Source of the DNA: Candidatus Hydrothermus pacificus
Lineage (GTDB): Bacteria > Hydrothermota > Hydrothermia > Hydrothermales > Hydrothermaceae
NCBI GenBank assembly: GCA_002011615.1
Contig: MTOH01000001.1
Location: 277,043-322,692 of the forward strand
Direction of reading: 5' to 3'
DNA length: 45,650 nt
The notes beneath the pieces were generated by a model, which ran no database searches, was not told the DNA's origin, and saw only the letters and a list, made by a program, of their open reading frames with translations. Shown here piece after piece: positions 1-45,650 of the stretch. A program made the translations under genes and the position numbers. Position 1 is the first letter of the stretch, and every line of letters starts with the position of its first letter.

Positions 1-513
1 ATAATCAATTGCCTCAAAGGATAGTTCTGAAAGGTCAAGGGGCACAAGAATGTTCTCTGGAGGTTTATTAAAAGGTTCTCTCACAGTGAGAACAGGAAAT
101 TTTTTTCTCTCAATTACTCCCCAGGTGTTTGAACCTATAAAATAAGTTTCTAATCCTTCTTCTTTTTGTGTTCCCATAACAATAAGGTCACAATTCAATT
201 CTTCTGCAGCTTCCAGAATTTCTTTATATGGTTTTCCATACCTGATTCTTGCTTCCACTTTAAGACCATCTTTCTCAAGTTCCTTAACTTTTTCCATCAT
301 AAAAGCTTCTTTTTTCTTACCTTCCTCTTCCACAAAGTCTTTTACATTATCTTCATAACCGAGGATTTTTGCCATTGAAATATCAACTTTCTCAACAACA
401 TGGAGCAGGTAAAGGCGCGCATCAAAACTCTTTGCCATAAATGACACGGTTGAAAAAAGATTCTTTGAAAACTCATCCATCTCTAAAGGACATAATATTT
501 TCTTTATATTCAT
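1..513 (-). CDS. universal stress protein (UspA family), 3' end outside window
   Basis: Only the first 171 codons are present; the gene runs off the left edge. Residues 1-145 make one complete Usp domain: a first beta strand ending in an acidic turn (IKKILCPLEMDE), a segment LIVMGTQ near 110-116 and IGSNTWGVI near 126-134, which together resemble the G-x2-G-x9-G(S/T) nucleotide loop of ATP-binding Usp proteins, although the spacing is loose. A second domain starts at about residue 154 (NILVPLDLSE), so this is a tandem-domain Usp. Usp proteins are cytoplasmic stress or adenylate sensors; the ligand here is unknown. The ATG overlaps the stop of the upstream membrane-protein gene by four bases (ATGA), implying translational coupling, and a GAGAGG lies upstream. 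It is the last visible gene of the tRNA-glmM-dnaX run. Confidence 0.9.
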   Translation of the reverse strand, partial: MNIKKILCPLEMDEFSKNLFSTVSFMAKSFDARLYLLHVVEKVDISMAKILGYEDNVKDFVEEEGKKKEAFMMEKVKELEKDGLKVEARIRYGKPYKEILEAAEELNCDLIVMGTQKEEGLETYFIGSNTWGVIERKKFPVLTVREPFNKPPENILVPLDLSELSFEAIDY

Positions 514-731
514 GTTTCCTCTCTTTTGAGAACAAAGTTTGAAGATATCACATAAACAAGGAATAAACTGAAAAAGAGTAAAAGTAGAATAATTCTCTTT
601 GAAGAAAAATATGCAATCACTCCGCAGAAAAGTGGAACTGTTGACAGAAAACCAAGTTTTCTGGATGTAAAGATTATTGAGAAAAACATGAAAATTACCC
701 ATATACCCAGGAAAATTATCAGTTCTTTCAT
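510..731 (-). CDS. small hydrophobic membrane protein, unknown family
   Basis: A 73-residue protein that is almost entirely hydrophobic, with predicted membrane segments at about residues 4-22 and 45-64 and a weaker one near 28-42, and a charged C-terminus (LKREET). I recognise no family. A good AAGGAGA lies just before the ATG, inside the end of the osmC-like gene, and only one base separates the two genes. Its stop overlaps the universal stress protein start by four bases, so it is translated as part of the same operon. Small membrane proteins often sit beside Usp genes as possible partners, but nothing in the sequence proves that here. Confidence 0.65.
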   Translation of the reverse strand: MKELIIFLGIWVIFMFFSIIFTSRKLGFLSTVPLFCGVIAYFSSKRIILLLLFFSLFLVYVISSNFVLKREET

Positions 732-732
732 A

Positions 733-1152
733 TCATTCTCCTTTTATTATTTTTATATTGTAACTTATTTTTGTCTTTGGTTTCAAATTGTTTGAAACAG
801 AGCAATATTTATCAAGAGAAAGGTTAATTGCTTTCTCAAGTTTATCTATCTCTATATTATTTCCCTTAAGGATATAATTTAAAATGACCTCTTCAAAATA
901 TTTGGGATGCTCGTTTCTTCTCTTTCCTTCAACCTCCACCTCTATATCATAGTAATTGACCTTCATTTTATCAAGAATTGAAATTACATCCATTAATGTG
1001 CATCCTCCAAGAGCCATAAGTAAATATTCCATTGGAGAGGGTGCACTCTCAAAACCTCCCACATGTTTTTTTGTGTCCAGAACAATGCTGTGATTTGATG
1101 CACTCTGTCCTGCTAATTTAAGTCCTTCAATTTTTTTAACCTTTACTTTCAT
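733..1152 (-). CDS. OsmC/YhfA-family redox protein
   Basis: 139 residues, matching the usual length of OsmC/Ohr-fold proteins. The two family cysteines are visible: one in LMALGGCTLMDV, at the start of the central helix, and one in DKYCSVSNNL near the C-terminus. In this family they reduce peroxides or act as thiol-based redox sites; the exact substrate cannot be told. The EVEVEGKRR strand after the first Cys helix is typical of the YhfA-like branch. An in-frame extension to 1236 exists, but I chose the ATG at 1152 because MKVKVKKIEG is the normal family start and the extension would run far into dnaX. Even so it overlaps the 3' end of dnaX by 17 bases. It lies in the dnaX operon. Confidence 0.85.
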   Translation of the reverse strand: MKVKVKKIEGLKLAGQSASNHSIVLDTKKHVGGFESAPSPMEYLLMALGGCTLMDVISILDKMKVNYYDIEVEVEGKRRNEHPKYFEEVILNYILKGNNIEIDKLEKAINLSLDKYCSVSNNLKPKTKISYNIKIIKGE

Positions 1153-2587
1153 CTGTTCCAAAAAGTTCCAGTTCAAAGGTTTTTTCAAGGTTTTCTCTTG
1201 CCTCTGATTTTTTCGTCTCCTTTGTTTGCACAACAATATTCAACCTGACTTCTCTACCGTATATTTCTTTTAACTTTTCTTCTATAAAATCTTTTTTATT
1301 TTCCATCATATTGTAGACACTGGAGTTAACTTCTATCACAATCTCATTTTCTTTGAACCTGGGCTTGATATTCTCAAATATAAGAAACAGAGTTCCATTG
1401 ATTTTTTTAATCTCTTCTAAAAATTCGCCCCATTCATTTCTATCCTCTTCTTTTTCTTCAACAACTTCTACCTTCTTAGGCTCTTTAACTTCAGGCAGTT
1501 CTCTGGTCTCAAAGGCATTCAAAATCTTTTCAACCTCAATACTTCTGGGAATAAAACATAACCTTGCGAGAACAAACTCAAGATATATTCGTGGGTTGGA
1601 AACCCATCTCAAAACATTCTCTGCATCAAGCAAAATTTTTATCATTCTTACAATATCAAGTTCTTTTAAATTTGCAGGCAAGCTCTTTTCGCCAAAAACA
1701 CATTTCTTAAGCAGGTCATTGAGATATTCCTGGAATCCTCTAATAAAGTTAATTTCTGTAATTCCTTGCATAGAAATTTCTTTCATTTTTTCAAGAATTG
1801 CTGAAAGGTCTGATTTAACAACTTTCTGAAAAATATCATCATAAATTTCTTTTTCGACAAAACCAATTATCTCGTTAACTTCCTTTAATGTTATTTTTTC
1901 AGAAGAATAGATATGAGCTTTTTCAAGAAGTGTCAATGCGTCTCTAAGACTTCCTTCAGAAGCATCCGCAATCCTATTTATAGCATCATCATCAATTTTT
2001 ATATTTTCTTCTTTTGCAACTTCTTTCAGTCTCTCTGCAATTTCTTCCTGTTTAATAGGAAAAAGCTCAAAATAAAGAGTCCTTGAAACAATAGTATCGG
2101 GTATTCTCTGAGGTTCTGTTGTCGCGAATATAAAAATAACATTAGGAGGAGGTTCCTCAAGAGTTTTAAGAAGAGCATTAAAAGCCTCCTGTGTAAGCAT
2201 ATGAACCTCATCTATTATAATGACTTTATATCTTGATTTAACGGGTACAAGCTTTACATTCTCTCTCAGGGTTCTTATCTCATCTATACCTCTGTTTGAG
2301 GCACCATCTATTTCAAGAACATCCATATTTTTACCTTCTGAAATGGACATACAATTCTCGCATGCATTGCAGGGCTCCTCGGTAACACCCTTTTCACAAT
2401 TCAGGGCTTTTGCCACTATTCTTGCAAGCGTGGTTTTGCCTATCCCTCTCTGACCAGAAAATAATATCGCGGTTATATCCCTACCTATTTTGTTTATCTT
2501 AATTGCATTTTTTAAAACACGGGTAGCTATGGTCTGACCAACCACCTGGGAAAACGTAAGGGGTCTATATTTTCTCGCAAGATTCAT
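1136..2587 (-). CDS. dnaX: DNA polymerase III subunit gamma/tau
   Basis: Clamp-loader ATPase of the replicative polymerase, 483 residues. The start MNLARKYRPLTF is the family hallmark. Walker A is SGQRGIGKTT near 44-53, the zinc-binding cysteines are C64, C73, C76 and C79, Walker B is IIIDEVHML near 123-130, and SRTLYFE is the sensor/arginine-finger region. The C-terminal 150 residues, rich in Lys and Glu, correspond to the tau extension, which is short compared with E. coli. I saw no convincing A-rich slippery site for a separate gamma form. The ATG overlaps the upstream glmM-like stop (ATGA), so the genes are translationally coupled. Identification is firm. Confidence 0.97.
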   Translation of the reverse strand: MNLARKYRPLTFSQVVGQTIATRVLKNAIKINKIGRDITAILFSGQRGIGKTTLARIVAKALNCEKGVTEEPCNACENCMSISEGKNMDVLEIDGASNRGIDEIRTLRENVKLVPVKSRYKVIIIDEVHMLTQEAFNALLKTLEEPPPNVIFIFATTEPQRIPDTIVSRTLYFELFPIKQEEIAERLKEVAKEENIKIDDDAINRIADASEGSLRDALTLLEKAHIYSSEKITLKEVNEIIGFVEKEIYDDIFQKVVKSDLSAILEKMKEISMQGITEINFIRGFQEYLNDLLKKCVFGEKSLPANLKELDIVRMIKILLDAENVLRWVSNPRIYLEFVLARLCFIPRSIEVEKILNAFETRELPEVKEPKKVEVVEEKEEDRNEWGEFLEEIKKINGTLFLIFENIKPRFKENEIVIEVNSSVYNMMENKKDFIEEKLKEIYGREVRLNIVVQTKETKKSEARENLEKTFELELFGTDESKG

Positions 2588-3915
2588 TTTAAAATACCCA
2601 TCACTTTATCAAAAACCTCTTTTAATCTCTTTTCTTCTTCAAACTCTCCTATTATTCTAATAACAGGCTCTGTATTTGAAGGTCTTATATGGAGGAACCC
2701 ATCTTCAAAATTTAGCAGAATGCCGTCCTCCCGGACAGTCTTTTTTAAATCAAAAGCTTTATCTATGTCTTCATAGTCTAATTTTTTTAAGGGCACTTTG
2801 ATTTTTTTCATATAAAATCGTGGAATGATATTTTTAAACTCTCTTGAATCTCCTGTCTCATAAAGCAATGAAAGAATTCCTGCAATCCCCACAAGAGCAT
2901 CTCTTGTAAAATTTATTTCTCTGTAAATTATACCTCCATTACCTTCCCCGCCCAACACACTCCCCTCTTCTTCCATTTTTTCCACCACAAATGCCTCACC
3001 CACTTTTGTTCTTTTAACATTCACTCCATATTTTTGGGCAACAGAATCAACCATTCTTGAAGTCGAATAATTAGTTATAATGGGTTTCTCTGTATTAATT
3101 TTTGAGAGTATATAGTAAACAAAAAGTGCCAGGGTATACTCTTCTGAAAGTATTTCACCCTCTTTTAGGGCTATTACCAATCTATCACCATCTGCATCAG
3201 TTGCAAAGCCTATATCAGCCTGGTTTTCTCTAACCGCTTTCTGCAGGGATACAAGGTTTTCAGAGGTGGGTTCAGGTTCTCTTTCAAATTCACCAGGTCT
3301 ATCACAATTAACCTTTATAACACTACAGTTGAACCTTTCAAGCAAAGCAGGTGCAGCCCTGGAAGCAGCACCATTTGCTGCATCTATAACAACTTTAAAA
3401 TTTTTCTCTTTTACTTTCTCTGTTTCAAAATTATTGTTTTCAAATATTGCATCCAGATGCCTTTCAAGAAAATCTTCGTTTCTCACGCTCTTTATATCTT
3501 CACCCCTCTTGTAAAGGGGGGCTTTGCTCAGAAGTTTTTTTAGATTTTCTATCTCCCCTTCCCTTAAAAATGTGCCGTTACTTTTTACAAATTTAAGGGC
3601 GTTCCATTCAGGGGGATTATGGCTTGCTGTTACTGCAATTCCACCTTTTGATTTTTTGTTCTTAACTGCAAAGAGAATCGTGGGTGTAGGCACAATACCA
3701 ATATCACAGGGTGTACACCCTGCTGATAAAAGTCCTGAAATTACTGCAAATTTAACCATTTCACCTGATTTTCTTGTATCTCGCCCCACAATGATTTCAC
3801 CATCATTCATTAAATTACCAAAATGAGCACTTATTTTTGCAACCAGCTCGGGTGTAAAACTTTCTCCCACTATTCCTCTCAATCCTGAGATTGTAAAAAA
3901 TAGATTGTTTCTCAT
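2584..3915 (-). CDS. glmM: phosphoglucosamine mutase / phosphomannomutase-type hexose mutase
   Basis: 443 residues of the alpha-D-phosphohexomutase superfamily, interconverting sugar 6- and 1-phosphates for cell-wall or LPS precursors. All four active-site elements are present: the phosphoserine loop TASHNPP (Ser about 98), the metal loop DADGD (Asp 240, 242, 244), the sugar-specificity loop GEGNGG (about 323-328) and the phosphate-binding loop RPSNTEP near the C-terminus. The wording of the loops is closer to GlmM-type enzymes, including the archaeal kind, than to phosphoglucomutases, but substrate is an inference. The start lies only ten bases after tRNA-Thr and there is no Shine-Dalgarno, so the mRNA probably begins at or near the processed tRNA end. 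Confidence 0.9.
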   Translation of the reverse strand: MRNNLFFTISGLRGIVGESFTPELVAKISAHFGNLMNDGEIIVGRDTRKSGEMVKFAVISGLLSAGCTPCDIGIVPTPTILFAVKNKKSKGGIAVTASHNPPEWNALKFVKSNGTFLREGEIENLKKLLSKAPLYKRGEDIKSVRNEDFLERHLDAIFENNNFETEKVKEKNFKVVIDAANGAASRAAPALLERFNCSVIKVNCDRPGEFEREPEPTSENLVSLQKAVRENQADIGFATDADGDRLVIALKEGEILSEEYTLALFVYYILSKINTEKPIITNYSTSRMVDSVAQKYGVNVKRTKVGEAFVVEKMEEEGSVLGGEGNGGIIYREINFTRDALVGIAGILSLLYETGDSREFKNIIPRFYMKKIKVPLKKLDYEDIDKAFDLKKTVREDGILLNFEDGFLHIRPSNTEPVIRIIGEFEEEKRLKEVFDKVMGILK

Positions 3916-3925
3916 ATCATAATGA

Positions 3926-3997
3926 AGCCGGGGATGGGACTTGAACCCACGCGCTTCGCATTACGAATGCGATGCTCTTCCACTGAGCTACCCCGGC
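3926..3997 (-). tRNA. tRNA-Thr (anticodon CGT)
   Basis: A 72-nt cloverleaf on the minus strand. Acceptor GCCGGGG pairs fully with CCCCGGC; the D arm is GCTC/GAGC; the anticodon stem TCGCA/TGCGA holds loop TTCGTAA, so the anticodon is CGT at 3965-3963 and reads ACG. The T arm is GTGGG-TTCAAGT-CCCAT. The discriminator base is T and CCA is not encoded. It follows tRNA-Phe on the same transcript and precedes the glmM-like start by ten bases. Confidence 0.95.
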
Positions 3998-4032
3998 GTG
4001 GATCTTCTGCTCTCTTCTTGTTTTATAAAAAA

Positions 4033-4105
4033 TGCCGGGGCCCGGAATCGAACCGGGGACACCTGGATTTTCAGTCCAGTGCTCTACCGACTGAGCTACC
4101 CCGGC
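4033..4105 (-). tRNA. tRNA-Phe (anticodon GAA)
   Basis: A 73-nt cloverleaf on the minus strand. Acceptor GCCGGGG/CCCCGGC (the same seven pairs as the neighbouring tRNA-Thr), D stem GCTC/GAGC, anticodon stem CTGGA/TCCAG with loop CTGAAAA giving GAA, T arm CCCGG-TTCGATT-CCGGG and discriminator A. CCA is not encoded. It is the first gene after the promoter at 4123-4152. Confidence 0.96.
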
Positions 4106-4122
4106 ATTTTTGAATATATTTT

Positions 4123-4152
4123 AATATAAAGGTAAAAAGGTTAAATTTTCAA
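4123..4152 (-). promoter_or_regulatory. sigma70-type promoter for the tRNA-Phe/tRNA-Thr/glmM/dnaX run
   Basis: On the minus strand TTGAAA (4152-4147) and TATATT (4128-4123) are separated by 18 bases, the spacing seen at most other promoters of this window. It lies directly after the scpA stop, and the predicted start is about ten bases before tRNA-Phe. Confidence 0.6.
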
Positions 4153-4827
4153 CTATGCCAGATAAACATAAATCTCAGAAAAAAGATTCCCCTGCCTCAC
4201 TTTAATTCTCTTATTTTTTAGTAATTCCAGAATTGCAAGAAAATAAACTATAACTTCAATTTTTCTCCTGCAATTTTCAAAAATTTCTCTGAATTTCAGT
4301 TTTTTTCTCTGTTTTAATCTGTTTATTATATCTTCAATTTTTTCCTCTATTTTTGGAACATCATGGACCAATGCTTTTTCCTCTTTTACTGCAGAAATAA
4401 TTTCTGAAAAAACTTTGTAAAGGGAAAAAACATCTGCCTCCATCTCCTCCCGGGTTTGAGAATCTCCACGAGGGAAAACATTTTCAAAGAAATCCTTTTT
4501 CTTTTCAAGAAAACCTGTAAGAGTCAAAAGTTTCTCGTATTCTTCTGTTATTTCCTCAACACTGATATATTTTTCCTCATCTTCTTCTTTCTTTTTTGAA
4601 GGCAAAAATCTTGATATTTTAATATGTATCAGTAAAGCTATCATAAGCAAAAATTCTATTGACCTTGATAAATCCCTCCATTCTCTTTTTTTGAGATAGA
4701 TTAAAAACTCCTCTATAAGAAAGGAAACAGGAATATTTAAAGGGTCAATTTCATTTTTATAAATAAGTTCAATCAGATACTCAAGGGGTCCTGAGAAAAC
4801 CTCGGTTTTTACCACAAATTCATCCAC
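4153..4827 (-). CDS. scpA: segregation and condensation protein A (ScpA)
   Basis: 224 residues, slightly shorter than most ScpA (about 240-260). The N-terminal kleisin signature is clear: FSGPLEYLIELIYKNEID followed by PLNIPVSFLIEEFL, which binds the Smc neck. The middle is charged linker, and the last 70 residues (KLKFREIFE to the end) form the winged-helix domain that binds the Smc head. It works with Smc and ScpB in chromosome condensation; neither partner is in the window. The start codon is GTG at 4827, overlapping the thiS-like gene by eight bases. A nearby ATG at 4823 is in another frame. Co-translation with a sulfur-carrier-like protein is an uncommon pairing. Confidence 0.93.
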   Translation of the reverse strand: MDEFVVKTEVFSGPLEYLIELIYKNEIDPLNIPVSFLIEEFLIYLKKREWRDLSRSIEFLLMIALLIHIKISRFLPSKKKEEDEEKYISVEEITEEYEKLLTLTGFLEKKKDFFENVFPRGDSQTREEMEADVFSLYKVFSEIISAVKEEKALVHDVPKIEEKIEDIINRLKQRKKLKFREIFENCRRKIEVIVYFLAILELLKNKRIKVRQGNLFSEIYVYLA

Positions 4828-5014
4828 CTGATATAACCTTTATTATTTCTATTTCATCATCTTTATCAAGTTTTTCCTTTTCAATAAGAACTTTTTTATC
4901 TCTTATAACAATCACCTCTTCGGAGGATAAATTTAATTTTTTGAGTAATGCAGAAACGCTTTCTGGAAAATCTTCATTTATCTCAATAAATTTATCCTGA
5001 AATTTAATTTTCAT
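4820..5014 (-). CDS. ThiS/MoaD-type ubiquitin-like sulfur carrier protein
   Basis: 64 residues with a beta-grasp pattern and the C-terminal Gly-Gly (KVISGG) that ThiS, MoaD and related carriers use for adenylation and thiocarboxylation. The length and DKDDEIEIIKVISGG ending look more like ThiS, but no thi or moa gene is nearby, so the sulfur acceptor is unknown. A consensus promoter lies upstream with TATAAT ending seven bases before the ATG, and there is no Shine-Dalgarno, so this mRNA is probably leaderless. The stop overlaps scpA. Confidence 0.8.
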   Translation of the reverse strand: MKIKFQDKFIEINEDFPESVSALLKKLNLSSEEVIVIRDKKVLIEKEKLDKDDEIEIIKVISGG

Positions 5015-5021
5015 ATCTTTA

Positions 5022-5051
5022 ATTATAATGGCTCTTATTCACTTATTTCAA
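5022..5051 (-). promoter_or_regulatory. sigma70-type promoter for thiS-like/scpA (leaderless)
   Basis: Minus strand TTGAAA (5051-5046), 18-base spacer, TATAAT (5027-5022). Only seven bases (5021-5015) separate the -10 box from the ATG at 5014, so transcription should start at or next to the start codon. The -35 box overlaps the stop of the DUF429 gene. Confidence 0.75.
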
Positions 5052-5659
5052 AAGTTGTATATAATAAAGGGAGACTTTGTTTTTGAGAGATATAATGTTT
5101 TATCTGTTTTATAAAAAAGTTTCGCCATATAAGCACATATAAAACTGTCAAGCTCATCAGGAGAACTGAATTTTAACCTATAGCCCAGAATTTTCTGAAG
5201 GATTTTAACAAGATTTTCAAATACCTCTTTATTTTTTTTATAAGAAATAAACTTTCTTATATCAATCCCTTTTTCAAAAAGAATCAAGAAAATGCAGATG
5301 GTGGGATGAGTTTCTATTATTCTTATACCTTTTAAAGAATTTTTGATTTTAATTGCCCTTTTTGTAATTATTTTCATTTGAGGTAAAACAGGGGGAAGAA
5401 CCGACTTTTTCAAATACCTGATATTTTTTTTATCAAGAATTTTTTTTAATTTTTTATCAGAATATCTGAAAATTCCCTTTTTTGGAAATGAAAGCGGAGC
5501 ATCTATGGCAAAAACAGTGGGTCTTTCCAGAATAACATTTTCCACGATCTCTTTGTCATCAAGTCCTTTTAAAATTTTTACTTTACCACCATTAATAAAA
5601 CTAAGAACAGTTTTTTCCTTCCTCTTATATCCCGCAAGGTCAAGCCCTGAGAAAATCAT
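5048..5659 (-). CDS. DUF429-family predicted RNase H-fold nuclease
   Basis: 203 residues. Family features visible: an N-terminal FSGLDLAGYKRKEK strand with the first acidic residue, then AIDAPLSFP near 75-83 with the second, the PPVLPQMKIITKRAIKIK stretch, RIIETHPTI near 112-120, and SSPDELDSFICAYMAKL near the C-terminus with the last acidic pair. Together these match DUF429, predicted from fold to be a metal-dependent nuclease; no biological role is established. The ATG overlaps the upstream lipoprotein stop by four bases, so a cytoplasmic nuclease-like protein is translationally coupled to two surface lipoproteins. No signal peptide. Confidence 0.75.
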   Translation of the reverse strand: MIFSGLDLAGYKRKEKTVLSFINGGKVKILKGLDDKEIVENVILERPTVFAIDAPLSFPKKGIFRYSDKKLKKILDKKNIRYLKKSVLPPVLPQMKIITKRAIKIKNSLKGIRIIETHPTICIFLILFEKGIDIRKFISYKKNKEVFENLVKILQKILGYRLKFSSPDELDSFICAYMAKLFYKTDKTLYLSKTKSPFIIYNF

Positions 5660-6228
5660 CTCCCATATATATAACCCATCTCAACTCCTATAAAAACCTG
5701 AAACCTTGTATGAGAAGGGGAAATTAAAAAATCTGCCGGAGCATCAAGAAATGTCCCACCAATTCTTTTGACATTTGCTCCGAAAACAAGGACAAGGTAA
5801 CCCGGTCTCTGTTTTGTCAGAATAAGATGATTTTCAAACCCTAAAAGTACACCATATGTGACTCCCTCAAATTTGCCATTAAGCTTTACAATTTGATTTT
5901 CTGCACCAAACCCTACAACAGGATAAAAAGAAAAGAACCTGTTTCTCAGAACAGGAATGCCTCCTTCAACCCATCCTTCCTGCGTATAAAAAGATGCATT
6001 AGAACTTTTAAGATTCATTTGAGAAAATTTACCTCTTACAAGAAGGTAATCAGGATGGAAAAATCCCATACCGAATGAGAATCCTGTTCCTGTTTCTTCA
6101 GGATATTCAAATCCGTGATTTTCTATATCCTTTTTTAAATCAGGATTATAAAGGTAATCTCCATTTCCTCTTATTCCCATTGTAACACAGCCGTAAAAGA
6201 AAATAAAAGATAAAACTACCTTTTTCAT
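5656..6228 (-). CDS. beta-rich predicted lipoprotein, unknown family
   Basis: 190 residues. The start MKKVVLSFIFFYGC is a short lipoprotein signal with Cys 14 as the likely lipidated residue, although the lipobox FYGC is non-standard. The rest alternates hydrophobic and polar residues with many Gly and aromatics (GTGFSFGMGFF, FFSFYPVVGFGAE, GVLLGFENHLILT, VFIGVEMGYIYGR) and ends in Arg after a YIYG strand, which suggests a small beta-barrel or beta-sandwich at the outer membrane. I recognise no family. It overlaps both neighbours by four bases and shares the overall plan of the next gene upstream, so the two may be paralogues or partners. Confidence 0.6.
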   Translation of the reverse strand: MKKVVLSFIFFYGCVTMGIRGNGDYLYNPDLKKDIENHGFEYPEETGTGFSFGMGFFHPDYLLVRGKFSQMNLKSSNASFYTQEGWVEGGIPVLRNRFFSFYPVVGFGAENQIVKLNGKFEGVTYGVLLGFENHLILTKQRPGYLVLVFGANVKRIGGTFLDAPADFLISPSHTRFQVFIGVEMGYIYGR

Positions 6229-6851
6229 TCTCCACCTCCTAAGATTAAAATGCCCCCAAGAATTGATGCTATTATTCCTTCAGGAGGAACACCAACAGAG
6301 TATCCAACAGATATATAAGGTCCCTGAAAAAGTTCTGAAAAGGAGAATATATACCCTCCTCTTAAATACAGGTTCATATAAAAATCCTTTTTCCAGAACT
6401 TTCTTGCAAGGGGAAACAAAAATTCCCCCCCTATTTCAAAGGCAGGATAAGCATAATCAATATGAATTGCCCTTAAAGTCCCCTGAATATCCGCTGATAT
6501 CAGCCCGCCACCTATTCCGAAGTAAGGATAAAAAAGAGGAAGCCTTCTTGGAAAAGGAATAACACCCATTTCTAAAAATGCCTGAGAATGGGTGAACCTC
6601 GTTTCTCTTCCAAGTTTATAATTCTGATAGGGCACAGCATCACCTTTCCACGAATAGCCTATGTTTCCGGCAAGAGAGAGTGCAACATTTTTCTCAATAC
6701 TGAAAAGTCTGAACTCTGCCCCGAAAACTTCAGGAGAAGGTGATGGGGCATCCACATTTTTGGCTTCATCATCCAGTCTCTGGGCTACAGGCTTTGTCAG
6801 GTACACACCACATCCCCCCAACAGGAGCATCAGGATAAAAAGTCTTTTCAT
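6225..6851 (-). CDS. beta-rich predicted lipoprotein, unknown family
   Basis: 208 residues with a clear lipoprotein signal, MKRLFILMLLLGGC, Cys 14 being the lipidation site. Behind it is a Pro/Ser linker (DAPSPSPEV) and a region of amphipathic strands rich in Gly and aromatics (GAEFRLFSIEKN, YFGIGGGLIS, FYMNLYLRGGYIF, YISVGYSVGV) consistent with an outer-membrane barrel-like domain. The tail is a glycine-rich hydrophobic stretch ending LILGGGE. Family unknown. It is first in a coupled set with the next lipoprotein and DUF429. AAGGAGGT precedes the ATG. The upstream region carries the 26-base element at 6885-6910 but no obvious consensus promoter. Confidence 0.6.
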   Translation of the reverse strand: MKRLFILMLLLGGCGVYLTKPVAQRLDDEAKNVDAPSPSPEVFGAEFRLFSIEKNVALSLAGNIGYSWKGDAVPYQNYKLGRETRFTHSQAFLEMGVIPFPRRLPLFYPYFGIGGGLISADIQGTLRAIHIDYAYPAFEIGGEFLFPLARKFWKKDFYMNLYLRGGYIFSFSELFQGPYISVGYSVGVPPEGIIASILGGILILGGGE

Positions 6852-6884
6852 AATTTACCTCCTTGCTTTAGCGGTTTCATCATA

Positions 6885-6910
6885 TTTTTACATGAAATTT
6901 TTATGCCAGA
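6885..6910 (-). promoter_or_regulatory. shared upstream element, copy A (sigma54-like spacing)
   Basis: On the minus strand this 26-base block contains TGGCAT, five bases, then TTTCA, which is close to the -24/-12 layout TGGCAY-N5-TTGCW but lacks the G of the -12 GC. 25 of the 26 bases recur at 19306-19331, upstream of a subtilase gene. It lies about 34 bases before the lipoprotein start, a sensible promoter distance. It could be an alternative-sigma promoter or an operator. Confidence 0.45.
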
Positions 6911-6924
6911 AATTTAAAAAATTT

Positions 6925-6943
6925 TTGCACATAAATTATGCAA
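6925..6943. promoter_or_regulatory. inverted repeat upstream of element A
   Basis: TTGCA at 6925-6929 and TGCAA at 6939-6943 form an inverted repeat with a nine-base centre, just upstream of element A with respect to the lipoprotein gene. Similar TTGCAA half-sites lie upstream of the second element copy. A regulator-binding site is plausible; it also overlaps the end region of the radical SAM gene upstream. Confidence 0.35.
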
Positions 6944-6946
6944 CTT

Positions 6947-7792
6947 TTACTCAAAGTGCTCAAAAATCGGGTCACAGGAAAGGGTATCCTTCAAATCATC
7001 AAAACCTTCTCTGCAAAGCCCAAATTTTAAATTATGATTTTTAACAACTTCTTTTATTTTCAGAAGAATTCCATGTCTTATTTCCCGTTCAATGTATCTG
7101 TATCCCCTTATTTTTTTCTTCTCAAATTTTATCCTTTTAACTTCTTTAAACATTCCTGAAAGCCTTTTAAAGTTATCAGGCCTGGCCTTGTAGGTGGATA
7201 CTGAAACCATTTTTATATAGGGAGAAACTTCCTTTAAAAAATCATCAATAACATCAATTTTATCGTTAACAAAGGGAATTACAGGGTCTATTCTCAGACA
7301 AACAGGGATATTATACCTTGAAATTTCTTTTATTGCATTAATCCTCATACTCGGAGGAGGTGCATGGGGTTCAAGTTTCCTTGCCATTTCATCATCAGGA
7401 GTTGTAATTGTAAAACTTATGGTAGCCTTCATATCCTTCATAATGTCAAGGTCTTTCAACACAAGAGCTGACTTTGTTATTATTGAAACTTTAAAACCAT
7501 CTTTTTTTAAAATTTCAAGGACTTTTCTTGTTATACCGAGTTTTTCCTCAACAAGGGGATATGGGTCAGAACTGTTTGAAAGTGAAAAGGGAATGTCCTT
7601 TTTTAAACCCTTAATCTTTTTTTCAAGACCTTTAAAATTTATTCTTTTTAGCCTTAATCTAAAGGCATCCTTTATGTATGAAGTTATATAACAGTAAAGA
7701 CACCTGTGATTGCATCCTGTATAGGGATTTAATGTATATTTTGGCAAACAGGTGCAAAATCCTCCTTTCCAGGGGTCAAAAAGTTTAATCAT
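6947..7792 (-). CDS. radical SAM protein of the spore-photoproduct-lyase-like (SplB/COG1533) group
   Basis: 281 residues. The radical SAM cluster motif is C27-x3-C31-x2-C34 in NPYTGCNHRCLYCY, the characteristic wording of the COG1533 group. Further support: LSNSSDPYPLVEEKLGITRKVLE, ITKSALVLKDLD (SAM-binding barrel strand), SFTITTPD and CLRIDPVIP. The family cleaves SAM with a [4Fe-4S] cluster. Spore photoproduct lyase repairs DNA, but most relatives in non-spore-formers have no assigned substrate, so I do not claim DNA repair. The start overlaps the M28 peptidase stop by eight bases, making a two-gene unit. Confidence 0.85.
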   Translation of the reverse strand: MIKLFDPWKGGFCTCLPKYTLNPYTGCNHRCLYCYITSYIKDAFRLRLKRINFKGLEKKIKGLKKDIPFSLSNSSDPYPLVEEKLGITRKVLEILKKDGFKVSIITKSALVLKDLDIMKDMKATISFTITTPDDEMARKLEPHAPPPSMRINAIKEISRYNIPVCLRIDPVIPFVNDKIDVIDDFLKEVSPYIKMVSVSTYKARPDNFKRLSGMFKEVKRIKFEKKKIRGYRYIEREIRHGILLKIKEVVKNHNLKFGLCREGFDDLKDTLSCDPIFEHFE

Positions 7793-8633
7793 AATTCTTT
7801 AAAGTCTCAGAAATTCCTAAAACAAGCTCTCTCATTTTTTTATAATCAAGTTTTTCAAAGGTATCATAAGATGTATGATAATTTGGGTTTCTGTAAAAGG
7901 CTGTATCCGTTATCATGCACGCCTTAAATCCCATTTTCCAGAAGGACCAGTTGTCAGAAAAGTCCACTCCAGGAGCAAGAAAAGGTGGAACTGAAAGATA
8001 TTCAACAGGTATATTTGAATATTTTTTTATCCCCTTTGCAATCCTTTCAACAAATCTCTTTGACTTTAAATTTCCAACAACTCCTATAAAATTTCCCCTG
8101 TCAGGATACTTAAACCCTATAAAGGGTGGATAACTCTGAGAGTTTTTTCCATCAGAAAAATAACCGACTGATTCAAAACATATCATACCCTCTATTTTAT
8201 ATTTTTTTTCCTTTAAAAATCCTGCAAAGACATAAGAGCCCATCAAAGGAGTTTTAAAAAAAGGGGGTTCTTCGTTCGGAAAAAAGCAAAATATAATCCC
8301 GTAATTTAAACTCTCCTTTTTCAAGTTCTCTGCAACCAGCAGATTTACAGCAACACCTGAGGCATTGTCATCAGCACCCTTTGAGCCAAAAACACTGTCA
8401 TAATGGGCACCCATAACAATAAATTTATCAATTTTCCCCTTTTTAAAAGCATACAAATTCTCGCACTCTTTCCCCTGAACATTGTATTTAAGGGTTTTGG
8501 TCTCATAACCTCTTTCTTTAAGATAATTTTTTATGTAATCCGCAGTCTTTTTTAAATTATCATAACTCCATAAATTTCTTTCACCTATACTTTCGGATAT
8601 ATCGCAAATAATTTTCTTTAAACTTTTTTCCAT
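7785..8633 (-). CDS. M28-family zinc aminopeptidase
   Basis: 282 residues from the chosen start. Zinc ligands of the M28 family are visible in order: His in VMGAHYDSVFGSKG, Asp in KGADDNASG, the catalytic/ligand Glu pair in FPNEEPP, an acidic residue near ICFESVG, and His in NPNYHTSYDTFEKLDY. It removes N-terminal residues from peptides. There is no signal peptide, so it probably acts in the cytoplasm. An in-frame ATG at 8648 would add five residues, but I prefer the ATG at 8633 because TATAAT at 8645-8640 lies inside that extension and ends six bases before 8633, with no Shine-Dalgarno. This implies a leaderless message. Confidence 0.88.
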   Translation of the reverse strand: MEKSLKKIICDISESIGERNLWSYDNLKKTADYIKNYLKERGYETKTLKYNVQGKECENLYAFKKGKIDKFIVMGAHYDSVFGSKGADDNASGVAVNLLVAENLKKESLNYGIIFCFFPNEEPPFFKTPLMGSYVFAGFLKEKKYKIEGMICFESVGYFSDGKNSQSYPPFIGFKYPDRGNFIGVVGNLKSKRFVERIAKGIKKYSNIPVEYLSVPPFLAPGVDFSDNWSFWKMGFKACMITDTAFYRNPNYHTSYDTFEKLDYKKMRELVLGISETLKNYD

Positions 8634-8639
8634 TTTTAA

Positions 8640-8670
8640 ATTATACATCAGATTGAAAACTAAATTTCAA
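8640..8670 (-). promoter_or_regulatory. promoter for M28 peptidase (leaderless)
   Basis: Minus strand TTGAAA (8670-8665), 19-base spacer, TATAAT (8645-8640), then six bases to the ATG at 8633. It overlaps, in mirror image, the plus-strand promoter at 8653-8682, so the two transcripts probably compete for polymerase. Confidence 0.65.
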
Positions 8671-8682
8671 ATAAAGTATAAT
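8653..8682 (+). promoter_or_regulatory. promoter for LapA-domain gene (leaderless)
   Basis: TTGAAA (8653-8658), 18-base spacer, TATAAT (8677-8682), then six bases to the ATG at 8689. No Shine-Dalgarno is present. Overlaps the divergent promoter of the M28 peptidase. Confidence 0.7.
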
Positions 8683-8688
8683 TTATCT

Positions 8689-8898
8689 ATGTTGAAAAAA
8701 ATAGAAATATTTATAGTTCTTTTAATTTTAATTGCCATTTTTATACTGATAGCCCAGAACACGGATTTGATTCTCATAAAAATATTTACCTGGAAATTCT
8801 ATATCTCAAAGATACTCATTTTTCTATTGTTTACGGTATCTGGATTCATAATCGGGGTTCTGGTTTCTTTTTTACTTGTAAGGTCAGGCAAAAAATAA
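8689..8898 (+). CDS. LapA-domain (DUF1049) small inner-membrane protein
   Basis: 69 residues with two membrane helices (about 5-22 and 40-62) separated by a short loop containing AQNTDLILIKIFTWKF, the typical QNxxxVxxxFF... linker of the LapA domain. In enterobacteria LapA helps tune LPS synthesis at the inner membrane; that role is plausible here because lpxD is the convergent neighbour. An upstream in-frame ATG at 8653 exists but lies inside the promoter, so I start at 8689. The stop is one base from the lpxD stop on the other strand, with no hairpin terminator between. Confidence 0.75.
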   Translation: MLKKIEIFIVLLILIAIFILIAQNTDLILIKIFTWKFYISKILIFLLFTVSGFIIGVLVSFLLVRSGKK

Positions 8899-8899
8899 A

Positions 8900-9892
8900 C
8901 TACTTCAAGATTTTCTTTATCTTATCCCAGTATTTCGGAAGTGAGTATAAAATCATAAATGCCTTCAACACATCCTTATGCTCCCTTGCAAAATAACCTG
9001 AATAGACTTTGCCCGCGGGAACATCCTTTGCAACACCAGCCTTGGCAGTTAAAATCGCTCCATCACCTATATTCAAATGGTCAGCAATCCCCACCTGTCC
9101 TGCCATTTTAACCTTTTTACCTGTTTTACAGCTTCCTGCAATACCTGTTTGTGCGGCAATCACTGTAAACTCTCCTATCTCACAGTTATGAGCAATCTGG
9201 ACAAGATTGTCAATCTTGGTTCCTCTTTTTATCCTTGTTTCACCTATTGTCGCTCTGTCAATTGTGGTATTTGCACCTATCTCACAATCATCTTCAATAA
9301 CAACCCTTCCTGTCTGGGGAATTTTTATAAGACCGTTTTCTGTATCAATATAACCAAATCCATCAGAACCTATCACACATCCTGCAAATATCTGGCAGTT
9401 GTTCCCTATTTCACAATCATATCCTATGTAAACATTTGGATGTATGAGGCAGTTTTCACCTATCCTTGAATTTTCACCTATATAGATAAAGGGATAGAGG
9501 TATGTCCCCTTTTTAATAATCGCACCATCTTCAATAACGCAGAAGGGTGATACATGAACCCCCTCTTCTATTTCTGCTTTTTGAGAAATATGGGCAAAGG
9601 GAGAAGTTCCTTTAATCTCCTTTCTTTTTGAAAAAATACTCAGGATATTCACAAAAGCCATTTTAACATCATCAACAAGGATTGCTGTTCTGTAATCAAT
9701 TCCTTCAATAAGTTCCTCTTTTGTAACAACACATCCTATTTTACCCTTTATCTTTCCTTTTGCTTTTTCGTCAAACACAAATACAAGAGAACTTTCGTCA
9801 CCCTTTTCAGGGACATCAACTCTTTCAATTTCAAAGTCTTCATCACCAATTATTTTGCCTCTGACACTTTCAGCAATTTCTTTAACCTCCAT
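8900..9892 (-). CDS. lpxD: UDP-3-O-(3-hydroxyacyl)glucosamine N-acyltransferase (LpxD)
   Basis: 330 residues, the normal length. It adds the N-linked acyl chain in lipid A synthesis, acting in the cytoplasm with acyl-carrier protein. The N-terminal 95 residues are the uridine-binding domain; from about residue 100 the protein is a left-handed beta-helix of hexapeptide repeats ([33 protein letters not shown]). LpxD markers are GSDGFGY near 175, [22 protein letters not shown] and the catalytic His about 235 in DNLVQIAHN, then AQTGIAGS and [16 protein letters not shown] precedes the ATG. It sits 14 bases downstream of a barrel-protein gene on the same strand and proves an LPS-type outer membrane. 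Confidence 0.96.
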
Positions 9893-9906
9893 AAAAAATC
9901 CTCCTT

Positions 9907-10830
9907 TTAAATTTCTATTAATTCAAAAAATGTTTCAATTCCAAAATGCAGGTCAAGCTTTTTATAATTGGTTAAAAGTCCAGTTTCACTCAAAATAAAC
10001 TTAAAATTTTCAAATCTAATTTTAAATCCATAAACAACTCCCTTTCCTTCCCTTGAAATATAACCTAAATCAAAAAAGACTTCAGGATTTCCTTTTTTAA
10101 TAAATTCAAATCCTGTCCCGGAGTAATTTTTAAACTTCCCTTTGTGGTCTCTTACTATCTCAAAATTTATACCCGGAACAATCTTTATATTGTTTAAAAT
10201 AAAATTAAAAGAAGAATTAAAATTAAGACCGAGAGGAGGGTAAATTTTGTCCTGATTATTTCTTTTCAAACTATTCGCGATATTTAAAATAGAAAAAGAT
10301 AAATCCAGATTTTTAAAAACAAGAGAAAAGCCAAAATTTAAAGCAGGTAGATAAAAAACTTCGGGTTCATAAGGCCATATATATGAAGGTTCTTCAATTC
10401 TTGAAATTCCTATACCACACCCTGTAATAAAATTTCTAAATTTTTTTAAAAAAAATGTGCCTATGTAAAAACTTTTTGGAACATAATTCTTTAAAATATC
10501 ACCACTTCCTGAATAAACAGTGAATCTTTCATTTGAAAACAGATCAAAATCAATACCCGTTATAACATTTTTTAAAGGGAATACAAGAGAAAGAGAAAGG
10601 AAATACGGAATATCCTTTATTTTTTCCTTCTCAGGACACGGATTCATAAAAAAATTTATTCCCAGAGTGTCTCCTTTGAAAAATGCCGGATTTTTCTTTA
10701 TAAAGTCGGTTTCATTTAAAAAATTTGATATAAAACCTCCCCTTGATACTGAATTTCCAGAATACAAATTTAAAAAATCTGTATAATGAGGGATTTCTAT
10801 GAAAAGAAAGAGGAAAAATAAAATATTCAT
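9907..10830 (-). CDS. predicted outer-membrane beta-barrel protein
   Basis: 307 residues. A short hydrophobic start ([13 protein letters not shown]) could be a signal, though it lacks a positive n-region. The body shows alternating strands with turns rich in Asn/Gly/Lys ([68 protein letters not shown]) as in porin-like barrels. An early SRGGF and NPAFFKG weakly recall the RGAG...NPAGL pattern of PorV/UPF0164 proteins, but I would not assign that family. It is upstream of lpxD in the same unit. TATAAT ends eight bases before the ATG and there is no Shine-Dalgarno, suggesting a leaderless mRNA. Confidence 0.6.
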
Positions 10831-10838
10831 TGTATATA

Positions 10839-10868
10839 ATTATAAAGCCTTTGATTTTTAGAGTTGAA
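10839..10868 (-). promoter_or_regulatory. promoter for barrel protein/lpxD
   Basis: Minus strand TATAAT (10844-10839) with a weak -35 candidate TTCAAC (10868-10863) at 18 bases. The ATG at 10830 follows eight bases after the -10 box, the same geometry as other leaderless starts in the window. Confidence 0.5.
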
Positions 10869-10880
10869 CTTCTTTAAAAT
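10851..10880 (+). promoter_or_regulatory. candidate promoter for gpsA
   Basis: TTGATT (10851-10856), 18 bases, TAAAAT (10875-10880). The predicted start is about five bases before the gpsA ATG, so its leader would be nearly absent. It overlaps the divergent promoter. Both boxes deviate from consensus, so this is tentative. Confidence 0.4.
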
Positions 10881-10892
10881 TTATGTTTTAAA

Positions 10893-11888
10893 ATGAATAT
10901 AGGAATAATAGGCGCTGGTAGATGGGGAACAGCCCTGGCAAAACTGCTTTCAACTGGTTTTGAAAGGGTTTATCTATGGGCATGGGAAAAGGAAGTTTAT
11001 GAAGGAATTTTAAGAGAAAAACGAAATCCTTTGTATTTCCCCTTTTTAAAACTCCCTGAAAATATAAGTCCTGTAAAGGATTTTAAGGAGATTGAAAATC
11101 TTGAATATATAGTGGTTGCTGTACCGACACAGTTTATAAGAAATACAATTCTGTATTTTAAACCCAAAAAAAAACCCATTATAATTTCTGTTGCAAAGGG
11201 ACTTGAGATAAAGAGTTTAAAAAGACCGAGTGAGGTCATAAGGGAGGTTTTAAAAAATAAAATCAAAACGGTTTTTGTGTTATCAGGACCAAACTTTGCA
11301 GAAGAAATAGCAAAGGAATTGCCCACAGCAACTGTTCTTGCAGGAGAAAAAAGGTTTGAAAAAAAACTGATTTTTTTACAAAAAAAATTTTCAAACCCCA
11401 GTTTCAGAGTCTATCTCTCCTTTGATTTAAAAGGAGTTGAACTCGGCGGTGCTTTAAAAAATGTTTATGCAATAGGTGCGGGGATAATTGACGGAATGGG
11501 TCTGGGATACAATGCCAGGGCATCTTTTATAATGAGAAGTATGGTTGAGATGGTAAGATGCGGTAAGAAAATGGGAGCAAGGGCAAAAACCTTTGCAGGA
11601 CTTTCAGGTCTTGGAGATTTAATATTAACATCAACAGGAGATTTATCAAGGAACAGAACATTTGGAATACTCATAGCAAGGGGGGAGGTCCCTGAAAAAG
11701 CCCTTTCAAAACTCGGAACTGTTGAAGGCTATTATACGGTAAAACCTCTGATTAAAATTGCAAGGAAGCATAAAATTGAAATACCAATTGCACAGAAAAT
11801 CTATGAGATTTTATACAGGAAAAAGCCAATAAAGTCAGCAATATATGAACTTATGACAAGAAAACTCAAAGAGGAGGACATTTTATGA
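10893..11888 (+). CDS. gpsA: glycerol-3-phosphate dehydrogenase [NAD(P)+]
   Basis: 331 residues, normal length. It reduces dihydroxyacetone phosphate to sn-glycerol 3-phosphate for phospholipid synthesis. The Rossmann motif GAGRWGTALA is at residues 7-16, VAVPTQF and SGPNFAEEIA follow, and the catalytic lysine lies in ELGGALKNVYAI, followed by GLGYNARA and GLSGLGDLILT-STGDLSRNRTFG. First of six plus-strand genes; its stop overlaps the exporter adaptor start by four bases (ATGA). No Shine-Dalgarno precedes its ATG. Coupling to an ABC exporter has no known functional reason. Confidence 0.96.
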   Translation: MNIGIIGAGRWGTALAKLLSTGFERVYLWAWEKEVYEGILREKRNPLYFPFLKLPENISPVKDFKEIENLEYIVVAVPTQFIRNTILYFKPKKKPIIISVAKGLEIKSLKRPSEVIREVLKNKIKTVFVLSGPNFAEEIAKELPTATVLAGEKRFEKKLIFLQKKFSNPSFRVYLSFDLKGVELGGALKNVYAIGAGIIDGMGLGYNARASFIMRSMVEMVRCGKKMGARAKTFAGLSGLGDLILTSTGDLSRNRTFGILIARGEVPEKALSKLGTVEGYYTVKPLIKIARKHKIEIPIAQKIYEILYRKKPIKSAIYELMTRKLKEEDIL

Positions 11889-12739
11889 AAAAAATCTTTA
11901 TACCCCTGTTTTTGATTCTTGCTTTAATCATAATTTTTATTTTTATATTTTTGAGAAGGGAAAAAGGAGTAAGGTTTTCAGGGTATTTTGAAGCAAAAGA
12001 GGTGGTTTTATCTTCAAAGATTTCCTCAAGGGTTATAAAGATAAGTAAAAAAGAGGGAGAAGAGGTTAAAAGGGAAGAAAAGATACTTCTTCTTGATTCA
12101 AGGGAGATAGAAAATAAAATAAACCAGGCAAATAAAAAAATCTCTGCAAGAGAGGAAAAACTAAAATCCCTGGAACTCAAAATAAAAAGGCTCAAAAAAG
12201 ACCTTTTATCACTGAAAAAGATTTACAAAGAAGGGGGCAGTAGAAAAAGGGAAATTGAAAAAATTGAGGATGAGATTAAAATGCTGGAATACGAGAAAAA
12301 TTCTATAATAAAAGAAGTCTCTGCATTCCGTGAGGAAATCAAAAACCTTGAGATTTTAAAGGAAGAAACAGTTATAAAGAGCCCATGTAAGGGGAAAATA
12401 AATGAGATTTATTATGAAACAGGAGAACTTGTAAATCCAGGTTTTCCCCTTGTTAAAATAGTTAAAGATGACACCCTTGAATTTATATTCTTTGTTATAC
12501 AGAAGTATCTGCCCGATATAAAGCAGGGGCACAGCATACTTATTAAACCAACACCTTTAAAGAGATTTTACAAAGGAGAAATATTTTTCATTTCCGAGAA
12601 AGGTGAATTTACACCAAAAAATATTGTTACAGAGAGCGAAAAGGAGAGAATGGTTTTTAAAATCAAGGCAAAGGTCTTTAATAAAGATAATATTTTAAAG
12701 CCGGGAATGACAGGCTATGTGGAATGGAAAAAGCAGTAA
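11885..12739 (+). CDS. HlyD/YbhG-type periplasmic adaptor protein
   Basis: 284 residues. One N-terminal membrane helix (about 4-24) is followed by a half-motif of the biotinyl-lipoyl domain (VISSKISSRV-like strands then KKEGEEVKREEKILLLD), a long coiled-coil hairpin of Lys/Glu-rich heptads (about 75-160), the second lipoyl half (VIKSPCKGKINEIYYETGE) and a beta-barrel domain (to the end). This is the order of membrane-fusion proteins that link an inner-membrane pump to an outer-membrane channel; no TolC homologue is in the window. Overlaps gpsA by four bases and the next ATPase gene by 16. Substrate unknown. Confidence 0.88.
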   Translation: MKKIFIPLFLILALIIIFIFIFLRREKGVRFSGYFEAKEVVLSSKISSRVIKISKKEGEEVKREEKILLLDSREIENKINQANKKISAREEKLKSLELKIKRLKKDLLSLKKIYKEGGSRKREIEKIEDEIKMLEYEKNSIIKEVSAFREEIKNLEILKEETVIKSPCKGKINEIYYETGELVNPGFPLVKIVKDDTLEFIFFVIQKYLPDIKQGHSILIKPTPLKRFYKGEIFFISEKGEFTPKNIVTESEKERMVFKIKAKVFNKDNILKPGMTGYVEWKKQ

Positions 12740-13410
12740 TAATAGAAAATGCAGGAAAATTCATCAAAAAGAAAAAGGTTCTTGACAGAATTTCTTTTTA
12801 TGTAAAAAGGGGAGAAGTTTTTGGTATTTTAGGACCTGACGGAAGCGGGAAGACAACCCTTTTAAAGATAATTGCAGGAATTATAAAGCCTGATGAGGGG
12901 AAAGCGGAGGCAAAGGGTAAGATATCCTTTGTATCCTCTGATTTTAACCTGTATCCTGATTTAAAGATAAGGGAAAATTTAGAATTTATAAGGGAAATTT
13001 ACGGAATAAAGAGGGACGAGTTTTCAGTTAAAAAACAAAGACTTTTAAAAATAACAGGGCTTTCAGATTTTCAGGAAACCCTTGCTGGAAACCTATCAGG
13101 TGGCATGAAAAGAAAACTTCTTTTAATCGCTGGAATTTTACCGGAGCCTGATATAATGGTCATTGATGAAATAACAACAGGTGTTGACCCGGTATCAAGA
13201 AAGGAAATATGGGAATTTATTGAGAAACTTAAAGAAGATAAAACCGTTATATTTTCAACACCCTATTTAAAAGAAGGTGAAAAGGCTCAGAGGATACTTT
13301 TTCTTGAAGATGGAAAAATAAAATACCTTGAAAGTCCTTTGAAAATAATGGAGCAAAAGGGTACGAACTCCCTTGAAAAAGCTTTTTTAAAGATAGATGA
13401 TAGAGGTTAA
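12724..13410 (+). CDS. ABC exporter ATPase, first of pair (YbhF N-half-like)
   Basis: 228 residues. Walker A is GPDGSGKTTLL, with Asp replacing the usual Asn as in the first half of YbhF-type ATPases; Q loop region SSDFNLYPDL; signature LSGGMKRKLLL; Walker B IMVIDEITTGVDP; a final switch residue is not an obvious His (VIFSTPYLKE). Together with the next gene it reproduces as two polypeptides what E. coli YbhF carries as one fused ATPase. This site has the canonical signature, so it probably forms one complete composite ATP site with the partner. Overlaps both neighbours, so it is translationally coupled. Confidence 0.9.
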   Translation: MEKAVIIENAGKFIKKKKVLDRISFYVKRGEVFGILGPDGSGKTTLLKIIAGIIKPDEGKAEAKGKISFVSSDFNLYPDLKIRENLEFIREIYGIKRDEFSVKKQRLLKITGLSDFQETLAGNLSGGMKRKLLLIAGILPEPDIMVIDEITTGVDPVSRKEIWEFIEKLKEDKTVIFSTPYLKEGEKAQRILFLEDGKIKYLESPLKIMEQKGTNSLEKAFLKIDDRG

Positions 13411-14140
13411 AAACATTTCAAAGTCCTTCGGTAAAATAAGGGCCGTCAGGAGTTTGAGTTTTGAAATTAAAAAAGGAGAAATATTCGGATTTCTGGGTCC
13501 AAACGGAGCGGGTAAGACAACAACAATAAAGATACTTCTTGGAATTTTAAAACCCGATGAAGGTGAAATATTTTTTGAAGGAGAAAATGTTTTTAAAAAC
13601 ATAGAGAATTACAGAAGGCAGATAGGATATGTCTCTCAGGAAGTTTCCCTTTATAAAGACCTGAATATATCTGAAAATGCAGAGTTCAGGGCAGGAATTT
13701 ACGGGGTTTCAGAAAAGGATTTCTTTAAAAATTATAAAAACCTTTTAGAAAAGTTTGAACTTAAAGAATGGGAAAAAGAGCTTGTTAAAAATCTTCCAAC
13801 AGGAGTTGAAAGAAGAACATCCCTTTTATGTGCCCTTATACACGACCCGAAAATACTTTTTCTTGATGAGCCGAGTTCCGGTATGGACCCTTTATCAAGG
13901 TTCAGATTCTTTAATGAAACAATCAGGGAACTTAAACAGAAGGGCAAAACAATCTTAATAACGACCCATTATATGGAGGAGGCAGAATATTTTGAAAGGG
14001 TTTTATTAATCCATAAAGGAGAAAAAAAGGCACTTGACAAACCTGAAAATTTAAAGGAAAAAATAAAAAAGGAGAAAAACTTAAATAAACTGCCTGATAT
14101 GGAGGAAGTGTTTTTTGAAATTGTTGCAGGTGAAAGATGA
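13397..14140 (+). CDS. ABC exporter ATPase, second of pair (YbhF C-half-like)
   Basis: 247 residues. Walker A GPNGAGKTTTIK, Q loop YVSQEVSLYKDL, Walker B ILFLDEPSSGMDP and switch His in ITTHYMEEAEY are all present. The signature motif is degenerate: NLPTGVERRTSLL replaces LSGGQ. YbhF-like proteins show the same kind of replacement (LPLG-type) in their C-terminal half, so this is a family trait rather than decay. It overlaps the first ATPase by 14 bases. Its stop overlaps an ATG (14137) that opens into the inserted palindromic element rather than directly into the permease. Confidence 0.9.
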   Translation: MIEVKNISKSFGKIRAVRSLSFEIKKGEIFGFLGPNGAGKTTTIKILLGILKPDEGEIFFEGENVFKNIENYRRQIGYVSQEVSLYKDLNISENAEFRAGIYGVSEKDFFKNYKNLLEKFELKEWEKELVKNLPTGVERRTSLLCALIHDPKILFLDEPSSGMDPLSRFRFFNETIRELKQKGKTILITTHYMEEAEYFERVLLIHKGEKKALDKPENLKEKIKKEKNLNKLPDMEEVFFEIVAGER

Positions 14141-14355
14141 AAGACAAAAATTTTTATACTCCCTCACCCTCCCCTTACCCCTCCCATCAAGGGAGGGGAA
14201 AAAATAAAAAGATAAACATAAATCACTCACCCCCACTACCTGGTTTCAATCCTCCCCCCTTGATAGAGTCACTTTCTTCCATTTCTCCCCCCTTGACGGA
14301 GGGAGATAAAGAGGGGAGTGAAAAAACGAAAAAGCAGAGAAAACCTGAATTATAA
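14137..14355 (+). other. read-through ORF across the inserted repeat (72 codons)
   Basis: Begins at an ATGA overlap with the ATPase stop and stays open through the repeat element, ending in TAA at 14353-14355, one base before the permease ATG at 14357. The predicted peptide (TPSPSPYPSHQGRG, then Pro/Ser-rich) is the translation of the palindromic repeat and is unlikely to be a functional protein. Its only possible job is to carry ribosomes to the permease start. The ATG may be the remnant of the original, coupled permease start. Confidence 0.35.
14158..14322 (+). repeat. palindromic MITE/REP-like element in the ABC exporter operon
   Basis: About 165 bp of C-rich/G-rich DNA unlike the AT-rich neighbours. 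The left part holds a perfect 8-bp hairpin (CCCCTCCC 14178-14185, GGGAGGGG 14191-14198) and the right part a second hairpin (around 14284-14306, 8 of 9 pairs). The right end reads on the opposite strand as an imperfect copy of the left end (CTCCCC...CTCCC.TCAAGGG), so the ends are inverted repeats. No transposase is present, so it would be non-autonomous. The wording resembles interspersed repeats that yield PSHQGRG-type peptides in many genomes (general knowledge). Exact borders are uncertain. Confidence 0.7.
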
Positions 14356-14356
14356 A

Positions 14357-15445
14357 ATGAAATTAAAGGGTATAATTAAAAAGGAATTCATACACATAAT
14401 AAGGGATAAAAGAACTCTATATATTTCATTTATTATGCCCCTTTTACTTCTAATAATCTTTGGATATGCGATAAGAACCGATTTAAGGAATATAAACCTC
14501 GGAGTAATTGATTATGATAGCACTCCTTTAACAAGGAAAATAATAAACGATTTAAAAAATGAGGAAATTTTTGAGAAAGTTCAAAATACAGAGGAATTTT
14601 ATAAAAATCTAAAAAAGGGGAAATACAAAGGAGTTTTAATCTTTCCTCATAATTTTACAAAAAAACTTGGAAAAAATCAAACCGCTAAAATCCAGTTAAT
14701 CCTTGATGCATCGGACAACCAGATGGCAGAAAATCTGGAAGGCTATATAAGGCAGAAAATAGAAAGTGTTTGGTTGCAGATGCCTGATAAAAGATGGCAA
14801 ACTAAAAGATATGAAATTAATATTCTGTTTAATCCTGAAATGAAGAGCACCTATTTTATTGTTCCTGGAATTATAGTTATAATATTTATGGTAATTTCAG
14901 GAGTTTTAACAAGCATAACCCTGACAAAGGAATTTGAAAATAAAAGTATTGAAATATACAGGGTTTCAAAAACAGGTGCCTCTGAAGTTTATCTCGGCAA
15001 GATTTTCCCCTACATAATAATAGGATATCTACAATTAACAATAATACTTTTTGCTGGTAAACTTTTGTTTAATGTTCCTTCAAGAGGAAATCTCTTTCTT
15101 TTATATATCCTTTCCTTTTTTTTCTTATTCACAGGATTCGGAATAGGAATAACAGCATCCACGATTTTTAAAGAAGGAAGAACAACACTGATGGCTGTAT
15201 GGCTGGGAACTCTTCTGCCTTCGCTTTTCTTATCAGGATTTTTATTCCCCATTGAAAACATGCCCCTTATTCTCCAGATTTTAACCTATCTTGTTCCTGC
15301 AAGATATTTCTTATACATATTAAGGGGAATACTTTTAAAGGGACTTGGATTTTCAAGTTTTATTCCTGAATTTGTTGCCCTTTTATTCTTTGGAATATTT
15401 TTAACGATTATATCATCAATAAGGCTTAAAAAAGAGATAGGATGA
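14357..15445 (+). CDS. ABC-2 type exporter permease (YbhS/YbhR-like), first of pair
   Basis: 362 residues from the chosen ATG. The start MKLKGIIKKEFIHIIRDKRT is the amphipathic elbow helix of ABC-2 permeases; then one membrane helix (about 23-43), a long extracytoplasmic domain (about 45-175) typical of the YbhS/YbhR type, and five more helices (about 175 to the end). An in-frame ATG at 14318 is rejected because it lies in the inserted repeat. There is no Shine-Dalgarno; translation probably depends on the read-through ORF that stops one base upstream. Its stop overlaps the second permease start (ATGA). Confidence 0.87.
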   Translation: MKLKGIIKKEFIHIIRDKRTLYISFIMPLLLLIIFGYAIRTDLRNINLGVIDYDSTPLTRKIINDLKNEEIFEKVQNTEEFYKNLKKGKYKGVLIFPHNFTKKLGKNQTAKIQLILDASDNQMAENLEGYIRQKIESVWLQMPDKRWQTKRYEINILFNPEMKSTYFIVPGIIVIIFMVISGVLTSITLTKEFENKSIEIYRVSKTGASEVYLGKIFPYIIIGYLQLTIILFAGKLLFNVPSRGNLFLLYILSFFFLFTGFGIGITASTIFKEGRTTLMAVWLGTLLPSLFLSGFLFPIENMPLILQILTYLVPARYFLYILRGILLKGLGFSSFIPEFVALLFFGIFLTIISSIRLKKEIG

Positions 15446-16500
15446 GAGAAATTAAAGCAATAATGAAAAAGGAATTTATTGAGGTTATAAGGGATAAAAG
15501 AAATCTCTACATGGTTTTATTTGCACCCTTTATACTCCTCATTGTTTTTGGATACATTATATCCCTTGATTTAAGAAAGGTTGAAACAGGATATTATGCT
15601 GAAAAGGAAACAAAGGAGGTAAGGGAATTTGTAGGTTCTTTAACAGCAAGCGAATTCTTTATATCAAAGGGATTTTTTGAAAAGGAAAGATTAATAGAGG
15701 AGATAAAAAAGGGAAATTTGAAAATGGGAATCATATTCGGAAAGGAAAACAAAGAAATTCTATTTGTAATAGACGGCTCACAGGGAAGCCCTGCACAGAC
15801 AATTTCAGGTTATATATCAAAATTTCTGCGGGGTAAATTCAAAAACAATTTAGAAATAAAAACCCTTTACCTTTTCAACCCATCCCTTGAAACAAAGAAC
15901 TACACTGTTCCGGGAGTATTTGTAATAATAGTTATAATTATAACTTCAATTTTAACAGGTCTTTCCTTCACAATTGAAAAGGAAAGAAAAACAGTTGAAA
16001 TATTTTACATATCTCCTTTAAAGGCGCATCAGGTGATAATCGGTAAAATAACCCCCTATGCAATTCTAACATTTATTGATGGAATAGTAATTCTTCTTTT
16101 GGCAAAAATAATTTTCAAAATCCCGTTTAAAGGAAATCCCTTTCTTTTAATATTTATATTCTTCTTTTACATCTTAATAGCCCTTGGAATAGGAATGTTC
16201 GTATCCTTAATTTCAAAAACTCAAAGAGAGAGCATGCTCACCACATTTCTAATAGTCTTTCCCTTTATCTTGCTTTCAGGGATATTCTTTCCTGTTGAAT
16301 CAATGTCAGAATTTTTCAGATTTTTCACAAACTGGTTTAATCCGGTAACTCACTTTTTAATATGCATAAGAAGTATTCTGCTAAAAGGAGCACGGATTGG
16401 AGAAATTTATTTTTCCTTTATATTTTTGATTGTTTACTCTATTTTTGTATTCTCCCTCTCCTATATAATTATCTTCAGAAGATTTAAAACAAAATTTTAA
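15442..16500 (+). CDS. ABC-2 type exporter permease (YbhS/YbhR-like), second of pair
   Basis: 352 residues, a paralogue of the preceding permease with the same plan: elbow helix MREIKAIMKKEFIEVIRDKRN, helix about 23-42, an extracytoplasmic domain (about 45-165), then a block of five helices ending with a basic tail RRFKTKF. The shared KKEFI..IRDKR start and the PGVFVIIVIII / PGIIVIIFMVI segments show that the two are homologous and probably heterodimerise. It ends the exporter operon, three bases from the convergent subtilase stop, with no hairpin terminator between them. Confidence 0.88.
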   Translation: MREIKAIMKKEFIEVIRDKRNLYMVLFAPFILLIVFGYIISLDLRKVETGYYAEKETKEVREFVGSLTASEFFISKGFFEKERLIEEIKKGNLKMGIIFGKENKEILFVIDGSQGSPAQTISGYISKFLRGKFKNNLEIKTLYLFNPSLETKNYTVPGVFVIIVIIITSILTGLSFTIEKERKTVEIFYISPLKAHQVIIGKITPYAILTFIDGIVILLLAKIIFKIPFKGNPFLLIFIFFFYILIALGIGMFVSLISKTQRESMLTTFLIVFPFILLSGIFFPVESMSEFFRFFTNWFNPVTHFLICIRSILLKGARIGEIYFSFIFLIVYSIFVFSLSYIIIFRRFKTKF

Positions 16501-16503
16501 AAC

Positions 16504-19227
16504 TTATTTCAAGAACAAAAATGCCTGTTTTATTGCGTTCTTATCTGCAAAAAGCATGTAAAAGTATTTACCAGAAGCAAGCCTTTTGCCCCTCTGGTCC
16601 TTACCATCCCAGTATATCCTGTGTATACCTGGATATTTTTTGCCTTCAACAATTTTTCTTACGAGTTTTCCAGAAATATCATAGACTTTGAGGACAACAA
16701 AGGATTCCTTTGCAAGTTCATATGTGATAACATTCTCTTTTTTCATTATTGGAGTGAATTTTTTAAATATGACAGGTTTTTTCTTCACATATTCAACCTT
16801 AACCTCACCATAATCCTTTATGACCTTCCCGTCAGAGGAATATCCTTTAATGTTATACCAGTAGGTTGTATTATCCTGAACATTTTTATCTGTAAAAGAG
16901 CTGGTCTCAACAAGAGAAAGAAATTTATAGGCTCTATGGTTTGATTCTTTTTTGTAAATCTCATAGTATGAGATATCAGGAAAGCTATTCCATTTCAGTT
17001 TTATACCAGAAGACAAAATTTCTGCATCAATATCTGTATAAGCCTCATGAACACCAAGGGTCAAACTTCTACCCGCGATTGTTATAGCATAAGGCTGAGG
17101 GGAACCGGTTCCAACATTATATGCTCTTACACGAATATTATAGGTTCCTGTGGGAGGTGTGTTTAAAAGAACAACCTCAACATTATTTCTTCTATCAGGA
17201 GAACCACCTGGAGCACTCTGTCCACCTGAAAAGTAATTGCCATAATAAATGTTGCTGTTTGGAGCAGTAACTATTAAATCAAGGTCATTAACAAGAGTGG
17301 GGTTTGCATTTGCAGCTCCTGCTGTATCGTGCCAGACCAGAACAATTTTCAGGGGTTCTGCAGAAGAGCCAACTGTTAAAGGATAATCAACATACTGACC
17401 TGTTGTAAGACCTGTTGTGTTGTCATCAAATTCAAGCTCCCTTGTGTCTCCGGAAAAATAAAGGGCATTGTCAAGCAAAACCCTTCCCCATCCTTCAGTA
17501 TAATTCGGATAACCCGACACGCCTGTCATGTCAACGGTTGAAAGGAGGAGAGTGGCTTTAACAAGAGCACCTGAAGGCATTATTCCCTGTGAGGGGTTAT
17601 AGGTTCCATTCACAAACCATCCTTCCCTGTAGTACTGCCTCACAAGTGCTGCAGCTGCTGTAACTGCGGGTGCAGCCATTGAGGTACCAACCATACCTGA
17701 AAAGGAGCAACTGAAACTGCCCCAAGTTTGTCCTGGATATGAAGATAGAATATAGGCTCTCCAGTTATTGCCAGGATTGACCCCTCCGCCCGGCGGGTCA
17801 TAACCACCAGGAGCTGTTAAATCGGGCTTACGACGACTATCATCAGTAGGGCCTCTTGAAGAAAATTCTGATATATAATCAGCATCATAATCATAGCTCT
17901 GTCTATAAGTGGAACCAACAGACAAACAATTCTTTGCAGTGGAGGGCATACCAACTGTATTTGAGCCTGGTCCATTATTACCTGCTGAAACTATAAAAAG
18001 AAAATCTTTATAAAGGAAGGTAAACACATCTATATCAATTGACTCGTACTGATAATTCCCAAAGCCACTGGTGTATCCCCATGAATTTGAGTGCAGGTAT
18101 GACCCGTAGGTGTTGCGGGCTCTTTGAGCAGAGTTGTAAAAATTGGTAAAATTCAATGGACAGGAATTTCCAAACTCATAGCCCACATCCTGCATGTAGA
18201 TTTTACCCTGATAGGCATTACCTGAATAATCTGATACCTGAGTTGCACCTCCTCTTGAAGGGTCTCCTGCAACTGTTCCTGAAACATGAGTCCCGTGTCC
18301 ACAGGTTCTGGTATCACGCGTATTACCACCTTCATCTGTATATGCATAGACAACTATATGATCTGGTCCTGGTGGGTCTCCTTCAGGGTCCCAGAACGAG
18401 CAGGAATAATAATCAACACCGGTATCCATAATCGTTATAATTTCTCCCTGACCCCTTATATTGTGATTCCACACAGGTAAACTTCCTGATGTAACTGTAT
18501 CAGCCGTGGCATTCGGCCAATCATCAGGTGCAACAGTCAAAATATCACTCTGAACAACATACCTGGTTGTGTTGTTTAAAAAAGCCTTTGGATAATAGGG
18601 AGATATATAATAAACTTCGGGGATTTTTGCAATTGAATTTAAATTATTTAGGGATGTCCATACTATTATTCTGTTTGATGGATAGCCAAGAACCTTTTTA
18701 ATTTCAATTCCCATCTTTTGCAATTTCAAGGCTATTTTCTGAGCATCAGCGTCAGGAAGAAGATATATTCCAATTGACTTTAAATCAGGTAAACTCACGT
18801 ATAAGGGGTCTGTATATTCAACCCATCCATATCCCTTAACATACTGTCTTGTCTTGTTTTCAACTGATCTTAAATTATTAAGCTCAGGGGATATCTTGTA
18901 ATAGGGATGATAAACTCCTGTCCATCTCACAAAGGGAAGTGAAAGAACCTCGTCTTTTTTTGAAGGCTCCATTCTTGCAAAAACCGCATAATAGGGAAGA
19001 TAACCAAATGTCTCCACACCTTTTTCTTTTAAAAGACTTCTCCAGTAATTTTTTAAAGGACCTGTAAATTGAAGAATATAAAGGGTTTTACCCTGTTCCT
19101 CTCCTTTTAATTCCTGGGGTATTGCGGGTTCTCCATCCCTCAAAGGGTCAAATTTAGCGGTTGTAAGAGATATTTCCTGAGAAAAAAGCACCCCAATAGC
19201 CATACCCACAATTAACATTTTTTTCAT
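16504..19227 (-). CDS. secreted S8 subtilisin-like protease (KP-43-like) with C-terminal sorting domain
   Basis: 907 residues. Signal peptide at about 1-17; a long propeptide-like region (about 20-240); catalytic domain with Asp 268 (IMDTGVD), His 311 (CGHGTHVSG) and Ser 516 (GTSMAAP). A beta-sandwich (about 585-725) with VLVWHDTAGAANANPTLVNDLDL resembles the C-terminal barrel of KP-43-type alkaline proteases. A fibronectin-III-like domain (about 735-815) precedes a FlgD-like/T9SS type A sorting domain (VVLKVYDISGKLVRKI ... GKYFYMLF to the end). It should be exported through the inner membrane by Sec and across the outer membrane by a T9SS-like route. GGGGGT precedes the ATG, and a consensus promoter lies 34 bases upstream. 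Confidence 0.92.
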   Translation of the reverse strand: MKKMLIVGMAIGVLFSQEISLTTAKFDPLRDGEPAIPQELKGEEQGKTLYILQFTGPLKNYWRSLLKEKGVETFGYLPYYAVFARMEPSKKDEVLSLPFVRWTGVYHPYYKISPELNNLRSVENKTRQYVKGYGWVEYTDPLYVSLPDLKSIGIYLLPDADAQKIALKLQKMGIEIKKVLGYPSNRIIVWTSLNNLNSIAKIPEVYYISPYYPKAFLNNTTRYVVQSDILTVAPDDWPNATADTVTSGSLPVWNHNIRGQGEIITIMDTGVDYYSCSFWDPEGDPPGPDHIVVYAYTDEGGNTRDTRTCGHGTHVSGTVAGDPSRGGATQVSDYSGNAYQGKIYMQDVGYEFGNSCPLNFTNFYNSAQRARNTYGSYLHSNSWGYTSGFGNYQYESIDIDVFTFLYKDFLFIVSAGNNGPGSNTVGMPSTAKNCLSVGSTYRQSYDYDADYISEFSSRGPTDDSRRKPDLTAPGGYDPPGGGVNPGNNWRAYILSSYPGQTWGSFSCSFSGMVGTSMAAPAVTAAAALVRQYYREGWFVNGTYNPSQGIMPSGALVKATLLLSTVDMTGVSGYPNYTEGWGRVLLDNALYFSGDTRELEFDDNTTGLTTGQYVDYPLTVGSSAEPLKIVLVWHDTAGAANANPTLVNDLDLIVTAPNSNIYYGNYFSGGQSAPGGSPDRRNNVEVVLLNTPPTGTYNIRVRAYNVGTGSPQPYAITIAGRSLTLGVHEAYTDIDAEILSSGIKLKWNSFPDISYYEIYKKESNHRAYKFLSLVETSSFTDKNVQDNTTYWYNIKGYSSDGKVIKDYGEVKVEYVKKKPVIFKKFTPIMKKENVITYELAKESFVVLKVYDISGKLVRKIVEGKKYPGIHRIYWDGKDQRGKRLASGKYFYMLFADKNAIKQAFLFLK

Positions 19228-19260
19228 AGCACCCCCTTTTTAATTTTTAATTAACTATAA

Positions 19261-19289
19261 ATTATACTGAATATAATATCTCATGTCAA
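19261..19289 (-). promoter_or_regulatory. consensus sigma70 promoter for the subtilase gene
   Basis: Minus strand TTGACA (19289-19284), 17-base spacer, TATAAT (19266-19261). Both boxes match consensus exactly. The predicted leader of about 27 bases includes the Shine-Dalgarno at the start at 19227. Element copy B lies 17 bases upstream of the -35 box. Confidence 0.8.
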
Positions 19290-19305
19290 ACATGTTTTAT
19301 ACTAC

Positions 19306-19331
19306 TTTTTATATGAAATTTTTATGCCAGA
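19306..19331 (-). promoter_or_regulatory. shared upstream element, copy B
   Basis: Matches 25 of 26 bases of the element at 6885-6910, in the same orientation relative to its gene. On the minus strand it reads TGGCAT-N5-TTTCA. Here it sits upstream of a perfect sigma70 promoter, so it could be a second, alternative-sigma promoter or an activator/repressor site. Confidence 0.45.
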
Positions 19332-19352
19332 TTCTTGTAATTATATTTTTTA

Positions 19353-19420
19353 TTGCAAATCAATAAGATTTGAAAATTTAATAAAACTTTATGTCGCAAA
19401 AGTGCAACAATAATTTGCAA
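19353..19420. promoter_or_regulatory. TTGCAA-type inverted repeats upstream of element B
   Basis: TTGCAAAT (19353-19360) and its exact inverse ATTTGCAA (19413-19420) bracket a stretch that also holds GTGCAAC (19402 region) and CGCAAAA. The half-sites resemble the TTGCA/TGCAA pair upstream of element A. The whole intergenic space 19228-19455 (228 bases) otherwise holds only the promoter and element B. Confidence 0.3.
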
Positions 19421-19455
19421 TTTTACAAACATTGTGCTAAGTCAGCAAATGAAGT

Positions 19456-21120
19456 CTATTCTGAAATCTCTTTTACCAGAATTTTATAAAGAGGGCTTTC
19501 TTTGTTCCATTTTTTCATATCTTCAAGGGTTTTAAGAGCCTTTTCTCTTTCACCTTGCCTTAAATACTCATTTATTAAAAGAAAAAAGCTCCTTTCAGGA
19601 TTTATCTTCATCTGGTGGGCTTTTTTTAAGTATTTTAAAGCCTTTTTATTACCCTTTATATGGTATATGTGACCGAGCGTCAATAAGGAGAAGGGATTAC
19701 CAATGGGTATTGATTTTAAGGCAAAGTTTTCAGCCTCATTTGTTCTATCGGTTAAAAGGTAAAAATCTGCAAGTTTTCCGTAATAATCCGAGGGCGAATA
19801 TTCATAGGGCAAGGAAAATGTTATACTCTTTACCTTTTCAAAATCTCCTTTAAACATATAAAGGCTCCATAAATCGTAAAGATATGCAGGGTCTTTTGAA
19901 AAATAATATTTTTCTTCAAGATTCTGAATTACATCCTTTGAGGGAAACCGGACAAATAAAGTCTTTCCTTTGAATAAAAAACCAAAAGGTAAAAGGAATA
20001 GAGGAATCCATCTGAATTTATAAAAGAATTGAGAGAATATTCCGTAAATTAGTGATATTAAAAGGGGATAGTAAAAGGGATAGGCAAGATGAACCCTTGT
20101 TTTTAAGAAAAAGCCTGCCGAGAGGTAAAAGGCAAATAAAGAAAGTAAAAATTCCTTTAATCCCCTGTTTAAATTAATTTCTTCAAAAAATAAAAAGCAG
20201 GAGACAAAAAATATAAAGGGAATATGACCAAGGGCAAAAGCAGAGGAAATTGATAAGAACCAGGATAAATAGGATTTTCTCTTTATTGAGAGAATAAATA
20301 TCATTAAGGGAAGGGAAAGATAATCAAAGAAAATTAAATTGTGAAAGTCTGTCTTATGCCATGCTGTAAGCCATCCAGAGATAAGGAAAAACAATGTAAA
20401 GTTGAATTTAAAGTTTATTTTAAAATAATTTTTTTTCTGAAAGGCAAAGGAAAGTATGATAAGTATCACTATGTTGTAAATTAAAATTTTGTCCTGATTA
20501 TAATAAAGGAATCCTCCATCACCGAATACATTTGTTCCGAAAAACTTTAAGGATAAAAAATAGGGTGAACCCAGAAAAACGACCGCTAAAAAGGGAATGG
20601 GTAAAAATAAAATTGATTTTATTTTTCTGCCCTTTAAAAATACATAGACTGCTCCGAGAATTGATGCACCTGCAAGTTCTATGAACTGTCCCTGCGAAAA
20701 ACCCAAGGAATACCATATCCATTTGTTTGAAAAAAGGTTTTTTAATGCCTCTTCGGGTTTTAAAAGATAAAAGTACCTGAAGCCACCTCCATGAAAGATA
20801 AAGTCCCATACAGGTGGTATTAAAATCCATGGGGTGAATAAAAAAACAATTTTTAAAACTTTATGTCTATCCTCTCCTGAAAAAAGAGAAATTAAAAGGG
20901 CAATTAAAAAGAACATATTTATAAAGAAAACAGGATAATCAAGCACAAGCAACCTGACTGATTCCCAAAAAACCATCTTTGTGCCCATCCTTAAACTGAA
21001 TGTAAGGGATGTCTCTATTACCTGTCTTAAATAGAGAAAGGAAAAAACATAAAGAAGAAGTTTTTTATCATCAAACTCCTCTGCTTTTTTTTCTATTAAG
21101 AAAAGAATTTTTTTTAACAT
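19456..21120 (-). CDS. multi-spanning membrane protein with C-terminal TPR domain
   Basis: 554 residues. About residues 30-355 contain ten or so predicted membrane helices (for example DYPVFFINMFFLIALLISLF and ILIYNIVILIILSFAF) with few charges. From about 385 to the end the protein is soluble and helical, with tetratricopeptide-like units (LWSLYMFKGDFEKV, GKLADFYLLTDRTNEAEN, LLTLGHIYHIKGNKKALKYL, LLINEYLRQGEREKAL). The layout recalls GT-C glycosyltransferases with TPR tails, but I cannot see a catalytic DxD/DE motif with confidence, so no function is assigned. Its ATG overlaps the DUF1573 stop by one base (TAATG), so the two are coupled. Confidence 0.7.
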   Translation of the reverse strand: MLKKILFLIEKKAEEFDDKKLLLYVFSFLYLRQVIETSLTFSLRMGTKMVFWESVRLLVLDYPVFFINMFFLIALLISLFSGEDRHKVLKIVFLFTPWILIPPVWDFIFHGGGFRYFYLLKPEEALKNLFSNKWIWYSLGFSQGQFIELAGASILGAVYVFLKGRKIKSILFLPIPFLAVVFLGSPYFLSLKFFGTNVFGDGGFLYYNQDKILIYNIVILIILSFAFQKKNYFKINFKFNFTLFFLISGWLTAWHKTDFHNLIFFDYLSLPLMIFILSIKRKSYLSWFLSISSAFALGHIPFIFFVSCFLFFEEINLNRGLKEFLLSLFAFYLSAGFFLKTRVHLAYPFYYPLLISLIYGIFSQFFYKFRWIPLFLLPFGFLFKGKTLFVRFPSKDVIQNLEEKYYFSKDPAYLYDLWSLYMFKGDFEKVKSITFSLPYEYSPSDYYGKLADFYLLTDRTNEAENFALKSIPIGNPFSLLTLGHIYHIKGNKKALKYLKKAHQMKINPERSFFLLINEYLRQGEREKALKTLEDMKKWNKESPLYKILVKEISE

Positions 21121-22007
21121 TATTTAACAATATAAGGCAATTTTAAATGAACTTCTATATCTCCTTTGTCTTTCATTTTTAAAGGAAAAAATATTTTTAT
21201 CTTTTGTTTTGGTTTTAATCTCTTATTCGATAGAAGAACATTTTCCTCAATCAAAATCTTTTTTATCATAATCTCTTTTTTTCCTGAATTAAAAATATAA
21301 AGGGTATCACCGTTTTTATTGAATATAAGAGGAGAGAAAAGGGTGAGATAATTTTTATGAACTCTACCCCTGATTTTTATAAAATGATACAGATACCCTT
21401 TTATATTGGTTGTAATTTTTATCTCTTCATCAATAAAACCTGTTTTAACAGGAGCAACTTCAATATTTATTACTTTTCTCTCATCCGGTGCTATATGAAT
21501 CGGGAAATCAGAAATTATTTCACAGTTTGGTGAAGGGGTTGCTCCAAGCAGGATAAGTTCTGCATCTCCTGTATTTTTAACATAAAAAAATGTATCTTTT
21601 ATTTCGCCAGGATAAAGATTACCCACATTAATTATTTCAACGCTCTTAAGTTCTGGTTTTGGAAGAGGGAATATGTGTGCCTTTATTTTAAGTCTTATAA
21701 AAGGCTCATAGGGGTCGTTTGTATGAATGAGTATTTCTTCCTCAAACTCTTCTTTTTTACCTTCTGTTACAATACCTGCTTTTAAAGATGTCGAATCACC
21801 CGGCTCTATTGTATTCTTATCAATGATAACAAAGGTGCAACCACAATCTTTTTCTATATTAATTATTTTAAGAATATCATCACCCTTATTCCTGATCGTA
21901 AAGTTAACCCTTATCTCATCACCTTCTAAAATTCTGCCTGCATCAAATATTCTCGGTAATACCTCTATTCTGGGATAAAGAAAAAACAAAAAGATAAAAA
22001 GTTTCAT
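21120..22007 (-). CDS. secreted DUF1573-family protein
   Basis: 295 residues. The first ~15 residues are a short hydrophobic signal-like stretch. The DUF1573 motif follows: FDAGRILEGDEIRVNFTIRNKG, then IEKDCGCTFV near 52-61 and the beta strands up to about 115. A second immunoglobulin-like (ASH/MSP-type) domain starts at about 122 (SVEIINVGNLYPGEIKDTFFYVKNTG) and a further strand-rich segment ends the protein. Such domains bind other surface or periplasmic proteins; no enzymatic role is known. It lacks a Shine-Dalgarno and is coupled to the membrane/TPR protein, which suggests the two work together in the envelope. Confidence 0.78.
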   Translation of the reverse strand: MKLFIFLFFLYPRIEVLPRIFDAGRILEGDEIRVNFTIRNKGDDILKIINIEKDCGCTFVIIDKNTIEPGDSTSLKAGIVTEGKKEEFEEEILIHTNDPYEPFIRLKIKAHIFPLPKPELKSVEIINVGNLYPGEIKDTFFYVKNTGDAELILLGATPSPNCEIISDFPIHIAPDERKVINIEVAPVKTGFIDEEIKITTNIKGYLYHFIKIRGRVHKNYLTLFSPLIFNKNGDTLYIFNSGKKEIMIKKILIEENVLLSNKRLKPKQKIKIFFPLKMKDKGDIEVHLKLPYIVK

Positions 22008-22087
22008 AAAACTTAATTCAACCCGCTTCCCTTTTTCACATTGATTGAACCTGCTTCAAAAAATCATGTTATCCGGTCAAAAGTATT

Positions 22088-24676
22088 TTATTGTCTTATA
22101 AATTTGCTATGAAGATTTTTACCTCCTGCTTTTAACTCTATAAAGTATATACCTTTTGGTAAACTTTTAACAGGAATGAGAATGTCACCTTTAGAATTAA
22201 ATGTACCAGAAACTATGTTCCTGCCCATCACATCAAATATTTTTACATTGAAATAACCATTTATACCACTTACACGCAGAAAATCATTTGCAAAACTTGA
22301 GACCACGGGTTTAAATTGATACACGGGTTTAACTTTCTCTTCCACATTTAATCCAAACCAGGCAAGTATTTTAGCCATAAGTTCTTCACGGGTTGTATGA
22401 TTTGTCCAGTTGTTATCTATGGCCTCAAATGGGAACGCAAAATACAGACTCTTATAAGTTCCTGAATTGTATCTTACAGCACATGGACCATAGTTCGCAG
22501 AACCTGAAGAATTACTGTAATAAAGGGAAGTATCTGCACCTGATAAGGCAGTTATTTTGTCCACATCCATCGCATTCTGAGCCCCACCAGTACCTGTGAT
22601 TCTTAAATGAACACCATCACCTATCGGGTCTCCACCATATCCTTTTATCCATCTATAGAGCAAATCATTTCCGACAATCTGGGTTTTAAGGGTATTGGTA
22701 ATGAAAGTTTGAGCATCTGCATCTTCAGCAAGAAATTGTGATGATATAAACAGTCCTCCACCGGATGAAAGATAGGCATTTAAAGAATCAATCTCCTCTG
22801 TGGATAAAACTTCTGTTGAATCATTTCCAGTAAACCATATAAATAGATTCCTGGGATGAGCAAAAAAGCTGTGTAATCCTTCTCTATCAACTATCCAGGT
22901 CTCATAAACAACTCCTAAATTATCAAGTGTTGATTCATAGAAACTTCTCAGATAATCATTGTCTCCGTCATCTACAAGCACAAGCCCTGGATAGCCTATG
23001 AGAACCTTGAGGGTATCAACAGGTTTTACAGTGGAAGGACTTGAACTTATGTTTATAACAAAATAGGAGAACCTGACATTACCAGACACAGAGAATTCAA
23101 AAAAGTCGGTCGTAAGAACTGAATCTCCATTTTGAAGGGAAGCTACATATATTGTGCTGTCTGAAAAGGAAATATTCGGGTCACTTGTGGAAACTGTGAT
23201 GTTTATATTATTTGCATTCTGCCAGTATTTTTCATTATATAGATTTAAATACATCTTAACAACTTCACCAGGTTCTGGCCTTCCATCACCATCAAATTGA
23301 AAATTCTTTACAATTATATTTGAGTAAATTGATTGTGCAAGGGCTCTATAAAGATTAACTCTACCCCATCCGAGAAGCCCCTGATAATTCGGATTAAGTG
23401 AGTCTATGTCATCACAGGATTTCATTATTATAGAATCTGTTTGATAGGATGTCCAGCCAGGATGAAGCGACCTTACCATACCTGCTATACCACATACAAC
23501 CGGTGAAGCCATTGAGGTTCCATAAAACCCATCATATCCATTATTCGGAACTGTGCTTAAAATGTTATCACCGGGTGAAGAAACATCTATCCATGTTCCA
23601 TAGTTTGAATAGGAAGATTTAATATCATTTGAATTTGTTGCAGCAACAGCTATAACATTTGGATAATTTGCAGGATAATGGGGAGTCTGGATATTGTCAT
23701 TCCCTGCAGCAGCACATATTGTTACATTCCTTGTATCATGTGCCCATATCATTGCATTTCTTTCAGATGAATTTTGAGAATAAGAGCCATAGGAATGGTT
23801 TGTTGCAACCGCACCTTTGTTTCCTGCATAGTAAATTGCATTAACAGCAGCAGAAATATAGATATATTGCCCATCTCCGCACTTAAAAGCCATACCTCTC
23901 ACTTTCCAGCCCACACCTGCAACTCCTACACCGTTATCCGTAGTTGCAACAGCAATCCCAAACACATGTGTTCCATGGTCATTTCCATTTTCTGTGGGGG
24001 TTGGGTCCCATCCCTGTGATGGGTAAAACCTAAATCCTATTATATCATCAACATATCCATTTCCATCATCATCAACACCGTTTAAATCCTGTGGGTAATC
24101 AAACTTATCATTTCCGTTTAAATCCTCGCCAGGGTTAACCCAGAGTTTATCATAAAGGTCTTCGTGGTCCCAGTCAACACCTGAATCCACAGGTCCTACT
24201 GCAATTGTGGAATCACCCTTTGTGATATCCCAACCCTGAGGTGCCTGTATCTTTGGCAGATGCCATTGCTGGGAATACATCGGGTCATTGGGTTCTATCA
24301 AAAGGGGCTTTGCCTCATCAACTTCTGCAATTTCAATGCCTGTAATTTGAGAGAAGGTATTAACAAGTGATGGGGCATCTATCGGATTTTCAAAAACAAG
24401 AAGATAGTATCTATCAAGTCCATAAAGTTTTGCATCCTCTGTTATTTTACCATAAATAAGTCTTTTTACTTCCTTAAGTCCATAACTTTTTGCAAGATTG
24501 TCAATTTCAGGAATACCAAGCTCTTTACCCGCAAGTGTAAGAGCAGAACCATTATCCCATACCTCTTTTAAGTTCTTAACAGCTATGCTGTTATATTCGG
24601 GATTGAGTTTGATTATCAGATGATAAGGATGAAACTTAATTGATGTAACCAGCATTATACCTATAATTATATTCAT
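22088..24676 (-). CDS. secreted S8 subtilisin-like protease with C-terminal sorting domain
   Basis: 862 residues. Hydrophobic start (1-13) as signal; propeptide about 15-125; the NDPMYSQQWHLPKIQAPQGWD lead-in is typical of thermitase/fervidolysin-type subtilases. Catalytic Asp 164 (GPVDSGVD), His 234 (NDHGTHVFG), oxyanion Asn about 326 and Ser 388 (GTSMASP). An Asp/Asn-rich insertion (about 186-212, DLNGVDDDGNGYVDD) looks like a calcium loop. After the protease come a beta-sandwich (about 465-565), an alpha/beta domain with GGGLFISSQFLAED recalling ThuA/glutamine-amidotransferase-like folds, and a T9SS-type sorting domain ending FIRQ (VKIFDVMGRNIVSG ... KGIYFIEL). A strong GGAGGT precedes the ATG. 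Confidence 0.92.
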   Translation of the reverse strand: MNIIIGIMLVTSIKFHPYHLIIKLNPEYNSIAVKNLKEVWDNGSALTLAGKELGIPEIDNLAKSYGLKEVKRLIYGKITEDAKLYGLDRYYLLVFENPIDAPSLVNTFSQITGIEIAEVDEAKPLLIEPNDPMYSQQWHLPKIQAPQGWDITKGDSTIAVGPVDSGVDWDHEDLYDKLWVNPGEDLNGNDKFDYPQDLNGVDDDGNGYVDDIIGFRFYPSQGWDPTPTENGNDHGTHVFGIAVATTDNGVGVAGVGWKVRGMAFKCGDGQYIYISAAVNAIYYAGNKGAVATNHSYGSYSQNSSERNAMIWAHDTRNVTICAAAGNDNIQTPHYPANYPNVIAVAATNSNDIKSSYSNYGTWIDVSSPGDNILSTVPNNGYDGFYGTSMASPVVCGIAGMVRSLHPGWTSYQTDSIIMKSCDDIDSLNPNYQGLLGWGRVNLYRALAQSIYSNIIVKNFQFDGDGRPEPGEVVKMYLNLYNEKYWQNANNINITVSTSDPNISFSDSTIYVASLQNGDSVLTTDFFEFSVSGNVRFSYFVINISSSPSTVKPVDTLKVLIGYPGLVLVDDGDNDYLRSFYESTLDNLGVVYETWIVDREGLHSFFAHPRNLFIWFTGNDSTEVLSTEEIDSLNAYLSSGGGLFISSQFLAEDADAQTFITNTLKTQIVGNDLLYRWIKGYGGDPIGDGVHLRITGTGGAQNAMDVDKITALSGADTSLYYSNSSGSANYGPCAVRYNSGTYKSLYFAFPFEAIDNNWTNHTTREELMAKILAWFGLNVEEKVKPVYQFKPVVSSFANDFLRVSGINGYFNVKIFDVMGRNIVSGTFNSKGDILIPVKSLPKGIYFIELKAGGKNLHSKFIRQ

Positions 24677-24704
24677 AACATACCTCCGTTTTTAATTTTA
24701 AATT

Positions 24705-24734
24705 ATTATAAGGCAAAAATATGGCTATTTTCAA
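24705..24734 (-). promoter_or_regulatory. promoter for the second subtilase gene
   Basis: Minus strand TTGAAA (24734-24729), 18-base spacer, TATAAT (24710-24705). The leader of about 20 bases carries the Shine-Dalgarno. It is one of two divergent promoters in the 183-base space 24677-24859. Confidence 0.75.
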
Positions 24735-24768
24735 CCTAAACTTTTTAAATTAATTTTTTGAATTAGAC

Positions 24769-24798
24769 TTGACAAGCATTTGTTTTTTTTGTTATAAT
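24769..24798 (+). promoter_or_regulatory. consensus promoter for the secreted Asp-box protein
   Basis: TTGACA (24769-24774), 18-base spacer containing a T run, TATAAT (24793-24798). Both boxes are exact. The predicted start is about 24805 and the leader is about 55 bases with a 5' hairpin. Confidence 0.82.
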
Positions 24799-24801
24799 TT
24801 T

Positions 24802-24829
24802 AACCTCTTTGAAAATTTTTTGAGAGGTT
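24802..24829 (+). promoter_or_regulatory. inverted repeat / 5'-leader hairpin
   Basis: AACCTCT (24802-24808) and AGAGGTT (24823-24829) form a perfect 7-bp stem with a 14-base loop, beginning about where transcription should start. It may be a 5' mRNA stabiliser or, as DNA, an operator just downstream of the -10 box. It does not include the AAGGAGGT ribosome-binding site at about 24846-24853. Confidence 0.5.
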
Positions 24830-24859
24830 TGTAACAATAACCTTAAAAGGAGGTGTTAT

Positions 24860-26611
24860 ATGTATAGATGGGTAATAAGTATGGTGATGGTAAGCGGGTT
24901 GCTTGCACTGCAACCTGTAAGGGCGCCCGTTCACGATAACATGAATATGGACAATACTCCTGTACCCACTGTGCATGTTCCTGTTCTTACAACTGATGGA
25001 GACACCCTGATGACCCCCTTTGTAAACAACCCTACTCAGAGGGATTATCAGGTAAATGGTCCTGTTCCCACAAGACTCTGGGCTGTTGAGGAAATTAATG
25101 GAACCTATGCAAACATGATGTATCAGTATGCAGATGGAAGAAGACAGGCAACTAACTTCTTTGACTGGGCAACTCAAACATGGGCTGCTGACAGTGCAGG
25201 ATACGATACAACCGGATTAAGGAATGGTGGGTATGGAAATATGGCTGTAAACTACTCCAATGCCATTGGCTATCAGTATCACTTCTTTGTAACCTTCCAT
25301 TCAGATGGCTATAGTTATCAGGGTGATGTTCAATGGCCTGACACACCTTTTGACCCGACAAATCCAAGTCCCACTTACACAGTTCTTGCAGGTGAAGACA
25401 CAAACCAGGTATGGCCATATGTGGGATTCACTCAGGAAGGATATATGCAACAGGTATTTACTGACTACGATGGACACATCTCTGGAGTGGCATATGCTAT
25501 TATATACGACAGAAGTTCTGATTACACAATGTGGGACGGTATGGTTCCCATAGTGAATACAGGAGATGGCCCATGGTATGGATTTTATTCTGACCCCTTC
25601 TCAAACAGGGTTGTTTTAACCTACTGCAGAACATCCTCTGACAATCACATCATTATGCTCGTTGACACAATGTCAGGAGACATGTTTTATGCAGGTGTGC
25701 CCCTTCAGGTTGATGTAAGCCAGGAAATACTCAATCAAACAGGAACAACATACTATGTAGGGTTTGTTGGAGATGGAAATCCCTTTGTTGATAAAGACGG
25801 GAATGTGCATCTGATAACATTCGGCTCTGATGGCACAAATGTTGCACCTGTTGAGATTTATCACTTCTTCTGGGACCTCCAGGCCGATACAATGGGTGTT
25901 ACCCTTATAAAAACCCTCACAGACCTCTATTATCCTGCGGGTGTAAACTCACTTGTTGCAGGAAGAAGCCAGATGGGTCAGGACAGAAACAACGGAATTC
26001 TCTATGCTGTATGGGAAGAGTTTATTCAGGAACCCGGAAGATTTGTCACCAGTTCAACAAACGACACTCTTGCTCCCACAAGAATAATCCTTGCCCAATC
26101 TCTTGACAACGGTCTTACATGGACAGAAACTGTTCTTCTTGAAAGTGACCAGATAAGAGACAACAATGACTGGTTGAGATTCCCTGTGATCTCACCCGTT
26201 GTCCCGAGAATAGGAGCCTACGATGTTGTTTACTGGGGAGTTTATGACGATGATGACCCCGGATTCGTATGGCAGGCACAGGGAGGTGTTTCCTGGGTCG
26301 GCATGCTTGTTGGAAGAAAAGAATATGTGAGCGTTGCAGAAACTCCTGTATTTGCAGACAATGGACTTAAACTTGATTACAACCTGAGAGGTGGAAACGT
26401 TATATTTAACTTCAATGTTCCTTCAAAATCTCCTGTTACAATGAAAGTGGTTGATATATCAGGAAGAACTGTGAGCACACTGTTCAAAGGAACCGCACAA
26501 GGTAAACACTCAATCACATGGAATGCATCAAAAGTTCCTGCAGGAATTTATTTCTGCAACTTCAGAGCAGGAAACAGCACACTCTCACAGAAGATACTTC
26601 TCTCAAAATAA
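24860..26611 (+). CDS. secreted Asp-box protein with C-terminal sorting domain
   Basis: 583 residues. Signal peptide about 1-22 (MVSGLLALQPVRA). The main body (about 60-490) is strand-rich; an Asp-box SLDNGLTW lies at 414-421, the motif of sialidase-like beta-propellers, and NNGILYAVWEEF before it fits a propeller blade. I see no sialidase catalytic set, so I call it a surface beta-propeller of unknown ligand. About residues 500-583 are the T9SS type A/FlgD-like sorting domain (MKVVDISGRTVSTLF ... VPAGIYFCNFRAG). It has its own consensus promoter, an excellent Shine-Dalgarno and a perfect terminator, so it is probably highly expressed as a single gene. GC and codon use are richer than in neighbours. 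Confidence 0.85.
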   Translation: MYRWVISMVMVSGLLALQPVRAPVHDNMNMDNTPVPTVHVPVLTTDGDTLMTPFVNNPTQRDYQVNGPVPTRLWAVEEINGTYANMMYQYADGRRQATNFFDWATQTWAADSAGYDTTGLRNGGYGNMAVNYSNAIGYQYHFFVTFHSDGYSYQGDVQWPDTPFDPTNPSPTYTVLAGEDTNQVWPYVGFTQEGYMQQVFTDYDGHISGVAYAIIYDRSSDYTMWDGMVPIVNTGDGPWYGFYSDPFSNRVVLTYCRTSSDNHIIMLVDTMSGDMFYAGVPLQVDVSQEILNQTGTTYYVGFVGDGNPFVDKDGNVHLITFGSDGTNVAPVEIYHFFWDLQADTMGVTLIKTLTDLYYPAGVNSLVAGRSQMGQDRNNGILYAVWEEFIQEPGRFVTSSTNDTLAPTRIILAQSLDNGLTWTETVLLESDQIRDNNDWLRFPVISPVVPRIGAYDVVYWGVYDDDDPGFVWQAQGGVSWVGMLVGRKEYVSVAETPVFADNGLKLDYNLRGGNVIFNFNVPSKSPVTMKVVDISGRTVSTLFKGTAQGKHSITWNASKVPAGIYFCNFRAGNSTLSQKILLSK

Positions 26612-26636
26612 AGAAATTAGTTTAATCTTTAAACCA

Positions 26637-26664
26637 GGGGCACCCTGCAGGGTGCCCCTTTTTT
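26637..26664 (+). terminator. intrinsic terminator of the Asp-box gene
   Basis: A perfect 22-base palindrome (26637-26658, GGGGCACCCTG and its inverse) is followed by six T (26659-26664). It lies 25 bases after the stop and separates the intact gene from its decayed copy. Confidence 0.95.
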
Positions 26665-26679
26665 ATTTACGGATAAATT

Positions 26680-28125
26680 ATGCATAAAGAGATATTAACT
26701 ATCTTAATGTTAACCGGATTTGTGGCTCCACAGTTAAAAAGGGCACCGATTCATGATAAAGAATATATATATATTGCACACCGCCCGGTAATGCAAATTT
26801 TCCAACAATTACAAAAAGGAGTGATACCCTCACTCTTCCATTTGTAAACAATCCAAGCAATCGGGATTATCAGACAAACGGTCCTGTATCCACAAGACTC
26901 TGGGCTGTTGAGGAAATTAATGGAACCTATGCAAATATGATGTATCAGCATCCTGATGGAGTAAGACAGGCAACTAACTTCTTTGACTGGGCAACCCAGA
27001 CTTGGGTGGGTGACACCGATGGATACGACACCACAGGATTAATACGCGGCGGTTACGGAAACATGGCTGTTAATTACTCCGCATCTTTCGGCTATCAGTA
27101 TCACTTTTTTGTCACATTCTACACTTATAACTGTCAGGCTTCGGTTCAATGGCCCGATACACCATTTATTCCCACAAACCCGAGCCCGACCTACACGGTG
27201 CTTGACGGTGAAGATTACCAACAAATATGGCCTTACATAGGATTAACCCGGTCCCATCTCCATCAGATATTTACCGATTACGACGGTCATATTTCAGGAG
27301 TGCAGTACGCCATTATATATGATAGAAGTGCTGACCTTGCATCATGGGACGGTATGGTTCCCATAGTGAATACACCTGATGGTCCATGGTATGGATTTTA
27401 TTCTGACCCCTTCTCAAACAGGGTTGTTTTAACCTACTGCAGAACATCCTCTGACAATCACATCATTATGCTCGTTGATACAATGTCAGGAAACATGTTT
27501 TATGCAGGTGTGCCCCTTCAGGTTGATGTAAGCCAGGTGGTACTCAATCAAACAGGAACAACATACTATGTAGGATTTGTTGGAGATGGAAATCCCTTTG
27601 TTGATAAAGATGGGAATGTACATCTTATAACATTCGGTTCTGATGGACAAAATGTTGCACCCGTGGAAATATACCACTTCTTCTGGGATTTAACAGCCGA
27701 TACAATTAATCTCACCCATTATTCCCAGTATAGGCTCGATTGATATAGTTTACTGGGGAGTCTATGATGACCATGAGCCCGGCTTCGTCTGGCAATCGCA
27801 AGTCCCTGACTCTGTATCCATGCTGGTGGGGAAAAAAGAATATGTAAGTATTAGAGAGTTTTCTGCATTTCCAATAGATGAGGTCAAATTCAATTACAAA
27901 TTTATGAACAGAAACATTGTTTTTAATTTCACCATTCCTTCAAACTCTCATACTATAATAAAGATTTTTGATATATCAGGAAGAACTGTGAGCACGCTGT
28001 TCAAAGGAACCACACAAGGTAAGCATTCAATCACATGGAACGCATCAAAAGTTCCTGCAGGAATTTATTTCTTTAATGTGAAAATCAAAAATAAATCACT
28101 CTCATCCAAAATATCCCTCTTTTGA
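26680..28125 (+). pseudogene. decayed tandem copy of the secreted Asp-box protein
   Basis: Aligns along its whole length with the gene at 24860-26611 but is broken in two places. (1) The first 55 codons (26680-26847, MHKEILTILML..., ..RAPIHDK) run out of frame after an (AT)6 tract at 26763-26774; deleting one AT unit restores the match to the parent frame. (2) At 27706/27709, a 293-base segment present in the parent (25894-26188 region) is missing, which shifts the frame again and removes the Asp-box; the middle frame stops at 27743. The last part (27709-28125) again matches, ending in a recognisable sorting domain (IKIFDISGRTVSTLF). No good promoter or Shine-Dalgarno is seen after the upstream terminator. 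Parts are nearly identical to the parent, others diverged. Confidence 0.9.
26763..26774 (+). repeat. (AT)6 dinucleotide tract at a frameshift
   Basis: Six AT units inside the decayed gene. Removing one unit (two bases) gives codons matching the parent (..DKEYIYC-TP.. against DNMNMDNTP), so slippage here explains the first frameshift. Confidence 0.75.
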
Positions 28126-28153
28126 TAAAAAAATCAGAACTATGAGATTTTTA

Positions 28154-28191
28154 AAAAGGGGGGAGAGAATATCTCCCCCCATGGATTTTTT
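28154..28191. terminator. bidirectional intrinsic terminator
   Basis: A 9-bp stem (GGGGGGAGA 28158-28166, TCTCCCCCC 28172-28180) with loop GAATA. On the plus strand T residues follow at 28186-28191, and on the minus strand the complementary A run at 28153-28157 gives five U. It lies between the convergent decayed gene and the end of the long minus-strand operon and can serve both. Confidence 0.85.
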
Positions 28192-29115
28192 CTAACCGCC
28201 GAGATACTGGTTTATCTTCTCAAGAATATGAACCTTGGCATCAGGGTCAAATGGGTCAGAAGGAGGCACCCATGAAGGGTCAAGTTCAACAATAACCTGG
28301 ACGCAGAAATTCATGAAGTTAATTTTATAAGCAGCATAGGCTAATAGCGCTATAGACCTTGTATAGTCAGTATATGGATAATGAGTGAATTTCAGAGAGG
28401 TATCTGCAAGATTTCTAAGCACATTCCCTGCGATAATTGCTGATAGAAAATCTTCATTTGCCACATAAGTTCCAACAAGTCCTGTATAAGAAAGGTAAAT
28501 ATTCTCAGGAACAGTAGGGGTAGTCGGGCTGTCAAGATAATAATAGTTCAGGAAAAATGTATCCACAAGGGTGTCTGCAGTATTTGGATAAAGTGTATCT
28601 TTGAGAAAAATTAAAGAATCGCTTATATCAAAATATTCTGGTTCAACATACTTCTGTCCTTTTTTGATTTTAATGGATGAGTAGCACAGAAGGGGTGTAT
28701 TTGCAACTTTAACATGCCATATAGCCTCGCCCCCAATCATTGAATCAATTCCCCAGCGATTGGTATCCGTTTCTGCAAATGTTTCGTTAAACATGGGGAC
28801 ATCAAATCTATTAATGCCCTGTTTAAGTGAGTAAAGTATAAGTGTGAAACTGTAAGCAGAAGCAGCATCTTCAAATTTTGAGAGCTGAGTTGCAGTCCAT
28901 GCCTTTCCAAAATAAGCTTCTTCATAAAAGGCGTCAAGGGTTATTGCAGAATCAAAGAGGGTCAAAGCAGTGGAAAAGTCACCCTCATCATATTTATCCC
29001 ATGCTTCATTGAGAATATCTGAAGCAACAGGAGGTGTAATATCCGGAGGATTTTCTTTAACACCGCAGGAGAGAGCAAGCACCACCAAAAATAAAAGAGC
29101 TATTTTTTTCATCAT
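28192..29115 (-). CDS. TPR-containing outer-membrane lipoprotein
   Basis: 307 residues. Lipoprotein signal MMKKIALLFLVVLALSC with Cys 17 as lipidation site. Two TPR-like units follow (about 32-100: LNEAWDKYDEGDFSTALTLFDSAITLD and EEAYFGKAWTATQLSKFEDAASAYSF). The centre (about 110-230) is strand-rich and unassigned, and a further helical part (about 230-307) ends the protein. It is the last gene of the exbB-to-28192 operon. TPR lipoproteins next to a TonB-dependent receptor recall SusD partners, but no SusD signature is visible, so a role in substrate capture or in T9SS-like assembly is only a suggestion. AGGAGGAT precedes the start. Confidence 0.75.
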   Translation of the reverse strand: MMKKIALLFLVVLALSCGVKENPPDITPPVASDILNEAWDKYDEGDFSTALTLFDSAITLDAFYEEAYFGKAWTATQLSKFEDAASAYSFTLILYSLKQGINRFDVPMFNETFAETDTNRWGIDSMIGGEAIWHVKVANTPLLCYSSIKIKKGQKYVEPEYFDISDSLIFLKDTLYPNTADTLVDTFFLNYYYLDSPTTPTVPENIYLSYTGLVGTYVANEDFLSAIIAGNVLRNLADTSLKFTHYPYTDYTRSIALLAYAAYKINFMNFCVQVIVELDPSWVPPSDPFDPDAKVHILEKINQYLGG

Positions 29116-29126
29116 CCTATCCTCCT

Positions 29127-32100
29127 TTAGAAAACAATCAATTTAAATTTTCTGGAAAACTTGTTATTTCTGGACTTAATCATAAAGTTCATAAAGTAAA
29201 CACCTTGTGTCAGGGTATTCTTTAAGGGTAAGTTGAACTGGTGAATTCCCGGGTCTAAATCCTTCATCCTTATTTCTTTAATGTTTCTTCCCATTATATC
29301 GTAAATTTTCAAGTTTAAAATGGACTTTGAGGGTAGTGAAACAGAGAACTTAAGCAGAGAATTTACAGGGAGCATGTTTTTAGAAAGTTTGACATCAAAC
29401 TTTGCAGGTAAAACATTGGGCTTACCTTCCATCACAGCAAATATACCGAGAGAAGTCGTGTAGGTATACAAAGTGGTTTCTCCTTCTTTATAAGTCTCGC
29501 ATTTTACAGGAACACCCTGTTCAATCCTGTATATTGAAATATCATCTCTGTTCTTGAATTTTTCACTGTGAAAACTGATCTTTACGGGTTTTGAGAAAAT
29601 TATGTTAGAATGTCCAACAGAGTAAACAGCAGTAGCGTTGTTATTCGCAATATAATTTTCAGGAAGTGAACTTGCAAAGACCATTCCACTGAATCCTGAA
29701 TTCTCAGGCATTTCAAGGGTGACATTTCCTCCAAGGAATGAATAGAGACCTGCACCTGTCACATCTCTCACACTCACAGTATCGTAAAAAACAATCGTGG
29801 TATTTCCTACAAGGTCCTGAGCATAACTGTAGACAAGGATATCTCCCTTTATGTCAGAGATCAGAGAAACCGTCCCGTTATAAATTGCAAAAGTATCTCC
29901 TGTCTCAACAAGGGATAACTCTGTAGAAGTGGACGGTAGATTCTTGTCCAGTGGTCTGAAAATAACCGTGGGGTCAACACCTGCGCCAGCATCTCCAAAC
30001 AGCGCATCAAGAGCATTAAAAATGGTATCTTTTCCACCAATCACATAAAAATCAATGGCGCTTGTTACAACAGGGTTTTGAAGTATATATTTGTTAAGCC
30101 AGTTAGGAGCTCCTCTTTCAACAGAGTAGGCAAAATAACCTTCAGCCAGAGAACTGTTTACAAGAACATATCCGTAATCTCCTGCAGGAAGTGTATCTTT
30201 CAACATGTTACGAGCCTTTTTGAATATTTCTATGGTATCATTCCCGACCACTATGTATTCCACTGTGGTATCAAAAGTCATCTTTGTAACCAAAGGAATA
30301 GAATCAAATGTGATTCTATAAATTCTGAAACCGTATTCAGGGCTACCAAAATTATCTTGGAGGTCAAACTTATAAACCTGTGAATTAGTATCTGACCTTG
30401 TGAAATACATTGCTGACTGGGGCAAAATCACATTAGAGCTTCCAGCAGAGTCAGGAATCAAAGCTCTGTAAGTATTCGGGCTGGAATAATTGAATATACT
30501 GTCAACCGCATTGTATCCATATAAACCACCACCAAGAGAAGGGTCGTCAAGCAAGTTGGCAACTGCCCATGCTCCAAAGGTTTCATCAAAACTCAATCCT
30601 ATGTTCTGTGGAAGATAGTATTCGAAAAGTTCCTGCCCATCACGGTCTTTATCTCTCATCATGGCTTTGAAAATCACACTGTCCGCTCCTGAGGTATCAT
30701 TATTAAATGCACTGATAAGTCTTTCTCTTATATAGAGGAACCAGTATGCTATCCTCTCTCTATCAAAATCTCTTGCAACCGGTGACCTTAACCAGTTTGC
30801 AGTGAAATCAAAAAGAGGCTTACCAATCCTGACTATACTGGTTGAGAAATCTCTTCCCGGTTTGATTCCTATATTCTGGTCGCCTGTAAATATGTTAAAT
30901 CCAGCAAGATGAAGTGCAAGCATTGAGAATCCAACCCTTACAATCTTTGATTCCTCATGTTCCAGACTCCAGCAGGAGTATAAACTGTAAAGATAGGATA
31001 AATACTTTGCGAGTAAAAGAGAGTCAAGAACTCCTGTAGCAGTATCTACATAAAACACTGAAGGGTCATAGTTGAAATTCAAAACAAAAATTTCTTTTAA
31101 ACTGGCATCAGGGTTTGAAGGGTCAAGGTCATAATCATCAAAATAACCATAAAGGGGTTTTACTTTGTTTAAGCTTGAATCTGTTGAAGCTTCCAGAGGA
31201 TAGAGTACAATATCAATAACAGAATCAGCGTTCATATCCCACAGTTCTTCATCTTTGACTCCTAAAACAGTTTTCATCCTGTTAAAGAGATTTTCTCCGG
31301 TGTAAGTTTCGATAACATATTTTACGGTCTCAACTTCCTCATCAGCAAGGAAGTTTTTTATATTCCTGCTGAAATTCATCCATCTACCCTGAGCGTTATC
31401 AAATTTCCATATACCCTGGTCATTTGCAACAAAAAGCACATTCTCAAGATTATCAAAATATATTACCCTGCAGTTCAGGGAACCATAAGCACTAAGATAG
31501 GAGAATCCTTCGTTCATCTCCTCCCAGGTTCCTCCCAGATTTTGAGAACGAAGCACCCCATTTCCATAAGAAGCAATCCAGAAATAGCCAAATCCATAAT
31601 CTATATCATACAGGTTATAACCTGAAAGTGCTGAGTTCCAGTTACTCCCACCATCAAGTGAATAGAATAAGCCATCTGCTGTAAGGATAACTATTGTATC
31701 AGAGTTAAAGATTTTAATCTCATTGACATTGTAAATTCCGGATATTGAAGACCATGAACTTCCATCCCAGACCCACAGGCTATCACCTCCGGCATACACA
31801 TTCTTTGTCACAGGTTGAACAGCAACTGCGTTCATTTTTTCAGTGAGATTACCCAGATGTATTGCCTCTGCCAGACTATCTTTCTGCTGAACAGCCAGTT
31901 GTGATACTCTGAGTTTATAAACACCGCTATCTGTTGCTGCAAAAAGAATTTCCAGTGTATCAACCGGGATAGGTCCCACACTATCAGGGTCAAAAACTAT
32001 GGAATAGACAGGCTTATCAATAAAACCTATTTTACCGAAATTATTACTTGGTGGAACATTCTGTCTCTGAGAATAAATACCTTTGTTAGTTGCAAAGTAG

Positions 32101-32531
32101 AAAACCGCCCAGTTTCCAGCAGTTTGAGGAGGATTCGGGTTTGTAAGAATTTTGTATATCTCAACATCCTCTCCCAGACTATTAACACCCTGGGTTGTTT
32201 GTTTCCAGAAAAATCCACCATTCTGTGAGTAAAAACAATAATCAGACACACTATCAGATAAACCTGTTGCAACAAAATATGCAAAACTATCAGGATAAGC
32301 AAAAGTTGACCAGTTTCTTCTCGCAATATCATTAACAACTATTTTTTCTTTCAGGCTGACCAGTGCAAAGTTCTCTCCAACATATCTTACAATTCCTGTT
32401 TTTAGTTCAGGGTCTCTGGATAGAATGAGATAGAACTGATTAACATAGAAATCCACTGAATCACCAAGATTAGGTCTGGCAGCACCCAGAATGCACACAA
32501 GTCCTGTAATAAACAAGATTACCTTTTTCAT
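29127..32531 (-). CDS. giant secreted Asp-box propeller protein with C-terminal sorting domain
   Basis: 1134 residues. Signal peptide about 1-18. Residues about 30-375 form a BNR/Asp-box-like propeller: YSQNGGFFW near 101, YSLDGGSNW at 290-298, RSQNLGGTWEEM near 325 and ANDQGIWKF near 368. A long middle region (about 380-700) holds alternating helices and shows no family that I recognise; about 700-1040 look like Ig-type beta domains. The final 75 residues are the T9SS type A sorting domain (LNLKIYDIMGRNIKEI ... TQGVYFMNF ... FKLIVF). It is 13 bases downstream of the PorV-like gene with its own AGGAGG, so cargo and likely export factor are co-expressed. Confidence 0.82.
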   Translation of the reverse strand: MKKVILFITGLVCILGAARPNLGDSVDFYVNQFYLILSRDPELKTGIVRYVGENFALVSLKEKIVVNDIARRNWSTFAYPDSFAYFVATGLSDSVSDYCFYSQNGGFFWKQTTQGVNSLGEDVEIYKILTNPNPPQTAGNWAVFYFATNKGIYSQRQNVPPSNNFGKIGFIDKPVYSIVFDPDSVGPIPVDTLEILFAATDSGVYKLRVSQLAVQQKDSLAEAIHLGNLTEKMNAVAVQPVTKNVYAGGDSLWVWDGSSWSSISGIYNVNEIKIFNSDTIVILTADGLFYSLDGGSNWNSALSGYNLYDIDYGFGYFWIASYGNGVLRSQNLGGTWEEMNEGFSYLSAYGSLNCRVIYFDNLENVLFVANDQGIWKFDNAQGRWMNFSRNIKNFLADEEVETVKYVIETYTGENLFNRMKTVLGVKDEELWDMNADSVIDIVLYPLEASTDSSLNKVKPLYGYFDDYDLDPSNPDASLKEIFVLNFNYDPSVFYVDTATGVLDSLLLAKYLSYLYSLYSCWSLEHEESKIVRVGFSMLALHLAGFNIFTGDQNIGIKPGRDFSTSIVRIGKPLFDFTANWLRSPVARDFDRERIAYWFLYIRERLISAFNNDTSGADSVIFKAMMRDKDRDGQELFEYYLPQNIGLSFDETFGAWAVANLLDDPSLGGGLYGYNAVDSIFNYSSPNTYRALIPDSAGSSNVILPQSAMYFTRSDTNSQVYKFDLQDNFGSPEYGFRIYRITFDSIPLVTKMTFDTTVEYIVVGNDTIEIFKKARNMLKDTLPAGDYGYVLVNSSLAEGYFAYSVERGAPNWLNKYILQNPVVTSAIDFYVIGGKDTIFNALDALFGDAGAGVDPTVIFRPLDKNLPSTSTELSLVETGDTFAIYNGTVSLISDIKGDILVYSYAQDLVGNTTIVFYDTVSVRDVTGAGLYSFLGGNVTLEMPENSGFSGMVFASSLPENYIANNNATAVYSVGHSNIIFSKPVKISFHSEKFKNRDDISIYRIEQGVPVKCETYKEGETTLYTYTTSLGIFAVMEGKPNVLPAKFDVKLSKNMLPVNSLLKFSVSLPSKSILNLKIYDIMGRNIKEIRMKDLDPGIHQFNLPLKNTLTQGVYFMNFMIKSRNNKFSRKFKLIVF

Positions 32532-32544
32532 CTAAACCTCCTTT

Positions 32545-33513
32545 TTAAAAGCTAAAAGAAAGCCCCACCCTGTGGATATCAGGCAAGGCACCAAAATCTG
32601 AAAATGCATAGTCAATTCCCATCTTCTTTGCAGGATATATTCCGAATCCAAAGGCAAGCCCACCTTCATCAAGATTAAGAGTGTATCCTCCCCTTAAATG
32701 GAGTAAATTCATATAAGAAATCTCGGTTCCAAAAGAGAAATACTCTTCATTATCATTTGGATGGGCACCATCAAAGGACACTGTCCACTTAAATACCGGG
32801 GTTTCAATCATTTCCATTGCTGCGCCCACACGAAAAACTATGGGAAGAGGATAATCTATATACTCCTTATCAAAATCTTCCTTCAGGGTATACTTTACAT
32901 ATTTACCTGTTGGTTTTAAATTGGGTCCCAGATTCTGCATGGACATCGCAACTCTAAAAGATTTCCATCCTGTCCAGAAAAGGGTTCCAGCATCAATTGC
33001 GAAGGAGTAAGCCGATGTGACATCTGCATACTTTTCATAAATCATTTTAAGATTTACACCAAAAGAGAATTTTTTTGTAAACTTTTGAGCATAGGTTATC
33101 CCGGCCTGAAGAGCGTTGTATGCCACTTCATCACCTGTCGGATATGGACCTATGTTTTCATCTACAATTGCTTCCTGAAAACCGGGGCTATATAGATAAC
33201 CTGTAAACACACCTAATTTGCCATAACCCATATAATCCTGAACATAGGAGAATCCACCGAGATAATTCTCTGCAATATAATGGGTATATGTGAAACCCAA
33301 AGACCTGGGAGATGTGATTTCAGCAAGTCCTGCAGGATTCCAGAATGTGCAGGAGGGTTCACCAAAAAGTGCAGTGTAGGCATCAGAAAGTCCAGCTCCT
33401 CTTACAGTTATCGGAATGGAAAGAAATTTGGCTCCTGCAAAACCAACTTTTCTCTGGGCATTCAGAGAGAATATTAATGCACTCATCATAACCAGCATAA
33501 AGATTTTTTTCAT
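32545..33513 (-). CDS. PorV/PorQ-family outer-membrane protein
   Basis: 322 residues. Signal peptide about 1-19 (cleavage after NAQ-type end). The family core follows: FLSIPITVRGAGLSDAYTALFGEPSCTFWNPAGLAEI, then amphipathic strands throughout and a terminal Phe (RVGLSFSF), the usual barrel-assembly signal. PorV binds the C-terminal sorting domain of T9SS cargo and carries it to the attachment complex; PorQ and looser relatives share the fold. It lies directly between two genes for sorting-domain proteins in one operon, which strongly supports a T9SS-like role here, though PorV and PorQ cannot be distinguished by eye. Confidence 0.85.
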   Translation of the reverse strand: MKKIFMLVMMSALIFSLNAQRKVGFAGAKFLSIPITVRGAGLSDAYTALFGEPSCTFWNPAGLAEITSPRSLGFTYTHYIAENYLGGFSYVQDYMGYGKLGVFTGYLYSPGFQEAIVDENIGPYPTGDEVAYNALQAGITYAQKFTKKFSFGVNLKMIYEKYADVTSAYSFAIDAGTLFWTGWKSFRVAMSMQNLGPNLKPTGKYVKYTLKEDFDKEYIDYPLPIVFRVGAAMEMIETPVFKWTVSFDGAHPNDNEEYFSFGTEISYMNLLHLRGGYTLNLDEGGLAFGFGIYPAKKMGIDYAFSDFGALPDIHRVGLSFSF

Positions 33514-33523
33514 AATTCCCTCC

Positions 33524-35581
33524 TTACCTTAAAATCATAAATTTACCAATTTTATAATTTCCATCTTTATCTTCAACCTTGTAAATGTAAATTCCACTGA
33601 CCACCTTCAATCCTTCCTCATTAAGGAGATTCCATGCAACCGCTCCTTCACCTGTGGTGTTCTGGAGAGAGATTACTCTGTCTCCTGATAGAGTATAAAT
33701 AGTGATTCTTGATTCACGAGGAACATTCAAGAACATAATCTTGTCACCAATTTCTGATGCTCTAAGCCATTTTGCAGAACCTTTATAGGGATTCGGAGCA
33801 ACAAAAACATCATCTACAGATGCGCTGGGCTCTCCTTTCATTTCAATTGCCAGGGGATTTCCATTTGCATCCTTCTTATAGTTGTTATTAGCACTTTCAA
33901 GGCTGTCTTCATCATAGGCTGTTACTGTGTAATAAACAGGAAATCCAATCAAAGCAGTGGTATCCACATAGTTTCTAAAAATCCCTACTTCAAAAGGAAG
34001 CTCCTGAATTAGTTGCCATCCTCTTGGTTCATGATAGGCTCTGTAAACCCTGTAACCCCTTGTGTCAACCACACCTTTGAGGGGGTCAGGACTTCTTTCC
34101 GCAACATCATCCCACACAAGCTGAACACCATTAGGGGTTGCTGTATAGTTAAGATGAGGAGAAGGAGGAGGAACAGGGACATAAAAATGAACATCCTCAT
34201 TCGGTGCTGAAGGATGAGCAGGGTCTGAATTTTCTGCACCACCATAATAGACCTGCAATGCTTTTTCAAAGGTTTGAGCAGCACCCATAAGCCATCCTCT
34301 ACCCCAGTAATCGTCATTGCCACCGTAAAGCCCCTGACCAACTCCTGCAACCCATACAAAATGCAGGGTGTCACCATCGTATAAGGTATATGGACCAACT
34401 GTGTTTAAAAATCTATAGTCAAATTCCGCTGCACCTAAATCATAAGGATGAGGTGCATATCTGTATCCCTGAGTCGCTGAATGATTACCCTTTTGATAGT
34501 TATACACCTGGTCATCACTTGCAGGGTCTGACTCCCAGTTCCACCACTGATGGGACCATGGTCTTATGAGCCTGAATGTCCCTGTGCCTATAGAATCAGA
34601 AGGTGCAGGCGGAGTATAAAGCCATCCACCAAAGGCATATCCTGCACATGCACCTTCTTCTCCTGTATCATTACCAGGTGTTCCGGGGTTATCACCATCG
34701 TATATATATGAAATACCTCTCGGTATAAGATAAACAGGTAAACTTTCTCCTTTCCATGGAATATACATCTCAACCGCATCACCTTCCTGAGTAACCATTT
34801 CATCTTCTTCATCTCCCCATACAAGATAATGGTCATTTATGCCATCCGGCTCATCCCAGAAAGAATCGGGTGTAACTGTTTTTATGTCTATGGGGTCTCT
34901 TATTATAAAATCAGGATCATTCCATTCTCCATTTGTCCACCCGTCAAAACCCACAAGGTCATCAATATGCGGGTTTGATTGGTCTGCACCGGAAACATCA
35001 CAGTCATACCACATTGAAACATAAACAGAATCAAGAGTCTCTCCCACATCAGGTATATCACACTGGTCCTTGTTCCAGACCATTTTCATCCAGTAAATTA
35101 TAAAATCATTATAGGGTTCGTGAGGCCATTGCATGGCTCTTACTATCCAGGTAATTCCTGTGTGTCTGCCTGCAGCATTTTTTGTGTTGGTTGAACTATC
35201 CGGCCATACAGCAACTATGTCATGGGGAGAATATCCAGGGCCTTCATACAAAACCGGTCCTTCCCACCATTCTCCATCAGGATAATTGTGATAGGTAACA
35301 TAAGGCGTACCTCCTTCCTTACATCCTGTTACGAAGTAAGAGAGCCAGAGATAGAAATTGTTTACTGTGGCACCTCCGGGCCATGAGAGTCCGTATAGCC
35401 CTGAATTTCCTTCTCCACCAAGACAACCGTAGTTGGTCATATAGTTCCAGACCTCTCCATCGGTTTGATTTATAATTACTTTTTCTCTGAGAATTTGAGA
35501 ACCGGGGTCATTCTGACTCTTAGCATAAAGAAAAGGTAAACATACCACCATTGCCAGCATATAAACGAGAATTTTTTTCAT
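33524..35581 (-). CDS. secreted protein with FnIII-like and C-terminal sorting domains
   Basis: 685 residues. Signal peptide about 1-20. Residues about 30-460 are rich in Trp, Tyr, Asp and Gly and show no family I recognise; phrases such as PDGEWWEGPVLYEG and DEPDGINDHYLVWGDEED suggest a large beta-rich surface domain. About 475-580 is fibronectin-III-like (LNYTATPNGVQLVWDD ... YYTVTAYD). The last ~90 residues are the FlgD-like/T9SS sorting domain (FVAPNPYKGSAKW ... ITIYTLSGDRVISL ... SGIYIYKVED ... KFMILR). It follows the TonB-dependent receptor by 13 bases and precedes the PorV-like gene by 10, so it may be a surface partner of the receptor. Confidence 0.8.
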   Translation of the reverse strand: MKKILVYMLAMVVCLPFLYAKSQNDPGSQILREKVIINQTDGEVWNYMTNYGCLGGEGNSGLYGLSWPGGATVNNFYLWLSYFVTGCKEGGTPYVTYHNYPDGEWWEGPVLYEGPGYSPHDIVAVWPDSSTNTKNAAGRHTGITWIVRAMQWPHEPYNDFIIYWMKMVWNKDQCDIPDVGETLDSVYVSMWYDCDVSGADQSNPHIDDLVGFDGWTNGEWNDPDFIIRDPIDIKTVTPDSFWDEPDGINDHYLVWGDEEDEMVTQEGDAVEMYIPWKGESLPVYLIPRGISYIYDGDNPGTPGNDTGEEGACAGYAFGGWLYTPPAPSDSIGTGTFRLIRPWSHQWWNWESDPASDDQVYNYQKGNHSATQGYRYAPHPYDLGAAEFDYRFLNTVGPYTLYDGDTLHFVWVAGVGQGLYGGNDDYWGRGWLMGAAQTFEKALQVYYGGAENSDPAHPSAPNEDVHFYVPVPPPSPHLNYTATPNGVQLVWDDVAERSPDPLKGVVDTRGYRVYRAYHEPRGWQLIQELPFEVGIFRNYVDTTALIGFPVYYTVTAYDEDSLESANNNYKKDANGNPLAIEMKGEPSASVDDVFVAPNPYKGSAKWLRASEIGDKIMFLNVPRESRITIYTLSGDRVISLQNTTGEGAVAWNLLNEEGLKVVSGIYIYKVEDKDGNYKIGKFMILR

Positions 35582-35594
35582 CTCTATCCTCCTT

Positions 35595-38500
35595 TTAAAA
35601 TCCCTTTAATCTCAATTCAACACCAACTCTTGTTCTTCTTCTCGGGCTCCAGACTGTGGGGTCCTTTTCCTCACCTTCGGGATCGTCAAAGTATTCATAA
35701 TATTCAACATTGGCAAAGGTTGAAAGGTCTTTTCTGTTGAAAACATTGTAAATATCCATAAAGAAATTTAAATAAATTTTCTTTATTGAAATTCCCTTTG
35801 AAATCCTTAAATCAGTGTTCTGATAACTCGGTAATTTTTGGGCATTTATGTTTTCAACTGCTTCACTGATTGTTCTTATTGGAGGTGTATAGGGGAAGCC
35901 ACTCCCATAACTGTGCACCACAAGCAGATTGATGTCATCCAGTCCGGGCACACCAAAAAGAGGCCTGCCTTTGGGCACATTATAGGCTAATGTTAAAGTA
36001 ACTTTGTGCCTCTGGTCCCAGTCAAGAGGAGATTCATGAGGAGGAATCGGGTATCCACGCCATGCCCATTCATAAGCATCTCTTGGGGCAGAGAATGAGC
36101 CCCTTGCAACCTGAAATGTATAAGATACAGAACCGCTGAAGTTGGGCAGAAGAGCACCACCTGGTCTTTTTGAAAGTTCTAACTCTACACCTCTTGAAGA
36201 ACCATAATCTTCATTAACATAGGTAGAGTAGTTCTCACCTGTCAAGCCAATGGGATACATTTTCAATCTTGACCATGAGAATATATCCTTGTAAAATGCA
36301 GTAACATCAACAATTATATTCTCGGTGAACCCATGGGTTACACCAAGCTCATAGGAAATATTCTTCTCGGGTTCAATGTTAGGATTTCCGATAACAGGGA
36401 AAGCTCCACTGAATACATAGGAAGTTAAAAGCTGGCTGAACTGTGGTATCTGGTAATAATGCCCGTAGGTAAAGTGAAGAACATCTCTTTCTGTAATTGG
36501 ATGAGAGATTCCTATTCTTGGGGAGATATACCATTTTTTCTCGGTCTTCTCTGCATCTTTCAGAAGTCTCACTCTCTCAGAAAGCCAGAGGTCATCCATT
36601 GTAAAGGGCTCATCAGGGTCAGAAAATACAAATCCCTCGGGTGAATAGTAATCAAGTCTTAAACCTATTTTGGCAACCATTCCTTCAATTTCTATCTTAT
36701 CTCTTATATACGCTGCAAAAATCCATGGATAAGAAGGATTGTCATTGAACCAGTTTATAAAATTATAGGGGTCATTGGGTCTTGTTGTCAGGTCTGGATT
36801 TACAAGAGTCATATATATGTTTCCACCAGCTGCGTAATCCATACCATATCTTCTGATTTGAACTCTCTTGAACTCTGCACCAAGAAGAATTTCATGGTTT
36901 CTCGTAACCTGGGATTTCATATCCCATTTTAATGTAAATAACCTTGAATGTCCTATGTAATGCTGTCTTCTGGGGTATGTCCATGGAGTGGGAAGATATT
37001 GATTACCTATAAGAAGGGTATCAAAGGTAGGAGGGTCTTGAGAATAATCCGGGATAAGAGCAAAGGTATCTCTATTTGTTCTCTGACCCCAGCCATAGGT
37101 ATTGTATTTATATATATTTGGTTTTCCATAAACTGTGTCAACTTTCCCTGCTAAGGGGTCTGTAATCGGTGTATCAGAAACTATGGGCTGGAAAAGACTG
37201 TAGTAAACATAATAGGTATCATTTACAGTTGGGTCAACCCAGTATCTTTGCTTCGGCCACCATGAAGGACCTGAACCTATTGTGGGGTAAATTGTCTGTG
37301 TCTCATATTCCCACCAGTAAAAGGGAATTTCAACATAACCTTTATCCCTGTAATATTTTACAAGGGATGGGTCATATCTTGAATCATTTGCCCATATTGA
37401 ATCAGGTGTAATTTCAACCCATCTTTCCTTTATTGAATCTATTCTACCACTTGTCCTGAATGTATCCATTCTCAATGCTTTGAAATAATCAAGGTCAACT
37501 TCAACAAATCCATCAAGGTCTCTATCAGCAAAATCATCAATCCCATCTCCGTCAACATCTTCCTTGGCACTGTTATCAAAGAACCTGTTATAATACCCTG
37601 CTCTGAATTCCATGAATGTTCTTCCAAATAGAAGGTCAAACCCACCTATCAGTTGCAGGTGTCTATCTCTCAGAGGCCAATAATGTTCAAGAGCCAATCT
37701 CCAGCCCGGGTCATAATCATAATCAACATTCCATCTGTAAAATCCACTTGTAAATAACTTAAAAACTTTTGTTATTGGAATAGAAACTTTCCACTGATAA
37801 GACTCTGAAGTGCTCTGTCTTTCATTAAAAGTATAAATTGGATAATCTTCATAGGTGTAATATCTTTCGCCAGAGACAAAGAATTTTGCGCCCTCTCTCC
37901 ACATGGGTAGAAGAGGACCTCCAACCGCAAACTCAATCCTCTTTTCTTTGTTTTTCCATCTTCCAGTAAGGCTTTTAAAGTTTCTATTTTTACCTAAGAG
38001 GTAATCATAATAAGGGTCTCCCTGCTGACAATCCAGAAAATTAAATATATCATCCCCAAGAAAAGACAGGTCTCTTGTAGAATATCTCACCTGAGCATCG
38101 TATCTATCGGTTCCTTCTTTTGTTATTATTGAAATCGCACCTGAGGAAACAGTTCCCTGGTCAACATCAAAACCACCTCTATCCACTGCTGCTTCTTCAA
38201 GAGCTAAAAGAGGAACACCTGATTGAGTGTAGTTGGAATAGGGGTCTCTTATTTCAACTCCATCAACCACATAAACAACCTCATCAGGTCTTCCACCTCG
38301 GACATATATGTTTCCACCTCTTAATACAACTCCTGAGGAATAGCTCACTGCCTGCTGAACCTGTGTCACAGGAAGTGACTGAATCTGCTCTGATTTGATA
38401 AGAGTTCTTGATTCGGTTTTATCCTTTCTTATCACAATCTCTTTTGCCCTGATTTCTTCAACTTCAAGAACAATTTCTTTTGGTTTTAATGGGAAATTAA

Positions 38501-38804
38501 CTTCTACAGTTCTATCCGCCACCACTGATATTTTTTCAACTTTCAAAACCTGATAACCAGTGTATTGAGCAGAAAGGGTGTATTCTCCTGGCGGAACATT
38601 CAGAAATACATAATAGCCATCCAGGTCAGTAATTGCTATCATTGTTGTTCCTTCTATTTTTACCGCTGCTTGAGGGAGGCCTTCACCGGTCTGGGAGTCT
38701 GTAACCCGACCGGTTATCTTTCCATACAGCCCACCATAAAGGTGAGCTCCTATACCCATCAGCAAGAGGAATGCTGATGGCACGAATATTTTCCTCCAGT
38801 CCAT
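35595..38804 (-). CDS. TonB-dependent receptor with N-terminal carboxypeptidase-regulatory-like domain
   Basis: 1069 residues. After a signal peptide (about 1-24) comes a carboxypeptidase-regulatory-like domain (about 28-108: GKITGRVTDSQTGEGLPQAAV, TDLDGYYVFLNVPPGEYTL). A TonB-box-like segment (EEIRAKEIVIRK) precedes the plug (about 135-235: SGVVLRGGNIYVRGGRPDEVVYVVDG ... SGAISIITKEGT). The rest is a beta-barrel with the terminal aromatic residue (LRLKGF). This is the SusC-like layout of FCB receptors. It imports a ligand across the outer membrane using ExbB/ExbD/TonB, whose genes lie directly upstream in the same operon. Asp-rich segments (DVDGDGIDDFADRDLDG) may bind calcium. The ligand is unknown. 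Confidence 0.93.
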   Translation of the reverse strand: MDWRKIFVPSAFLLLMGIGAHLYGGLYGKITGRVTDSQTGEGLPQAAVKIEGTTMIAITDLDGYYVFLNVPPGEYTLSAQYTGYQVLKVEKISVVADRTVEVNFPLKPKEIVLEVEEIRAKEIVIRKDKTESRTLIKSEQIQSLPVTQVQQAVSYSSGVVLRGGNIYVRGGRPDEVVYVVDGVEIRDPYSNYTQSGVPLLALEEAAVDRGGFDVDQGTVSSGAISIITKEGTDRYDAQVRYSTRDLSFLGDDIFNFLDCQQGDPYYDYLLGKNRNFKSLTGRWKNKEKRIEFAVGGPLLPMWREGAKFFVSGERYYTYEDYPIYTFNERQSTSESYQWKVSIPITKVFKLFTSGFYRWNVDYDYDPGWRLALEHYWPLRDRHLQLIGGFDLLFGRTFMEFRAGYYNRFFDNSAKEDVDGDGIDDFADRDLDGFVEVDLDYFKALRMDTFRTSGRIDSIKERWVEITPDSIWANDSRYDPSLVKYYRDKGYVEIPFYWWEYETQTIYPTIGSGPSWWPKQRYWVDPTVNDTYYVYYSLFQPIVSDTPITDPLAGKVDTVYGKPNIYKYNTYGWGQRTNRDTFALIPDYSQDPPTFDTLLIGNQYLPTPWTYPRRQHYIGHSRLFTLKWDMKSQVTRNHEILLGAEFKRVQIRRYGMDYAAGGNIYMTLVNPDLTTRPNDPYNFINWFNDNPSYPWIFAAYIRDKIEIEGMVAKIGLRLDYYSPEGFVFSDPDEPFTMDDLWLSERVRLLKDAEKTEKKWYISPRIGISHPITERDVLHFTYGHYYQIPQFSQLLTSYVFSGAFPVIGNPNIEPEKNISYELGVTHGFTENIIVDVTAFYKDIFSWSRLKMYPIGLTGENYSTYVNEDYGSSRGVELELSKRPGGALLPNFSGSVSYTFQVARGSFSAPRDAYEWAWRGYPIPPHESPLDWDQRHKVTLTLAYNVPKGRPLFGVPGLDDINLLVVHSYGSGFPYTPPIRTISEAVENINAQKLPSYQNTDLRISKGISIKKIYLNFFMDIYNVFNRKDLSTFANVEYYEYFDDPEGEEKDPTVWSPRRRTRVGVELRLKGF

Positions 38805-38816
38805 ATTGACCTCCTT

Positions 38817-39422
38817 TTATTTTTCCAGTTTAAATCTATAAGGCACAACAACTCTCACCGTAACAGGCTGTCCAAGCTGCTTTCCTGGTTTAAATATCCA
38901 CTTCCTTACAGCCTCCAGAACCGGCTGATTAAAAACTTCATGAGCACTCTTCAGTATCTCTGCATGCTTAACTCTTCCATCTGGGCCTACTATAAGTCTT
39001 ACATAAACCAATCCTTCAAGTTTTAACTGTCTTGCAATTTCAGGATAAACAGGTGGAACTTTCTTTACAGGCTGGGGAACTTCCTCCACCTCATAACTTT
39101 CATAAACCTTCATTTCGGGCAAAACAGGTGTTTCCTGAACTTCATTGAATTCTGTGGTCGGAGCTATCTCAACCTCTTCTTCCTCTCCCTCACTCACTGT
39201 TATCTCAACTGGCAAAACCGGTTTTGGAGGAGGAGGAGGCTCTTTTAAAACATCAACCTGTTCTTCAATATTTTCAAGTATGGTTTCTTCAACATTTTTT
39301 GGAAGATAGGCCTTTAATGCAAACTGTTTTATAGTTAAAAAAGCAACAATTGTGAGAATAAGGGCTATTGAAAGGGATGCCTGAAATATAACATCCTGCT
39401 TTTCTCTTATATCTTTTTTCAT
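38817..39422 (-). CDS. tonB: energy transducer TonB
   Basis: 201 residues. One membrane helix near the N-terminus (about 15-36), a Pro/Glu/Val-rich periplasmic spacer (about 45-125, with PPPPPKPVLPVE and EEEEVEIAPTTEF), and the TonB C-terminal domain (about 125-201: PPVYPEIARQLKLEGLVYVRL, VGPDGRVKHAEIL, VLEAVRKWIFKPG). It carries proton-motive energy from ExbB/ExbD to outer-membrane receptors. The stop lies 12 bases before the receptor gene, and GGTGGTTA-like sequence precedes its start. Confidence 0.95.
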   Translation of the reverse strand: MKKDIREKQDVIFQASLSIALILTIVAFLTIKQFALKAYLPKNVEETILENIEEQVDVLKEPPPPPKPVLPVEITVSEGEEEEVEIAPTTEFNEVQETPVLPEMKVYESYEVEEVPQPVKKVPPVYPEIARQLKLEGLVYVRLIVGPDGRVKHAEILKSAHEVFNQPVLEAVRKWIFKPGKQLGQPVTVRVVVPYRFKLEK

Positions 39423-39424
39423 AA

Positions 39425-39841
39425 CTAACCACCTCCTCTTTTAAATTCTGTAGAAAAGGTTATTCTCAAAGCCTTTGCTTCTCTTAAAGCCTCTAAAATA
39501 CTGTCAACATAAGCATACTTAACATCTTTGTCAAACATAAGCATGGCAATCAGGTTCGGGTCCTCAAGTGCCCTTAGTCTGAAATCATAGGATATTCTCT
39601 GGGGGTTAACCCTTTTATCCATAACATAGATTTTTCCATCTCTCGCAAGCCATACATAGGCAAGATGTTTTCTCTTTAATATTCTCTCAGTTGATTTTGC
39701 CAGTGGTAAGGCAATCTTCTGACCTCTTTCTTTTCTAAAAACGGTGGTAAGCATAAAGAAAATTATAAGCAAGAAAGCTATGTCTGCCATTGAAGCGGTC
39801 GGTATAATAACTTTGGGTTTTGCAATTCTCTGTATCTTCAT
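39425..39841 (-). CDS. exbD: ExbD/TolR-family biopolymer transport protein (second copy)
   Basis: 138 residues. Single membrane helix with the functional Asp in SMADIAFLLIIFFML (about residue 23), then the periplasmic domain. It pairs with ExbB to form the proton channel. The membrane segment is word-for-word the same as in the preceding ExbD, but the periplasmic parts differ strongly, so the two copies probably form a hetero-complex or serve different partners. Overlaps the upstream exbD by one base. Confidence 0.93.
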   Translation of the reverse strand: MKIQRIAKPKVIIPTASMADIAFLLIIFFMLTTVFRKERGQKIALPLAKSTERILKRKHLAYVWLARDGKIYVMDKRVNPQRISYDFRLRALEDPNLIAMLMFDKDVKYAYVDSILEALREAKALRITFSTEFKRGGG

Positions 39842-40263
39842 TATCCTCCTCCTTTTATCGCTTGAAGAGCAACCTTGTCAGCACCTGCCTGCAGAACCTC
39901 ATCATAAACTTCTATCATTTTTCTATATGGCGCCTGGATGTTGGTCTTGATGAGAACAACTGTTTTCGGGTTTTCTCGTATCCTTTCCCGAACAAGTCTC
40001 TGTATTTCAGTAAGGGGTGTTTCAGTGATTGCATCATCTATAAACAATTTTCCTTCGGGATTTATAAAAATTCTCATCATGTTTTCAGTTTTAATTTTAA
40101 CTGTTTCTTCTGCTTTTTCAGGAAGAACCATTTTCAAACCTTTTGCTCTGCTGAAAATAGTTGTTAGCATAAAAAAGATTATAAGCAGAAACGCTATATC
40201 TGCCATTGAAGCGGTCGGTATTTCAACTTCCTCTGTTCCTCTTTTTCTGAATTTAAATGCCAT
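39841..40263 (-). CDS. exbD: ExbD/TolR-family biopolymer transport protein (first copy)
   Basis: 140 residues. Starts MAFKFRKRGTEEVEIPTAS, with the membrane helix and its Asp in SMADIAFLLIIFFML, then a periplasmic domain ending LQAIKGGG. Two adjacent exbD genes are common in FCB bacteria. It lies two bases after exbB and its stop overlaps the second exbD by one base. Confidence 0.93.
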   Translation of the reverse strand: MAFKFRKRGTEEVEIPTASMADIAFLLIIFFMLTTIFSRAKGLKMVLPEKAEETVKIKTENMMRIFINPEGKLFIDDAITETPLTEIQRLVRERIRENPKTVVLIKTNIQAPYRKMIEVYDEVLQAGADKVALQAIKGGG

Positions 40264-40265
40264 AC

Positions 40266-40940
40266 TTAAACTCTCTGTTTTTCAAGTAAATATTCAAGAA
40301 GCATGTTTGCTGACTCTTCCATATCTCTTGTATAGGCATTTATTCTTGAGGAAAAAAATGCATGGGCAAGAGCAACAGGGGCTGCTATTAAAAGACCTGT
40401 TGCAGTGGTTATAAGAGCTTCTGAAATACCTGCAGCCACATAGGTGGGCTCAACCTCTCCCATCTGTGCGACAGCATTAAAAGCCTTTATCATTCCTGTA
40501 ACTGTTCCAAGGAATCCAAGGATAGGGGCAATTGTGGCAAAAGAACCAAGATAAATCATTCCCCTATCAAGGAATGCAAGCTCAGAGGCAGATTTTTCTG
40601 CAATCGCCTCTTCTATCACATCTCTTGACTTTCCTGCTTTTTCAAGACCCGCAAGGCATATCTTTGCCACAGAACTTGCATGAGAAGAACAAAGGGCTAT
40701 CCCCTCATCTACCCCTGCATCTTCTATTGTGTCTATTAATCTTTCAACAAACTTTTTTGGATTGGTTCTTATCTTAAAAAGAGTGTAAAGTCTTTCAATT
40801 ATTATTGCAAGTGATAGAACTGCAACTGCAAGCAAAAGCCACATCATTCCGCCACCTTTTCTGAAAAGGTCCACAAGGGTCCATATTGCACCCTGTCCGC
40901 CTTCAGCCTGAGATATGATATAGACTATCAAATTTGTCAT
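40266..40940 (-). CDS. exbB: ExbB/TolQ/MotA-family proton channel protein
   Basis: 224 residues with three membrane helices (about 30-50, 125-148, 165-190) and the conserved GTVTGMIKAF and TATGLLIAAPVALAHAFF segments of the family. It forms the pentameric inner-membrane channel that energises TonB through ExbD. First gene of the operon: consensus promoter at 40999-41028, AAGGAGGT just before the ATG, and a leader of about 50 bases. Confidence 0.95.
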   Translation of the reverse strand: MTNLIVYIISQAEGGQGAIWTLVDLFRKGGGMMWLLLAVAVLSLAIIIERLYTLFKIRTNPKKFVERLIDTIEDAGVDEGIALCSSHASSVAKICLAGLEKAGKSRDVIEEAIAEKSASELAFLDRGMIYLGSFATIAPILGFLGTVTGMIKAFNAVAQMGEVEPTYVAAGISEALITTATGLLIAAPVALAHAFFSSRINAYTRDMEESANMLLEYLLEKQRV

Positions 40941-40998
40941 TTTACCTCCTTCAACTTAACTTTCATTTTTCTCATTTTTTCAAAGAAAAATTGCCACA

Positions 40999-41028
40999 AT
41001 TATAAAGGTAAAAAAATTTATTTGTCAA
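40999..41028 (-). promoter_or_regulatory. consensus promoter of the exbB-to-28192 operon
   Basis: Minus strand TTGACA (41028-41023), 18-base spacer, TATAAT (41004-40999). Both boxes are exact. The -35 box directly abuts the stop codon of the upstream membrane-protein gene. No further promoter was seen down to 28192, where gaps are 0-13 bases. Confidence 0.85.
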
Positions 41029-41379
41029 CTATCTTGATATCCATGTGACATAAATCACGGATGTCAGAAATGTGAAAAACCCTGCTATGAGGAAAAGTAG
41101 ATTTTCAAGAAAGTTTATCTTGAAGGACAGAACAAGAAGATTGTAAAGGTCAAGTCCTGCTATGGCGAGACGGGGATAAACATATATCATCTTTATTCCG
41201 TGAACAATAAGAATTGCGATAAGGAGTAACCCGGCGATCACAGGAAAAGAACTAACAAATTTGGGTTTACCTATAAGTTTGAGCAGTCTGTTTAAAATTC
41301 TTGTGTAATAGAGTAATGCAAAAACAAAGAGTAAAATTGAAACAAAGAAAATAATTTCCGCTCTCAGGTCAAATCTCAT
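41029..41379 (-). CDS. three-helix membrane protein, unknown family
   Basis: 116 residues with predicted helices at about 8-28, 42-63 and 94-113 and a short basic loop (LNRLLKLIGKPK). I recognise no family. Its ATG overlaps the stop of the upstream gene by four bases, so it is translated with it as a pair of similar-sized membrane proteins, probably forming one complex. No cofactor-binding His pairs or other motif is visible. Confidence 0.65.
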   Translation of the reverse strand: MRFDLRAEIIFFVSILLFVFALLYYTRILNRLLKLIGKPKFVSSFPVIAGLLLIAILIVHGIKMIYVYPRLAIAGLDLYNLLVLSFKINFLENLLFLIAGFFTFLTSVIYVTWISR

Positions 41380-41723
41380 TTTCCGTCTCCTTTAACCACC
41401 TTGAAGAATTGAAAAACACCAATATAGGTAAGAATTCCTGAAAGCATAAAAAACCCATAAGAGATAAAAGTCTGCGACAGGTTCATTTTTACCATCTGTT
41501 TAAAAAGAGTTGCATATAGCACTATAATACCATATATAAAAATTCCGGTAGGCGCAATCATTATAAAAATCCATCTTGTCGGCATTCTCAGAACAATCTG
41601 AAATTTTCTTGCGATATTTCCCAGAAGCAGAAACCCTACCCAGAGGAGAAAAATTGCTCCTATTAAAATATAATTTGATAACTTTATATACAAAAATTCC
41701 TGTGAAGGTTCTAATCCAAACAT
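41376..41723 (-). CDS. three-helix membrane protein, unknown family
   Basis: 115 residues with helices at about 12-33, 46-70 and 82-107 and a basic loop between the first two (ARKFQIVLRMPTRW). No family recognised. Driven by its own consensus promoter with TATAAT ending eight bases before the ATG and no Shine-Dalgarno, so leaderless. It is coupled to the next membrane protein by an ATGA overlap. The length match and shared topology suggest the two arose together, although I see no sequence similarity. Confidence 0.65.
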   Translation of the reverse strand: MFGLEPSQEFLYIKLSNYILIGAIFLLWVGFLLLGNIARKFQIVLRMPTRWIFIMIAPTGIFIYGIIVLYATLFKQMVKMNLSQTFISYGFFMLSGILTYIGVFQFFKVVKGDGK

Positions 41724-41731
41724 AATGATAA

Positions 41732-41761
41732 ATTATAAAACAAATTAAACAAATTTGTCAA
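41732..41761 (-). promoter_or_regulatory. consensus promoter for the membrane-protein pair (leaderless)
   Basis: Minus strand TTGACA (41761-41756), 18-base spacer, TATAAT (41737-41732), then eight bases to the ATG at 41723. The clearest leaderless arrangement in the window. The -35 box overlaps the stop of the radical SAM gene. Confidence 0.82.
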
Positions 41762-42816
41762 ACCAAATTCCATACCCCAGCAATAGCAAAATCACAGTGA
41801 ACGCACTTACCATTTTTAATTTTCAAATCATAGGTTGAAAATCCTTTTCTTTTTATAACAGGTTTCCCACAGGAAGGGCAATAGGTGTTCTCCCATTTAG
41901 CCAGTGGACCGCCATATATATTACCTATATAAATATAGAGCAGTCCCTCACTTTTTGCTATGGTTGCAGCCTTTAAAAGAGAATCCTGTGAAGTAAACTC
42001 CCTGTCACGCATTTTATAATCAGGATGAAATGCGGTAATATGCCATGGAATTTCAGGAGAAATATCTTTAATAAATCTTGCAATATTTCTGAGTTCCTGT
42101 TCAGAATCATTAAAATCAGGGATAAGAAGAGTAACTATTTCCACCCATAGTCCTTTTTCTTTTGCATATCTTATTGACTCAAGCACAGGCTTTATCCCTG
42201 CACCAAGGATTCTGTAATTTTTATCATCAAAAGATTTTAAATCTACTTTATAAGCATCTAAATAAGGTAAAATATAATCCAGCGATTCTTTTGAAAAATA
42301 TCCATTTGATATTACTGCTGTTCTGAGTCTCTTTTCCTTTGCTTTTTCAAATATCTCTTTTGCCCACTCTATTGTTATAGCAGGTTCATTATAAGAAGAA
42401 GTTATTGAAGAAGAATTGTATTTCAAAGCGAGTTCAACAATTTCGCTGGAAGATATAATATAAGGTTCATACCCTGCTCTTTCATCTTTCATGACCTGTG
42501 AAGAGAGCCAGTTCTGACAGAAAGGGCAATGAAAGTTGCACCCGAACATACCAAATGTCATTGTATTTGTTCCGGGTAAAAAATGATAAAGAGGTTTTTT
42601 TTCAACAGGGTCATTTCCCAGACCAGCCACATAACCGTGGGGAACATAGAGTTTACCCTTATTATTAAATCTAACCCTGCATATTCCTTTTTTGCCTTCA
42701 AAAATTACGCAATAATGGGAACAGGCAAGACATCTGACTTTATCATTATCAAGCCTTTCGTAAAGCTCACCTTCCTTGGAATAAAACCCAAGGATTTGCT
42801 CAAATTTTGCTGTCAT
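41758..42816 (-). CDS. amrS: AmmeMemoRadiSam-system radical SAM enzyme (AmrS)
   Basis: 352 residues. The radical SAM cluster is C93-x3-C97-x2-C100 (FGCNFHCPFCQNW). An N-terminal Cys set (C29, C32, C36, C46: CLACSHYC...GICRVR) and a C-terminal zinc-ribbon (CPSCGKP...CVHCDFAIAGVW) are the hallmarks of the family often annotated as pyruvate-formate-lyase-activating-like. Family members usually occur with AMMECR1 and Memo genes; neither is in this window. The reaction is not established. TATAAT lies eight bases before the ATG and there is no Shine-Dalgarno. Confidence 0.9.
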   Translation of the reverse strand: MTAKFEQILGFYSKEGELYERLDNDKVRCLACSHYCVIFEGKKGICRVRFNNKGKLYVPHGYVAGLGNDPVEKKPLYHFLPGTNTMTFGMFGCNFHCPFCQNWLSSQVMKDERAGYEPYIISSSEIVELALKYNSSSITSSYNEPAITIEWAKEIFEKAKEKRLRTAVISNGYFSKESLDYILPYLDAYKVDLKSFDDKNYRILGAGIKPVLESIRYAKEKGLWVEIVTLLIPDFNDSEQELRNIARFIKDISPEIPWHITAFHPDYKMRDREFTSQDSLLKAATIAKSEGLLYIYIGNIYGGPLAKWENTYCPSCGKPVIKRKGFSTYDLKIKNGKCVHCDFAIAGVWNLV

Positions 42817-42824
42817 TTATAAAA

Positions 42825-42853
42825 ATTATAAAGCATTTGGTTTGACTTTAACA
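42825..42853 (-). promoter_or_regulatory. promoter for amrS (leaderless)
   Basis: Minus strand TATAAT (42830-42825) with weak -35 candidates TGTTAA (17-base spacer) or TTGTTA (18-base spacer). The ATG at 42816 is eight bases after the -10 box. It overlaps the divergent tRNA-Val promoter. Confidence 0.55.
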
Positions 42854-42870
42854 ACTTTTTCAGGTATAAT
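42842..42870 (+). promoter_or_regulatory. promoter for tRNA-Val and downstream genes
   Basis: TTGACT (42842-42847), 17-base spacer, TATAAT (42865-42870), about 15 bases before the mature tRNA 5' end after the start site. No other promoter was seen before the OmpA-family gene. Confidence 0.8.
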
Positions 42871-42891
42871 TTATACACTTTAATTAAATTT

Positions 42892-42967
42892 GGGCGATTA
42901 GCTCAGCGTTGGTTAGAGCGTCACGTTGACATCGTGAAGGTCGGAGGTTCGAATCCTCCATCGCCCA
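42892..42967 (+). tRNA. tRNA-Val (anticodon GAC)
   Basis: A 76-nt cloverleaf: acceptor GGGCGAT/ATCGCCC, D arm GCTC/GAGC with a long loop, anticodon stem TCACG/CGTGA with loop TTGACAT giving GAC, variable AGGTC, T arm GGAGG-TTCGAAT-CCTCC and discriminator A. CCA is not encoded. Confidence 0.96.
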
Positions 42968-42981
42968 TATATAAAAATTAT

Positions 42982-43485
42982 ATGAAGATTTTAAGCGATA
43001 TAACATTATTTAAGGACCTGAATGAAGAGGAACTGCAGGAGATTTTTGAAAACCTGGGATCAAAGGATTTTGAAAGTGGAAGAGTAATATTTGAAGAAGG
43101 TTCACCCGGTGCAGAAATGTATATAATTAAGGAAGGTAAAATTGAAGTCCGATTAAAAAGAGGAGACCTCATACTGGTACTTGCAGAATTAAAAAAAGGA
43201 GACTTTTTTGGAGAATTCAGTCTTGTGTCTGAAGCAGAAAGAAGTGCAACCTGTATAGCAACACAGAACTCAACCCTGCTTTCTCTATCCAAGGAAAACT
43301 TCTGGAAAATAGCGAAAAAGAATCCAAAAATAGGGATGACCGTGCTTAAAAACCTTGCAGAAGAAATGGCTGAAAGAATAAGGGAAACCAATAAAAACCT
43401 TGAGACTTATTTCCTGATAAACCAGGCAATAATAGATAACGAACAGTTTAGAAAACTTTATATTTCTGCCAAGAAAAAGTTTTAA
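42982..43485 (+). CDS. stand-alone cyclic-nucleotide-binding-domain protein
   Basis: 167 residues. Residues about 5-125 are a cNMP-binding domain: LFKDLNEEELQEIF, FEEGSPGAEMYIIKEGKIEV, GDFFGEFSLVSEAERSATCIA (phosphate-binding cassette, with the ERSA Arg) and LLSLSKENFWKI. The C-terminal 40 residues are helical; no helix-turn-helix follows, so it is not a normal Crp-type regulator and probably acts on a protein partner. An in-frame start at 42934 lies inside tRNA-Val and is rejected. The ATG is 14 bases after the tRNA with no Shine-Dalgarno, and the stop is five bases before tRNA-Glu, so the gene is sandwiched in a tRNA transcript. Confidence 0.85.
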   Translation: MKILSDITLFKDLNEEELQEIFENLGSKDFESGRVIFEEGSPGAEMYIIKEGKIEVRLKRGDLILVLAELKKGDFFGEFSLVSEAERSATCIATQNSTLLSLSKENFWKIAKKNPKIGMTVLKNLAEEMAERIRETNKNLETYFLINQAIIDNEQFRKLYISAKKKF

Positions 43486-43490
43486 AACAT

Positions 43491-43564
43491 GGCCCCATCG
43501 TCTAGCCAGGTCAGGACATCGCTCTTTCAAGGCGACGGCAGGGGTTCAAATCCCCTTGGGGCCA
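43491..43564 (+). tRNA. tRNA-Glu (anticodon TTC)
   Basis: A 74-nt cloverleaf: acceptor GGCCCCA/TGGGGCC, D stem GTC/GAC, anticodon stem TCGCT/GGCGA (one G-T pair) with loop CTTTCAA giving TTC, short variable CGGC, T arm AGGGG-TTCAAAT-CCCCT and discriminator A. CCA is not encoded. Confidence 0.94.
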
Positions 43565-43585
43565 TTTTTTAATTCAGGAGGAAAA

Positions 43586-45490
43586 ATGAAGAAATACTTT
43601 GCAAGCATTTTATTTTTTTCATTTCTATATGCAGTCCCAAATTTTTACGGAACATCAGGATACTTTCGCAATATGAAGGGACTTCCTCACGGAAGAGGAC
43701 ATCTTTCTTTTAATTTATATACCTCTTACTTCTTTGAAAACTTTAAAAACAGAGACCCTGAAGTATGGAACTTTGATTCAACTAAAATACCCGTGGAGGA
43801 CCGCAGACACTGGATAAGAGGCAAATTCGGACTCACGTACTCCCCATTTGATATATGGGAACTCGGAGCAAGGGGAGATTTTGAAGGAAGGATTATAGAA
43901 AAAACTGATTTTTCAGGATTACCCAGGAACGATATAGCCCTTGTTGCCTACAGGGGTATAGATATATTTACAAAATTAGGCACATACCTTTTTAAAGATG
44001 AAGTTTCTCAAACAAGTGTGGGTTCAGGTATTCTCCTTGGTGCCTTTATTCCTAACCAGGGGTACCAGAAAAGCAGAGAAACAGAATTTATATATGAATA
44101 TGGGTTTACTCCATTTGTAAGAAGATGGACTCAGGTCCATGCAAATCTGGCTGCTGACTTCACACTTCAGATTCTAACAATAACAGGAAATGTGGGTTTC
44201 CTTTTTTTAAACAAAGTCTTTGACAAAGCAGATTCTTTAATTCCCTATGTAACATTCAACAAAAATGATGGGACAAAAACTGTTGACACATTAAAACTTA
44301 AAGATACAAACGCTCTGACATGGGGAGCAGGAGTATCCTTAGCACTGGGTGACTATGTGGATTTGATATTTGATTTTACAGGGGTCTATTTTACAGAATG
44401 GCAGGAAAACCTGATTTCTTTAACTCCCGGTGTAAGGTTTAAAACCCCTGGAGGAGTAAATTTTGATTTTGCAGTAGATACAAGAATAAGAGATATACCT
44501 GACAGTCTTGGGTATCTCGCATCAACCGACTATTACACAAGAGACTTTGTGCCTGACTGGAGATTCATCTTCCAGATTTCAAATGTTGTAAACCTCATGC
44601 CGGCACCACCACCTCCACCACCTGCACCGGTAATAACAAAAGTAAAGGTAATGGGTAAGGTAACTGATGCGAAAACGGGCGAACCTCTTGGGGCACAGAT
44701 ATCATTCCCAGGAACCGAGCTCCCACCTGTTGCTGCTGACCCTGAGACAGGAATCTTCTCCACTCAGCTTGACCCTGGAACTTACAGAATTCATTGTGAG
44801 AAAGATGGATATAAATGGAAAGAAAAAGTGGTAAATTTGAAGGGCAAAGAAGAAGTAGTTGTTGACTTTGCTCTTAATAGAAAAGCTCTGATAATGGTAA
44901 CAGGTAAAGTAATAGACAATATAAGTGAAACACCTGTTGGTGCAAACATATCTATACCAAACACAGATTATAAGACCATAAGCGACCCTGCAACCGGTAT
45001 ATACAAGATACAACTACCTCCTGGTTCCTATGTTTTACATGTAGAAGCAGAGGGATATGTTTCAGAAGATGAACCCATTATAATTAAAGAGGGAGTTCCT
45101 CTTGTTAAAGACTTTAAACTTAAAAAAATAGCAAAGAAAGGAGAGAGAATAAGACTTCAAAATATTTATTTTGACACAGGTAAGGCAACAATAAAACCTG
45201 AGTCTTTCCCGATTCTTGACCAGGTTGCAGAATTTTTGAAAGCAAATCCAAAAGCAGTTGTTGAAATACAGGGACATACCGACTCTGTTGGCTCTGATTC
45301 TTACAACATGGGGTTATCACAGAGAAGAGCAGAAGCAGTCAGAACCTACCTGATAACAAGACACGGAATAGATGCATTAAGACTTATACCAAAAGGATAT
45401 GGAGAATCAATGCCAATAGCATCAAATGTATCCAGAGAAGGTAGAGCAATGAACAGAAGGGTTGAGTTTGTTATAATAAAAACTGAATAA
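43586..45490 (+). CDS. OmpA-family protein with barrel and two carboxypeptidase-regulatory-like domains
   Basis: 634 residues. Signal peptide about 1-16; about 20-340 is a strand-rich region consistent with an outer-membrane barrel; then a Pro hinge (PAPPPPPPAP), two carboxypeptidase-regulatory-like domains (MGKVTDAKTGEPLGAQISFP and VTGKVIDNISETPVGANISIP, each about 85 residues) and the OmpA peptidoglycan-binding domain (IYFDTGKATIKPES, VEIQGHTDSVGSDSYNMGLSQRRA, NRRVEFVII). It anchors the outer membrane to the cell wall. The order regulatory-domain then OmpA recalls the T9SS anchor PorE, but PorE has TPR/propeller rather than a barrel. An in-frame start at 43556 overlaps tRNA-Glu; the ATG at 43586 follows AGGAGG and gives the signal peptide. 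Confidence 0.9.
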   Translation: MKKYFASILFFSFLYAVPNFYGTSGYFRNMKGLPHGRGHLSFNLYTSYFFENFKNRDPEVWNFDSTKIPVEDRRHWIRGKFGLTYSPFDIWELGARGDFEGRIIEKTDFSGLPRNDIALVAYRGIDIFTKLGTYLFKDEVSQTSVGSGILLGAFIPNQGYQKSRETEFIYEYGFTPFVRRWTQVHANLAADFTLQILTITGNVGFLFLNKVFDKADSLIPYVTFNKNDGTKTVDTLKLKDTNALTWGAGVSLALGDYVDLIFDFTGVYFTEWQENLISLTPGVRFKTPGGVNFDFAVDTRIRDIPDSLGYLASTDYYTRDFVPDWRFIFQISNVVNLMPAPPPPPPAPVITKVKVMGKVTDAKTGEPLGAQISFPGTELPPVAADPETGIFSTQLDPGTYRIHCEKDGYKWKEKVVNLKGKEEVVVDFALNRKALIMVTGKVIDNISETPVGANISIPNTDYKTISDPATGIYKIQLPPGSYVLHVEAEGYVSEDEPIIIKEGVPLVKDFKLKKIAKKGERIRLQNIYFDTGKATIKPESFPILDQVAEFLKANPKAVVEIQGHTDSVGSDSYNMGLSQRRAEAVRTYLITRHGIDALRLIPKGYGESMPIASNVSREGRAMNRRVEFVIIKTE

Positions 45491-45498
45491 ATTAAAAA

Positions 45499-45650
45499 TT
45501 AGATTTCCACCTCAAAGGGTTTGGAGAGGAAAAATCCCTGAGCGTATTTAATACCCAGTTTTAAAAGAGTGTCGTATTCTTCCTGTGTTTCCACACCTTC
45601 TGCAATTACAGGAGTATCAACGCTTTTGCCAAAATTAAGAACCATCTCAA
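45499..45650 (-). CDS. EAL-domain (c-di-GMP phosphodiesterase) protein, 3' end only
   Basis: The last 50 codons of a gene entering from the right edge. The residues VIAEGVETQEEYDTLLKLG and KYAQGFFLSKPFEVE are the closing motifs of the EAL phosphodiesterase domain (AEGVET, the YAQG.FLSKP loop), including the Glu that completes the active site. Active EAL domains hydrolyse cyclic di-GMP; what precedes the domain (GGDEF, PAS or other) cannot be seen. The gene converges on the OmpA-family gene with eight bases between stops and no hairpin terminator. Confidence 0.85.
   Translation of the reverse strand, partial: EMVLNFGKSVDTPVIAEGVETQEEYDTLLKLGIKYAQGFFLSKPFEVEI

What the first reader, a model, noticed from the sequence alone, without database searches (positions are those of the whole stretch)
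24860..28125. Tandem duplicated secreted protein gene with mosaic identity, suggesting gene conversion
Seen: the decayed copy aligns end to end with the intact gene, yet identity is patchy. A 95-base block is identical (25571-25665 and 27384-27478), and the sorting-domain region is nearly identical, while the stretch just before (25430-25530 against 27240-27330) has many mostly silent changes. Inference: recent gene conversion from one copy to the other on an older duplication, perhaps a reservoir for varying a surface protein.
Basis: seen in the sequence. Interest (0 to 1): 0.55.

Follow-up and report, generated by a model that had tools for sequence, protein, structure and literature searches.

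The report
Tandem gene pair mixed by conversion
An old side-by-side pair of genes for a secreted bacterial protein has had a few short stretches copied from one gene to the other, more likely from the working gene into the one that is now broken, which is an ordinary genome process and gives no sign of a store of surface variants.

Summary
Copy A (24860-26611, intact, 583 aa) and copy B (26680-28125, decayed) align along their length except for 293 bases missing from B. Silent differences are strongly uneven: 87 of 167 same-residue codons outside three islands, but 8 of 94 in 25530-25846 (containing the exact 95-base block), 3 of 34 in 25043-25171 and 4 of 30 in 26448-26546, in the sorting domain. 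The nine other pairs among A, B, two further copies (C, D) and a positional relative in another genome (E) show no such island, but for one B-E stretch inside the main tract. This is best read as ectopic gene conversion on an old tandem duplication.

The 'reservoir' reading is not supported. The direction tests favour intact A as donor and decayed B as recipient (975 of 1000 bootstraps), and there is one tandem copy only.

The protein has a leader, a sialidase-like beta-propeller-type model and a type IX secretion sorting domain. A second tandem pair in this genome (gingipain-like peptidases) has a sharper tract over its sorting domain, so the process is not unique to this pair. Known kind of event; low to moderate interest.

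The parts
24860..26611 (+). Copy A: intact gene, 583 aa, hydrophobic leader, beta-rich propeller-like body, T9SS type A sorting domain (residues 514-580)
   Evidence: ORF; TIGR04183 32.8 bits over cut-off 23; PF18962 30.1 bits over 27; model pLDDT 72.7
24769..24798 (+). Promoter-like site of copy A, TTGACA-18-TATAAT, 12 of 12 consensus positions
   Evidence: the leader of E aligns to A's leader through it and the ribosome-binding site (score 25, 0 of 300 shuffles reach it)
26636..26659 (+). Terminator-like hairpin with T run between A and B
26680..28125 (+). Copy B: decayed tandem copy; frame broken near 26760-26778 and by the loss of 293 nt at 27706; no promoter-like match listed on the + strand between 26168 and 27456
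25043..25171 (+). Smaller, weaker tract in A (B 26865-26993): 3 of 34 same-residue codons differ
25530..25846 (+). Main conversion tract in A (best-scoring segment 25535-25846 = B 27348-27659): 8 of 94 same-residue codons differ; holds the exact 95-nt block 25571-25665
26448..26546 (+). Sorting-domain tract in A (about B 27965-28063): 4 of 30 same-residue codons differ
27343..27659 (+). Main conversion tract in B (probable recipient)
   Evidence: direction
27706..27709 (+). Junction of the 293-nt loss in B (A 25894-26186 missing)
28192..29115 (-). TPR-repeat gene that marks the locus; its counterpart (54% identical) directly follows the single copy E in genome G039

Best explanation
A and B are an old tandem duplicate of a secreted, T9SS-sorted, probably beta-propeller protein. 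They diverged, mostly under purifying selection, until silent sites were saturated. In about three stretches (some 130, 320 and 100 bp) homologous recombination then copied sequence between them (interlocus gene conversion); the more likely direction is intact A into B. B lost its reading frame and 293 nt late in its history. Shown: the silent-site mosaic and its near-restriction to this pair. Inferred: that recombination without crossover made it, the direction, and the protein's role (a cell-surface or released carbohydrate-binding or -cleaving propeller). Not resolved: whether B broke before or after the last conversion.
For: Silent difference A-B 87/167 outside against 8/94, 3/34 and 4/30 inside (Fisher 1e-13, 2e-6, 1e-4). 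In the main tract the other pairs are AC 30/67, AD 32/61, AE 23/58, BC 25/65, BD 29/58, BE 18/54, CD 28/58, CE 25/49, DE 30/55, so it is not a silently constrained stretch. Trees: A-B path 0.57 substitutions/site outside, 0.08 in the tract, A and B neighbours in both. Old duplication: neither the region before nor after the genes matches between A and B (scores 8, reached by 191 and 75 of 300 shuffles). Direction: B-E silent 75/117 outside against 18/54 in the tract (p 0.00025), B-C 83/146 against 25/65 (0.017), B-D 63/99 against 29/58 (0.13); A-E 66/128 against 23/58 (0.16), A-C and A-D p 0.24 and 0.75; C-E and D-E not lower; B shifts more than A in 975/1000 bootstraps. A's leader aligns with E's, the region before B does not. 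The same process elsewhere: tandem C4 peptidase pair, last 360 nt 344/360 identical up to the stop codon, bodies 272/610 silent differences.
Against: The direction rests on 97.5-98% of bootstraps and few sites, and the tracts are somewhat closer to the outgroups for A as well. Some differences inside the main tract are clustered multi-base changes, so it may be two or more events. The two smaller tracts are significant only after the main one is removed. No strains or reads were available. B against E has a low-silent stretch inside the tract (1 of 4000 shuffles), which conversion between two genomes cannot explain; I read it as ancestral codons kept by B and since changed in A.
Confidence: 0.87

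Rival explanations
1. B is a silent donor cassette and conversion from B varies the expressed protein A.
For: B is broken and has no promoter-like match just before it, A has a perfect one; broken donors are used in known antigenic-variation systems (PMC4534519, passages).
Against: Direction tests favour A to B. A single tandem copy at the locus. In the main tract A and B differ at only 3.8% of replacing sites, so the transfer makes the proteins alike. The other tandem pair C-D shows no significant tract (438 of 4000 shuffles).
Confidence: 0.04
2. A and B are a recent duplicate, and the divergent stretches of B were imported from a third, diverged gene.
For: Would give the same mosaic.
Against: More than half of the compared codons (289 of 472 columns) would have to be imported in several pieces; neither the region before nor after the genes matches between copies; outside the tracts A and B are still nearest each other (support 0.96 nucleotide, 0.90 protein).
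Confidence: 0.04
3. Assembly artefact: reads of A and B merged in the near-identical stretch.
For: The window comes from a 19-contig draft assembly; some contigs elsewhere end inside similar T9SS genes.
Against: The main tract holds 20 base differences in 106 codons, not zero; both copies sit 1.8 kb apart inside a 342-kb contig; more than one island; a second tandem pair shows the same.
Confidence: 0.04
4. No conversion: the islands are regions of strong silent-site constraint or codon bias.
For: The main island codes for a slightly more conserved part of the protein (A-D residue differences 42/106 against 129/242, p 0.02; A-C and A-E p 0.10 and 0.09).
Against: Seven of the nine other pairs are not less diverged at silent sites in the main island at p < 0.05; the two that are, B-C and B-E, both involve B, as expected if B received A's sequence.
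Confidence: 0.01

Closest known systems
Interlocus (ectopic) gene conversion between duplicated genes, the process reviewed in PMC3924818 (passages seen; they give mean tracts of about 200-300 bp in yeast and rodents) and, as concerted evolution in prokaryotes, PMC6053082 (abstract and outline seen)
   Same: Patchy silent-site identity between paralogs of one genome, tracts of about 100-320 bp
   Different: Partial, not whole-gene, homogenisation; one copy is now decayed
Silent-cassette antigenic variation (Anaplasma msp2, Borrelia vlsE, as described in PMC4534519, passages seen)
   Same: Intact copy with a promoter-like site beside a broken copy without one, and segmental conversion
   Different: Inferred direction is the reverse, a single tandem copy, copies made alike rather than varied, no population data
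Recombination among T9SS-exported surface protein genes of Porphyromonas gingivalis (PMC5266723, passages seen)
   Same: T9SS cargo genes changed by recombination
   Different: There domain rearrangement and allelic exchange among strains of a pathogen; here between paralogs within one unnamed draft genome

Membership tests
Ectopic gene conversion between paralogs | Local run of silent identity longer than shuffled silent sites allow | tested here: met
   2 of 20000 permutations for the main tract
Ectopic gene conversion between paralogs | Low divergence confined to the pair at the same columns | tested here: met
   one B-E stretch is an exception
Ectopic gene conversion between paralogs | Non-reciprocal transfer with an identifiable donor | tested here: inconclusive
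   A to B favoured, 975/1000 bootstraps; not proven
Silent-cassette antigenic variation | Silent copy lacks a promoter and is broken | tested here: met
   (consensus scan only)
Silent-cassette antigenic variation | Sequence moves from the silent copy into the expressed gene | tested here: inconclusive
   favour the opposite direction
Silent-cassette antigenic variation | Several donor copies | tested here: not met
   One tandem copy at the locus; four copies in the draft genome, no tract of A or B with C or D
Silent-cassette antigenic variation | Variants of the expressed gene within a population | not testable with these tools
   No other genome of the genus or family among the 59 relatives listed
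T9SS type A cargo (TIGR04183) | C-terminal sorting domain over cut-off | tested here: met
   32.8 bits, cut-off 23; genome has 69 places at E 0.001, 63 of them over the cut-off, and a SprA match of 377.6 bits in one frame, cut-off 200
Sialidase or PL25/GH-type propeller enzyme | Beta-propeller fold with Asp-box | tested here: inconclusive
   Model pLDDT 72.7; Foldseek best hits 7esk, 5mvh, 5uas, 5mul at TMq 0.41-0.46, sialidases 2bzd, 1eut at 0.34; family profile matches a sialidase chain at positions 399-431, E 3e-6; no Pfam enzyme family at E 0.1
Sialidase or PL25/GH-type propeller enzyme | Catalytic residues | not tested
   not examined

The most novel reading that the evidence does not exclude
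In this lineage the T9SS sorting domain behaves as a recombining module: conversion repeatedly overwrites the last 100-360 bp of cargo genes, and closely similar sorting domains have even moved between cargo with unrelated bodies (three genes on contigs C3, C4 and C16), so that sorting signals evolve in concert while the cargo bodies diverge.
Probability: 0.12. Interest if true: 0.5.

Novelty: new member of a known kind. Interest (0 to 1): 0.25.

Why it matters
It is a clean natural example of partial gene conversion between old tandem paralogs in an unnamed draft genome, with further copies that allow control and direction tests. The general point, if it held across the T9SS cargo of such genomes, would be that export signals and cargo bodies evolve on different tracks; this is testable from existing assemblies.

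Tried and rejected
Codon usage (GC3) as a pointer to the donor was not decisive: A and B have 0.33 and 0.44 in the middle part, 0.35 and 0.28 in the main tract. Polarising single differences left most undecided: 25043-25171: A 1 silent and 1 replacing, B 3 replacing, 6 undecided; main tract: A 3 silent, B 3 replacing, 14 undecided; sorting domain: A 2 replacing, B 1 silent, 5 undecided; so I do not use it to date the decay of B against the conversion. A two-state model with parameters that I set called five tracts; I keep the three that the stepwise permutation supports.

Conversion within the C-D pair of contig C10 was tested and not found (best stretch 0 of 15 codons differing, 438 of 4000 shuffles). 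Conversion biased towards sorting domains genome-wide was tested on the 69 places: of 60 pairs whose bodies (up to about 1.5 kb upstream for most) align at a local score of 100 or more, 4 have a lower silent fraction in the last 90 codons at uncorrected p < 0.05 (C4 tandem 4.7e-11, A-B 0.0028, C12/C13 0.011, C6 tandem 0.043), one of which survives correction for 60 tests; 2 pairs go the other way at p < 0.05, one of them (C5/C16, 0.00018) surviving correction. So it is only a lead.

Print was searched in the held open-licence library only: 'type IX secretion' + 'C-terminal domain' + 'domain shuffling' (0 papers), 'T9SS' + 'recombination' + 'sorting domain' + 'paralog' (0), 'type IX secretion' + 'gene conversion' (5), 'gingipain' + 'C-terminal domain' + 'gene conversion' (2); general searches (listings).

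The single scan of genome contigs gave only a sorting-domain match in a Flavobacterium draft. The first, returned version of this report was checked against the calls; the marker-gene and leader claims were then tested.

Full report
What is there. The window lies in an unnamed 2.06-Mb draft genome (G000, 19 contigs; window = C1:277043-322692). Copy A (24860-26611) is an intact 583-codon gene with a perfect promoter-like site (24769-24798), a purine-rich ribosome-binding site and a hydrophobic leader (seen in the sequence) and a T9SS type A sorting domain (TIGR04183, 32.8 bits against a cut-off of 23). A terminator-like hairpin follows (26636-26659). Copy B starts 68 nt after A's stop codon, has no promoter-like match just in front of it, has a broken frame near 26760-26778, and lacks 293 nt that A has at 25894-26186.

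Check of the observation. The 95-nt identity is real and at the stated places. Counting only codons in which A and B keep the same residue, 102 of 324 differ, and they are not spread evenly: 8 of 94 in 25530-25846, 3 of 34 in 25043-25171, 4 of 30 in 26448-26546, and 87 of 167 elsewhere; chi-square 74.3, p 5e-14; permutation of the main tract 2 of 20000. The two smaller tracts are significant only once the main one is set aside (129 and 2 of 20000; 4805 and 4791 of 5000 otherwise). By Nei-Gojobori counting pS is 0.80 in 25227-25529, 0.15 in 25530-25846, 0.94 in the next 15 codons, 0.61 in 26187-26447 and 0.18 in the sorting-domain tract.

Controls. The same genome holds two more full-length relatives in tandem on contig C10 (C: L009 3082-4832, frame broken once; D: L009 4906-6576, intact), and genome G039 of the same class holds one (E, 582 aa). 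At the columns of the main tract the nine other pairs give AC 30/67, AD 32/61, AE 23/58, BC 25/65, BD 29/58, BE 18/54, CD 28/58, CE 25/49, DE 30/55. A scan of each pair for low-silent stretches found none reached by fewer than 312 of 4000 shuffles apart from A-B and one B-E stretch inside the tract (1 of 20 codons differing, 1 of 4000). B and E are in different genomes, so I read that stretch as ancestral codons which A has since changed; it is a result that the simple story does not predict.

Age and direction. E is followed 40 nt later by a TPR gene 54% identical to the one that follows B, and then by a large gene 53% identical to the next one in the window; E itself is 53-54% identical to A. 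E's leader aligns with A's through promoter and ribosome-binding site (score 25, 0 of 300 shuffles), whereas the region before B aligns neither with E's leader (286 of 300) nor with A's (191 of 300). So A is the positional counterpart of E, and B is an extra copy; since G039's contig begins 114 nt before E, a further copy upstream of E cannot be excluded. Outside the tracts B is farther from C, D and E than A is (relative distance 1.05 against 0.93); inside the main tract both are at 0.82-0.83. B-E silent difference falls from 75/117 to 18/54 (p 0.00025), B-C from 83/146 to 25/65 (0.017), B-D from 63/99 to 29/58 (0.13); A-E goes from 66/128 to 23/58 (0.16), A-C from 84/155 to 30/67 (0.24), A-D from 52/107 to 32/61 (0.75); C-E 64/121 to 25/49 and D-E 43/103 to 30/55 do not fall appreciably. 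B shifts more than A in 975 of 1000 bootstraps for the main tract and 983 of 1000 for all tracts. This favours A as donor without proving it. Outside the tracts the A-B path is 0.57 substitutions per site, in the main tract 0.08.

B's history. Between the tracts B differs from A far more at silent than at replacing sites (25227-25529: pS 0.80, pN 0.17), and the open frame that holds most of B's 5' two thirds runs 327 codons without a stop. So B was probably a working gene for most of its life and broke late (inference). Whether it broke before or after the last conversion cannot be told from the few polarisable differences.

What the protein is. An AlphaFold2 model on 14 sequences (pLDDT 72.7, pTM 0.72) is mostly beta. 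Foldseek's best solved structures are lyases and hydrolases of glucuronate, rhamnose and ulvan sugars (7esk, 5mvh, 5uas, 5mul; TMq 0.41-0.46) followed by sialidases (about 0.34 and less), with levanases, sortilin and integrin further down; TMq runs from 0.22 to 0.46 over the 50 listed (that the top ones are beta-propellers is recalled). A profile of the family matches a sialidase chain at positions 399-431 (E 3e-6), the part where A reads SLDNGLTW, an Asp-box (motif name recalled). No enzyme family of Pfam appears at E 0.1. The family is scarce nearby: 2 of 40 genomes of the class, its own counted, and 22 of 147 of the phylum at E 1e-20, these two counted and most of the rest matching only part of the profile (at most 9 candidates scored per genome).

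Is it special? Of 141 ORFs of at least 120 codons in 12 stretches (the window and 11 loci), 22 pairs match at E 1e-15; 3 are the same gene in overlapping stretches. Of the other 19, 9 are among the copies of this family. Four of the 19 are reached by 20 of 2000 shuffles or fewer: A-B (0), the C4 tandem pair (0), the C6 tandem pair (19), and a C5-start/C16-end pair whose shared part lies at both contig ends (0); a C3/C16 pair has 37. In the C4 pair, two gingipain-like C25 peptidases, the last 360 nt are 344 of 360 identical and similarity stops at the stop codon (27 of 90 downstream), while the bodies are 627 of 1156 identical in residues with 272 of 610 silent differences. Three sorting domains (C3:32481, C4:54237, C16:22468) share 51-54 identical residues over 74-89 with silent fractions of 0.30-0.33 (median 0.53 over 1739 pairs) although their bodies align only at scores of 40-44. 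The stretches were chosen around sorting-domain hits, so they say little about other gene classes.

Reading. Ectopic gene conversion between old tandem paralogs, more likely from the intact to the decayed copy, is the best-supported explanation. The reservoir idea is weakened by direction and copy number and has no population evidence. The event is of a known kind; the possible concerted behaviour of T9SS sorting domains is a lead that deserves a survey.

Noticed in passing
L061 2152-5898 and 6087-9920 (G000:C4): Tandem C25 (gingipain-like) peptidase genes with bodies 54% identical but the last 360 nt 344/360 identical, ending sharply at the stop codon: a clearer sorting-domain tract than the one in the window.
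   Followed up: partly
G000 C3:32481-32669, C4:54237-54398, C16:22468-22626: Three cargo genes without detectable body similarity share very similar sorting domains (51-54 identical residues; silent fraction about 0.3), as if the domain had moved between genes.
   Followed up: partly
L009 3082-4832 and 4906-6576 (G000:C10): Second tandem pair of the same family, also one broken (single frame break) and one intact copy, with similar leaders; no significant conversion tract. The break could be a sequencing error.
   Followed up: partly
G000 C8:1-135 and C8:87030-87164; C5 start and C16 end: Contig ends fall inside closely similar T9SS cargo genes, so the draft may break at such repeats and undercount recent copies.
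   Followed up: no
window 27546-27662 against L011 991-1122: B keeps nearly the same codons as E of another genome here (1 of 20 differ; 1 of 4000 shuffles).
   Followed up: partly
window 16504-24676 and 29127-33513: Other T9SS-type neighbours: two subtilases on the minus strand (one with a PF18962 sorting domain over cut-off), a large protein with a sub-cut-off sorting-domain match and a PorV-like gene just below cut-off.
   Followed up: no
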